41,849 nt of DNA from a virus, in IMG/VR virus record IMGVR_UViG_3300010885_007698, positions 1-41,849 of that record; one strand, given 5' to 3'. A model generated the notes under the pieces. That model did not search any database, was not told the origin of the DNA, and saw nothing but the letters and a program-made list of their open reading frames with translations. Below, in pieces: positions 1-41,849 of the stretch (positions are counted from its first letter, which is position 1; every line of letters starts with the position of its first letter). The position numbers and the translations under genes were made by a program.

Positions 1-26
1 AACGCTTTCTAAGAAAGGAGTAGACC

Positions 27-941
27 ATGGCCGCTCCAATGCGCAGTACCGACTTTAGAAGTATTGTCGAACCCATTCTGAACGAATGCTTTGATGGTGT
101 CTACGACCTTCGTCAAGACGAATGGTCTCGTGTCTTCCGTGAGGAAACAGGCATCCCCCGTAACTACCACGAAGAACCCGTCCTGTACGGTTTCGGTGCG
201 GCTCCACAGTTGCCTGACGGCAGCCCAGTGACGTACCAACAGGGTGGTGTCTTATTCCTGAAACGCTATGTGTACAACGTGTATGGCCTCGCCTTCGCAT
301 TGACCAAAGTGTTGGTGGAAGACGGCGACCATATCCGTATCGGTCAGGTTTATGCACGTCACTTGGCACAGTCTTTGATTGAAACCAAAGAAACTTTGTC
401 AGCCAACGTGTTGAACCGTTCTTTCAATAGCTCGTACCCCGGTGGTGATGGCGTTCAGTTGAACTCCGCTTCTCACCCCATCGTGAACGGCACTTTCAGC
501 AACTTGCTCTCCACTTCCGCAAACTTGTCTCAAACATCTCTCGAACAGATGCTGATTCAAATTCGCCAAGCTGTGGACAACAACGGCAAGAAAATTCGTC
601 TGGTTCCCAAGCAATTGGTGGTTGCCTCTGGCAACGAAATGCAAGCCGAAGTTTTGCTGAAGTCTGTTCTCCGTGCTGGTGGTGCAAACAACGACATCAA
701 CCCAATCAAGTCGATTGGTTTGCTGGACGAAGGTTGCGCCATCATCAGCCGTTTGACTTCTCCTACCGCATGGTGGGTGCAGACAGACGCTCCTGAAGGC
801 ATGAAGCTTATGATGCGTCGTAAGCTGGAGAAGACCATGGAAGGTGACTTCGAGACTGACTCTATGCGCTACAAGGCGACAGAGCGTTACGACGTTGGCT
901 TCACTGATCCTCGTGCTATGTACGGTACACCCGGCGTGTAA
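27..941 (+). CDS. Major capsid protein
   Basis: This 304-residue protein most likely forms the icosahedral shell. The sequence has the character of a Mu gpT-like/HK97-fold major head subunit: an N-terminal helical stretch (DFRSIVEPILNECFDG), a central helix-rich part with LAQSLIETKETLSANVLNRSF (read as two pieces around residues 115-133), the conserved 'SASHPI' segment near residue 150 and a 'KQLVVASGNEMQAEVLLKS' strand-helix unit near residue 195. No Cys-rich or enzymatic motif is present. A strong ribosome site (AAGGAG) lies 7 bases before the ATG. It is followed directly by a hairpin terminator, which would let capsid transcripts accumulate above those of the genes downstream. Family assignment comes from recognition of sequence style, not from a search. 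Confidence 0.85.
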   Translation: MAAPMRSTDFRSIVEPILNECFDGVYDLRQDEWSRVFREETGIPRNYHEEPVLYGFGAAPQLPDGSPVTYQQGGVLFLKRYVYNVYGLAFALTKVLVEDGDHIRIGQVYARHLAQSLIETKETLSANVLNRSFNSSYPGGDGVQLNSASHPIVNGTFSNLLSTSANLSQTSLEQMLIQIRQAVDNNGKKIRLVPKQLVVASGNEMQAEVLLKSVLRAGGANNDINPIKSIGLLDEGCAIISRLTSPTAWWVQTDAPEGMKLMMRRKLEKTMEGDFETDSMRYKATERYDVGFTDPRAMYGTPGV

Positions 942-949
942 ACCAAACA

Positions 950-982
950 GGGGTCAGCCAATTCAGGTTGGCCCCTTTTTTT
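950..982 (+). terminator. Intrinsic terminator after the capsid gene
   Basis: GCCAA (957-961) pairs with TTGGC (968-972) around a 6-base loop. GGG (951-953) pairs with CCC (973-975) beyond a 3-base bulge, and seven T follow (976-982). It sits 9 bases after the capsid stop and before the next ribosome site, so partial readthrough into the rest of the late operon is likely. Confidence 0.75.
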
Positions 983-1014
983 AAATTTAAGTCTAGCTTT
1001 TCAAGGAGAAGACA

Positions 1015-2001
1015 ATGCCTCAATTTTCAGACGACCTATTTTTAGGCCCAGCCCAAACTTACATGGGAACTGGCCTGCGCCCGTACTCCACTACGTTTAC
1101 TGGCTCAATCTCTACAACCACACTGACGGTCACCGCCTTGTTGCAAGGCTCACCTCTTGTTGTAGGTATGTATGTTGACGGTTCAAGCGTAACCGACGGC
1201 ACTTACATCACCGCATTTGGCACTGGCTCTGGCGGTACAGGCACTTATACCGTGAGCGCCTCTTCAACCGCCTCCAGCACCACAATGATTGCGCATGGAA
1301 ACATTGCATTTGATGATCCATCCCCCATGAGTTTGGGTGTTGGCCCATTGGGTCGTATTTATACTTGGGATGTGGTTCCGCAAGCTTTGGTGACAAACAA
1401 CGTTGCCGCCACACAAACTCCCGCAGCCGCAGGAAACTTGACCCTGACTGCTGGTACTTCAACCAAGTCAATAACTCGCAGTGATGGCGTTACAGTGGTT
1501 CAACTTGATTTGCCTCGTGCAGTTCAATTGACCACAGCGTCTGGAACCATTACCACAAGTCGCAACTTGACCGTGTCTGGCTACGACTACTACGGTCAGG
1601 CCATGAGCGAAGTTATTGCAACTGGAACCACCTCTTCTGCTGTGGCTAACGTCAAGGGCAAAAAAGCGTTTTTCCAAATCACCAGCATTGCAGTTAGCGG
1701 CGCATTGCCAGTGGCAATCACTGTTGGCACTACCGACATCCTTGGCCTGCCTGTTCGTGTGTTTAACGTGGCATACATTGCCAGCGTTAAGAGCAACAGC
1801 ACATTGGCAACAGATGCAGGTAATTTTGTCGCCGCAGACACAGCCACTGCTACAACCACCACTGGCGACGTTCGTGGTACATACGTTCCAACCACTGCGT
1901 CAGATGGTATTTGCCGCACGGTGATAGGCATTTTGATGCCTGCCATTGCGGTCGGCCCCAGCGCAACCCGTGTTGGTGCTCTTGGTGTAACTCAAGCTTA
2001 A
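1015..2001 (+). CDS. Virion structural protein, Ser/Thr/Gly-rich, beta-rich
   Basis: A 328-residue protein of unknown exact role that sits directly after the capsid gene, where many short-tailed phages carry decoration or head-completion proteins. It is rich in Thr, Ser, Ala, Gly and Val in alternating patterns typical of beta-sheet virion proteins. Residues about 25-95 form a low-complexity segment ([19 protein letters not shown]) resembling adhesive repeats found in phage decoration and fibre proteins. The rest (about 95-328) looks like a more ordinary folded domain with '[12 protein letters not shown]' and '[13 protein letters not shown]'. The start has a good AAGGAG site 8 bases upstream. 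No signal peptide, membrane segment or catalytic motif is seen. A capsid decoration protein is my best guess. Confidence 0.75.
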
Positions 2002-2013
2002 TAGGAGGCTTTC

Positions 2014-3156
2014 ATGGGTCAATTTAAACCAATGGTCAAGATGATGACCACGGAGCCTTCAGTTGAACTGAAGCTCAAAAAGGGTGGCGCTGTGAAGAAA
2101 GCCATGGGCGGCGACATGTCTGGCGATCAAATGCCAGCGTTCTCACCCATGGGTAGCTCCTTGGGCGCTCCTCGTGGCGGCATGGCTCCATCAGCGGCTC
2201 CTAAAAAGCCATCTATGGCTATGCGCAAGAAAGCCATGACACCTACAGCCTCAGCATTAAGCATGGCTGCACCGCCCACCATGAAAAAAGGCGGCAAAGC
2301 TGAAGGCGGCGACGCTGACATGGCGCAAGACAAGGCCATGATCAAGAAGGCGATCAGCCAACACGATGCTCAAGAGCACAAAGGCGGTAAAGGCACTAAG
2401 TTGTCCTTGAAAAAGGGCGGCAAGATGGCTACTGGCGGTGTGGTCATGGGCAATGCTGGTGGTTTTAAAAAGGGCGGAAAGATTCAGGGCCACTACGCCT
2501 TTGGCGGTGGTGTCCAGACTTCTGATGTGGTTACCGCAAGGGCTGGAGCAACTGGCACTACAACGGGTGGTGTGACCATGGGTAATGCTGGCGGTTTCAA
2601 AAAAGGCGGCAAGATCAAGCGATACGCCTTTGGCGGGGGCGTTCAAACCTCTGATATGGTTACTTCAAGGGCTGGCTCGACTGGCACTACAACAGGCGGC
2701 GTTACTATGGGCAATGCTGGTGGCTTTAAGAAGGGTGGTGCTCCAAAAAAGTTTGCTGAGGGTGGATCAGTCCAAGACGACGGTCGCCCTCAGAAGATGG
2801 CGCAAGGGAATAAACCCCCATCAAAACCTGTGCGCATTACAAACCTTGCTGGAACATTCAAAAAAGGCGGCGGTGTGAAGAAGATGGCTGGTGGTGGTTC
2901 CGAAAGTGACTACGACCCCATCATCGACCGTGAAATGGCCCGTAAAGCTGCTGAACAAGCTGCAAGCGTGTCTGACAACGAGAACATGCGTGACATGGTT
3001 CTTGGTGCTCCCAAGCGCATCCTTCAAGGTGCGAAGCGCATGATTGGCATGGGAGAAGGCTCAGTCTCTGATAAAGAGCCAAAGGCTATCACCAAGACTG
3101 AAAAGTCCGTGACCATCTCTCCTGCCAGCAAAAAGCGTGGCGGCAAAGTCTGCTAA
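2014..3156 (+). CDS. Lys/Gly-rich repetitive virion protein (KKGG motifs)
   Basis: A 380-residue, strongly basic protein built from KKGG-type motifs (KKGGAVKK, KKGGK, FKKGGKI). Residues about 140-245 hold three near-identical units of 43-44 residues, each with MGNAGGFKKGG followed by YAFGGGVQTSD and a Thr/Gly run. Met-rich stretches (about residues 10-110) and a more acidic C-terminal part (about 300-360) surround them. Composition suggests an unfolded, positively charged protein that could bind DNA or coat the inside of the capsid, but no enzymatic or known DNA-binding domain is visible. An AGGAGG site precedes the ATG by 6 bases. A terminator follows 8 bases after the stop. Function is unknown; its place among head genes suggests a virion or assembly role. 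Confidence 0.75.
   Translation: MGQFKPMVKMMTTEPSVELKLKKGGAVKKAMGGDMSGDQMPAFSPMGSSLGAPRGGMAPSAAPKKPSMAMRKKAMTPTASALSMAAPPTMKKGGKAEGGDADMAQDKAMIKKAISQHDAQEHKGGKGTKLSLKKGGKMATGGVVMGNAGGFKKGGKIQGHYAFGGGVQTSDVVTARAGATGTTTGGVTMGNAGGFKKGGKIKRYAFGGGVQTSDMVTSRAGSTGTTTGGVTMGNAGGFKKGGAPKKFAEGGSVQDDGRPQKMAQGNKPPSKPVRITNLAGTFKKGGGVKKMAGGGSESDYDPIIDREMARKAAEQAASVSDNENMRDMVLGAPKRILQGAKRMIGMGEGSVSDKEPKAITKTEKSVTISPASKKRGGKVC
2446..2745 (+). repeat. Coding tandem repeat, three units of 129-132 bp
   Basis: Copies of the codons for MGNAGGFKKGG begin at 2446, 2578 and 2707, so the period is 132 then 129 bases. The intervening parts (FGGGVQTSD...AGxTGTTTGGV) are also alike, but with many silent changes. This points to old duplication kept for the protein sequence. 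Confidence 0.85.
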
Positions 3157-3164
3157 ACCAAGGT

Positions 3165-3188
3165 AGAGGCTTCGGCCTCTGCTTTTTT
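3165..3188 (+). terminator. Intrinsic terminator with UUCG loop
   Basis: AGAGGC (3165-3170), loop TTCG (3171-3174), GCCTCT (3175-3180), then GC and six T (3183-3188). A 6-bp stem capped by the very stable TTCG tetraloop and followed by T makes a classic rho-independent terminator. The next ribosome site (AAGGAAC) starts almost at once, so it probably attenuates rather than stops late transcription. Confidence 0.8.
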
Positions 3189-3199
3189 AAGGAACAAAT

Positions 3200-3604
3200 A
3201 TGGCTGATGCAGTAACAAGCCAGACGCTGCTTGATGGTGAGCGTCTTGCAATCATGAAATTCACAAACATCAGTGATGGCACTGGTGAAACAGCGGTGAC
3301 CAAGGTCAACGTTTCAGCTTTGGCAAAGAGCGCATCTGGACTGGCTTGTACAGGCGTGTCTGTGACAAAGATCACTTCTGTGTGTCATGGTATGGAAGTG
3401 CGCATGTATTGGGATGCATCAACAGATGTCCCATTCTTTATGAGCACCATCAACACCAACTATTGCAACGACTTCTCTGAGTTTGGTGGCCTCACCAACA
3501 ATTCAGGAGCAGGCAAGAATGGCAACATTGTGTTTTCCACGGCAGATGCATCTTCTGGCGACACATACACCGTTGTCCTTGAAATGCTGAAATACTATAG
3601 CTAA
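3200..3604 (+). CDS. Small virion protein, hypothetical
   Basis: A 134-residue protein with alternating hydrophobic and polar residues, suggesting a mostly beta fold. 'SDGTGETAVTKVNVSALAK' (residues about 29-47) and the C-terminal 'GDTYTVVLEMLKYYS' are typical of small structural proteins found between capsid and adaptor genes in uncultured short-tailed phages. No membrane segment, signal peptide or catalytic motif is seen. It is preceded by a terminator and an AAGGAAC ribosome site, and the next gene begins 2 bases after its stop. I recognise the family style only; a head-decoration or head-closure role is an inference from position. Confidence 0.65.
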   Translation: MADAVTSQTLLDGERLAIMKFTNISDGTGETAVTKVNVSALAKSASGLACTGVSVTKITSVCHGMEVRMYWDASTDVPFFMSTINTNYCNDFSEFGGLTNNSGAGKNGNIVFSTADASSGDTYTVVLEMLKYYS

Positions 3605-3606
3605 TC

Positions 3607-4122
3607 ATGCCAAGCAAATCACCTTCCCAGCACCGTTTAATGTCAGCGGTAGCTCATAACCCTAAGTTTGCCAAGCAAGTTGGCATTCCTCAAAAGGTTG
3701 GCAAAGAGTTTGCTAAAGCTGATGAGGGAAAAAAATTCAAAGAAGGCGGACTCTATGAAAACATTCATGCAAAACAGCAAAGAATATCTGAAGGCTCTGG
3801 TGAAAAAATGCGCCGAGTTGGTAGCGAAGGTGCGCCAACGGCTCAAGCCTTCCGAGAGTCAGCCAAAACAGTAAAAAAAAAGGTAGGCGGCCCTAGCCTT
3901 GCCGTTGGGCGTGGTGAGAAGCTGCCAGTCTCTAAGGGCGCTGGATTGACCGAGAAGGGTCGAGAGAAGTACAACCGTGAGACAGGGTCGCACTTGAAGG
4001 CTCCACAGCCACAGGGCGGCAGCCGCAAGGACTCCTTTTGCGCAAGGATGGAGGGCGTTGTTGAACACGCCAAGGGAGATGCGCCAAGAGCAAAGGCATC
4101 TCTGAAACGATGGAAATGCTGA
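3607..4122 (+). CDS. Small basic phage protein with DUF6321-like C-terminus
   Basis: A 171-residue basic protein. The C-terminal part (about residues 110-171) carries the run GLTEKGREKYNRETGSHLKA, then DSFCARMEGV, and ends KRWKC. I associate this with DUF6321, a domain recurrent in phage structural clusters. The N-terminal half (residues 1-60) is Lys/Ala-rich, with HNPKFAKQVGIPQKVGKEF, and resembles a short helical DNA- or capsid-binding segment. The start lies 2 bases after the previous stop, which suggests translational coupling; the upstream ribosome site is weak. Its function is unknown in the family. Placement between capsid and adaptor genes suggests a minor head protein. Confidence 0.7.
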   Translation: MPSKSPSQHRLMSAVAHNPKFAKQVGIPQKVGKEFAKADEGKKFKEGGLYENIHAKQQRISEGSGEKMRRVGSEGAPTAQAFRESAKTVKKKVGGPSLAVGRGEKLPVSKGAGLTEKGREKYNRETGSHLKAPQPQGGSRKDSFCARMEGVVEHAKGDAPRAKASLKRWKC

Positions 4123-4134
4123 TAAGGAAAAACA

Positions 4135-5193
4135 ATGGCGTACTCAGGAACGGTCGGCACAACAGTCATCAATGTTCAAACTTACATTGACCATGGCGCT
4201 CGTCGGGCTGGAAAGCTTGCCGAGGAATTGACCTCTGAGCAGCAAATCTCCGCACGAGAGTCACTTTACTTCCTGTTGTCCAACCTCATCAACATGGGGA
4301 TTCAATACTGGTGCATCAGCAAGAAGGTTTACGGTGTCCAGCCTGACAAAGCTGTCTATGAACTGCCTGTAGGCGGTAACGATGTGTTGCAGGCGCTGTA
4401 TCGCCGCATGAACCGCCCGACAGGAAGCTACACAGCTTCTTCTGGAGTGGCTGCAAACGCCTTTGACAGCGACATTGCCACCAAATGCACCCAGAGCGCC
4501 ATAAACGGCAACATTGGGGTCAATTACGGCACTGGCAACACGGTCTACGTTGGCTCAATTGGGGTTATGCCGGGGGTCACAGGCTCGTTTAACGTGCTTT
4601 TTGAGGTGTCCAGTGACGGAGCCACATGGACAACGCTCTACGCCCCCGGTGTCACCGCTTGGGTGGACGGTGAATGGCAGTGGTACGACATCAACACGGG
4701 TGCAAATGCCCAGTATTACCGCATGCGGGAGACTGGCGGCAACACTTTGAGCGTTCGTGAACTGTATTTTGGCAACAATGCCACCGAAATCACCATGGCT
4801 CGGTTGAATCGTGACGACTTCACCAACCTGCCAAACAAGAACTTCACAGCAAACCAGCCGTTTCAATATTGGTTTGACCGCACAGTGCCGCAGGCAACAA
4901 TTTACCTGTGGCCCGTCCCTTCAGACCCTTTTGTGCAGATGACTGTGTGGTACTCACGCCAGATCATGGACGTTGGGGCGCTCACAGACGAGCTTGAGAT
5001 ACCTCAGCGGTGGCAGTACGCCATCCAAGCGATGCTGGCCCACCAGATGGCGCTGGAGTTGCCCGGTGTGGACATGCAGCGCATCATGTACTTGGAAGCT
5101 CAGGGCGAGAAAGCTTTCAACCTTGCCGAACAGGAAGAGCGGGACAAGTCACCGATCTACTACAGCCCGAATATTTCAGTTTACACAAGGTGA
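4135..5193 (+). CDS. Head-tail adaptor (gp4-like) with discoidin-like insert
   Basis: A 352-residue protein read as a portal-binding adaptor that seals the head and carries the tail. Residues about 20-65 give a helical N-terminus (EELTSEQQISARESLYFLLS). Residues about 225-345 give the recurrent phage adaptor pattern 'FQYWFDR...IYLWPVPSD..VQMTVWYSRQ', followed by 'IPQRWQYAIQAMLAHQMALELPG', shared in outline with the 211-residue adaptor at 17022. Between them, residues about 95-215 form an extra beta-rich domain (FDSDIATKCTQ, VLFEVSSDGATWTTLY, YYRMRETGG) that resembles an F5/8 type C (discoidin) carbohydrate-binding fold. An AAGGAAAAAC site precedes the ATG. The sugar-binding role of the insert is inferred. 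Confidence 0.7.
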   Translation: MAYSGTVGTTVINVQTYIDHGARRAGKLAEELTSEQQISARESLYFLLSNLINMGIQYWCISKKVYGVQPDKAVYELPVGGNDVLQALYRRMNRPTGSYTASSGVAANAFDSDIATKCTQSAINGNIGVNYGTGNTVYVGSIGVMPGVTGSFNVLFEVSSDGATWTTLYAPGVTAWVDGEWQWYDINTGANAQYYRMRETGGNTLSVRELYFGNNATEITMARLNRDDFTNLPNKNFTANQPFQYWFDRTVPQATIYLWPVPSDPFVQMTVWYSRQIMDVGALTDELEIPQRWQYAIQAMLAHQMALELPGVDMQRIMYLEAQGEKAFNLAEQEERDKSPIYYSPNISVYTR

Positions 5194-5197
5194 CATC

Positions 5198-5473
5198 ATG
5201 CCAAAGTTCCTTGACACCACGGGGATGTCAGACATAGCGATCTTTGTGTGTGATAGGTGCAAGATGAAGCGCCCACATGCAGAGTCACGAAACGATCCCA
5301 ACTTTCCCGGCCTCCTTGTCTGTGGACAGGGCTGTGCAGATGATTTCGATCCGTATCGTCTTCCTGCCCGAAAAACAGAGAAAATAACCATCAGATTCCC
5401 AAGACCAGATTTGGCATTGGACGGTGTTGTTGATCAGTCGCCAGCGTATGGCGGCAAAGTTATCACCCCATAA
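5198..5473 (+). CDS. Small zinc-ribbon-like phage protein
   Basis: A 91-residue protein with two paired Cys motifs: CDRCK near residues 18-22 and a C-x3-C pair (CGQGC) near residues 43-47. This spacing can bind one zinc ion. The motif layout (CDRCxMKRP...LLVCGQGC..DFDPYR) matches a small protein often found beside adaptor and fibre genes in environmental phages. I chose the ATG 4 bases after the adaptor stop. An upstream in-frame extension would lie wholly inside the adaptor gene and reads as a shadow of it. A ribosome site is weak (AAGGTGAC), so translation is probably coupled. Function is not known. Confidence 0.75.
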   Translation: MPKFLDTTGMSDIAIFVCDRCKMKRPHAESRNDPNFPGLLVCGQGCADDFDPYRLPARKTEKITIRFPRPDLALDGVVDQSPAYGGKVITP

Positions 5474-5488
5474 ATTTAAGGACAGAAA

Positions 5489-8400
5489 ATGGCACAGTCA
5501 GGTTACACCCCCATCCAGCTTTACTACAGCACCACCGCAGGCAATCAACCAACCTCTGGCAACCTTGCAAACGGCGAGTTGGCAATCAACACCAACGACG
5601 GTGTCTTGTACTACAAGGACAGCAGCGGCATTGTTCAAGTGATTGCATCAGGTAGCTCTGTGTCGCTGTTGGCAGTGACTGCCGCCACCACAACCAACTT
5701 GGCTTCCCTGTCTGGATTGCTGACCGTTGATGGCATTACATTGACTGCCAGCCAGCGTGTGCTGGTCAAGGATCAGACGCTGAGTCAAAACAACGGTGTG
5801 TACGTTGCTGCTGTTGGGGCGTGGAGTCGCTCAATTGATGCCAACAGTGCCGCTGAAGTTTCTGGTCGCATCATCTCTGTTCGTTCTGGAACAACATGGG
5901 GTGGAACTCAGTGGGCAACCACGTTCAAGTCTACTGACACGCTTGGCACTACAGCCATGCCTTGGTATCAAGTTCTTGAAAACACTGCTGCTGGTACTGG
6001 TGCAGGTAATTTGGGTGTTGGCACAGGTGCTTTGGCATCTAATACGACCGGGGCATCAAATACTGCTGTTGGATATAACACTTTAAACGCAAATACCATT
6101 GGTGCTCTTAACACTGCTTTTGGTTATCAGGCTTTGGATGTAAACACAACGGGCATAAGGAATACGGCTATTGGTGCTGATTCGCTCGGTGCAAACACAA
6201 CAGGTATTGAAAACGTGGCTGTTGGAAGAAACGCCATGCGACTTAATACCACAGGCTCAAGCAATGTTGCTGTTGGTCAAGAGGCTTTACAAGCAAACAC
6301 GACAGCATCAAACAATGTTGCTGTTGGTTATCAAGCGGGTTTTACCAATACATTTGGAGATATTACTGCGCTTGGATATCGTGCTGGGTACAGCAACACA
6401 ACGGGCGCTGAAAGCACTTTTGTTGGAAATTCTGCTGGATTTTTAAATACCTTTGGCCCCGCAAATACTTATATGGGTAGTGCGGCAGGGTATCAAAATG
6501 CAACAGGCGGATACAACACAGGTATTGGCGACAACTCTTTAAGATTTAACTTGGCTTCAAACAATGTTGCCGTTGGTTATCAGGCTGCTTATACCAATAC
6601 AACAGGTACAAGTTTGACAGCAGTTGGCTATCAAGCTCTTAAAGCAACCACCACAGCAACAAGCAATACAGCCGTTGGTTATTTGGCAGGAACCAACTCA
6701 ACAGCTAGTGGTGTAGACGCTTTTGGCGCACAGGCATTACGCTTCAACACTACCGGGGCAAATAATGCAGCTTTTGCATATAACTCGCTTTACAACAACA
6801 CAACCGGAAGTAACAACGTTGCTGTTGGTGCGGCGGCATTGTTTACCAATACTTTTGGCGGAAACAACGCCGCAGTAGGTTATTACGCTCTTCAAAGCAA
6901 CACCACAGGAAATTACAATACAGCAATAGGTATCTATGCCCTTACCGGGAATACCGCAGCAGATAACAACACCGCTGTAGGCTACCAAGCTTTGTATGCA
7001 AATACAACTGGTACAACAAACACAGCGGTTGGTGTCAGTGCATTGTCTGCAAATACTATTGGCATTGAAAATACTGCTGTTGGATATTTTGCGCTTACTG
7101 CAAATACAACTGGAACTTACAACACCGCTGTTGGAAAAAATGCAATGTCGTCAAATACCATTGGCGGCACTAATATTGCTATGGGTCGGTCTTCGCTTCA
7201 AAGCAATGTAACGGGTAATGCTAACATTGCCGTAGGCTACCGATCTTTGATATCAAATACCTTTGGCGGAGCCAATGTTGCACTTGGTAGAGATACTTTG
7301 CAAGCAAACACCACAGCATCAAACAACACTGCTGTAGGGCATGAGGCTGGATATTCAAATACGTTTGGCAATATAAATGCTTTTGGCTCAGGAGCAGGAT
7401 ATTCCAATACAACAGGCACTGCAAATACCGCACTTGGTCAGGCGGCTCTTTATACAAATAGCACTGGAAACTACAACACGGCTGTTGGCTATACGGCATT
7501 GCAATTTAACACTGGCGGCTTTAATACTGCTGTTGGTTATCAAGCTCTTTACACCAACACTACAGCATCAAACAACACTGCTGTCGGAAACGCAGCTTTG
7601 GCCCTTAACACATTTGGCGCAAGTAATGTTGCAATTGGCTTGCAAGCACTTTACACCAGCACTACCGCTTCAAATAATACTGCTGTAGGTTATCAGGCAG
7701 GATTATTGGTAACAACTGGCGATGGCTTGGTATTTGTTGGTTCTACTGCGGGAGCCGCAACAACCACTGGCGCAGGTAATACTGGAATTGGATTTGCTTC
7801 CCTTACCGCAAACACAGCAGGGCAAAATAATACAGCCGTGGGACTGTCATCACTTCGCTCCAACACCACAGCATCTAACAACACTGCTGTAGGATATCAA
7901 GCGGCATACTCGAATACCTTTGGCACAGGTATTTTGGCTCTTGGCTACCAAGCTTTATATACAAATACAACTGGAGCCAATAACACTGCCGTTGGTTCTG
8001 GTGCGCTTATTTCCAATACCACTGCCTCAAACAACACTGCCGTAGGCTATCAAGCTCTTGGTTCCAACACCCTTGGTTCAGAATTAACAGCCGTTGGTCG
8101 CAGGGCTTTGTACTTGAACACTACTGGCGGTCAGAATACCGCCGTCGGAAACTTTGCTCTTACCGCAAATACGTTTGGAGCATCAAACAGTTCCTTGGGA
8201 GAAGAGGCGCTACAAGCCAATACCACAGGAAACTACAACGCCGCATTTGGCGCAAGCGCTCTTTTCTCCAACACCACGGCAAATAACAATACCGCTGTAG
8301 GCTATCAGGCTGGATATACAAACACTAGCACAGGCATTTCAGCTTTTGGATACCAAGCTCTTTTTTCCAACACCACAGCACAATTCAATACTGCCGTAGG

Positions 8401-11400
8401 CCAGCAAGCCGCTTATACAAATACCTTTGGCCCGAACATTACGGCTATTGGTTATCAGGCTCTTTATTTAAATACCACTGGTGCTTCAAATACAGCGGTT
8501 GGACGTGAAGCATTAAAAGCAAATACCATTGGAATTAACAACATAGCTATGGGCGTAACTTCGCTCGCTGCTAACACTACAGGTAGCAATAACACTGCTA
8601 TTGGAACATCAGCCCTTCAAAACAACACGTTTGGTGGAAACAACACAGCCTTAGGAACTCAAGCTCTTAACTCCAACACCACACAATCTAACTTAACAGC
8701 CGTAGGTTATCAAGCAGGTTATACCTACACAGGTGGTTCTGAACAAAGCGGTTCTGTCTTCCTTGGAGTTTATGCGGGTAGGCTTACTACGACTGGCAAT
8801 GATTCAGTATTTGTTGGCGCACAAGCTGGAGAAAACACTACCATTGGTGTTAATAACGTAGCTATTGGAAGTACTGCATTAAATGCAAATACCACAGGCA
8901 GTAGCAATGTTGCCGTTGGCACTAACTCATTAAAAGTAAACACCATTGGTACACAAAACACGGCAATTGGTCACAGATCGCTTTATTCCAACACAACAGG
9001 CGATCAAAACATTGCTGTAGGTTATCAGGCTCTTTACAACAACACCACAGCAAATAGCAACACTGCTGTAGGTTATCAGGCTGGATATACAGGCGTAACA
9101 AATACTGGTGTAGCGGCATTTGGGTTTCAAGCTTTATACACCAGCACTGGAAAAGACAATGCGGCGTTTGGCGCACAGGCATTGAAACTTAATACAACAG
9201 GCACTCGAAATTCTGCATTTGGTACATCTACGTTAGGTTCTACTGATGGTGCTTTGGGTAAAAATACAATTGGAACTGATAACTCAGCTTTTGGGTATCA
9301 AGCTAATTCACAAAACACGACAGGAAATTACAATACTTCTGTTGGCTCTTTTGCGCTCTACTCCAACACCACAGCATCTAACAACACTGCGGTGGGGTAT
9401 CAGGCTGGGTATAGTAATACGACTGGAACCGAAAATACGGCACTGGGTACTTCGGCGTTATATACCAATACCGTAAATTCGTACAACACCGCTGTTGGTA
9501 GTTCCGCCTTAAATTTAAGCACCGGTTCGTACAACACCGCTGTTGGTCGTCAAGCCTTAGCAGTAAATGCGGCGGGTCAGTTTAATTCCGCAATTGGCGC
9601 ATCCAGTTTAGGCGGCAATACTTCAGGAAGTAACAATACTGCTCAAGGCTATCAAGCACTGTTTTCTAACACCACCGCATCCAACAACACTGCTGTTGGT
9701 TATCAGGCGGCTTACAGCAATACCACAGGTACAAATTTTGTTGCAATTGGGTATCAGGCTCTTTATAACACCACGGTATCTAGCAACACAGCAGTAGGAT
9801 ACACCGCTCTTATATCCAACACTACTGGCATTGATAACACTGGTGTTGGTTCACAAGTTTTGATAGCCAATACAACAGGCGCAAGCAATACGGCAATGGG
9901 AGTTACAGCACTTGTTGCCAATACAACTGGCTCAAGTAATACTGCTTTTGGTAAAGATGCGCTTAAAGCCAACACCACAGCATCTAACAACACTGCTGTT
10001 GGTTACCAAGCTGGTTACTCAAACACGTTTGGTGGAATAACAGCGATTGGTTATCAAGCGGGGTACAGCAACGTTACTTCTATCAATGGTGTTTTTGTAG
10101 GGTATCAGGCAGGACTTTCAACCATTAACGACGGCAATACTGCTGTTGGTTATATTGCATTGAAAGCCAATACTACTGGTGGAACTAATACCGCAATTGG
10201 ATCAGGTGCGCTTACCGCCAACACAACAGCCTCTAACAACACGGCGGTAGGAGTTAACGCATTAGTTTCAAATACATTTGGTGGAAACAACACAGCCTTA
10301 GGAACTCAAGCTCTTAATTCCAACACCACAGCCTCCAATAACACTGCTGTAGGTTATCAAGCAGGGTATACAAACACCACTGGAATACAAAATGTATTTA
10401 TAGGGGCGCAGGCAGGTTACACATCTGGTGGAAATAACAACATTGCAATTGGCAATTCTGCTGGCTACAACTTAACAACAGGTGTTGGTAATATCTTTAT
10501 AGGCTCCGGTGTATCTGGTAGCGTTAACCCATCAGGCTATAGCGTAACCACTGGCTCCAAGAACGTCATCCTTGGTAACTACACAGGTTCTGCCGCACCC
10601 ATCTCTGCTACTGGTAGCAACTACATTGTGCTGTCTGATGGTGATGGTAATGTCAGACAGACCATAGACTCCAGCGGAAACGTTGGTATAGGTGTTACAC
10701 CTAGTGCTTGGCTGTCAACTACAAAGCCACTTCAGATTAGTTCCTATTCTGCGTTATGGCAAGCGCAAGGCAACGGTACAAACCTGTCCAACAACGTATA
10801 TAGAAATGCTTCGGCTGTTGATACTTATTTAAATAATCAAGCTGCCAGTTATTACTCTCAAAACGGGGGTGCTCATAACTGGCAAATAGCTGCATCAGGA
10901 ACAGCGGGAAATGCAATAACTTTCACCCAAGCAATGACGCTTGATGCAAGCTCAACGCTACTGCTTGGCGCTACTGCGGCAAATCTTGAGGCGGCATACA
11001 GCGTAACTTTGTGCGGTAGTGCTACCGCAGGAAACTCAGGGCAGCACACCTTTAACGGGCAAAACGGCAATACCGTGATGCGGATTAACCAAGCCTTTGC
11101 AGACTCAGCCTCAAGGGGTGCAATTTATTTTTATCGTTCACAAACTCAGGTTGGCTCTATCAACGTAAGTTCAACGGCAACCACTTACAACACATCAACA
11201 ACATCAGGAATAGTTGGAGTAGATGCAAGCACATTGGGATTTAACACCGCCTCCTCAGAACGTATGCGTATCGACTCCAGCGGTAATGTGGGTATTGGCA
11301 CTACCAGTTTGACCGGCATATCTTTGTCTGTTAGTAAGCTAATCACTGGAGCAACAACATCTTATGGTGTTCTTAATAACGGAACAATTCAATCTGATGT

Positions 11401-12655
11401 TACATCGGTGGGTATTGGTTATTCAGCATCCCTTTCTACAAATGCGGCTGTATTTACACTTGCAACACTAAATCATTTTGATGTGGCCCAACAAACTATT
11501 GGCGCTGGTTCTATTGTCACGGGACAAGTTGGTTTTAATTTAAGGTCAACTTTAACAGGCGCAACCAACAACTATGGTTTTTACGGTAACCTTGCTGCCC
11601 CTACATCTGGCATAACCACGACTGGAACAATCACTTCTATTTCCAGTAGCACGACAACGGTAACGGTTAACCACAACGCCATTACTTATACCAATGGGCA
11701 AGTAGTAACCATCTCTGCTACTGCAAACGCAACAGCATTGGTGTCTGGTGCAACTTGTACTATTCTGACGGTAGGAACAACAGACTTCACCTTGATTGGC
11801 GCTGCTTCAAACACTGTTGGTGTGTCATTTACAGCCACAGGCGTAGGCACTGGTACAGGTACGGTTACGCTGAACATCCAAGGCTCAGGAAAGACCGTTG
11901 CAGGGGCTGCATCAGGCTCGTTCACCTATACCACTACAACCAGCCAGACATTTGCAGCAGTCACTGTGTTGACAGGTTCTGTAACGGTATCTACTCGTTA
12001 CAACTTGTACATGGCGGGTACTGCTGATAACTATATTGCTGGTAATTTGGGTATAGGTACGACTTCGCCAAGTTCGTTTTCTTCAGGCTCCAATGTGGCA
12101 TCAATAGTTAAATCAAGCGGAAATGCTGGGATTATTAACTGCGTTGGCTCTGACAGCACATCAAATGTTGGGTTGTATTCCGGCATTAATGCAGCGGACA
12201 ATCCTGCAATTTTCTATCAAGCAAATCTTCGTTTTGGAACGACATCATCATCTAACGGAACAACTGGTTTTTCAGAACGTATGCGTATCGACTCAGTTGG
12301 TAACGCACAGTTTCAAGCTGGCGCAGTCATGCCGTATGCACCAGCACCAGCAGCAGTTAGTGCAGCAACAACGCTGACCAATGCCAACATTCAAGGGCAA
12401 ATAATTAGTGCCACAGGTACAACATACACCATCACAATGCCTTTGGGTACGACATTGGACACGTTGGCTACATGGGCAACCACCAACATTGCGTATGACT
12501 TCTTTGTCATCAACACAGCCTCTGGAGTTATCACGATGGCTGTAAACACAGGCGTTACATCATTGGGTTCACTGACTGTTGCAATTGGTGCATCAGCCCA
12601 TTTCCGCATCCGCAGAACAGCGGCAAGTACTTACGTTCTATATCGTTTAGTTTAA
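5489..12655 (+). CDS. Giant tail fibre with YadA-head-like repeats
   Basis: A 2388-residue protein, most likely a trimeric receptor-binding fibre. Residues 1-55 look like a virion-attachment segment (NGELAINTNDGVLYYKDSSG). Residues about 60-165 hold the common fibre module with 'RVLVKDQTLSQNNGVY'. Residues 185-1700 are about 85-90 tandem units of 16-17 residues with consensus NTTGxxNTAVGYQALxx, which resembles the left-handed beta-roll repeats of YadA-type adhesin heads. After this come 'SGNVGIGVTPSAW'-like modules with two SERMRIDS motifs and a final domain (about 2290-2388). I see no S74 intramolecular chaperone at the end. A small fibre-linked protein and glycosyltransferases follow, so the fibre may be chaperoned or modified. 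A ribosome site (AAGGACAG) precedes the ATG. Confidence 0.85.
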   Translation: MAQSGYTPIQLYYSTTAGNQPTSGNLANGELAINTNDGVLYYKDSSGIVQVIASGSSVSLLAVTAATTTNLASLSGLLTVDGITLTASQRVLVKDQTLSQNNGVYVAAVGAWSRSIDANSAAEVSGRIISVRSGTTWGGTQWATTFKSTDTLGTTAMPWYQVLENTAAGTGAGNLGVGTGALASNTTGASNTAVGYNTLNANTIGALNTAFGYQALDVNTTGIRNTAIGADSLGANTTGIENVAVGRNAMRLNTTGSSNVAVGQEALQANTTASNNVAVGYQAGFTNTFGDITALGYRAGYSNTTGAESTFVGNSAGFLNTFGPANTYMGSAAGYQNATGGYNTGIGDNSLRFNLASNNVAVGYQAAYTNTTGTSLTAVGYQALKATTTATSNTAVGYLAGTNSTASGVDAFGAQALRFNTTGANNAAFAYNSLYNNTTGSNNVAVGAAALFTNTFGGNNAAVGYYALQSNTTGNYNTAIGIYALTGNTAADNNTAVGYQALYANTTGTTNTAVGVSALSANTIGIENTAVGYFALTANTTGTYNTAVGKNAMSSNTIGGTNIAMGRSSLQSNVTGNANIAVGYRSLISNTFGGANVALGRDTLQANTTASNNTAVGHEAGYSNTFGNINAFGSGAGYSNTTGTANTALGQAALYTNSTGNYNTAVGYTALQFNTGGFNTAVGYQALYTNTTASNNTAVGNAALALNTFGASNVAIGLQALYTSTTASNNTAVGYQAGLLVTTGDGLVFVGSTAGAATTTGAGNTGIGFASLTANTAGQNNTAVGLSSLRSNTTASNNTAVGYQAAYSNTFGTGILALGYQALYTNTTGANNTAVGSGALISNTTASNNTAVGYQALGSNTLGSELTAVGRRALYLNTTGGQNTAVGNFALTANTFGASNSSLGEEALQANTTGNYNAAFGASALFSNTTANNNTAVGYQAGYTNTSTGISAFGYQALFSNTTAQFNTAVGQQAAYTNTFGPNITAIGYQALYLNTTGASNTAVGREALKANTIGINNIAMGVTSLAANTTGSNNTAIGTSALQNNTFGGNNTALGTQALNSNTTQSNLTAVGYQAGYTYTGGSEQSGSVFLGVYAGRLTTTGNDSVFVGAQAGENTTIGVNNVAIGSTALNANTTGSSNVAVGTNSLKVNTIGTQNTAIGHRSLYSNTTGDQNIAVGYQALYNNTTANSNTAVGYQAGYTGVTNTGVAAFGFQALYTSTGKDNAAFGAQALKLNTTGTRNSAFGTSTLGSTDGALGKNTIGTDNSAFGYQANSQNTTGNYNTSVGSFALYSNTTASNNTAVGYQAGYSNTTGTENTALGTSALYTNTVNSYNTAVGSSALNLSTGSYNTAVGRQALAVNAAGQFNSAIGASSLGGNTSGSNNTAQGYQALFSNTTASNNTAVGYQAAYSNTTGTNFVAIGYQALYNTTVSSNTAVGYTALISNTTGIDNTGVGSQVLIANTTGASNTAMGVTALVANTTGSSNTAFGKDALKANTTASNNTAVGYQAGYSNTFGGITAIGYQAGYSNVTSINGVFVGYQAGLSTINDGNTAVGYIALKANTTGGTNTAIGSGALTANTTASNNTAVGVNALVSNTFGGNNTALGTQALNSNTTASNNTAVGYQAGYTNTTGIQNVFIGAQAGYTSGGNNNIAIGNSAGYNLTTGVGNIFIGSGVSGSVNPSGYSVTTGSKNVILGNYTGSAAPISATGSNYIVLSDGDGNVRQTIDSSGNVGIGVTPSAWLSTTKPLQISSYSALWQAQGNGTNLSNNVYRNASAVDTYLNNQAASYYSQNGGAHNWQIAASGTAGNAITFTQAMTLDASSTLLLGATAANLEAAYSVTLCGSATAGNSGQHTFNGQNGNTVMRINQAFADSASRGAIYFYRSQTQVGSINVSSTATTYNTSTTSGIVGVDASTLGFNTASSERMRIDSSGNVGIGTTSLTGISLSVSKLITGATTSYGVLNNGTIQSDVTSVGIGYSASLSTNAAVFTLATLNHFDVAQQTIGAGSIVTGQVGFNLRSTLTGATNNYGFYGNLAAPTSGITTTGTITSISSSTTTVTVNHNAITYTNGQVVTISATANATALVSGATCTILTVGTTDFTLIGAASNTVGVSFTATGVGTGTGTVTLNIQGSGKTVAGAASGSFTYTTTTSQTFAAVTVLTGSVTVSTRYNLYMAGTADNYIAGNLGIGTTSPSSFSSGSNVASIVKSSGNAGIINCVGSDSTSNVGLYSGINAADNPAIFYQANLRFGTTSSSNGTTGFSERMRIDSVGNAQFQAGAVMPYAPAPAAVSAATTLTNANIQGQIISATGTTYTITMPLGTTLDTLATWATTNIAYDFFVINTASGVITMAVNTGVTSLGSLTVAIGASAHFRIRRTAASTYVLYRLV
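6041..10590 (+). repeat. About 85-90 coding tandem repeats of 48-51 bp
   Basis: The repeat block lies inside the fibre gene. Each unit encodes N-T-(T/I/F)-G/A-x-x-N-T-A-V-G-Y-x-A-L-x-x. Many adjacent units differ by silent changes, but several multi-unit blocks (for example ASNNTAVGYQA) recur almost identically at the DNA level, which would favour recombination and changes in length. It is neither a CRISPR nor an intergenic array, because the reading frame is open throughout. Confidence 0.9.
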
Positions 12656-12667
12656 TCAGGAGCAATC

Positions 12668-12979
12668 ATGGAAACGACTTGGACAATCACACAAACAGAC
12701 TACCTAGTCTCAGACGGGTTTATTACTACCGCACATTGGACAGCAACAGCATTAGATGGGAACTACACAGCCTCTGTTTACAGCACTTGTGGCTTTGCTG
12801 CTGCCACCCCAACTATCCCTTATGCCAGCGTCACTGAAGCAGAGGTGTTGGACTGGTGTTGGGCCAACGGCGTAGACAAGAATGCAACCGAAGCAAGCCT
12901 TGCTGCACAAATTGAAGCACAGAAAAATCCAGTCACAGCAACTGGCGTACCTTGGTCAACACCTTCGGTGACTGAATGA
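12668..12979 (+). CDS. Small fibre-associated phage protein
   Basis: A 103-residue protein beginning METTWTITQTDYLVSDGFI, then TTAHWTATALDGNYTASVYS, a Gly/Ala-rich middle, 'SVTEAEVLDWCWANG' (residues about 57-71) and a C-terminus ending in PVTATGVPW plus a short tail. I recognise this as a recurrent small protein family directly downstream of fibre genes in environmental phages (I believe it is catalogued as DUF7936, from memory). The exact role is unknown; fibre assembly or fibre tip are the natural guesses from position. A good AGGAGC site precedes the ATG, and the stop overlaps the next start (ATGA). Confidence 0.75.
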   Translation: METTWTITQTDYLVSDGFITTAHWTATALDGNYTASVYSTCGFAAATPTIPYASVTEAEVLDWCWANGVDKNATEASLAAQIEAQKNPVTATGVPWSTPSVTE

Positions 12980-13590
12980 TCCCCGTTGTAGTTTGCACCG
13001 TAGGTTCTCCTGCCTTGCCCATAATGAAGGCAAGCATGGAAGCCTATGCACCCGAACATGAACTCCTGATAACTCAGGGGCGGTTCGGTAACTTCGGTGA
13101 CGACTACAACGCCGCCATGACCAAGGCTTTTGAGGACAACGATGCCATCATCATTGCCAATGACGATGTAGTCCTGACTCCAAGCACCATGCGGCTCATG
13201 CTGGAGGACGTAGAAAAGATCAAACAGCACTTCCCCAAGGTAGGCTTCATCGCTGCCCGTTCAGACGCTGTACGGCCCATGCAAGACATCAGGAACAACG
13301 TCCAAGTGCCATGTCAAGTCCCGGTAATCTCTCCACTGTTTGCTTGGATTTCCAAAGAAGCTTTTGAGTTGGTTCAGTTTGCCCCGATCAACTGGTTCGG
13401 TGACGACATCATGTGCCTTGATTTGGGTAAGTTAGGGTTCGCTCACTTCATCTCCAGAGCCTACGTCCACCACGCTGGATCGACAAGTATTGGTCTGGAC
13501 AACGACAAGAATCTGAACGATGCCAAGCCGTGGGTGGTGCAAAATAAGCCAGAATACTCGGCCCACTGGTTTGGAGAACACAATGCGTAA
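12976..13590 (+). CDS. GT-A-like glycosyltransferase, first of a pair
   Basis: A 204-residue protein with the layout of a small family-2-like glycosyltransferase. A beta-strand start (IPVVVCTVGSPAL) is followed by a nucleotide-binding region with 'GDDYNAAMTKAF', an acidic metal-binding motif NDDV (residues 62-65) after a hydrophobic strand (DAIIIA), and an acceptor-side segment with 'FGDDIMCLDLGKLGFAHFI' and 'YVHHAGSTS'. Those features suggest transfer of a sugar from a nucleotide sugar. The start overlaps the previous stop by 4 bases and the end overlaps the next gene by 8, so the two transferases are translationally coupled. The target could be the fibre, the capsid or a host surface sugar; the sequence does not tell. 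Confidence 0.75.
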   Translation: MIPVVVCTVGSPALPIMKASMEAYAPEHELLITQGRFGNFGDDYNAAMTKAFEDNDAIIIANDDVVLTPSTMRLMLEDVEKIKQHFPKVGFIAARSDAVRPMQDIRNNVQVPCQVPVISPLFAWISKEAFELVQFAPINWFGDDIMCLDLGKLGFAHFISRAYVHHAGSTSIGLDNDKNLNDAKPWVVQNKPEYSAHWFGEHNA

Positions 13591-14242
13591 AGTCCTGATT
13601 GCAACCCCCTCCTATGATGGTCGCTTGGATGTCTGGTACACCAACGGCCTCGTTAACGCAGTGCGTTTGGCTCAGGCCAGCAACATCTACCTGCACCCCG
13701 TCTTTGTTTCCTACGACTCCCTGCTCCAGAGGGCAAGGAACGACTGCATCCGCTTGGCAATTGAAGGAGAGTACGAGTCCATGATCTTCATCGACTCCGA
13801 CATGGACTTCAACCCTGAGTGGGTCATGGAGCTTATCAACCGCCCTGAAGACATTGTTGGCGGCACGGCCCGTAAGAAGACCGACACCGCTGAGTTGTAC
13901 TGCGTGAAGACCACCAATCTGGAAAAGGCTGAGAACGGCCTGATTAAGCTCACCAGCATAGGTACAGGCTTTGTCAAGATGAGCCAGAAGGCGCTGAAAG
14001 CAATCTGGGAGGTCAGCACCCCATACCAGAACGAAGGCCGTGAAGGGCGCATGTGCTGCAACGTAGAGGTCAGGAATGGCGAGTTGGTGTCTGAAGACAT
14101 CACCCTGTTTGAGCGCCTTGGTGAGTTGGGCTTTGACATCTGGCTTGACCCCAAGATGTGTTGTGGACACATTGGAACCAAGAAGTTTGAAGGCAACCTT
14201 GAAGCCTACATTGAGCGCATGAAGAAGCCAGTTATGAATTAA
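13583..14242 (+). CDS. GT-A-like glycosyltransferase, second of a pair
   Basis: A 219-residue protein starting MRKVLIATPSYDGRLDVWYT, the usual opening of this phage glycosyltransferase type. It continues with 'LLQRARNDCIRLA' (residues 48-60), a hydrophobic strand ending in the metal-binding motif DSDMD (71-75), then 'VGGTARKKTD' and 'GTGFVKMSQKAL'. The C-terminal 'EDITLFERLGELGFDIWLD' and 'CGHIGTKKF' are typical of the acceptor half of these enzymes. I chose the ATG at 13583 because it has GGAG 6-7 bases upstream; an in-frame extension to 13520 would only mirror the upstream gene. Donor and acceptor are unknown. Confidence 0.8.
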   Translation: MRKVLIATPSYDGRLDVWYTNGLVNAVRLAQASNIYLHPVFVSYDSLLQRARNDCIRLAIEGEYESMIFIDSDMDFNPEWVMELINRPEDIVGGTARKKTDTAELYCVKTTNLEKAENGLIKLTSIGTGFVKMSQKALKAIWEVSTPYQNEGREGRMCCNVEVRNGELVSEDITLFERLGELGFDIWLDPKMCCGHIGTKKFEGNLEAYIERMKKPVMN

Positions 14243-14249
14243 AGGCAAG

Positions 14250-14269
14250 CCGCCAGCCTACGATGGCGG
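14250..14269 (+). other. Intergenic hairpin without T run
   Basis: CCGCCA (14250-14255) and TGGCGG (14264-14269) can form a 6-bp stem with an 8-base loop between the second glycosyltransferase and the next gene. No T tract follows, so it is more likely an mRNA-stabilising or processing element than a terminator. Confidence 0.45.
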
Positions 14270-14287
14270 TAAATCAAAGGAAAAAGC

Positions 14288-14533
14288 ATGAGTAACAACA
14301 CAAAACCTCAGCTAATGATTGATGGTATCGAGTACGACGTTGAAAAGCTGACTGACCAGCAACGGGCGCTTTTGGATCACGTTGTTGATCTGGAACGCAA
14401 AGTAGGGTCAGCAAAGTTCAATCTTGATCAACTGAGCGTTGGTCGGGATACCTTCTTTAACATGCTCAAGCAGTCGTTGACCGCAGCCCCCATTGAGCCG
14501 CAAGTTGAAAACATAGAAGTCATCGAAGGTTAA
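14288..14533 (+). CDS. Small phage protein, DUF6447-like
   Basis: An 81-residue acidic protein of the form 'PQLMIDGIEYDVEKLTDQQR', then 'LLDHVVDLERKVGSAKFNLDQL', ending in an acidic tail. The short beta-hairpin start (IDGIEYDVEKL) followed by one long helix matches a widespread small phage protein that I know as DUF6447. Its function is not known. AAAGGAAAAAGC provides the ribosome site. It lies at the head of the lysis-type gene cluster and is two bases upstream of a small membrane protein. Confidence 0.65.
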   Translation: MSNNTKPQLMIDGIEYDVEKLTDQQRALLDHVVDLERKVGSAKFNLDQLSVGRDTFFNMLKQSLTAAPIEPQVENIEVIEG

Positions 14534-14535
14534 AA

Positions 14536-14751
14536 ATGCCAGAAATTCACGAACTCGCTACTGAGACTGACAAACGCCTAAGTGTCCACGAGGCCATTTG
14601 CGCTCAACGATATGAAGGCATTCAGGCTCGGTTTGATGACGGCTCCAAGCGCATGACCAAGATCGAGTACCTGCTGTATGCAGTGATCTTGCTGGTGATG
14701 TTTGGCCCCGGCGTTGCCGCCGAGTTCGTGAAACACTTGATGGGGCTGTAA
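14536..14751 (+). CDS. Small single-span membrane protein, holin candidate
   Basis: A 71-residue protein with a soluble, charged N-terminus (ELATETDKRLSVHEAICAQR) followed by one hydrophobic segment (about residues 46-65, LLYAVILLVMFGPGVAAEFV). The amphipathic helix plus a single C-terminal membrane span resembles the XhlA-type haemolysin/holin plan, a small membrane protein helping endolysins reach the cell wall. It sits two bases after the preceding stop and is followed immediately, with no gap, by the next coding frame. The second holin candidate is the two-span protein at 15758. Membrane topology is inferred from hydrophobicity only. Confidence 0.65.
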   Translation: MPEIHELATETDKRLSVHEAICAQRYEGIQARFDDGSKRMTKIEYLLYAVILLVMFGPGVAAEFVKHLMGL

Positions 14752-15441
14752 ATTGATCCGATCACGATCCTCATTGCTGCAAGAGCCTGTGCCGCTGCAA
14801 TCAGAGAAGGAACCGAGCTTTACAGGCAATGTAAAGAGTCCTTCATGGAGGTCAAGTCCTCTGTTGACCAAGCTGTTGGTGCTGCCAACGAGATCAGAGG
14901 GTTTTGGGCAAAGCTCTTTGGAGCCAAACAAGAAGCCACAAAGCCTTTGGCGCAAGCGAAAAGAAAAAAGGATGCCTATGTGACCGTTGACGAGACCAAG
15001 GTGATGTCGGACATCGTGACTCAATTGACGACGTTCTTTCGCCTTCAGGCTCAGTTAGCGGCTCACTTGAGAGAAGAGGAATTGAAAAGCAAGACGGTCT
15101 ATGACCCTGATGCCAACCTGATGGAAGCAGCCCTCCAGAGGATTATGGCAATGGATCAGATGGCAGCCTTGGAGGTTGAGATAAGAGAGGCAATGGTGTA
15201 CGGCGCTCCCAAAGAGATGGGTGCTCTGTACAGCCGAACGTTTGAGACCCGTGACATCATCATGCAGGAGCAAGAGCAGGCAAGGTTAAAGGAAGAGGCG
15301 AAAGAAAGGGTACGTCAATGGCAACGAGCGGAGGAAAGAAGAGACCTTCGGGCCAACTCAGCGTACCTCGTAGTAACGCTAATCCTTACGATATACCTCT
15401 GGCTCTGGTTCCTGTACGTCGCACAACGGGGGAAGATTTGA
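14752..15441 (+). CDS. Coiled-coil protein with C-terminal membrane anchor, ATT start
   Basis: This 229-residue frame opens right after the stop of the upstream gene. The family I remember starts (M)DPIT-, and here the first codons read ATT-GAT-CCG-ATC-ACG followed by ILIAARACAAAIREG, so I propose an ATT start with GGGG of the upstream gene end as ribosome site. The first ATG is at 14845, and using it would remove the hydrophobic start. The middle is helical and charged (EREE-, KERVRQWQR), and residues about 204-223 (YLVVTLILTIYLWLWFLYV) are a membrane span. It overlaps the next gene over 124 bases. Role unknown; its place in the lysis cassette suggests a membrane-linked lysis or entry-exclusion protein. 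Confidence 0.6.
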   Translation: MDPITILIAARACAAAIREGTELYRQCKESFMEVKSSVDQAVGAANEIRGFWAKLFGAKQEATKPLAQAKRKKDAYVTVDETKVMSDIVTQLTTFFRLQAQLAAHLREEELKSKTVYDPDANLMEAALQRIMAMDQMAALEVEIREAMVYGAPKEMGALYSRTFETRDIIMQEQEQARLKEEAKERVRQWQRAEERRDLRANSAYLVVTLILTIYLWLWFLYVAQRGKI

Positions 15442-15692
15442 TGGGATGGATAGCCTGCTGTTTTTTGTTCGCCGTGTTCATGCCGCTTTTTGCCATGCTG
15501 TACCTCGACGTGTTGGAGGCCAAGCACGAGGTGAAGGCTCAGGTAGAGAAGGTAGAACGGTTGAGAAGAGAAATTGAAAGGGACAAGCGTGACAAAAAGC
15601 CTGATACTTTTACTGACAATCCTTTGTTTGACAGGGTGCGAAGACCGCTTCCGCTATCCCTGCCAAGACCCGAAAAACTGGGGAAAAACTGA
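15318..15692 (+). CDS. Membrane protein with periplasmic helix, i-spanin-like
   Basis: A 124-residue protein with a cytoplasmic N-terminus containing 'SGQLSVPRSNANPYDIPLAL', a membrane span (about residues 42-61, MGWIACCFLFAVFMPLFAML) and a charged helix (EAKHEVKAQVEKVERLRREI) ending in a Pro-rich tail. One span plus a helical periplasmic part, with a lipoprotein gene overlapping in the +1 frame, looks like an inner-membrane spanin. The N-terminal extension looks conserved rather than random, so I favour ATG 15318. The alternative is ATG 15441, which overlaps the upstream stop as TGATG and has GGGGGAAG before it, giving 83 residues. A bona fide Rz-like pair lies further on at 16081, so this may instead be a related membrane pair with another role. 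Confidence 0.6.
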   Translation: MATSGGKKRPSGQLSVPRSNANPYDIPLALVPVRRTTGEDLMGWIACCFLFAVFMPLFAMLYLDVLEAKHEVKAQVEKVERLRREIERDKRDKKPDTFTDNPLFDRVRRPLPLSLPRPEKLGKN

Positions 15693-15783
15693 ATGTGAGC
15701 CGCCTGCATGCGATGCATCAGGAACCTGTACAAAAGACTTGATACCAAAGGAGATGTATGAGCAATTCAAGAAGAAGTCCTGA
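15589..15783 (+). CDS. Small outer-membrane lipoprotein, o-spanin-like
   Basis: A 64-residue protein with GTG start: a lipoprotein signal (TKSLILLLTILCLTGC) whose lipobox ends at Cys17, then a short Cys- and Pro-rich mature part (EDRFRYPCQDPKNWGKTECE). The first 104 bases overlap the upstream gene in the +1 frame, the arrangement of Rz1 within Rz. I prefer GTG 15589 because AAAGGGA lies 6 bases upstream; a TTG at 15574 would add five residues. Four further Cys suggest disulphides in the periplasm. I have seen the CEDRFRYPCQDP-type mature part in other environmental phages, but its function there is not established. Confidence 0.7.
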   Translation: MTKSLILLLTILCLTGCEDRFRYPCQDPKNWGKTECEPPACDASGTCTKDLIPKEMYEQFKKKS

Positions 15784-16084
15784 AGAGTGGCATGCAATCG
15801 GTCAATTCTGGACGCAGATGGCTTTTGCTATGTGCTTGATTGGCACGACCTTTGGGGTGATCTACTGTCTGATCTTCGTCACCCAGCCCATGGTAGGCCA
15901 AGCCAAGAACGATGCCGTTCTGTTTGAAATCCTCAAGACTGTCCTGACCAGCATGATTTCAATTGTTGGTACGTTGATGGCTGTAGGACACGGCAGCAAT
16001 GCGACAGCCATGCCAGCCGCCCCCAAGCCGCCGCCTAAGCCCATGGAGCCTACAAAGCCCCTGAGCAACCCTGAAGTGCCATGA
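15758..16084 (+). CDS. Two-span membrane protein, probable holin
   Basis: A 108-residue protein with two hydrophobic helices (about residues 17-41, FWTQMAFAMCLIGTTFGVIY onward, and 58-77, ILKTVLTSMISIVGTLMAVG) separated by a short charged loop, and a soluble Pro-rich C-terminus (PAAPKPPPKPMEP). Two spans and this size fit a class II-type holin that times lysis by permeabilising the inner membrane. AAAGGAG sits 6 bases before the ATG. The gene starts inside the end of the lipoprotein gene and its stop overlaps the spanin start as ATGA, so the lysis genes are coupled. Confidence 0.7.
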   Translation: MSNSRRSPEEWHAIGQFWTQMAFAMCLIGTTFGVIYCLIFVTQPMVGQAKNDAVLFEILKTVLTSMISIVGTLMAVGHGSNATAMPAAPKPPPKPMEPTKPLSNPEVP

Positions 16085-16551
16085 GCATACTCAACCCCTA
16101 CATCCTGCTTGGCATCGTTCTGACGGTGTTTTTGGCCTTTGGTGGCGGGTATTGGAAGGGCGGAGAAGACGAGCGGGTCAAGCAGGCACTGGAAGTTGCC
16201 GAATTGAACGCTCAGGCACGGCAAAAGGAACAGGCTCTGACGGCTGCCGTAAATGCCCAAGCAACTCAACTGACGAAAGCCACTCAAAATGCAAAACTTT
16301 TACAAGAAAAGCGCAACGCTGACATTGTTTCTGGTGCTCTCAAGCTGCGCATCCCGGTGTCCTGCCCCGTACAAGCCAGCGGAGATGCCCCCGCTGCCAG
16401 CGGAGCTAACCTTGGAACAGCCGAACTACAGCCAGAGACTGCTAAAGCTGTTCTCAGCGTCGGAGACGACGCAGACACAACCGTCCGCAAGCTCAACACT
16501 TGCATCACCCTCTACAACCAAATCCGTGAAACCTTGAAAGGCCAAAAATGA
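16081..16551 (+). CDS. Rz-like inner-membrane spanin
   Basis: A 156-residue protein with an N-terminal membrane span (residues about 7-25, YILLGIVLTVFLAFGGGYW), directly followed by a long periplasmic helix rich in Ala, Gln and Glu (VAELNAQARQKEQALTAAV), a short Cys-containing loop (RIPVSCP) and a terminal 'TCITLYNQIRETLK' helix. This is the classical i-spanin plan: it spans the periplasm and, with an outer-membrane partner, fuses the two membranes at lysis. The partner (16289) lies wholly inside this gene in another frame. The start overlaps the holin stop, and the end overlaps the endolysin start by 4 bases. Confidence 0.85.
   Translation: MSILNPYILLGIVLTVFLAFGGGYWKGGEDERVKQALEVAELNAQARQKEQALTAAVNAQATQLTKATQNAKLLQEKRNADIVSGALKLRIPVSCPVQASGDAPAASGANLGTAELQPETAKAVLSVGDDADTTVRKLNTCITLYNQIRETLKGQK
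16289..16537 (+). CDS. Rz1-like outer-membrane spanin, nested in Rz
   Basis: An 82-residue protein read in the +1 frame entirely within the i-spanin gene. It begins MQNFYKKSATLTLFLVLSSC, a lipoprotein signal with lipobox LSSC ending at Cys20. The mature part starts ASRCPAPYKPAEMPPLPAEL, and a Pro-rich linker of this kind is typical of Rz1 proteins. The remaining residues are Ser/Thr-rich. Complete nesting is the arrangement known for lambda Rz/Rz1. No strong ribosome site is seen before the ATG (AAAGC... only), so expression may depend on translation of the host gene. Confidence 0.8.
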   Translation: MQNFYKKSATLTLFLVLSSCASRCPAPYKPAEMPPLPAELTLEQPNYSQRLLKLFSASETTQTQPSASSTLASPSTTKSVKP

Positions 16552-16976
16552 ACTTGTCTGAAAACTTTACTTACGAAGAACTTACACACACAGACCACCG
16601 AGAGTTTGACAACACCCCCAACGAGGCGGAGATGGCAAACCTTGTTCGCCTTGCCAACTTCTTGGAGCAAGTGCGTGATGTTCTGGGTGGTCGTGAGATT
16701 CACATCAATAGCGCATTTCGCAGTGCAGAGGTCAACAAGGCCGTGGGTTCCAGCGACCGATCACAACATCGGCATGGTTGCGCAGCCGATATTCGTGTTA
16801 AAGGAATGACTCCTGACGAGGTGGTAAATGCCATCATTGATGCTGGTTTGGCCTACGACCAAGTCATCCGTGAGTTCGACCGTTGGACGCATGTGTCGAT
16901 CCCAAACACAGAAGATGCCGATCCCCGCAATATGGCGCTGATCATTGACAAATCAGGCACAAGAGACTTTGCTTAA
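16548..16976 (+). CDS. M15 peptidase endolysin
   Basis: A 142-residue protein of the Peptidase_M15 type (zinc-dependent D,D- or L,D-peptidase acting on peptide bridges of peptidoglycan). The signature SxHxxGxAxD is present as SQHRHGCAADI: Ser72, His74, Gly77, Ala79, Asp81. The third zinc ligand fits His115 in the WTHVS motif. 'INSAFRSAEVN' (residues 54-64) is the usual preceding strand-loop. No signal peptide is visible, so release would need the holin. It follows the spanin gene with a 4-base overlap (ATGA), giving a complete lysis order: holin, spanins, endolysin. Confidence 0.9.
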   Translation: MNLSENFTYEELTHTDHREFDNTPNEAEMANLVRLANFLEQVRDVLGGREIHINSAFRSAEVNKAVGSSDRSQHRHGCAADIRVKGMTPDEVVNAIIDAGLAYDQVIREFDRWTHVSIPNTEDADPRNMALIIDKSGTRDFA

Positions 16977-17021
16977 ACCGTAAAGACAAATACAATCGAC
17001 CAACGCCACGAAAGGTAGAAA

Positions 17022-17657
17022 ATGGCAACAGCAAGCGTGATGACCTACGACAGCTTGGTCGAGAACATCCAAGCCTATTTGGAGCGCACCGATGCCGCCA
17101 CCCTTGACAAGATTCCCTTGTTCATCATGTTGGCGGAACAAACAATTGCCAGCCAAATTAAGTTCCTTGGAAACCTGATCGTTAACACAAGCACATTGGT
17201 GGCAAGTCAACCAACCATTGACAAGCCTGCACGGTGGCATAAAACAGTGTCAATGAACGTAACGGTGGCAGGTGTGCGACAGCCAGTCCTTGTGCGCAGG
17301 TACGAGTACATGCGTGAGTATTGGCCTGACGCTACAGCAACTGATGTTCCCAAGTTCTATTGCGACTACGACTACACCCACTGGCTGGTAGCTCCAACCC
17401 CTGATTCGGCTTACAACTTTGAAGTAATCTATTACGAGCGTGTGCAGCCTTTAGACTCAACCAATCAAGTCAACTGGTTTACGCAATACGCTCCTCAAGC
17501 CCTGTTGTATGGCTCACTTTTGCAAGCCATGCCGTTCCTCAAGAACGACAGCAGGATTTCAATCTGGCAGCAGCAGTACCAAGGCATCATGCAAGCATTG
17601 ATGGTCGAGGACAAGCTGCGTATTGCCGATAGACAAGCAATGGCGGTGGATTCATGA
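17022..17657 (+). CDS. Head-tail adaptor protein, gp4-like, second copy
   Basis: A 211-residue protein with a helical N-terminus (DSLVENIQAYLERTDAATLD, KIPLFIMLAEQTIASQIKFL) and a beta part with 'RRYEYMREYWPD', 'HWLVAPTPDSAYNFEVIYYE', then a terminal helix set ('YAPQALLYGSLLQAMPFLKN'). The pattern is that of short-tailed phage adaptors/stabilisers attached to the portal. It shares outline and key positions with the C-terminal half of the protein at 4135, but is shorter and lacks the inserted domain. AAAGGTAG is the ribosome site. The stop overlaps the following start (ATGA). Which of the two adaptors contacts the portal cannot be told. Confidence 0.75.
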   Translation: MATASVMTYDSLVENIQAYLERTDAATLDKIPLFIMLAEQTIASQIKFLGNLIVNTSTLVASQPTIDKPARWHKTVSMNVTVAGVRQPVLVRRYEYMREYWPDATATDVPKFYCDYDYTHWLVAPTPDSAYNFEVIYYERVQPLDSTNQVNWFTQYAPQALLYGSLLQAMPFLKNDSRISIWQQQYQGIMQALMVEDKLRIADRQAMAVDS

Positions 17658-18880
17658 GCTTTAACAGCCCCTTCAGCGGTAACGTCGTTCAACCGACCGA
17701 CGTAAGTTACGCCGCATATTCAATCTCGGCAGACACGCAACTTCAGTGGCCCATCAACAGTGAGCCAAACGTTAACTACGCTGCACGAATCATGCAGATC
17801 ACTGCGACGGCGGGTAGCCTCAAGCTGATCATGCCTCCAGCCAATCAAGCTTCGGTTGGTCAAGATGCCCTGATCCGTAACGTTGGCTCCAACACGTTCA
17901 CTGTGGTGGACTACGCTGGCAACACGATCATCTCTGTTGCTGCTGGTCAGGCTCAGTACATCTACATCACGACCAACGCTACAACTGCTGGCACATGGGG
18001 AATCATTGCCTTTGGCACTGGAACCTCATCATCGGATGCGGCTACCCTTGCTGGCGCTGGTTTGGTGGCTCAATCCACTACTCTGAACCAAAGTCACCCA
18101 ACTTCATACATTGCCAACAACGACACCTTTGTCGCTTCAGACCGTGCGCAAATGCATGTGTGGAATGGCGGCGCTGGAACCGTGACCCTTCCGCTGGTGA
18201 CCAATGTTGGCGACAACTGGTTCATCATGGTGCGCAATGCTGGCACGGGAACATTGACGGTAAATACCAGTTCTGGTCAAATTTTTGATGGCAGTACGCT
18301 CAAACTATTCCAGCCCGGCGACTCAGCGTTCATTGTCTGTACAGGAACTGACTACCTCTCAGTCGGATATGGTCAGGGAACCAACTTTGCGTTCTCTGCG
18401 CTTTCCTACGCTGTCACGACAGGCACATACACCCTGACCGCCAGTGAAGCAGCTAACACCATCCAAGAGATTACGGGTACGTTGAGCGGGGCGGTGACAA
18501 TTGTTTACCCGCCTGTGGTGAACTTGTACGTCATCAGTAACCAAACCTCTGCTGGCGGCAACACATTAACCGTCAAGACGGCAACAGGTACTGGCGTAAT
18601 TGTTCCCGCATCCTCACAGGTCACCGTGATTTGCGATGGCGTGAACTTCTACAACGCCAACACGACGCAGATTGGCGCAACAGCCATTTCCTTGATTTCA
18701 GGATCGGCCGCATCGCCTGCAATTAACTTTCTTGCCCAAACAAACACTGGCATGTTCTACAACACGAACTCGGTTGCATTTTCAGTGATTGGAACTCAGC
18801 GACTGTCGGTAACCGTTGATGGCATCACCGTCAATGGCATAGGCACGTTCACAGGCGGTATCACTGGGGGTACTTTCTAA
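17654..18880 (+). CDS. Beta-rich tail structural protein
   Basis: A 408-residue, Ser/Thr/Gly-rich protein without catalytic motifs. The N-terminal part (residues about 15-75) has 'AAYSISADTQLQWPINSEPN' and 'AARIMQITATAGSLKLIMPP', followed by repeats of the same kind of beta-strand unit: 'VTLPLVTNVGDNWFIMVRNA', 'YVISNQTSAGGNTLTVKTAT'. The C-terminal 'SPAINFLAQTNTGMFY' and 'IGTQRLSVTVDGITVNGIG' resemble fibre-module motifs seen in the giant fibre. It starts 4 bases inside the adaptor and its last base is the first base of the tail hub, so it is co-expressed with the tail. A tail spike base or short fibre is the likely role. Confidence 0.7.
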   Translation: MSFNSPFSGNVVQPTDVSYAAYSISADTQLQWPINSEPNVNYAARIMQITATAGSLKLIMPPANQASVGQDALIRNVGSNTFTVVDYAGNTIISVAAGQAQYIYITTNATTAGTWGIIAFGTGTSSSDAATLAGAGLVAQSTTLNQSHPTSYIANNDTFVASDRAQMHVWNGGAGTVTLPLVTNVGDNWFIMVRNAGTGTLTVNTSSGQIFDGSTLKLFQPGDSAFIVCTGTDYLSVGYGQGTNFAFSALSYAVTTGTYTLTASEAANTIQEITGTLSGAVTIVYPPVVNLYVISNQTSAGGNTLTVKTATGTGVIVPASSQVTVICDGVNFYNANTTQIGATAISLISGSAASPAINFLAQTNTGMFYNTNSVAFSVIGTQRLSVTVDGITVNGIGTFTGGITGGTF

Positions 18881-21800
18881 TGACCGAAAAAGTCTTTGCT
18901 CTAGACACGCAACCCGGCATCCAGCGGGATGGCACTGTCTTTGACATGAACTTTTACACCGACGGTCAGTGGGTCAGGTTTCAGCGTGGACGACCCAGAA
19001 AGATGCTTGGCTACTCACAGATCACCGATAAACTTGCTGGCCCCTCTCGTGGCATCTTTCAAGACTCGACATCTGGCCTGAGCCGTGTCTACAGTGGTTT
19101 TCAGAACGGCTTGCAAGTTGTTGCATTGAACAACGTAGGTGTTGGATCAGCCACTGACAATTTTTACTTTGGCGGCAAAATCCTCACCCTGTCTTCAATA
19201 ACCTCTGGTGGAACGAACTACACCAACGGTACTTACACAGGCATTCCTTTAACAACTGTTACTGGAATAGGTAACGGTGCAACAGCAAATATCACGGTGT
19301 CAGGTAATGCTGTCACTGCCGTCACGCTGGTAAATGGCGGGAACGGGTACTTGTACCTTGATACCCTCACCGCAGCGCCAGCGTCCATCGGTAACGGAAT
19401 CAAGACAACCACCTCGTTGGTTGGCGGTACTTTGTACGGCAATGGGAGCTACTTGGCTGTCCCGTTGATTTATGGCACTGGTTCCCCCGCAACTGGCGGA
19501 GTTGGCTCTGGAGCGACCGCAAACATTACTGTGGCTGGTAATGCAGTAACCAGCGTGACAATTCAAAACTCTGGCATTGGCTACACCGTGGGCGACGTGT
19601 TGACCTGCGCCAGCAACTACATTGGCGGCGGCAGCGGCATCATCAGTTCCTATGGCGGCTTGGTCGGCGGTCAATACTACACATCTGGCACTTACACCAA
19701 CGTCGCTTTTACAGGCGGAACAGGTTCTGGAGCCAAGGGTACTGTGATTGTTGGAACCAACTCAATTGACTATGTGTACAACATTGTCAGCGGCGGGGAC
19801 TACACCAACGGAAGCTTTGCCAACGTTCCTTTAACTGGTGGTTCTGGAACTGGTGCAACAGCGATCATTTCCGTTTCTGGCGGCAATGTGATTGATGTCA
19901 CCATGGTCTACGGAGGCAACAACTATGCTGCCAATGACGTTCTCTCCGCAACTGCGGCAAGTATTGGTAATGGCATTGCAACTATCTCGGTGACGGCGAT
20001 TGGATCGGGATACCCTGACGGCATCTATTCAAACGTCCCGCTGACCAACATAACTGGCTCAGGCTCCCTTGCTCTGGCGACCATCACAATCTCTGGTGGT
20101 GCTGTTGTGGCTTGCGCAATATCGTATGCAGGCATTGGCTATGCAACTACGGATACCTTGACGGCAAGCAACACAAACCTTGGCGGAGCAGGAACTGGTT
20201 TTCAAGCAAGTCCGGCAACGATCAGTCCGTCAACAGGATTTCAGTGTCAGGTCAATTCCGTGACCACTGGATCGGTTACTCAGGTGACCTTGACCAAAGA
20301 TGGCCTTGGCTATGCCGCAGGCGACATCTTGAGCGTTCCTGCTGACGATATTGGTAAAAAGAACGGCATCATTGGTTCCCTTGGGGGTATCACGGGTGGT
20401 AGCTTCTACACAAGCTCAACCAGCGCAACTGGCATAGGAACAATTGCAGGCACTGTGATGAACATCACGTCTGTGTCGGATGGCTCCTATGTACTTGGTC
20501 AAACCATCACGGGTACAAGCGTCTCCCCAGACACCACCATCACCTCCTACGGAACCCCGACAGCAACACTTTCCACCGTGGTGATCACGGGAACTGCTGG
20601 CGACTTCAGTTGCACATCAACCACTTTGGCAGTTGGAAACACAGTCACCATCAGCGGAACCTTTGGTGGCACTGGCAGCATTACTGGATATGTAAACCCC
20701 ACGTCTTACCTAATATCTGAAACCAACGGAACAACTACATTCAAGCTAACCACCTTATCAGGCGCAGCGGTGGTAACAACGGCGGGTACGCCTACAGGCT
20801 TGACTTACAAGCTGTATGGCGGCACTGGCTCGTACAACGTGAGCAAGTCCCAGACGGTCACCTCAACCACATTGTCGGGTCTTGGAATCTTCCGCAACAC
20901 CGCATTGACAGGCGGCACAGGAACTGGCGCAACAGCAAACGTGACTATCACTCAAGGCGTGGTGACAAATGTGACGCTGGTGACCCCCGGCATCAACTAC
21001 GCTACTGGCGACAACTTGACCGCCTCCTTTGCGGGTGTGACCAACGGTATTGGCAGTGGAACTGCGCTGGTTGGCGGCACTCTGTACACCGATGGAACCT
21101 TTGCAAGCGTACCCCTAACAGGCGGCTCTGGCGCTGGCGCTGTGGCGACAATCACGGTCTCAGGCAACACGGTAGTGGGAATTGTCCTGACAAGTCCCGG
21201 CACGGGGTACACCGTTGGAAACACCCTTACTTGCGCTGCCTCTTACATTGGAAATGGTGTCAACTCAAACGCCATCACCACCGCAGGCTCAAACTACCCT
21301 GACGGAACCTATGCCAACGTTCCCCTAACTGGCGGATCAGGAAAACTTGCAACAGCAAATATCACCATCACGGTTGGCGCTGTTACTGCATTCACCATTG
21401 TGAGCCGAGGAGTTGGATATACAGTTGGAAACACTTTATCGTTTGCTGCTTCGTCAGTTAATGGATACACCAACGGCATAGCAACCTTTGGAGCCATTAC
21501 AGCGGGGTCAAACTACACCAACGGCGTGTGGACAAATGTTCCCCTGACTGGCGGCGCAGGTACAGGCGCTACAGCCCAAATTACCGTAGCTGGCAACGTA
21601 GTGACGGCAATCACAATCACCAATAAGGGTAACGATTATGCTGTTGCAAACTCAATGTCGTGTCTTGCCAAATACATTGGCAACGGCATCAACACCAAGG
21701 GAACCATCAATGCTGGCTCTGGGTACACAGGAAAGGGCATAGCGACCCTTGGAACAATTACTGGCGGCAACACCTACACCAACGGCACATATTCTGGCGT

Positions 21801-23988
21801 GGCAGTGACAAGCTTGACGGGTACGGGAACTGGGGCCACAGCCAACGTTACTGTCTCTGGCAATGCGGTGACCGCTGTGACCATTGTGAACAAGGGCTAT
21901 GGGTATGCCGTGGCTGACTCATTGTCCGTGGCGGCATCCTTGATTGGTGGTACGGGTACAGGATTTTCTGTACCAGTGGCAACGGTTGGCCCAGCCACCT
22001 TTACAGCCGTCTCATTGATTGGCGGCACTGGAAGCCTCGCAACTGCTGACATTGTGGTCAATAACGGCGTTGTAACCACCGTCACCATGGTCGACCGTGG
22101 CATCGGGTATGCGGTAGGTAACCTGATGTCAGCCAATGCTTCGGACATCGGAGGTACGGGTTCTGGCTTCTCCTTCCCTGTGACTGCAATTTACGCAGGC
22201 AGCGGGTTTGCAGTGCCTGTGGCAACCGTGGTGACAAGCTCTGGCTTTACCAGCGTCATCACTGCGCCCTACGCAAGCTCCGGCTTTCAATTCAACGTTG
22301 CCACCTTGGGTAGCGCAGGCGGATTCAACATCCCAGTGACCTCGGTTTTGTCAAGCAACGGATTTCAGTTCACAATTCTGAGCACCACGGCAAGCTCTGG
22401 CTTCCAATTCAACGTGGGTTCCATCAACGCAAGCTCAGGGTTCTTGATTGGCGTTGATTCTTCGGAAGACAACTTCACCCCAACCGTCAATAACCTGTGG
22501 CAGTTGGACACGCTGTACAACGTAGCGGGAGGTGTTAATACGGTTCTGGCGCATCCCGGTCGCAATCTGTCCCAGATTGACAATATCGTAAACACCAACG
22601 TGTTTTATGGCCCAGTCACGGGAACCACCATGGAGCCATTGAAGGATACTGGCGGCCTAAACCCTACCAACAACTTCATCACCGTCAGCGGCGGCGTGGT
22701 CGCCTTGCACCCCTACGTCTTTGTGTACGGCAATGCTGGCTTGATCAAGAACTGCTCTGCTGGTGATCCTACAGACTGGAACAGCGCAGATGCAAACGAG
22801 GTCAACGTAGCCGCAGGAAAGATCATCAAGGGCTTACCCGTCAGGGGTGGCTCAAACTCGCCTTCTGGCCTGTTTTGGAGCCTTGACAGCTTGATCCGTG
22901 TGTCCTACATCGGCGGCGTTGGAACTCCTGCGCAGTACTGGCGCTATGACATCATCTCCAGCCAATCGTCCATCATGTCGTCACAGTGCGTGATTGAGTA
23001 CGACGGCATCTATTATTGGATTGGAACTGACCGATTCCTCATGTACAACGGCGTTGTTCAGGAAATTCCAAACAACATGAACCAAAACTATTTCTTCGAC
23101 AACCTGAACTACGATCAGCGCCAGAAGGTGTGGGCGACCAAGGTTCCACGGTTTGGTGAAGTGTGGTGGTTCTACCCAAAAGGCGATTCCACTGAGTGCA
23201 ACGATGCCATCATCTACAACATCCGTGAAAAGACGTGGTACGACGCTGGCACAGCAATGGGTTCACAGCGGTCGGCAGGGTACTTCTCGCAGGTGTTCCG
23301 CTACCCAGTCATCTCATCAAACGTTGTTAATGCAACTGGCGGCATGTACACCGCTTCAATTTCAACCGCTGGTGCGGGGTACACCGATGGCGTTTATTCG
23401 TATATTGCGGCTGTAGGCGGCCCCGGCACGGGCGCAACCCTTACCATTACCGTTTCTGGTGGCGCAGTCACCAAGCTGGTGGTTAACAACAAAGGAACTG
23501 GCTACACCGCAGGAAACGGCTTTTCGGCAAATATTCCCGGCTCTCCATCATCTAATTTTGCTGGAACCGTGACCACTACTTGCGACTTTGTCTCCCTGTG
23601 GAGACATGAGACTGGCACAGATCAGGTGTACGGAACCAATTCCAACGCCATCAAGAGCTACTTTGAGACCAACGACATTGGCTGGATATCTGGCGGCCCT
23701 GCGCAACCTGCTCAAGTTGGAGAGAACCGTTGGTTGCACATTGAGCGTGTTGAGCCTGACTTCGTCCAAGACGGTGAGATGGAGCTTTACATCCTGAGCC
23801 GTCCCTATGCCCAATCCCCAGACAATATCAGCAGCCCCTATCCTTTTAACCCAGACACCAATAAAATCGACATGCGTGAGCAGGGCAGAGAGCTTCGCAT
23901 GCGCTTTGTGAGCAATGTGTCAGGTGGCAACTACCAGCTTGGCAGAGTGGTCGTCAACGTTGACTTTGGAGATGTTCGTGGCTACTAA
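18880..23988 (+). CDS. P22 gp10-like tail hub with large repeat insertion
   Basis: A 1702-residue protein. The N-terminus (VFALDTQPGIQRDGTVFDMN, then YTDGQWVRFQRGRPRKMLGY) and C-terminus (MREQGRELRMRFVSNVSGGN, then YQLGRVVVNVDFGDVRGY) are typical of tail-needle hub/DNA-stabilisation proteins such as P22 gp10. Between about residues 95 and 1193 the hub is interrupted by about a dozen Gly-rich units around 60-100 residues apart, each with 'NVPLTGGSGTGATA...TVSGNAVTAV...GYTVGD', plus several short SSGFQF units. Another single unit sits near residues 1488-1565. The hub fold resumes at 'NLWQLDTLYNVAGGVNT'. The insert could form a long decorated arm or extra fibre. The start overlaps the previous stop by one base. 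Confidence 0.8.
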   Translation: MTEKVFALDTQPGIQRDGTVFDMNFYTDGQWVRFQRGRPRKMLGYSQITDKLAGPSRGIFQDSTSGLSRVYSGFQNGLQVVALNNVGVGSATDNFYFGGKILTLSSITSGGTNYTNGTYTGIPLTTVTGIGNGATANITVSGNAVTAVTLVNGGNGYLYLDTLTAAPASIGNGIKTTTSLVGGTLYGNGSYLAVPLIYGTGSPATGGVGSGATANITVAGNAVTSVTIQNSGIGYTVGDVLTCASNYIGGGSGIISSYGGLVGGQYYTSGTYTNVAFTGGTGSGAKGTVIVGTNSIDYVYNIVSGGDYTNGSFANVPLTGGSGTGATAIISVSGGNVIDVTMVYGGNNYAANDVLSATAASIGNGIATISVTAIGSGYPDGIYSNVPLTNITGSGSLALATITISGGAVVACAISYAGIGYATTDTLTASNTNLGGAGTGFQASPATISPSTGFQCQVNSVTTGSVTQVTLTKDGLGYAAGDILSVPADDIGKKNGIIGSLGGITGGSFYTSSTSATGIGTIAGTVMNITSVSDGSYVLGQTITGTSVSPDTTITSYGTPTATLSTVVITGTAGDFSCTSTTLAVGNTVTISGTFGGTGSITGYVNPTSYLISETNGTTTFKLTTLSGAAVVTTAGTPTGLTYKLYGGTGSYNVSKSQTVTSTTLSGLGIFRNTALTGGTGTGATANVTITQGVVTNVTLVTPGINYATGDNLTASFAGVTNGIGSGTALVGGTLYTDGTFASVPLTGGSGAGAVATITVSGNTVVGIVLTSPGTGYTVGNTLTCAASYIGNGVNSNAITTAGSNYPDGTYANVPLTGGSGKLATANITITVGAVTAFTIVSRGVGYTVGNTLSFAASSVNGYTNGIATFGAITAGSNYTNGVWTNVPLTGGAGTGATAQITVAGNVVTAITITNKGNDYAVANSMSCLAKYIGNGINTKGTINAGSGYTGKGIATLGTITGGNTYTNGTYSGVAVTSLTGTGTGATANVTVSGNAVTAVTIVNKGYGYAVADSLSVAASLIGGTGTGFSVPVATVGPATFTAVSLIGGTGSLATADIVVNNGVVTTVTMVDRGIGYAVGNLMSANASDIGGTGSGFSFPVTAIYAGSGFAVPVATVVTSSGFTSVITAPYASSGFQFNVATLGSAGGFNIPVTSVLSSNGFQFTILSTTASSGFQFNVGSINASSGFLIGVDSSEDNFTPTVNNLWQLDTLYNVAGGVNTVLAHPGRNLSQIDNIVNTNVFYGPVTGTTMEPLKDTGGLNPTNNFITVSGGVVALHPYVFVYGNAGLIKNCSAGDPTDWNSADANEVNVAAGKIIKGLPVRGGSNSPSGLFWSLDSLIRVSYIGGVGTPAQYWRYDIISSQSSIMSSQCVIEYDGIYYWIGTDRFLMYNGVVQEIPNNMNQNYFFDNLNYDQRQKVWATKVPRFGEVWWFYPKGDSTECNDAIIYNIREKTWYDAGTAMGSQRSAGYFSQVFRYPVISSNVVNATGGMYTASISTAGAGYTDGVYSYIAAVGGPGTGATLTITVSGGAVTKLVVNNKGTGYTAGNGFSANIPGSPSSNFAGTVTTTCDFVSLWRHETGTDQVYGTNSNAIKSYFETNDIGWISGGPAQPAQVGENRWLHIERVEPDFVQDGEMELYILSRPYAQSPDNISSPYPFNPDTNKIDMREQGRELRMRFVSNVSGGNYQLGRVVVNVDFGDVRGY
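19165..22440 (+). repeat. Gly-rich coding repeats inserted in the tail hub
   Basis: About ten or more degenerate copies of a unit reading '(T/P)(N/D)G(T/S)(Y/F)(T/A)NVPLTGG' followed by 'TGATA.ITVSGN.VTA.TI...G.GY.VGD.L'. Copies begin near residues 104, 190, 275, 310, 380, 680, 730, 800, 870 and 970. From 22190 to 22440 a second, shorter repeat type (SSGFQFxV) follows. The frame stays open, so both are protein repeats. Confidence 0.8.
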
Positions 23989-24232
23989 CATTGGTGTAAT
24001 CTACGACCCAAGAAACCATACCTTTGAGTCGTGGGCAAGCCTGATGTGTGAACTGTACGCTTCGCAGCAATTGATGATTCCAAATGCAGACACAGATTGG
24101 AAAGAGTGGGCAAATGGTTTAAAAGCCATTGATGTTTTTACAAACGAAGGTGCGCCCTCAGCAGAAGGGTTCCTTAACTGGCAAGACTGGGCAACTGCTC
24201 TCATGGGCGCAGTGAACCCAGCGTCAACTTAA
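23978..24232 (+). CDS. Small acidic phage protein next to the tail hub
   Basis: An 84-residue protein starting ATNIGVIYDPRNHTFESWAS, then 'LMCELYASQQLMIPNADTDW', 'EWANGLKAIDVFTNEGAP' and 'FLNWQDWATALMGAVNP'. The layout (YDPRN.TFE.W.SLMCELYA.Q.L) is a small family that I recognise from the gene order next to gp10-like hubs in environmental phages. Function is unknown. I prefer GTG 23978, because TTGGAG lies 6-9 bases upstream; the ATG at 23972 leaves no space for a ribosome site. It overlaps the hub gene by 11 bases. Confidence 0.7.
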   Translation: MATNIGVIYDPRNHTFESWASLMCELYASQQLMIPNADTDWKEWANGLKAIDVFTNEGAPSAEGFLNWQDWATALMGAVNPAST

Positions 24233-24246
24233 AAGAGAGACGTGGC

Positions 24247-24528
24247 ATGAACTTTTTGGACTTATTCAACAAGGTGGCAAGGGTGGCAAGGCCATCCCAC
24301 CACGAATTTATACCGTTTACCTCAATGGATGAGCGGTTTGCGGAGTCGTCCCTTGACTCGCTAGACATGCTCATGATGTCGTTCTATATGTGCGAAATCT
24401 ATGAAATTGACGACGAGACAGCCAAGGAGCTACGTCCTGAGACAGTGCAAGAGTTCTTGGATGCAATCAACTTGCACAAGAAGCGTGACCCTGAGTCCAT
24501 CGAATGGGCAATGGAGTTCATCAAATGA
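24247..24528 (+). CDS. Acyl carrier protein-like
   Basis: A 93-residue acidic protein matching the ACP fold in its C-terminal two thirds. It has 'RFAESSLDSLDMLMMSFYM' (residues 30-48), with the phosphopantetheine attachment Ser38 in the L-D-S-L-D-M motif, then 'CEIYEIDDETAKELRPET' (helix III region, normally 'FDIEIPDEDAEKI') and 'VQEFLDAINLHKK' as helix IV. The first 25 residues (DLFNKVARVARPSHHEF) are longer and more basic than in ordinary ACPs. The gene has a GAGA-rich ribosome site and ends overlapping the ketosynthase start as ATGA, so the two are translated together. Modification by a host phosphopantetheinyl transferase is assumed, as none is seen here. Confidence 0.85.
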   Translation: MNFLDLFNKVARVARPSHHEFIPFTSMDERFAESSLDSLDMLMMSFYMCEIYEIDDETAKELRPETVQEFLDAINLHKKRDPESIEWAMEFIK

Positions 24529-25640
24529 TTTACCTCACCGACTACCGCTATACCAAGAACGCACAAACTCAACTGTTTGAAGACATTGTCTACCCGCAAA
24601 AGGTTCGCTGGTTTCCAGATACCTACAAACGAGCCAAGTCAGGCATGATTTACGCCCCACATAAAGTGGCGGAGATGGTGCTTGATCCTGAACTGGTCAG
24701 GGAAATCAGAGAGAACCCTGTCGGCAAGACAGCTTTCATCCTTGCCTCTGGCAACTCGCACTTTGCAGGCATCAACCCCCGCACCTCGAAGCCCACCAAC
24801 TTGAGCTACGAGTACAAGTTCCTGCCCTTCACCTTGACTCAGGTGTACGCAGGGCGCACGGCTCAGGCTTTTGGCGCTACCGACCACATCGTGACGGACT
24901 CCACCGCCTGCGCCAGTAGTTTGAAAGTGCTGATGGATGTTCAGAACCTGATCAACAACTTTGGCTTCCAGCGGGTGATTGTGCTTGCGGTCGAAGATCA
25001 GGTCAACAACTCCGTGCTGGAGTTCTTTGGCGAGGCGCAAGCTTCCTTGACTTGGAAAGAAGAGAGCCAAGGCGTGATCCCATCAGCTTTTGATGAAGTC
25101 AATCATGGCTTTCATGTTGCCCAAGGCGCATGTCTGGCAATCTTTGAGTCTGGCAAGACAGCCATGCGTGGCTCAAAGCACCCTAAAGCCACCCTTAGAG
25201 GAGCCTACACAGCCAGCGAAGACTGTCCCAATGCTATTGGGCAGCGTGAGGATGGTCAGGGCTTTAAACGGGCTATGGAGGGGGCGATGTTTGCCGCCAA
25301 GGTACGACCTGCTGGTATCACCATTGTCAAAACCCACGGGACAGGCACAAAGTCTAACAACATGGCTGAAAAAGCCGCTTTGGAAGACACGTTATCTGAA
25401 TATGTCGCTACCAGCTACAAGCCAACCATTGGTCACACCATGGGTGTCAGTGGCCTGTTGGAGACTTGCATGCTGTTTGACGATCTGGCGCAAGGGTTCG
25501 TTCCAAGAATTCAAAACAGAACAGAGGTGGATACCAAGTTCTTGTCGCTGGATGTGCAAGCCCCGAGCGGGGAAATCATGGCATTGGCGGCAGGCATGGG
25601 TAACGTTTATTCGGCAGCAGTGCTGTCGAGGGAGATTTAA
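24525..25640 (+). CDS. Beta-ketoacyl-ACP synthase (FabF/KAS-like)
   Basis: A 371-residue ketosynthase. The nucleophile is Cys129 in 'TDSTACASSLK'. The catalytic His271 lies in 'KTHGTGTKSNNMAE'. Lys299 and His304 lie in 'YKPTIGHTMGVSGLLE'. Spacings (Cys to first His 142, Lys to second His 5) agree with FabF-type enzymes (C163, H303, K335, H340 in E. coli). The C-terminal strand 'LAAGMGNVYSAAVLSRE' replaces the usual GFGGTNA signature by AGMGN, so the gatekeeping Phe is absent or shifted. The ordinary N-terminal 'VVVTG.G' strand is missing and the first 55 residues are unusual. ATG 24525 was chosen because it overlaps the ACP stop. It could condense acyl-ACP or simply transfer an acyl chain. 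Confidence 0.85.
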   Translation: MIYLTDYRYTKNAQTQLFEDIVYPQKVRWFPDTYKRAKSGMIYAPHKVAEMVLDPELVREIRENPVGKTAFILASGNSHFAGINPRTSKPTNLSYEYKFLPFTLTQVYAGRTAQAFGATDHIVTDSTACASSLKVLMDVQNLINNFGFQRVIVLAVEDQVNNSVLEFFGEAQASLTWKEESQGVIPSAFDEVNHGFHVAQGACLAIFESGKTAMRGSKHPKATLRGAYTASEDCPNAIGQREDGQGFKRAMEGAMFAAKVRPAGITIVKTHGTGTKSNNMAEKAALEDTLSEYVATSYKPTIGHTMGVSGLLETCMLFDDLAQGFVPRIQNRTEVDTKFLSLDVQAPSGEIMALAAGMGNVYSAAVLSREI

Positions 25641-25641
25641 G

Positions 25642-26091
25642 ATGGCAATCGTAGACAGCAAAATAAAACAACTTGGCATTCCTGAAATTATCCATGAGTC
25701 TATTCAAATCAGCGGAGAGTTAAACAAGTATCCGCCTGCGGCAATATTTGCGGGTGTCTTGTCTGAATTAAACATGCCTCAAACAGTTGTCAGACAGACT
25801 GGCAACACCCTGTGGATTATTCACAAGGGCAACAACCGATTAGGAACATTCAAAGCGTTAAACGCCGATACAGCAAAGAACTTGATGGCAAACAGCCGTG
25901 AGTTTGTACGCTGGGCATATGACGATGTCGGTATGGATATTATCCAAACGCAATTTCAAGGCAACTCATTCATGAACTTGTTTGTAATGATTTCCAAAAA
26001 TCCAGTAAGAGAAGGAATGGGGTATCAAGTTTTAGAAATGGAGTCTGGAGATACAGGCGTATTGCTAAAACTTGGCCCTGAAAGGGAATAA
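25642..26091 (+). CDS. Unknown small protein following the ketosynthase, possibly GNAT-like
   Basis: A 149-residue protein starting one base after the ketosynthase stop. It has 'ELNKYPPAAIFAGVLSELNM' then a strand-like 'GNTLWIIHKGNNRLGTFKAL', 'NSREFVRWAYDDVGMDIIQT' and 'FMNLFVMISKNPVREGMGYQ', ending in an acidic C-terminus. The order strand, helix, strand with 'NPVREGMGY' recalls the end of a GNAT acyltransferase fold, but the P-loop-like motif of that family is not clear. If that guess were right, an acyl group handled by the ACP and ketosynthase would have a transferase next door. The neighbouring internal virion proteins could also make it a virion component. Confidence 0.6.
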   Translation: MAIVDSKIKQLGIPEIIHESIQISGELNKYPPAAIFAGVLSELNMPQTVVRQTGNTLWIIHKGNNRLGTFKALNADTAKNLMANSREFVRWAYDDVGMDIIQTQFQGNSFMNLFVMISKNPVREGMGYQVLEMESGDTGVLLKLGPERE

Positions 26092-26093
26092 AT

Positions 26094-29000
26094 ATGGGTG
26101 CAGTAAAAACGTTTGTTGAAGACACGGGCAAGTCTGTTGGAAACCTTGTCGGTGACACCATACACAACATTGATCATGTCTTGACCGACATTGACAAGAA
26201 CATCATCAAACCCACGTTAAAAATTGTTGACACCACAATCAACAATGCGCTCAAAGACCCAATTGGCACAATTGCCAAGATTACTACTGCTGTCTACGCC
26301 CCATATTTGCTTCCATTTGTAAATGCAGCAGACGTTCTTGCGCATGGCGGAAGCATGGACGATGCGTTCAAGGCTGGCGCATTAACATATGTTGGTCAAG
26401 AGGCATTTTCTAATTTGGAACTTGGCTCGGAAGTTCTAGCTGACGGCTCTACCCAAACTATTACTCAAAGTTCTTTAGCTGGCGATCTTGGTAACTACGT
26501 CAGGGAAAGCACTGCTGTTCTTGGATCAACTGCCCAAGACATTTTAAGTAATGCCGCTATTCAAGGATCGCTGGGCGCTGTCAGAGGCGGTGTGATGGCG
26601 GCTATCCAAGGCAAGGACATTGGCGAAGGAATAGCAAGTGGAGCAACTTCTGGCGCTGTAAGTGGAGGTATAAGCGCAGGCTTTTCTGATGCGACAAAGG
26701 CGCTTGGAATTGATGCTCCAAGCAAGACAACTGCTTTGGCTGGCAAGACAATCATGGCATTGGCTGAGGGCAAAGACCCTAATGCATTGCTTGCAAACTA
26801 CTTGGCTTACACCATCAACAGTGCTGGTGCAGATGCAATTGCAAGAACATCAAAAGATGCGTATGACTCTTTCTCTGCGTACTCAAAAGAATTTAACACA
26901 AAAAATTCTAAGTATGAAGAGGACTTGACCACATACCAGACAGACCGTCAAACATATGTTAATCAAAACGAGGCGTTGCAAAAAGACATTATTTCCAAAT
27001 GGAATCCAATTCAATCTAAATTAGATGGAATTCAGACAGAACAAGCAACCATCAAAAACGAATTTGAAAAACAAAAAGCTATCTACGATAACGAGAACAA
27101 GTCTGTAGATGAGCGTAATGCCGCCGCAGAAAAGATGACATCGTTGTCTACTGACTACCAGAAGAAAGATGCGGAGTACACCAAGCTCTATACAGACAAC
27201 AAGAGCATATACACCGATTTGGAGAGCAGGCAAAATGCCATAACTAATGGCGTTCAAAAGCTTGACAGCACAACTGGTAAGAGCTTGCAAGCTACTCGTG
27301 CTGATTTAGAGAATGGCGCTGCTCAACTCAAGACATACCGTGAAACTGCTAACAAGGCAAGCGAAAACTACGATAACGCAATTGCTGAGGCAACGACAAA
27401 GAACGTTTTGATTGACTCTGTCAACAGCGGTGTCATCAAGGGCGAAACGCAAGAAGATGGCTCAATCAAGCTTGCCAATGGCATGGTCATCAAGGACGGT
27501 CAATTCTTGCAAGACGGCAAAAATGCTTTTGCCAATGCTGATCCTATAGAACAAGGACAAATTCGATTTACAGATCAGAATGGCAAACAAGTTTGGTTTG
27601 ACAACAACAGGGTCAAGCAAGCCAGTGTCACTGACGTTCAAGAAAAGTTGTTTAATCAATACGGCATCAAGGCTGATCCCGCTGATGTTTTAGATGTTGT
27701 TGGTCAGAAGTTTGATGCCATTGATCCAAATTCACTCAAGACAGTTGCTGAAAATAAAGTTAACGAGCAGTACAACAGCTTACTTGGTAGAGATGCCAAG
27801 CCAGAAGAAATACAAGCGGCGTTTGCACCCGGACAAGATGCGCTGACAAACGTTGCCGGAAAGCTTGCTGATCAAATATTGCCAACCGATCAGTTCTTTG
27901 GAAGTGAAGATGAAAAAGTTGCGTATGCCAAGCAGCTTGCCGCAGTTCGTGCAGACAAAGGCGTTGGCGCTGAGTTCACTTGGAAAAATCCATACACTGG
28001 CGAAACTGAAACGCACCAAGCATTTACTGCTGATGATGCTCAGAATACAGACATAAAAGGCCAAGTTGCTGTTGATCAAAACGCCTTTACAAGCCAATGG
28101 CAGACTGTTGGTGACAAGCGTGTCTTTATTCACGATGATGGCTCTGCCAGTGTCATTGATCCGGTAACTGGAGAGACAAGCGCACTTGACCAAACAGGCG
28201 TACAACAATACATTGACCAAGGGCTTTTAAATACCGCAAGTTCTGGTTACCCATATGGGCAAACAGATTTGTCGCCTGATCAACTTGCCGCCCAAGAAAA
28301 TAAAAGACCTTTGGGAAGTGCATCTGGCATAGTAAGTCAACTGATGAGACCAGATAGCTCAGGTGGCTCGGGCGGCAGAACAAATGTGGTGCGTGGCGTG
28401 TTGCCCGGTCAGCCGGGGTCAGGTCAACCCGGCGTACAGCCGGGGGCGGCTCAGAAGGGTGTTTTGCCCACTGGCAACCCATTGGAACAAGATTATTTGA
28501 ACATTGGCTTATCCAAAGACAAGTTCGTTGACCCTCTGTCCCAGCTTTACCAAATTCAACAAGCTCAACAAAACGGGGGCGAGGGCAACCTTGCGCAAAT
28601 CATGTTCGATCAATTCAATCCAACGGCTCCACAAGCCACCCAGCCCACCCAAGCCTCTGGCACTGGTGGCTCGTATTACAACTACGGACAAGCGGAAGAC
28701 CCCTATACAGGCGCTGTAGACCCGTTCTCACCTAACCCATACAGCCCATCACCTTACGCCTCTGGCTTCGAGCCTCAGACCATGGCGGCAGAGGGTGGAG
28801 CGATCATGGCTACCCCCCTGATGGCTCATGGCGGCAAGACCATGCCCCTAAGCGTCAACGGAGTTTTGCCTACGGTCAACCAAGGGCGTGAGAACTTTAA
28901 AGACGGTAAGCACGTTGCTGGCGAGGGAGACGGTCAGTCTGACGACATCCCTGCATGGCTGGCTGACGGTGAATTTGTCTTCCCTGCCGACGTTGTTTCT

Positions 29001-29144
29001 GCGCTTGGAAATGGCTCAACCAAGGCTGGAACGGATAAACTCTACGAAATGATGCACGGCATCCGTGAACACGCAAGATCATCAGGGCCAAAAGACTTGC
29101 CACCCCCATCCAAAAAGTCCCCTTTGGATTACCTGAGAGCATAA
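26094..29144 (+). CDS. Large internal virion/ejection protein
   Basis: A 1016-residue protein. The N-terminus (residues 1-95) contains 'IKPTLKIVDTTINNALKDPI' and 'YAPYLLPFVNAADVLAHGGS'. Residues about 170-200 form a small-residue glycine-zipper-like helix (IASGATSGAVSGGISAG) that could insert into membranes. Residues about 270-430 are a long charged coiled coil (ALQKDIISKWNPIQSKLDGI and around). The C-terminus (about 890-1016) has 'MAHGGKTMPLSVNGVLP', then 'GQSDDIPAWLADGEFVFPAD', a pattern I know from the end of large internal proteins of environmental phages. It is probably stored in the capsid and injected with the DNA. The ribosome site GGGAATAA is weak; the gene lies 2 bases after its neighbour. 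Confidence 0.7.
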   Translation: MGAVKTFVEDTGKSVGNLVGDTIHNIDHVLTDIDKNIIKPTLKIVDTTINNALKDPIGTIAKITTAVYAPYLLPFVNAADVLAHGGSMDDAFKAGALTYVGQEAFSNLELGSEVLADGSTQTITQSSLAGDLGNYVRESTAVLGSTAQDILSNAAIQGSLGAVRGGVMAAIQGKDIGEGIASGATSGAVSGGISAGFSDATKALGIDAPSKTTALAGKTIMALAEGKDPNALLANYLAYTINSAGADAIARTSKDAYDSFSAYSKEFNTKNSKYEEDLTTYQTDRQTYVNQNEALQKDIISKWNPIQSKLDGIQTEQATIKNEFEKQKAIYDNENKSVDERNAAAEKMTSLSTDYQKKDAEYTKLYTDNKSIYTDLESRQNAITNGVQKLDSTTGKSLQATRADLENGAAQLKTYRETANKASENYDNAIAEATTKNVLIDSVNSGVIKGETQEDGSIKLANGMVIKDGQFLQDGKNAFANADPIEQGQIRFTDQNGKQVWFDNNRVKQASVTDVQEKLFNQYGIKADPADVLDVVGQKFDAIDPNSLKTVAENKVNEQYNSLLGRDAKPEEIQAAFAPGQDALTNVAGKLADQILPTDQFFGSEDEKVAYAKQLAAVRADKGVGAEFTWKNPYTGETETHQAFTADDAQNTDIKGQVAVDQNAFTSQWQTVGDKRVFIHDDGSASVIDPVTGETSALDQTGVQQYIDQGLLNTASSGYPYGQTDLSPDQLAAQENKRPLGSASGIVSQLMRPDSSGGSGGRTNVVRGVLPGQPGSGQPGVQPGAAQKGVLPTGNPLEQDYLNIGLSKDKFVDPLSQLYQIQQAQQNGGEGNLAQIMFDQFNPTAPQATQPTQASGTGGSYYNYGQAEDPYTGAVDPFSPNPYSPSPYASGFEPQTMAAEGGAIMATPLMAHGGKTMPLSVNGVLPTVNQGRENFKDGKHVAGEGDGQSDDIPAWLADGEFVFPADVVSALGNGSTKAGTDKLYEMMHGIREHARSSGPKDLPPPSKKSPLDYLRA

Positions 29145-29154
29145 GGAGAAGACC

Positions 29155-30246
29155 ATGTCAATATTCCAAGGCGGAGCACTTCCAGACGTAAGAACGACAA
29201 CCTCGGTCAACCCAAATGCACCGAGCTACTACACCGACTACATGTCGGCGCTGTCCAAGGCTGGCACACAACAGTTGGGCATGCCTTCCAGCCAGTTGGT
29301 AGCAGGTTTCAGCCCGTTGCAGCAGTCGGCGTTTGCCCAGCTTCCTAACGTAGCCAATTCCTACAAGCCTGAGATGACCGCAGCAATGAATACTGCGTCT
29401 CAGGGTGCGGCTGGCATAACTCCGCAAAACATTCAAGGCATGCTCAACCCGTACACCAATAACGTGGTGAACGAGATGTCACGCCTGACCAATCAAAACG
29501 TCAGGCAAAACACAATTCCCCAGCTTAAGGGTGCTTTTGTTGGTTCTGGTGGCCTTGGTGGTCAGCGTTACGCCAACGCCACTGGTCAAACCCTGTCTGA
29601 CATTCAGTCCAATCTAACTGGTCAACAGCAGGGGGCCTTGTCCACTGGTTATTCACAGGCTTTACAAGCAGCTTTGGCAAACGCCCAGCAAAAGACTTCA
29701 GCCGCTCAGACGCAAGGCATGCTGGCAAAGCAGCAACAGGACTTGGGACTGGCTGGTATCAACGCTCAGATGGGTGCTGGCGCTCAACAGCAGGCTCTGG
29801 AGCAGGCTCGGATCAATGCGCCCTTGCAGAACGCTATCAACGCCTCATCCCTCATGCGTGGCTATAACGTCCCTATTGGCACGACAGAGTCGTTTGTTGG
29901 CCCCAAGGCTGGCGTGTATGCAGCTTCACCTCTATCGCAGGTTACGGGCTCTGCTGCACTGGTTGGTGCATTGTTTGGCGGTCAAGGAAAAGACGGTACT
30001 GGTCAAAGCGTTGTGGGTCAAGGCTATCAAGCTTTGAAAGATTATTTTAACAGTCCAAATTACAACAAATCTCCAGTAGGTGGGTTTGGTACATCTGACC
30101 AATATGGACAGTATGGCCCTTCATACACTGGTGGCCCTTATAACACCCCAAATAATTTCAATAGCTCATCTGACTATGGTGGAATGTTTAGCCCTAATTA
30201 TGGACAACCGTCTATTGATGTCAATTACGATGAATACGGCATTTAA
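29155..30246 (+). CDS. Internal virion/ejection protein, Gln/Ala-rich
   Basis: A 363-residue protein of Ala, Gln, Gly and Asn-rich composition. Residues about 60-240 read as long helices (PQNIQGMLNPYTNNVVNEMS, KQQQDLGLAGINAQMGAGAQ), a style common in ejection and pilot proteins. Residues about 238-272 contain 'PIGTTESFVGPKAGVYAASP', then a small-residue hydrophobic stretch 'GSAALVGALFGGQGKDG' that could insert in a membrane. The C-terminal 70 residues are Gly/Asn/Tyr-rich and likely disordered. Preceded by AAGGAG 6 bases from the ATG; the next gene starts 9 bases on. No catalytic motif is visible. Confidence 0.7.
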   Translation: MSIFQGGALPDVRTTTSVNPNAPSYYTDYMSALSKAGTQQLGMPSSQLVAGFSPLQQSAFAQLPNVANSYKPEMTAAMNTASQGAAGITPQNIQGMLNPYTNNVVNEMSRLTNQNVRQNTIPQLKGAFVGSGGLGGQRYANATGQTLSDIQSNLTGQQQGALSTGYSQALQAALANAQQKTSAAQTQGMLAKQQQDLGLAGINAQMGAGAQQQALEQARINAPLQNAINASSLMRGYNVPIGTTESFVGPKAGVYAASPLSQVTGSAALVGALFGGQGKDGTGQSVVGQGYQALKDYFNSPNYNKSPVGGFGTSDQYGQYGPSYTGGPYNTPNNFNSSSDYGGMFSPNYGQPSIDVNYDEYGI

Positions 30247-30255
30247 AGGCAAATC

Positions 30256-31851
30256 ATGGCAAAAACTGAAGCACCACCTCTCTACTCGCCTGATCCAGAA
30301 GATCAGGAGCTAATCAACGACATTAAAAGCCAATATAAAGACTTGAGCGAATCGCTGAAGGCAAGACAACTACCATTTGATCCCAAGTGGATGGCAGTTG
30401 CTCAAGGCTTTCTTGCGCCCACTCAAACTGGTTCCTTTGGTGAGTCTCTTGGCTATGCAGCTAAGGGCTATAACGAAGCTGCAACCAATGAGGAAAAGCT
30501 TGCCCAAGAACGTGCCGCACTTCGCTTGCAATTGGCTCAAGGTGAGTTAGCTCAACGTCAAGCCACACGCAAGATGCAAATGGGTCAACAGATTTTGTTG
30601 GGTGGATTCCCCAAGGTTCCGCTTACAGAGGGCGCAGACTCTACAACTGGAGCTACTGGAGCGCCAGAAGCAGGAGCGGCTCCACAAGGGTTGCGAGACA
30701 TCACTATGACTGATGTCCGTGCGGCTATGGCTGTTGACGAATCTCTTGGCAAGAGCTTGGCTGAAATCTATAAGATGCAAGGCGAAAGATACAAGATTGC
30801 CATGAACGGCACGGTGTATGACACTGTGGACAAGAAGTATGTGACTGGGTTGCAGATACCGGGTCAAACACCTTCAAAATTTACCATTCCTGAAATTGGT
30901 AAAGAACTGAACATGATGCCTTGGCAATACGAGCAATACATGAATGCTCGTGAAGCTGGCATGGGTAAAGAGTGGGTCTTAAATTTCACATCACCCAATC
31001 CAGTTCCTTCAAATAAAATTACAAAAGGTCAATTCCCAACAGCCGCCGCAACTGAAGATAAATCATCTGCTGCGCCTTCTACCGAGTCTGTCGCCAAACC
31101 TCCCACAAGTTCTGTGTTAGTAAATGAGCCAATGGATATGTCGGTTGAGGCAATTGAGGCAAGAAAAAAAGCGGCTGAAACCACCGCTGTTAAACGTGCC
31201 GAAAGCGAAAACATACGCTTTCAAAATATCATCAACAATGCCGAAACTGCTGGTAGTCGTCAGGCCATATACAGCGCACTGGGTGATATTGCCAAACGCA
31301 AAGATGCAAATCAAATTTTTGGTGTGTTTGAAAATGGTGACTTGTCTTCTGCCCTGTTGAAACTGCTTGAAACAAGCGGCAAGGGATTGCCTCAGATCAA
31401 CGACATTCGAAACATCTTTACTAACTTTGGTTTGGATAAGACTTTGAAGGCAGATCAACTTGCTGCTGCTCAGATGATTGCTCAAATAAATTTAGAGTTG
31501 CGCAAGATTAGCAGAACACCCGGCGAAGGCTCCTACTCTGACTTAGAGACCAACATGATGCTTGCGGCTGGCCCAAGCATGAAAGATACTCCAGAGGGAT
31601 TGCAAAAGAAGCTTGCACTGCTAAATGCTCGTGCTCAATTTGAGCGAGATGCATCTCGTACTTTGCAAGACAGCGGAATGTCGGCAGATAAATTTAAGTT
31701 AAGCGGCGCATACGATAAATTGCTTGATGGCTACCATCAAAGGTTGGTCAGAATTGTTTTTCCAAATCAAGCTACGCAAGCTGGGCCTGCCAAAACAACC
31801 ACAGTTGATAGCGTTAAAAGAGCACTTGAAAAGAAAAAGGGAGGTCAATAA
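30256..31851 (+). CDS. Internal virion/ejection protein, alpha-helical
   Basis: A 531-residue protein. The N-terminal part (residues 40-120) has 'FDPKWMAVAQGFLAPTQTGS' followed by 'GESLGYAAKGYNEAATNEEK', a motif combination typical of proteins near the transglycosylase in short-tailed environmental phages. A Pro/Ala/Gly linker lies around residues 130-150. Residues 290-500 are charged helices ('RQAIYSALGDIAKRKDANQI', 'PEGLQKKLALLNARAQFERD'). No enzymatic motif is seen. The stop codon is followed directly by the transglycosylase ATG, so the two are coupled. It probably forms part of the channel ejected before the genome. Confidence 0.7.
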   Translation: MAKTEAPPLYSPDPEDQELINDIKSQYKDLSESLKARQLPFDPKWMAVAQGFLAPTQTGSFGESLGYAAKGYNEAATNEEKLAQERAALRLQLAQGELAQRQATRKMQMGQQILLGGFPKVPLTEGADSTTGATGAPEAGAAPQGLRDITMTDVRAAMAVDESLGKSLAEIYKMQGERYKIAMNGTVYDTVDKKYVTGLQIPGQTPSKFTIPEIGKELNMMPWQYEQYMNAREAGMGKEWVLNFTSPNPVPSNKITKGQFPTAAATEDKSSAAPSTESVAKPPTSSVLVNEPMDMSVEAIEARKKAAETTAVKRAESENIRFQNIINNAETAGSRQAIYSALGDIAKRKDANQIFGVFENGDLSSALLKLLETSGKGLPQINDIRNIFTNFGLDKTLKADQLAAAQMIAQINLELRKISRTPGEGSYSDLETNMMLAAGPSMKDTPEGLQKKLALLNARAQFERDASRTLQDSGMSADKFKLSGAYDKLLDGYHQRLVRIVFPNQATQAGPAKTTTVDSVKRALEKKKGGQ

Positions 31852-33339
31852 ATGGCTGAAGAACAAGCACCAGTTCTTGATGAAAATCAACGCCGTGTCG
31901 CTCAAAAAGTTATGGACATGGCCCCCAACTATGGAGTTAATCCAGACTTTGCTTTGGCTGTTGCCATGGCAGAAAACATGTTTAAAAATAAGACATCTGA
32001 AAAGGGCGCAATTGGCCCTATGCAACTCTTGCCAGCAACCGCCAAAGGCTTGAAGGTCGACCCCTATGATGAGGATGACAACATCAAGGGTGGCTTGATG
32101 CTCATTAAGCAGTTGACAGAAAACAAACAAATTGGCCTTGATCCCATTCGGGTGCTTGCTGGATATCACAGCGGTCTTGATCTCAACTTTTTTAAGACCA
32201 ACAACCCTGATGACCTTGGTCAAAAGGCATTGCAATACATTTCCAATGTGTCAGACTTTTCGGGTGGAAAGCTCCCTCCTGTGTTGTACACAAAGGAAAT
32301 GGCTGAGGCTCCCCCTGAGCCGTCAGCAGCTACTGGCGGAAATGGAACTGTTGTAGTTTCTGATGCTGACATGGAAAAGCAAGCCGCTGAAAAGCGATTG
32401 GACTTCATGAAAGCCGCAGGAGCTTTAGGTGGCGCAGGACTTAGCGCCTCCGCCGATACCACGGGCCGTGTATATAACAAGGTAGCCGACATACTGTCTG
32501 GTAAACCTGCTGGCTCACTACCTACTGCCGCACCCCCTGCTCCTCCTCCCATGGCAACCGCCGCCCCTGTCGAGCCAATGATGTCTCCATCGCAAATGGC
32601 CTCATCTTCGTCAGCCCCTTCATCTGCGCAAGCTACCCGCATCTTGCAGGGCGGTCAGGGTGATACCTTGGGAAGCACTGGTCGTGCTCGTCAAGAAGGT
32701 TACATGATTGAAGGGTCTCAAAGATCAGCCAATAGGGGTGAGGTGGAAAAAATTACACCCCAAGTCAAACAAGTGCTGGCAAAGATGCCGGGGTTAACCG
32801 CCACCGAGTCTGGTGTGCTGGTTCCTCGCAGTGAGCCTCGTCCCACCGCTGGCCCACGCCCACAACCCTCGGCTTTGACCGTCAGGGGTGGTGTCCCTTA
32901 CCAGCCCCCGCCGTCAGACCCGCTTGCTGGAGTGCGGCCCGGCGGTGATCCAGTCATGGGCGCTCCCATGGAGCAAGTTCCTCCTCGTCCCGCTGGCGCT
33001 CTGCCCCCGCCAAAGCCATCAATGACCCGTCAAGCAATTGATATGGGGCGTAAGGCCATAAACATGCCTGTGCTCGGCCCAGCTTTCACAGGCGCTTTGG
33101 GCGGCTACAGTGCTGTTACTCAAGCCAATGATGCAAGTGAGCGGCTTAACCGTGGTGATTACCTTGGTGCAGGTATCTCTGGTATTGGAGCTTTGGGTTC
33201 TGCTGCCGCCGTAATCCCTCACCCGTTGACCCGTGGTATCGGTGGCGGTTTAGCCATGGCGGCTCCCATGGCAAACATGATCGTTGACTACATGCGCCAG
33301 ACCAGCCCATTGAGTCAAGCAAGACCCACAGGACGTTAA
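31852..33339 (+). CDS. Virion-associated lytic transglycosylase (SLT fold)
   Basis: A 495-residue protein. Its N-terminal domain (residues about 10-135) is a soluble lytic transglycosylase: the probable catalytic Glu41 lies in 'LAVAMAENMF', followed by 'KGAIGPMQLLPATAKGL' (51-67; usual GAxGxMQxxPxTA) and 'AGYHSGLD' (103-110; usual AYNAG). It should cleave the glycan strand of peptidoglycan to let the DNA channel through at infection. Residues about 210-265 and 325-400 are Pro/Ala/Ser-rich linkers, and a small-residue hydrophobic helix near 420-460 may insert in a membrane. It is the last gene of the late operon, followed by a strong terminator. Confidence 0.85.
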   Translation: MAEEQAPVLDENQRRVAQKVMDMAPNYGVNPDFALAVAMAENMFKNKTSEKGAIGPMQLLPATAKGLKVDPYDEDDNIKGGLMLIKQLTENKQIGLDPIRVLAGYHSGLDLNFFKTNNPDDLGQKALQYISNVSDFSGGKLPPVLYTKEMAEAPPEPSAATGGNGTVVVSDADMEKQAAEKRLDFMKAAGALGGAGLSASADTTGRVYNKVADILSGKPAGSLPTAAPPAPPPMATAAPVEPMMSPSQMASSSSAPSSAQATRILQGGQGDTLGSTGRARQEGYMIEGSQRSANRGEVEKITPQVKQVLAKMPGLTATESGVLVPRSEPRPTAGPRPQPSALTVRGGVPYQPPPSDPLAGVRPGGDPVMGAPMEQVPPRPAGALPPPKPSMTRQAIDMGRKAINMPVLGPAFTGALGGYSAVTQANDASERLNRGDYLGAGISGIGALGSAAAVIPHPLTRGIGGGLAMAAPMANMIVDYMRQTSPLSQARPTGR

Positions 33340-33412
33340 TCCTGTGAGTCCCTGAATACTGGGAAAGTCTCCCCCAGTTGCTCCCGCAGTTGCCACGACA
33401 AACGGAGCTTTT

Positions 33413-33439
33413 CCCCAGCCTTTGCGCTGGGGTTTTTTT
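33413..33439 (+). terminator. Strong intrinsic terminator ending the late operon
   Basis: CCCCAGC (33413-33419), loop CTTTGC (33420-33425), GCTGGGG (33426-33432), then seven T (33433-33439). The perfect 7-bp GC-rich stem with T tract acts on the plus strand, between convergent late and minus-strand genes. On the minus strand the hairpin is followed by no T run, so it is one-sided. Confidence 0.9.
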
Positions 33440-33668
33440 ATAGTTTGCCCCGTCTTGCTTCCAAAGCTTTTGCAACTTCAGTGTTGAGGCTGGCAACAAA
33501 GTCAATGCACAAGTTTCGCTCTTGTCGAACAATCGCTGGCATTGCAGCCATCACAAAGGCATTGGCAAGCTTGCTCAAGTCCTCTTCCAAAAAGTTGTAA
33601 TTTTCCACAAGATTGGCCTCATGGAAAGCCTTCTTGATCTCTTCAAGTGTTAGGTACGGGTTGTTCAT
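33438..33668 (-). CDS. Small alpha-helical protein, hypothetical
   Basis: A 76-residue protein with 'NNPYLTLEEIKKAFHEANLV', then 'EDLSKLANAFVMAAMPAIVR' and a charged C-terminus. The helix-only pattern, without Cys or catalytic residues, recurs in small phage accessory proteins of DNA-replication operons, but I do not recognise a function. It is the last gene of the minus-strand operon. It overlaps the preceding gene by 4 bases (TCAT on the plus strand) and has AAAGGA 6 bases before its ATG. Its last bases touch the late terminator. Confidence 0.7.
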   Translation of the reverse strand: MNNPYLTLEEIKKAFHEANLVENYNFLEEDLSKLANAFVMAAMPAIVRQERNLCIDFVASLNTEVAKALEARRGKL

Positions 33669-33886
33669 TTTTTTCCTTTACTCTTTCTGCTTTCATTTAA
33701 TTTTTTTGCTTGGGATTTCATGACGTGAGCAAGAGTTTTGCTGTACTCGGCATCAATTTCAAAAAGCCAATCTTGCAAAAGATCAGCCCGAAACATGATG
33801 TCAAGTTCACGAAATTTATCCCAGTTTCCTATTGAGCCTTCGCCAGTTTGAATATTTGCTTTGAATGTTGGTTTAGGAATGCTCAT
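33665..33886 (-). CDS. Small charged protein, hypothetical
   Basis: A 73-residue protein: 'IPKPTFKANIQTGEGSIGNW' (strand-like N-terminus), then 'DKFRELDIMFRADLLQDWLF' and a Lys-rich helical tail ('HVMKSQAKKLNESRKSKGKK'). The very basic C-terminus would suit nucleic-acid contact, but no known domain is visible. It begins four bases inside a 12-residue open frame that has its own ribosome site, and its end overlaps the next gene by 4 bases, so the operon is tightly coupled. GAGGAA lies 9-14 bases before the ATG. Function unknown. Confidence 0.7.
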   Translation of the reverse strand: MSIPKPTFKANIQTGEGSIGNWDKFRELDIMFRADLLQDWLFEIDAEYSKTLAHVMKSQAKKLNESRKSKGKK

Positions 33887-33921
33887 TTTTTGGTTCCTCG
33901 TGGTTCAATGATGTATTTCAT
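33883..33921 (-). CDS. Possible 12-residue leader peptide
   Basis: An open frame MKYIIEPRGTKK with AAGGAT 6 bases before the ATG and a stop overlapping the start of the next gene (ATGA). Its existence rests on those two signals only. It may be a translational coupling device for the gene downstream rather than a working protein, or simply chance. Confidence 0.3.
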   Translation of the reverse strand: MKYIIEPRGTKK

Positions 33922-33930
33922 GGCAAATCC

Positions 33931-34704
33931 TTATTTATGTTGATTTTTGGCTTGCCAGAAATTGAGAAGGGCATGGAACATCGTCCAACCACGGTCAGCA
34001 TCCTCGGGTGACCACTCCTTGACGACCACGAGGCCGGGTTCCAGCACCGAGACAAACACGTTTGCAATGACTGCCTCGGGCAAGCCCACCCCCATCCTGT
34101 ACGCCGCCAACTGCATCATGTGCTCATCGTAGGCATCTACCTTTGCAGGATCGGTAAACTCTTTGCTCTTGATGTCCAACACCAATCCCTTACCACCAAA
34201 CGCTGTGCGTGAGAACAAGTCCAGTTTGCCGCCAAAGCCAAGCTCATGGGCAAAAGATTTCTCAGGCTCAAAGTCGGTGATGCCGTAGGTGTCCTCCAGC
34301 TTGACGCTGACACCGATCTGGTAGTCCATCATGTCTGCCTGCATGACACCGTTGTAGAAGGATTCCACGGCGGTATGCACTTTGGTTCCACGCTCCGCAG
34401 CCATCTTTGCGTGTTCCTTGGAGTCGGCAATTACTCGCTGGACAAAGGAAGTTTCAATTTCGTCAGGCGCACGGGGAAGGGTCAGGGCAGCGAGGAGCAT
34501 CTGATTGAGCTTCCAAGCCTCCAGACCGGGCGAGGCGGCGCTCTTGATGATGGTGGTCACCGAGGGAACCAAGCTCATCGTTCGTGCGTCACGCAGGGTT
34601 GTGGCACGGTCGTTACCAGTCTTGGCCTTGACTGTGTACTGAGGGGAGCCGTCACGGTTGTACCAATGCAGGGACTCCGAGGCTCTTGCAACCAATGTTG
34701 TCAT
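33931..34704 (-). CDS. PD-(D/E)XK nuclease (Cas4/RecB-like exonuclease family)
   Basis: A 257-residue nuclease. Motif residues are visible: His110 in 'AERGTKVHTAVESFY', Glu154 in 'FAHELGFGGKLDLFSR', Asp162 in the same strand, then the core D-x-K as Asp177-Ile-Lys179 in 'GLVLDIKSKEF', and 'YDEHMMQLAAYRMG' (motif QxxxY: Gln198, Tyr202). This arrangement belongs to RecB/Cas4-type nucleases, which phages use in DNA recombination, repair or end processing. 'LVPSVTTIIKSAASPGLEAW' near residue 46 is a typical N-terminal feature. AAGGAA precedes the ATG. It is followed downstream by the small genes ending the operon and preceded by the winged-helix and SSB-like genes, fitting a recombination module. 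Confidence 0.85.
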   Translation of the reverse strand: MTTLVARASESLHWYNRDGSPQYTVKAKTGNDRATTLRDARTMSLVPSVTTIIKSAASPGLEAWKLNQMLLAALTLPRAPDEIETSFVQRVIADSKEHAKMAAERGTKVHTAVESFYNGVMQADMMDYQIGVSVKLEDTYGITDFEPEKSFAHELGFGGKLDLFSRTAFGGKGLVLDIKSKEFTDPAKVDAYDEHMMQLAAYRMGVGLPEAVIANVFVSVLEPGLVVVKEWSPEDADRGWTMFHALLNFWQAKNQHK

Positions 34705-34722
34705 GTTGTTTCCTTAAAAGAA

Positions 34723-35046
34723 TCAAAGTCCTTCAAGACTAAGTTGCGGGTCTGTGAATTCTTTGCAAATCCACACGGTGGCATTCCTGCCATTGGTCAT
34801 CGTCCAACGTTTGCCGCTGTCAACGATAAAACCTTTGTCAACCAATTCTGATCGCCTTGCTCGAAAGGTAGAGCGATGGGTTTCAAAGAATTCGTTCATT
34901 TGCTCATCGGTAAAGCCATTTGGACGGTGCTTGGCAAAAACCAGCACCTCCAATTGAAGCCTTCTCAAGTCTGGGTAAACGCTGGCGGCGGCAGACACTG
35001 AGGTGTCCATCGCATCCCGTCTAAACAGTTTTTTGAAGTCGTCCAT
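34723..35046 (-). CDS. Winged-helix DNA-binding protein
   Basis: A 107-residue protein with 'LRRLQLEVLVFAKHRPNGFT', then 'DEQMNEFFETHRSTFRARRS' and 'ELVDKGFIVDSGKRWTMTNG', ending in a strand 'NATVWICKEF'. This order of two helices, a recognition helix (STFRARRSELVDKG) and a beta wing (FIVDSGKR...) is that of small winged-helix phage regulators. The sequence style is the one often annotated as a MarR- or DNA-replication-linked protein. Whether it regulates transcription or helps replication cannot be told. The start follows a GAGGTGAC ribosome site, and 8 bases separate it from the SSB-like gene upstream. Confidence 0.65.
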   Translation of the reverse strand: MDDFKKLFRRDAMDTSVSAAASVYPDLRRLQLEVLVFAKHRPNGFTDEQMNEFFETHRSTFRARRSELVDKGFIVDSGKRWTMTNGRNATVWICKEFTDPQLSLEGL

Positions 35047-35054
35047 ACGTCACC

Positions 35055-35693
35055 TCAAAAGGGGATGTCATCATCCATGTCGTCAAAACCAGCCTGACTC
35101 TTCTTGGCTGGCTCACCCTTGTACTGCGTTGCTTTCCATTCTGGACTTAACATGATTTGGTCTTTTAGCCAGTCAGAGAAAGTGTCAAATATTGCTGCAT
35201 CAGGCTCAGACAAGGAAAAGATTTCAGCCTTGTTGAATGGCACAGGAAGGCCAATGGTCTTGATCTGTGATGGGACGGGGGTCAGGGCTGTCACGTTGGC
35301 GTACACCTTGCCAGCGGTCTTACCTGCCTTGTGGGTGACGTTGATCATGCACCACTTGTCCAGCACGTTCTTGATGTCAAAACGGCGCTGTTCCTCGGGA
35401 GTGAACTCTTTGCCGCGCCAAGACTGCAAGTCCTTGCGCAGAGTGCCTTTCTCGCCCCAAGTGTTGGTGTAGTCCTTGGTGACAATGAACGGCTCATTCT
35501 TCTCCGTTTTGAGGGGTGTGCCATGCTCATCTTCGCCATGAACTTCCCACACAAATTTGAGCTTGCGTTTGTAGTCCACTTTGCCTTCAAAGGTGGTCTC
35601 TTGAGTTCCCATGTCGATGATGCGGTAGCAACGGGCAAGGTGCATACCTGCGGGGACTGGTTTGAAATTACTGCCTGTATCTTCGAGAATCAT
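35055..35693 (-). CDS. Single-stranded DNA-binding protein-like
   Basis: A 212-residue protein whose last six residues are DDDIPF, the tip used by bacterial SSB proteins to recruit partners. They follow an acidic linker (AGFDDMD). The body begins ILEDTGSNFKPVPAGMHLAR and has 'RKLKFVWEVHGEDEHGTPLK' and 'NVLDKWCMINVTHKAGKTAG', strands typical of an OB-like fold. 'FDIKNVLDKWCMINVTH' and 'YANVTALTPVPS' resemble the core of phage SSB-like proteins, for which I recall similar remote matches. It starts by a 4-base overlap (ATGA) with the upstream gene. Its neighbours, a nuclease and a winged-helix protein, fit recombination-dependent replication. Confidence 0.8.
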   Translation of the reverse strand: MILEDTGSNFKPVPAGMHLARCYRIIDMGTQETTFEGKVDYKRKLKFVWEVHGEDEHGTPLKTEKNEPFIVTKDYTNTWGEKGTLRKDLQSWRGKEFTPEEQRRFDIKNVLDKWCMINVTHKAGKTAGKVYANVTALTPVPSQIKTIGLPVPFNKAEIFSLSEPDAAIFDTFSDWLKDQIMLSPEWKATQYKGEPAKKSQAGFDDMDDDIPF

Positions 35694-35857
35694 TTATCTA
35701 CTCCAAATATTTTGTTGAATTGGTTTTGAAAGTTGGGGTCAATCTGCTTTAGGTTTTCTAATTCGTTTTTTATCCTCCACTGGTTGTACTCTTGCTGAAG
35801 TTTTGGGTCTTTCAACCACTCTTGGTATTCTTGCTGCGGGTTGTTTTGCTGGCTCAC
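35690..35857 (-). CDS. Small Gln/Asn-rich protein, hypothetical
   Basis: A 55-residue protein with GTG start: 'SQQNNPQQEYQEWLKDPKLQ' followed by 'EYNQWRIKNELENLKQIDPN' and 'FQNQFNKIFGVDK'. It is helical and Gln/Asn-rich, and no domain is recognised. I chose the GTG at 35857 because GGAG lies 6 bases upstream; the longer frame opens with a TTG at 35884 that has no usable ribosome site. It lies in a different frame over the end of the 105-residue gene (119 bases shared) and its stop overlaps the SSB-like start (ATGA). Function unknown. Confidence 0.6.
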   Translation of the reverse strand: MSQQNNPQQEYQEWLKDPKLQQEYNQWRIKNELENLKQIDPNFQNQFNKIFGVDK

Positions 35858-36056
35858 GGGTAACTCCAAAAAGTAAGTCGCCAACCTCTAAAGGGAACAG
35901 GGTTCCAATGTTGGCAATGTTTGCAATGTCGATGGGTTCGTGCATCCCTTGGGCTACACCGATGAAGTAGTCCTCTTTGCCAAAGTCATCTGCTGCATAC
36001 ACGATGCCAACAATGCCTGTCTGGGTGTTGAACCACTTTGCTCGTAGAGGTGTCAT
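35739..36056 (-). CDS. Small protein with basic tail, hypothetical
   Basis: A 105-residue protein. Its first two thirds look folded ('PLRAKWFNTQTGIVGIVYAA', 'DDFGKEDYFIGVAQGMHEPI', 'ANIGTLFPLEVGDLLFGV') while the last 35 residues are Arg/Lys/Pro-rich and may bind nucleic acid. The tail region also encodes another gene in a second frame, so its sequence may be constrained by both. It starts with a 3-base overlap to the 57-residue gene upstream (ATGA). Not recognised; no catalytic motif seen. Confidence 0.65.
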   Translation of the reverse strand: MTPLRAKWFNTQTGIVGIVYAADDFGKEDYFIGVAQGMHEPIDIANIANIGTLFPLEVGDLLFGVTREPAKQPAARIPRVVERPKTSARVQPVEDKKRIRKPKAD

Positions 36057-36226
36057 GCTTCTTCTGCTTGTTTGATGAGTTCTGAAAAGAACGCTGTGTC
36101 GTGGATCACTGCAAGCCTTACCTTCTCAAGCTCGACTGGGTCGGCTCGGTTGGACTTGGTGAGGATGAGGAGCGTGTCAACGCTGTTGAGGTACGACTTG
36201 AAGTCGTCTACGTCGATGTCAAGCAT
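36053..36226 (-). CDS. 57-residue acidic protein, hypothetical
   Basis: A short gene with 'LDIDVDDFKSYLNSVDTLLI', 'LTKSNRADPVELEKVRLAVI' and 'HDTAFFSELIKQAEEA'. It reads as two or three acidic helices. Its ATG is preceded by GGAGG 5 bases upstream, one of the best ribosome sites in the operon. Its stop overlaps the next gene (ATGA) and its start lies inside the end of the 47-residue gene (8-base overlap). Function unknown. Confidence 0.7.
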   Translation of the reverse strand: MLDIDVDDFKSYLNSVDTLLILTKSNRADPVELEKVRLAVIHDTAFFSELIKQAEEA

Positions 36227-36362
36227 GCTTGCCTCCAGTGCGAAGCAATATCTTTTGCCAGAACTCGTCCAGCCATGACATGTAGTTTTGTTGGGGAGGC
36301 GTGTACATCAATCCGATCTGGATGCCTGTACGGGTAGTCACAAGAGGTTTCTTTGGTTCCAT
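36219..36362 (-). CDS. 47-residue protein, first gene of the minus-strand operon
   Basis: A very short gene: 'EPKKPLVTTRTGIQIGLMYT', then 'PPQQNYMSWLDEFWQKILLR' and 'TGGKHA'. The ATG has AAAGGA 5 bases upstream and the stop overlaps the next start (ATGCTTGA). It is the first gene after the divergent control region, so it is likely to be expressed strongly. The two hydrophobic and aromatic clusters (YTPPQQNYM, WLDEFW) suggest a small protein-binding peptide, but its function is unknown. Confidence 0.7.
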   Translation of the reverse strand: MEPKKPLVTTRTGIQIGLMYTPPQQNYMSWLDEFWQKILLRTGGKHA

Positions 36363-36412
36363 ATTTTTCCTTTACCGTCGTATCGACGTGGAGGTATTAC
36401 ACCACAAAAATC

Positions 36413-36423
36413 TAACTGAGTTA
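36413..36423. promoter_or_regulatory. Operator candidate O1, TAACTGAGTTA
   Basis: Perfect palindromic half sites TAAC and GTTA with a 3-base centre, between the divergently transcribed operons, 8 bases upstream of the -35 of the tRNA promoter and just upstream of the minus-strand operon. The same motif recurs at 36447 and 41416, and with one mismatch at 38469. A Cro-like protein is encoded 136 bases downstream. Confidence 0.6.
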
Positions 36424-36430
36424 AATTATT

Positions 36431-36461
36431 TTTACATGTTGCTTTTTAACCATGTTATAGT
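36431..36461 (+). promoter_or_regulatory. Candidate promoter for tRNA and repressor genes
   Basis: TTTACA (36431-36436) and TATAGT (36456-36461), with a 19-base spacer, each differ from the sigma-70 consensus by one base. The expected start point is about 36468, one base before the tRNA. The -10 box overlaps operator O2, so the bound regulator would block it. The spacer is longer than the usual 17 bases. Confidence 0.55.
36447..36457. promoter_or_regulatory. Operator candidate O2, TAACCATGTTA
   Basis: Second exact TAACNNNGTTA palindrome, 34 bases from O1 centre to centre, overlapping the -10 region of the tRNA/repressor promoter. Two sites about three helical turns apart on one face of the DNA are a common arrangement for cooperative repression. 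Confidence 0.6.
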
Positions 36462-36468
36462 CCGCCCC

Positions 36469-36545
36469 AGCAGGGTAGCTCAGTCCGGTGGAGCACTCGG
36501 TTCATACCCGAAGGGTCGGAGGTTCAAATCCTCCCCCTGCAACCA
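36469..36545 (+). tRNA. tRNA-Met (anticodon CAT)
   Basis: The 77-base cloverleaf has D stem GCTC/GAGC, anticodon loop TTCATAC with anticodon CAT at 36503-36505, T stem GGAGG/CCTCC with loop TTCAAAT, and acceptor pairs GCAGGG with CCCTGC. A73 and the CCA end are encoded. The first and 72nd positions are A and A, so the terminal pair is missing, as in initiator tRNAs; the D stem, with C at position 11, is instead elongator-like. Codon use in AUG-starting proteins would not distinguish the roles. It lies directly upstream of the Cro-like gene and under the same candidate promoter. Confidence 0.85.
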
Positions 36546-36558
36546 ACAAAGGAAAAAC

Positions 36559-36777
36559 ATGACATTGGTAGAGTATTTCGCAACGGAGCCACGAGGCTCA
36601 AAGGTTGAGATGGCAGAGTATCTCGGCATCACTGCGACGTACATTTCCCTGCTGATCCACGGAAAGCGCAGGGCTTCTAAGTCATTGTCCAAGAGCATTG
36701 AAAACGCAACACAAGGGCTGGTCACCAAGGAGGACATGCGTCCTGACCTGTTTACAAAGGCTGCGGAAACGGTGTAA
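36559..36777 (+). CDS. Cro/YdaS-like helix-turn-helix regulator
   Basis: A 72-residue protein: 'LVEYFATEPRGSKVEMAEYL', then 'GITATYISLLIHGKRRASKS' as turn and recognition helix (EMAEYLGIT-ATYISLLIHGKR), 'LSKSIENATQGLVTKEDMRP' and a short C-terminus. The pattern is that of Cro or the YdaS antitoxin family, which bind operators of their own promoters. The ATG follows AAAGGAAAAAC. The gene lies next to two TAACNNNGTTA palindromes, a natural candidate site pair for autoregulation. No adjacent YdaT-like toxin is visible. Whether it serves as a lysogeny repressor or an early-late switch is unknown, as no integrase is in the window. Confidence 0.75.
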   Translation: MTLVEYFATEPRGSKVEMAEYLGITATYISLLIHGKRRASKSLSKSIENATQGLVTKEDMRPDLFTKAAETV

Positions 36778-36797
36778 CATAGTTTGAAACACGGCTA

Positions 36798-36819
36798 GGT
36801 GGGGCCTGATCTCCCCACC
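36798..36819 (+). other. GC-rich hairpin in leader before the DUF1376 gene
   Basis: GGTGGGG (36798-36804), 8-base loop, CCCCACC (36813-36819): a perfect 7-bp stem. No T tract follows, so it is not a terminator by the usual rule. It may stabilise mRNA or regulate the downstream start; further on, AACCCC at 36832 could pair with the GGGGTT just ahead of the ATG at 36881. Confidence 0.5.
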
Positions 36820-36880
36820 GAAAAGCGTCTCAACCCCCGCCTGCCGAGGTTTCTTCAGGGGTGAATCTTTGGGGTTTGAC

Positions 36881-37636
36881 ATGCACTTTTACCAATTTCA
36901 CATTGGCGACTATAAGTCGCACACACACCATCTTTCTCCGATGGAGGACTTGGCCTACCGCCGACTTCTTGACCACTACTATTTACACGAGGCTCCCATC
37001 AAACAGCGAGATATTGCTCGTCAGATTGGTTTGAGGGACAACGAGCAAGAGGTTTTGACGGTGCTTGATGAGTTTTTTGTTTCTACTGAAAATGGTTTTA
37101 TAAATCCTCGTGCAGATGAGGAAATTGCTAAATATCGCAAGTTTTCCGAGGATGGCAAAAAAGGGGCGGCAAAGCGTTGGCATAAGAGTACCAATGGGGA
37201 GGCCAATAGCCCCCCTAATGCTCCCCCAATAGCAACCAATAACCAAGAACCAATAACCAATAACCAAAAACCAGTTGTTGGGGCAACAAAAGGCTCACGC
37301 CTTTCAGCAGACTTTGTTTTTCCAGAAGAATGGGATAAATTTTGTCAGCAGTGTCGGCCTGACCTGAACCCTGCGAAAGTTTTTGATGGCTTCAAGGATT
37401 ACTGGATTGCGAAAACTGGTTCAGCCGCCACAAAACTTGATTGGCTTGCCACTTGGCGTAATTGGGTCAGAAATCAAAAGCAAGAAAAGCCAAACTTTGC
37501 CGACATTGCCAGAACTACCGTACCCGGAAGCACTGGGCGTGACCCTGCCCTTGTCAAACTGGACGAGGACAGCAAGAATGTGTCTCCTCCCTCGCCTGAG
37601 ATCATGGAGAAGCTTCGTTTGTTGAGAGGTAAATGA
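36881..37636 (+). CDS. DUF1376 protein, likely replication-linked
   Basis: A 251-residue protein whose first 40 residues (HFYQFHIGDYKSHTHHLSPM, EDLAYRRLLDHYYLHE) match DUF1376 (YdaU-like), widespread in phages and prophages next to replication genes. Residues about 45-65 (RDIARQIGLRDNEQEVLTVL) look like a winged-helix part. An Asn/Pro-rich linker (NNQEPITNNQ) follows around 110-130, then a C-terminal helical domain with 'DWLATWRNWVRNQKQEK'. The ATG is at 36881, with GGGG 7 bases upstream; a TTG at 36869 would extend it by four residues but is less likely. The stop overlaps the next ATG. Confidence 0.8.
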   Translation: MHFYQFHIGDYKSHTHHLSPMEDLAYRRLLDHYYLHEAPIKQRDIARQIGLRDNEQEVLTVLDEFFVSTENGFINPRADEEIAKYRKFSEDGKKGAAKRWHKSTNGEANSPPNAPPIATNNQEPITNNQKPVVGATKGSRLSADFVFPEEWDKFCQQCRPDLNPAKVFDGFKDYWIAKTGSAATKLDWLATWRNWVRNQKQEKPNFADIARTTVPGSTGRDPALVKLDEDSKNVSPPSPEIMEKLRLLRGK

Positions 37637-37833
37637 TGGAAAAGACAGAGATAGACCCTTTGAAATGCCAAGTTGCCGGGTGCTATGCCCGATGGACAGT
37701 CGACATGGGCTGGCGCAAGTGCGCAAAGCATGCGTGGACTGACGACAAGTCGGAACCCGTAATGAAGCCACTTGTCCTTGATCGACCACCCGTGCGACCC
37801 TTTACCGAGGTTGATGACCATGAAATCTTTTGA
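37633..37833 (+). CDS. Small Cys-containing phage protein
   Basis: A 66-residue protein with 'DPLKCQVAGCYARWTVDMGW' and 'RKCAKHAWTDDKSEPVMKPL'. Cys12, Cys17 and Cys30 with His33 could form one zinc site. The short sequence with 'CxxxGCxAxWTVD...CxxHAW' is a recurrent small phage protein that I recognise by pattern without a known role. It starts by overlap with the DUF1376 gene stop (ATGA), so translation is coupled; two ATG codons follow each other and either may be used. Its end overlaps the next gene. Confidence 0.65.
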   Translation: MMEKTEIDPLKCQVAGCYARWTVDMGWRKCAKHAWTDDKSEPVMKPLVLDRPPVRPFTEVDDHEIF

Positions 37834-38116
37834 GATGACCCGTGAAGAAGCAAACAAAATCCTCGACAAAGTCCGTGAAGGCCATCCCTGCTCAGAGGCT
37901 TGCACCCTCGAATGTCTCTATCTCACCGGAGACTATGACCCAAATGCACCAGTGCGAAGCGAGGGATTGGATCAAGAGATATCGCAAGAAGACTGGCGAG
38001 GTCGGGTTAGAGCAAGGCAGGCTCTGGTGGGCGCAAGTCAAGGAGGACATAACCAGAAGGCGGGGCAAAGCGGCGCTGGATTCCTTGGTCAAGCAGATGG
38101 AGGAAGAGCGGCGTGA
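37820..38116 (+). CDS. Small protein, N-terminus conserved, long overlap with next gene
   Basis: The 98-residue frame starts KSFEMTREEANKILDKVREG, a helical beginning typical of a small phage protein family that ends '..LYLTGDY'. Beyond about residue 45 ('SQEDWRGRVRARQALVGASQ') the sequence is Gly-, Ala- and Gln-rich and lies over the following gene in another frame, so this second half is probably a by-product of the overlap rather than a selected domain. CGAGG lies 9 bases before the ATG at 37820. Function unknown. Confidence 0.5.
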   Translation: MKSFEMTREEANKILDKVREGHPCSEACTLECLYLTGDYDPNAPVRSEGLDQEISQEDWRGRVRARQALVGASQGGHNQKAGQSGAGFLGQADGGRAA

Positions 38117-38129
38117 AGGTCGAGTTTGA
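37935..38129 (+). CDS. Small helical basic protein (DUF7696-like)
   Basis: A 64-residue protein: 'TQMHQCEARDWIKRYRKKTG', 'LEQGRLWWAQVKEDITRRRG' and 'KAALDSLVKQMEEERREGRV'. The pattern of C-E-A-R-x-W near the start and RRGKAAxDxLKxxM at the end is a small phage protein I recall in replication gene clusters (name from memory). Start is ATG 37935, with GGAG 3 bases upstream; ATG 37944 is an alternative with a 12-base gap. It overlaps the preceding frame by 182 bases and the RusA start by 17, a compact early cluster. Confidence 0.65.
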   Translation: MTQMHQCEARDWIKRYRKKTGEVGLEQGRLWWAQVKEDITRRRGKAALDSLVKQMEEERREGRV

Positions 38130-38463
38130 CTTTCCTCCTGCCTTCTTGTTCCCTAACAGGAGCAAGGGCAAGCACTGGGCTGTCATGCACAAGCCCAAGA
38201 CAGACTACCGAGAAGCCTGCTACTGGCTCACCAAACAGCAGGCAGGGGGCTGGAAACACCTTGGGGGTGACATCTACCTTACCCTGACCTTCCTGATGCC
38301 TGACAAGCGCCACAGGGACGCTGACAACTGCCTTGCTGCTGCCAAGGCTGGACTGGACGGCATGGCTGACGCTTTAGGGGTGAACGACCGCCACTTCCAG
38401 CCCATTGTTGTTTACCGAATGGTTGGCTCTGGAAAAGGAAAGTTAATTGCCGAGTTCTGCTAA
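38113..38463 (+). CDS. rusA: RusA-family Holliday junction resolvase
   Basis: A 116-residue protein with the RusA pattern: 'FDFPPAFLFPNRSKGKHWAV' at the start, then 'TLTFLMPDKRHRDADNCLAA' carrying the essential acidic residues Asp69 and Asp71 in R-D-A-D-N, 'AKAGLDGMADALGVNDRHF' with Asp82 and Asp92, and a final strand. RusA resolves four-way DNA junctions by paired nicks, needed in phage recombination-dependent replication. It starts with GTG, preceded by GGAGGAAG, and overlaps the previous gene by 17 bases. It ends directly ahead of an operator-like palindrome. Confidence 0.9.
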   Translation: MKVEFDFPPAFLFPNRSKGKHWAVMHKPKTDYREACYWLTKQQAGGWKHLGGDIYLTLTFLMPDKRHRDADNCLAAAKAGLDGMADALGVNDRHFQPIVVYRMVGSGKGKLIAEFC

Positions 38464-38468
38464 TCCTT

Positions 38469-38479
38469 AAACTGTGTTA
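38469..38479. promoter_or_regulatory. Operator-like palindrome, AAACTGTGTTA
   Basis: One mismatch from TAACNNNGTTA, 30 bases upstream of the 38509 start in the only real gap of this cluster. The following bases TGTTAAAGT also form an extended -10-like element, as at 41422. Either it is a regulated promoter, or the motif is a promoter feature alone. Confidence 0.45.
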
Positions 38480-38508
38480 AAGTTAATGCCCATCAATAGG
38501 AGAACGAT

Positions 38509-38910
38509 ATGAAAACTAAATACACCCGTGGTTCGTTAATTCATCAGGCAATGGAGTCGTTAGAGCGTCTTCCCCGGCCCCCAGAGCAATTGCGCACCAA
38601 GCTCAACAACATTTCCATGACTAGGTTTAACCAGTATGTGACAGAGCCATTGGTCAGTGATGGGATGGCTCTTATCAAAGAGAACATGATGTATCTCACC
38701 GCTAAGGGACGAGAGAAGCTCAGTCATCTTGGAATGCACAAAATCCAGCTTCCGCCACCACAAAGAACAGCGCTTCCAACAACAACCTACGAAGGCAAGG
38801 AACTGATGGGCGCTGCTGTGCGTGTAGGCGCTGATGACCATATGGACTGTCCAAGCCGTGTCAACAACAAATTGCACTACCGTGACGGACGTGTTGAGGA
38901 GTTGGTATGA
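38509..38910 (+). CDS. Small winged-helix-like protein, hypothetical
   Basis: A 133-residue protein. Residues 1-75 ('TRGSLIHQAMESLERLPRPP', 'ISMTRFNQYVTEPLVSDGMA', 'LIKENMMYLTAKGREKLSHL') have the order expected of a small helix-turn-helix or winged-helix unit. The C-terminal half has 'GKELMGAAVRVGADDHMDCP' and ends 'RDGRVEELV'. A single Cys is present. AGGAGAACGAT precedes the ATG. Function unknown; being first after an operator-like site, it may be an early regulator. The stop overlaps the next start. Confidence 0.65.
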   Translation: MKTKYTRGSLIHQAMESLERLPRPPEQLRTKLNNISMTRFNQYVTEPLVSDGMALIKENMMYLTAKGREKLSHLGMHKIQLPPPQRTALPTTTYEGKELMGAAVRVGADDHMDCPSRVNNKLHYRDGRVEELV

Positions 38911-39116
38911 GCGACTTCAACAAAGCATCAGAGGTTAAGTATGTGACCTTGCATGACTTCAATGAGCCAGCAAAGACCCAGCAGCAGTTCTACGACGAGT
39001 TGCGTAACGGCGTGATCGAAGAAGTGGCGCTGCATGTGGAGAAGCTCAAAAGCTTTGGGCAGGATACCGTGAGTTCTTTAACAATTTACATCAGAGAGAT
39101 GAAAAATCATGGGTGA
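38907..39116 (+). CDS. Small protein, hypothetical
   Basis: A 69-residue protein with 'KYVTLHDFNEPAKTQQQFYD' and 'VIEEVALHVEKLKSFGQDTV' then 'SLTIYIREMKNHG'. It appears to be a short strand and two helices, without Cys pairs, membrane segments or recognised domain. Its start overlaps the preceding stop (ATGA), and its stop lies inside the start of the next gene (8 shared bases). Function unknown. Confidence 0.65.
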   Translation: MSDFNKASEVKYVTLHDFNEPAKTQQQFYDELRNGVIEEVALHVEKLKSFGQDTVSSLTIYIREMKNHG

Positions 39117-39429
39117 AATTAAATTAAAAACGTCAAACACTTTTTTTCATTCAAAATTAAATAAAGAAAAAGAAGTGATTTTTTCAATTTTTGTCGAGAA
39201 CGATTCAGAGGGTGATGTTGAAGATGCATTCCATATGCTGTCAAAAGTATGGAGTTTAGATTTTCCTGTCAACGTTGAAATTCAAGCAAGTCTAAGCAAC
39301 CTTTTTAAGTCATTCATAAATTGGCATGGGGATGAGCCGATTGAGTCGGCTGAGTTTTTGAATGCTTTGCGCACAGAATGTTTGCAAATTATAAAAAAAA
39401 TAGACAAATTAACAGAAAAAGAATCATGA
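39109..39429 (+). CDS. AT-rich small protein, hypothetical
   Basis: A 106-residue protein ('EIKLKTSNTFFHSKLNKEKE', 'VIFSIFVENDSEGDVEDAFH', 'FLNALRTECLQIIKKIDKLT') with Lys, Ser, Phe and Ile-rich composition. Its DNA is clearly richer in A and T than the flanking genes, with many AAA, TTT and ATT codons, which suggests recent arrival or weak selection on codon use. The protein looks alpha/beta with no recognised motif. It ends overlapping a short broken frame. Function unknown. Confidence 0.6.
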   Translation: MGEIKLKTSNTFFHSKLNKEKEVIFSIFVENDSEGDVEDAFHMLSKVWSLDFPVNVEIQASLSNLFKSFINWHGDEPIESAEFLNALRTECLQIIKKIDKLTEKES

Positions 39430-39498
39430 TTGAAATATTAAAACAGGCGCTTGATTGCCAAAGCCGTTGAAAACAAACTCAAGGAGAAGAACACATGA
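39426..39498 (+). pseudogene. Frameshifted minigene remnant
   Basis: A frame starting ATG 39426 gives MIEILKQALDCQSR then stop at 39470. A second frame over the same bases gives LIAKAVENKLKEKNT with a stop at 39498, overlapping the next start as ATGA. One single-base change would join them as MIEILKQAL-IAKAVENKLKEKNT, a plausible small protein of a type common in phages. It may be a decayed gene, a programmed shift, or a sequencing indel. Confidence 0.4.
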
Positions 39499-39710
39499 CA
39501 CAAGAGCCACCTAAATATTCATTCAAAGCGTACTGGGAAACAGATGGTCGCATCGGTGTGGTTGCCTGCATTGTGAGACCAGATGGTGGTGTGCATTTGC
39601 TGAGTGAAATCTTAGACATACCGACTTCTACTGATTTGGCTCATGAGCATCAAGCCAGAATTGCCGCCTTCAAAGATGCAATGCAAAACGCTATGGAGCA
39701 AAACACATGA
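39495..39710 (+). CDS. Small protein, hypothetical
   Basis: A 71-residue protein: 'TQEPPKYSFKAYWETDGRIG' then 'VVACIVRPDGGVHLLSEILD' and a helix 'LAHEHQARIAAFKDAMQNAM'. It may have a small beta sheet followed by an amphipathic helix. AAGGAGAAG lies 8 bases before the ATG. The stop overlaps the next start (ATGA). No family recognised. Confidence 0.65.
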   Translation: MTQEPPKYSFKAYWETDGRIGVVACIVRPDGGVHLLSEILDIPTSTDLAHEHQARIAAFKDAMQNAMEQNT

Positions 39711-39829
39711 AACCATATGGATACGTCTGGACAAAAGACAAACACGAACCAAAGTTTTTTTGGATAGAAGGCCATGCTAAAGATGTTCAAAAACAATTTG
39801 GCGGCGATGTCGTGGCAGTTTATAAATGA
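39707..39829 (+). CDS. 40-residue protein, hypothetical
   Basis: A very short gene with 'KPYGYVWTKDKHEPKFFWIE' and 'GHAKDVQKQFGGDVVAVYK'. Start and stop both form ATGA overlaps with the neighbours, the strongest argument that it is real. It is rich in aromatic residues and looks like a small beta protein; nothing more can be said. Confidence 0.6.
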   Translation: MKPYGYVWTKDKHEPKFFWIEGHAKDVQKQFGGDVVAVYK

Positions 39830-40032
39830 AACTTAAAAACCATCCAGCATTTCCAACGCATGAAGCAAGAGATTCGGGCAGGGCTGGTATATCAACCTTG
39901 GACTACTTTGCTGCAAAAGCAATGCAGGCTCTTGTAGACACTGCGCCAGAAGGATACGAGTTGGACTATGACGACATCGCAAAGTCGGCATACAAGCAAG
40001 CAAAAGCCATGATGAGGGAGAGACAAACATGA
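39826..40032 (+). CDS. Small phage protein of the FAAKAMQ type
   Basis: A 68-residue protein with 'KLKNHPAFPTHEARDSGRAG', 'ISTLDYFAAKAMQALVDTAP' and 'YELDYDDIAKSAYKQAKAMM'. The core (L-DYFAAKAMQ...IA..AYKQA.AM) is a common small phage protein that I know by pattern; its role is unknown. Start and end overlap the neighbouring genes (ATGA each), so this region is one tightly coupled early cluster. Confidence 0.7.
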   Translation: MKLKNHPAFPTHEARDSGRAGISTLDYFAAKAMQALVDTAPEGYELDYDDIAKSAYKQAKAMMRERQT

Positions 40033-40559
40033 ATTGGATGCAAAGCAGAACTCCAGAGGAGCGTAAAGCAATTGCCGCAAAGTCGGTGGTTACTCGGCAA
40101 AAAAATATACAAGAACGAAAAGCGAGAGTGCTTGCCGATATGGATAAAAGAGATAGCCTGCGGCAAGAAATTAAGGAGCTTGAGGATCGAGTTAGCAAGT
40201 TGCGACGACTTGAAATTGTTAACAAGACCGCCATGACTTTGACAAGCCAAGCATTGTGGAGTGAAGCTGACATTGTTAAAACAGCAAATACTTGGGCTTT
40301 AGCTACGGGCATATATTTTTTAATTGATGGCGGCAAGATTGTTTATGTTGGTCAATCGGTCAATGTGTACTCAAGAATTTCCTATCATCACGACAAAGTG
40401 TTTGAAAGTTTTGCTTTTATCCCTTGTGAAAAAGAAATGTTGGACAAGCTTGAATCTTTGTACATTCATGTATTAAGGCCGCCTCTCAATGGCGATCATG
40501 TGGGTGGGGCAAAGCATGCGCCTATAGCTTTTGACAAGCTATTGAGAGCCAGCGCATGA
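40029..40559 (+). CDS. GIY-YIG nuclease domain protein
   Basis: A 176-residue protein. Residues 1-65 are a charged helix ('KRDSLRQEIKELEDRVSKLR'). The C-terminal domain (about 92-155) is a GIY-YIG endonuclease fold: 'GIYFLI' (94-99), 'IVYVGQS' (104-110), Arg116 in 'VYSRISYH', Glu142 in 'MLDKLESLYIH' (the metal-binding Glu) and Asn154 in 'PPLNGD'. The family cuts DNA in homing, repair or restriction evasion. No homing-type DNA-binding extension is seen, which would leave a small nicking or repair function. It overlaps both neighbours (ATGA) and is somewhat AT-rich. Confidence 0.85.
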   Translation: MNWMQSRTPEERKAIAAKSVVTRQKNIQERKARVLADMDKRDSLRQEIKELEDRVSKLRRLEIVNKTAMTLTSQALWSEADIVKTANTWALATGIYFLIDGGKIVYVGQSVNVYSRISYHHDKVFESFAFIPCEKEMLDKLESLYIHVLRPPLNGDHVGGAKHAPIAFDKLLRASA

Positions 40560-40753
40560 TTGATCGCCTGATCCTAAGTATGGTGTTGGGAACCGCCGGG
40601 TGGCATGGCCTGTACCCTGAGCCGCCGCAGCCGCCGACTGCCAGCCAATTGATGCAAAAGGCAAGAGCAGCATCGGTGAGCAATGTGTGCCTAAAAAAGA
40701 AGAAGACCAAGAAAGTTAAAGAACTTTGTGAAAGGTGGGAGAGACATGAGTGA
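40556..40753 (+). CDS. Small basic protein, hypothetical
   Basis: A 65-residue protein with a short hydrophobic start ('IDRLILSMVLGTAGWHGLYP'), a Pro-rich segment (EPPQPPTASQ) and a Lys-rich C-terminus ('LKKKKTKKVKELCERWERHE'). The hydrophobic start could be a weak signal or membrane segment. Start overlaps the nuclease stop (ATGA) and the end overlaps the next start by 8 bases. Function unknown. Confidence 0.55.
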   Translation: MIDRLILSMVLGTAGWHGLYPEPPQPPTASQLMQKARAASVSNVCLKKKKTKKVKELCERWERHE

Positions 40754-41090
40754 GCGAACGGTTGATCCGCATGAAGCCATTGATTACATGGTCAGCAAGG
40801 CAAAGGAATTTGCCAAAGCCAAGTCCGACAGGACGTACATGGAGGAGTACCGCAAGACCCTGAAAGCCGAGTTATGCAAGGATGCCCTTGCCAAAGGTTT
40901 TGAGGCGGTCAATGCGCAGGAGAGGGAGGCGTACAGCCACCCAACGTACAAAACCCACCTGGAGGCCATCAGGGAGGCTGTCAAGGACGAAGAGTACCTG
41001 CGGTGGATGCTGATAGCCGCCCAAGCTCGAATCGACGTATGGCGGTCACAGGAAGCGTCCAACAGGTCGATTGACAAGGCGGCAATGTGA
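40746..41090 (+). CDS. Helical phage protein of early cluster
   Basis: A 114-residue alpha-helical protein: 'VDPHEAIDYMVSKAKEFAKA', 'DRTYMEEYRKTLKAELCKDA', 'QEREAYSHPTYKTHLEAIRE', 'EEYLRWMLIAAQARIDVWRS'. The C-terminal motif with 'AAQARI.VWRS.EASNR' is one that I recall from small proteins near phage recombination genes, without a confirmed role. ATG 40746 is preceded by GGGAGA; a 6-residue upstream extension has no better ribosome site. The next gene starts with GTG overlapping its stop (GTGA). Confidence 0.7.
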   Translation: MSERTVDPHEAIDYMVSKAKEFAKAKSDRTYMEEYRKTLKAELCKDALAKGFEAVNAQEREAYSHPTYKTHLEAIREAVKDEEYLRWMLIAAQARIDVWRSQEASNRSIDKAAM

Positions 41091-41383
41091 CCACATTGGC
41101 AGAAAAACGACACATGTCTCTGGTGGCAGAGCTTGGCTGTGCTGTGTGCAGGCGCATGGGATATCCCGGTACACCTGCCGAACTCCACCACAAACGGGCA
41201 GGAACGGGGGCAGGAAGGCGCTCCAGCCACATGGAGGTCATACCGCTATGCCCAGAGCATCACAGGGGCAAGACGGGGCTGCACGGGCTTGGAACCAAGG
41301 GCTTCCCTAAGCACTACGGCTACGATGAGGACGATCTGCTGGCAGATGTTGCAAAATTGTTGGAATTAGGGGAAAACACCTAG
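41087..41383 (+). CDS. Ref-like/HNH nuclease-family protein
   Basis: A 98-residue protein with a zinc/HNH layout: Cys18 and Cys21 in 'LGCAVCRRMG', His34-His35 in 'AELHHKRAG', and 'IPLCPEHHRGKTGLHGL' with Cys55, His58, His59 and His66. The 'HHKRAG.G.G.R..H..VIPLCPEHH' pattern is that of the Ref (RecA-dependent nuclease) family of P1 and related phages. It would act in recombination. It starts with GTG that overlaps the previous stop by 4 bases. The gene fits with RusA, PD-(D/E)XK and SSB-like genes as a recombination set. Confidence 0.8.
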   Translation: MTTLAEKRHMSLVAELGCAVCRRMGYPGTPAELHHKRAGTGAGRRSSHMEVIPLCPEHHRGKTGLHGLGTKGFPKHYGYDEDDLLADVAKLLELGENT

Positions 41384-41415
41384 AAATATTTTTAGGCAAG
41401 ACGGTTTTTATGCAT

Positions 41416-41426
41416 TAACTCTGTTA
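41416..41426. promoter_or_regulatory. Operator-like palindrome, TAACTCTGTTA
   Basis: Exact copy of the TAACNNNGTTA motif, in an 88-base intergenic gap, 46 bases before the start at 41472. TGTTAAAGT overlaps it (41422-41430), as at 38475. The position suits control of the gene group that begins here. Confidence 0.55.
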
Positions 41427-41471
41427 AAGTTCTTTCACTGCAATTCGCAGGAACGATAAAAGGAAACAGAC

Positions 41472-41747
41472 ATGAATAACGACCTCGCCTTCAACGACGT
41501 AGACACACTGGGCCAACTCTTGGCTCAAATTGCTGACCTGACTAAGCAGGCTGACAAGATCAAAGACCAGATCAAAGATGGTGGTCAGACTGTTGAAGGT
41601 GTGCTGTTCAAGGCCACTTACATCGAAGCAAACCGCAAGGTTGTTGACACCAAGAAGATGTACGCTGACCTCGGTATCACCGAAGGCATGCTTGCCAAGT
41701 ACACCAGCATCTCTGCTGTGTTCTCTGTCAAAGTCACCTCACGTTAA
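41472..41747 (+). CDS. Small coiled-coil protein, hypothetical
   Basis: A 91-residue protein with 'NDVDTLGQLLAQIADLTKQA' and 'DKIKDQIKDGGQTVEGVLFK' (helical coiled coil) followed by a beta part 'TYIEANRKVVDTKKMYADLG' and 'AKYTSISAVFSVKVTSR'. The order DIDTLxxLxAEIAxLxxxxKxLKD...EG.LF..T...S.R...D is typical of a small early phage protein family without known role. The ribosome site is AAAGGAAACAG. It is under the operator-like site at 41416. Confidence 0.7.
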   Translation: MNNDLAFNDVDTLGQLLAQIADLTKQADKIKDQIKDGGQTVEGVLFKATYIEANRKVVDTKKMYADLGITEGMLAKYTSISAVFSVKVTSR

Positions 41748-41760
41748 TTAGGGAGCCATC

Positions 41761-41849
41761 ATGAGCATCAAAGTCGAATACCTCAAAAACCTCAAGATGT
41801 GGCATGCAGAGTACCGTGACGAGATTGGCACTCTTGGATTGGGCTTCAC
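41761..41849 (+). CDS. Partial gene at the window edge
   Basis: An open frame starts at ATG 41761, preceded by GGGAGCC. It reads SIKVEYLKNLKMWHAEYRDE and continues past the window edge. Too little remains to assign a family. Confidence 0.6.
   Translation, partial: MSIKVEYLKNLKMWHAEYRDEIGTLGLGF

Follow-up and report, generated by a model that had tools for sequence, protein, structure and literature searches.

The window analysed here is the whole of a 41.8-kb record of a metagenomic bacterial virus (IMG/VR IMGVR_UViG_3300010885_007698). It contains a long repeat-bearing fibre gene downstream of a tail adaptor gene, and the features discussed below are as follows.

27-941: major capsid gene (Pfam Phage_capsid_4)
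4135-5193, + strand: tail adaptor gene of SU10 type, where the fibre is predicted to dock (Pfam PF24175 SU10_adaptor, E 4.9e-7)
5198-5473, + strand: small conserved ORF of 91 aa with Cys pairs, between adaptor and fibre
5489-12655, + strand: fibre gene, ATG start, ORF of 2388 aa
5489-5668, + strand: N1, conserved N-terminal anchor, aa 1-60, common to 87 ORFs with very different shafts
5669-5983, + strand: N2 domain, aa 61-165, 72-82% identity among the five nearest fibres
5981-10612, + strand: shaft, ~90 units mostly of 17 residues, aa 165-1708 (segmentation; AlphaFold2 solenoid)
10530-10682, + strand: last unit(s) and shaft exit cap, 92% DNA identity to contig L212
10683-12297, + strand: cassette of 541 codons, in frame, not in contigs L212 and L039, with ID[SP]xGN-type motifs at its ends
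12298-12655, + strand: C-terminal tip domain, aa ~2271-2388, 92% DNA identity with L212
12668-12979, + strand: 103-aa ORF directly 3' of the fibre gene, function unassigned (phrog_7802)

The fibre protein matched PHROGs 23837, 6002 and 4636 (virion structural / tail spike; E 3e-175 or lower), and searches of it against Pfam and NCBIfam returned no family. N1 was found in 87 ORFs of the loci examined, 19 of which carried at least four units (maximum 37 besides the window's own gene). Because N1 recurs in front of differing downstream parts, the N-terminus was taken to be a conserved anchor and the remainder to be exchangeable. Parts of the cassette were 67-77% identical to other fibres (L205, L206, L146), and the tip domain shared 59-70% amino acid identity with L207, L208 and L213. 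The fibre protein contains three IDSxGN motifs, which are present at both cassette ends. The model of the C-terminus (pLDDT 42) was too poor to use for the fold of the tip. Pfam gave no match to a Peptidase_S74 domain in the fibre, with the protein of Prochlorococcus phage P-SSM2 matched as a positive control, and none to the YadA outer-membrane anchor in the C-terminal 689 aa. A piece of the phrog_7802 ORF was also present 3' of the fibre gene in contig L104.

The repeats were delimited by PSSM segmentation, which identified ~90 units, 89 of them clear and one, the first, degenerate at aa 165. The initial annotation had placed 85-90 units of 16-17 residues at 6041-10590; that description was upheld with slightly wider borders (aa 165-1708, nt ~5981-10612). 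The unit consensus is NTAVGYQALYSNTTGSN. Spacing between units was 17 residues in 73 cases and 16 in 12, with a few of 20, 24 and 26; a 16-column rescan returned 87 units, and tightening the threshold left one run of 80 units. At a lag of 17, residue identity was 0.409, compared with 0.111 over 1000 shuffled sequences (sd 0.008, highest value 0.134; ~38 sd). TRF detected no tandem DNA array at the fibre repeats of the window, because the DNA copies of the units are divergent. Identity between units at the three codon positions was 0.56, 0.64 and 0.35, with a chance value of 0.30 at the third, a pattern that indicates constraint on the units at the protein level.

The fold was predicted with AlphaFold2 from 14 units and 31 related segments, modelled as a monomer. 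The 14-unit model was a parallel beta-solenoid (pLDDT 79.9, pTM 0.76) whose strands recur regularly at positions 2-4 and 11-16 of the unit, which supports the repeat-built rod of the initial annotation. A search of this model against BFVD matched the same 17-residue repeats in other viruses, the best match being to a protein of Bodo saltans virus (E 4.9e-16, TM 0.86, 47% identity). Foldseek against the PDB gave nothing at E<=0.001, and the unit-alignment profile gave only a chance match to PDB sequences. The VIA-align 2 matches listed included P22-, Sf6- and phi29-type appendage beta-helices (Z 14-18, up to 17.9), with an rmsd of 2.3-3.3 A in most rows listed. These appendage folds are right-handed parallel beta-helices. 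The matches to them hint that the monomer model may have the same hand, unlike YadA, although a monomer model may mislead. At the beta-roll rise of 4.8 A per layer (PMC9543794), and if each unit forms one turn, 90 units would give a shaft estimated at ~43 nm.

The 17-residue NTAVGYQAL-type unit was found in other virion fibres, and the window fibre has both this unit length and the same predicted fold. It occurs in gp55 of Methylophilales phage Venkman ('FhaB-like adhesion protein'), a virion fibre gene, in gp37 of Roseobacter phage CRP-1, in gp48 of Pelagibacter phage HTVC112P and in PSSM2_298 of P-SSM2, the last of which has a Peptidase_S74 chaperone domain whereas none was found in the window fibre. 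These four fibres carry 23-33 units in a row, compared with ~90 in the window. Outside phages, the same solenoid is predicted for the FhaB-like adhesion protein of Bodo saltans virus, a giant-virus protein, and the same spacing of 17 is seen in repeat proteins of cellular Ignavibacteria and Bacteroidota genomes; several of these giant-virus and bacterial proteins have coiled-coil-like C-termini. A literature search on the repeat motif found nothing informative. The window fibre is an extreme example of a kind already known; its very long shaft is real, and the anatomy set out above is well supported.

The initial annotation had called the array a YadA-head-like beta-roll; prediction supports a beta-solenoid, and the YadA identity is not supported. 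YadA and BpaC heads, which form left-handed parallel beta-rolls, likewise consist of short repeats stacked as beta-coils, with a Gly-x-Asn ... Ile/Val-Gly motif similar to that of the window unit (GxNSVAIG in YadA, GxNTAVG here); BpaC has 42 repeats (PMC9543794). However, the repeat of canonical YadA heads, GxNSVAIGAxSxAx, is ~14 residues long (PMC9543794) and YadA and BpaC have an outer-membrane anchor, whereas the window units have 17 residues and the gene is part of a block of phage virion genes. Pfam YadA_head (PF05658) had no match in the window's record at E<=10, nor in hmmscan of the fibre or its fragments. The solved folds listed by VIA-align 2 were tailspike beta-helices; the absence of a YadA-type chain among the matches listed carries no weight against a YadA fold. 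A YadA domain has been reported in a pelagiphage fibre (PMC3909814), and in the related fibre of contig L003 eleven SHAEG units of 14 residues precede 88 17-residue units in one protein (L003 6412-6854 and 7295-11517). Since this fibre has both kinds of unit, and its SHAEG part matches YadA_head weakly (E 0.0055, under the family cut-off), a distant relation of the 17-residue units to the YadA head is possible, even though hhalign of the window units against the SHAEG units found nothing. Resemblance to the YadA head was kept as a lead only and the YadA label is not established; a genuine trimeric left-handed beta-roll of the YadA-head type, which grows and shrinks as similar DNA copies recombine, is an unlikely reading of the array.

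The recombination component of that reading was examined at synonymous sites. Where two units share an amino acid, the codon was shared at 0.38, against 0.36 expected from codon usage, so that by this measure the units are near synonymous saturation, and adjacent units had no excess codon similarity (p 0.95). A weak excess at lag 5 (p 0.03, uncorrected) and slightly raised amino acid identity at lags 1 and 2 (p 0.02-0.03) are compatible with old duplications in the array, which are possible. The array of L003 served as an expanded control: its codon identity was 0.84 against 0.71 expected, repeated 20-mers made up 40% of it, and TRF found 83 copies of 51 bp. Within the window array, a single pair of exact 41-bp repeats (8630/10277) could recombine in frame. 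With units near saturation and neighbours no closer than distant units, the array nevertheless shows no trace of slippage or unequal crossing-over in the recent past, and the proposal that similar DNA copies recombine was not borne out, repeated 20-mers making up only 1% of the array. Unequal crossing-over between neighbouring units was rejected on these synonymous sites, and slippage is probably not the mechanism. Active codon diversification found no support either, since codon evenness in the array did not consistently exceed that in other genes.

Repeat content differed among relatives, as had been expected initially. In the same fibre slot, contig L039 has 8 units and contigs L040 and L127 have none, all three with a major capsid protein 97% identical to that of the window; in L212 the N-terminus differs, the array has 26 units and the tip shares 92% DNA identity with that of the window. 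DNA homology between the window and L039 ends at 5988, the start of the array. Against L212 it drops from 83-100% to the background of 33% across two 30-base bins at ~10533, inside the last unit; this boundary is sharp (~10530-10540), with 92% DNA identity downstream and ~33% upstream. The in-frame 541-residue segment between exit cap and tip is absent from L212 and L039. These comparisons, mainly of two relatives, suggest that variation likely arises by module exchange at the shaft borders and at short motifs; the module boundaries themselves were directly located, and exchange at them would account for the differences.

The near-saturated array is mildly surprising and may be old. A further reading holds that the array is old, its DNA kept non-repetitive and its unit constant, and that the ~90-unit rod is protected from recombinational deletion and is either inherited or exchanged as a single module of fixed length; this we regard as doubtful.

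The gene context bears on the type of tail and on the place of the fibre in the virion. The initial annotation of the phage as short-tailed agrees with the short-tail-type adaptor (PF24175). The adaptor is 69% identical in amino acids to the 'tail adaptor' of MW202545.1 (ctpbd312, a 57-kb circular genome), which has the same gene order as the window. The 91-aa ORF is 65% identical to the syntenic ORF of MW202545.1 and 51% to one in Caulobacter phage RW, and belongs to no Pfam family. Identity of the major capsid protein was 87% to MW202545.1, 77% to Caulobacter phage RW and ~40% to pelagiphages HTVC023P and HTVC027P. Among the window ORFs tested no tail-tube or tape-measure match was found, and the ORFs include a DNA-ejection-type match and a transglycosylase. 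In podoviruses, DNA-ejection proteins and a transglycosylase without a tail tube or tape measure fit a short tail. Gene content thus suggests that the phage would be short-tailed.

Other genes of the late block were also recorded. A Beta-ketoacyl synthase-like gene (24504-25640; PF02801, E 5.7e-16) lies inside the late virion-gene block and is 63% identical in MW202545.1, where it is named 3-oxoacyl-ACP synthase. A 1702-aa virion protein is encoded at 18880-23988; part of it is 69% identical to the 672-aa 'phage stabilization protein' of MW202545.1, relative to which it has ~1000 extra residues of fibre- or baseplate-like sequence.

Six trimeric long tail fibres are attached to the adaptor ring of SU10, and their genes, gp12 and gp13, adjoin that of adaptor gp11 (PMC9509320). 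The window fibre gene likewise follows an SU10-type adaptor gene and encodes a conserved N-terminal anchor, features of long tail fibres of the SU10/T7 type, which supports its initial naming as a tail fibre. The SU10 fibre is split into two proteins with a coiled coil near the base, whereas a single gene encodes the window fibre. Downstream of its adaptor, MW202545.1 has two large fibre genes, compared with one in the window, and a 28-unit fibre ('endo n acetylneuraminidase'). It is quite improbable that the protein is instead a head (capsid) or decoration fibre: N2 matched PDB 9nx3 'capsid decoration protein' (phmmer, E 5e-5) and two of the PHROG matches are filed under head and packaging, but PHROGs places proteins named only 'virion structural protein' in that category, N2 also occurs within other fibre-like genes of relatives, and the gene stands directly 3' of the adaptor gene, as in SU10.

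An assembly artefact as the source of the repeat number is extremely unlikely, because the longest exact repeat within the array is 41 bp, which with 1% in repeated 20-mers is resolvable by short reads, the ORF is open across all units, and contig L002 (5.1 kb) is 100% identical to window 2532-7642, although this second assembly covers only the N-terminus and the first ~32 units and itself ends inside the array. Contig L038 bears the same sample code as L002 and has the same capsid gene, with a portal gene upstream. A 129-bp tandem repeat (2.2 copies) was observed at 2434-2720 in ORF 2014-3156, where L038 and L002, both contigs of the same virus, break.

The array length, which the initial annotation considered striking, was compared with that at other loci, picked by similarity and not as a census, using a profile trained on the window, so that counts elsewhere are lower bounds. 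At ~90 units the array is indeed very long, and among the loci examined it is the longest uninterrupted viral array; its lead is narrow, with 88 units in L003 and 71 in L004, both other IMG/VR contigs, followed by at least 65 in L005 and 50 in L007. Phage isolates had 23-33. An Ignavibacteria protein (L214 2296-10350, 2685 aa) has ~120 17-residue units, and modal spacing was 17 in all 80 bacterial loci.

The reading we prefer, and consider probable, is that of a short-tailed phage whose long tail fibre has an anchored N-terminus, a ~90-unit solenoid shaft, a receptor-contacting C-terminus and modules that are exchanged. From gene order and conservation, N1 (~60 residues), probably with N2, would anchor the fibre at the adaptor ring. 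The ~90 17-residue units are predicted to form a rigid parallel beta-solenoid shaft, most likely a homotrimer, and the C-terminal cassette and ~120-residue tip would contact the receptor. Anchor, shaft, cassette and tip may be swapped as modules, by recombination at the shaft borders and at the short repeated IDSxGN motifs; with modules exchanged, shaft length and tip would therefore change together or apart between close relatives.

Across ~80 contigs from many samples the capsid protein (27-941) was 91-97% identical; in the same contigs the neighbouring gene at 1015-2001 was often undetectable and the gene at 2014-3156 was mostly down to 33-50%. How long the shaft is and which type of tip it bears are basic variables in phage adsorption. 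In this lineage of closely similar capsid proteins, the fibre slot ranges from 0 to 90 units and has closely mappable boundaries, and the lineage offers a natural series in which to test the effect of shaft length and the exchange of fibre modules. The near-saturated array of the window and the recently expanded array of L003 would represent two histories behind similar repeat numbers.
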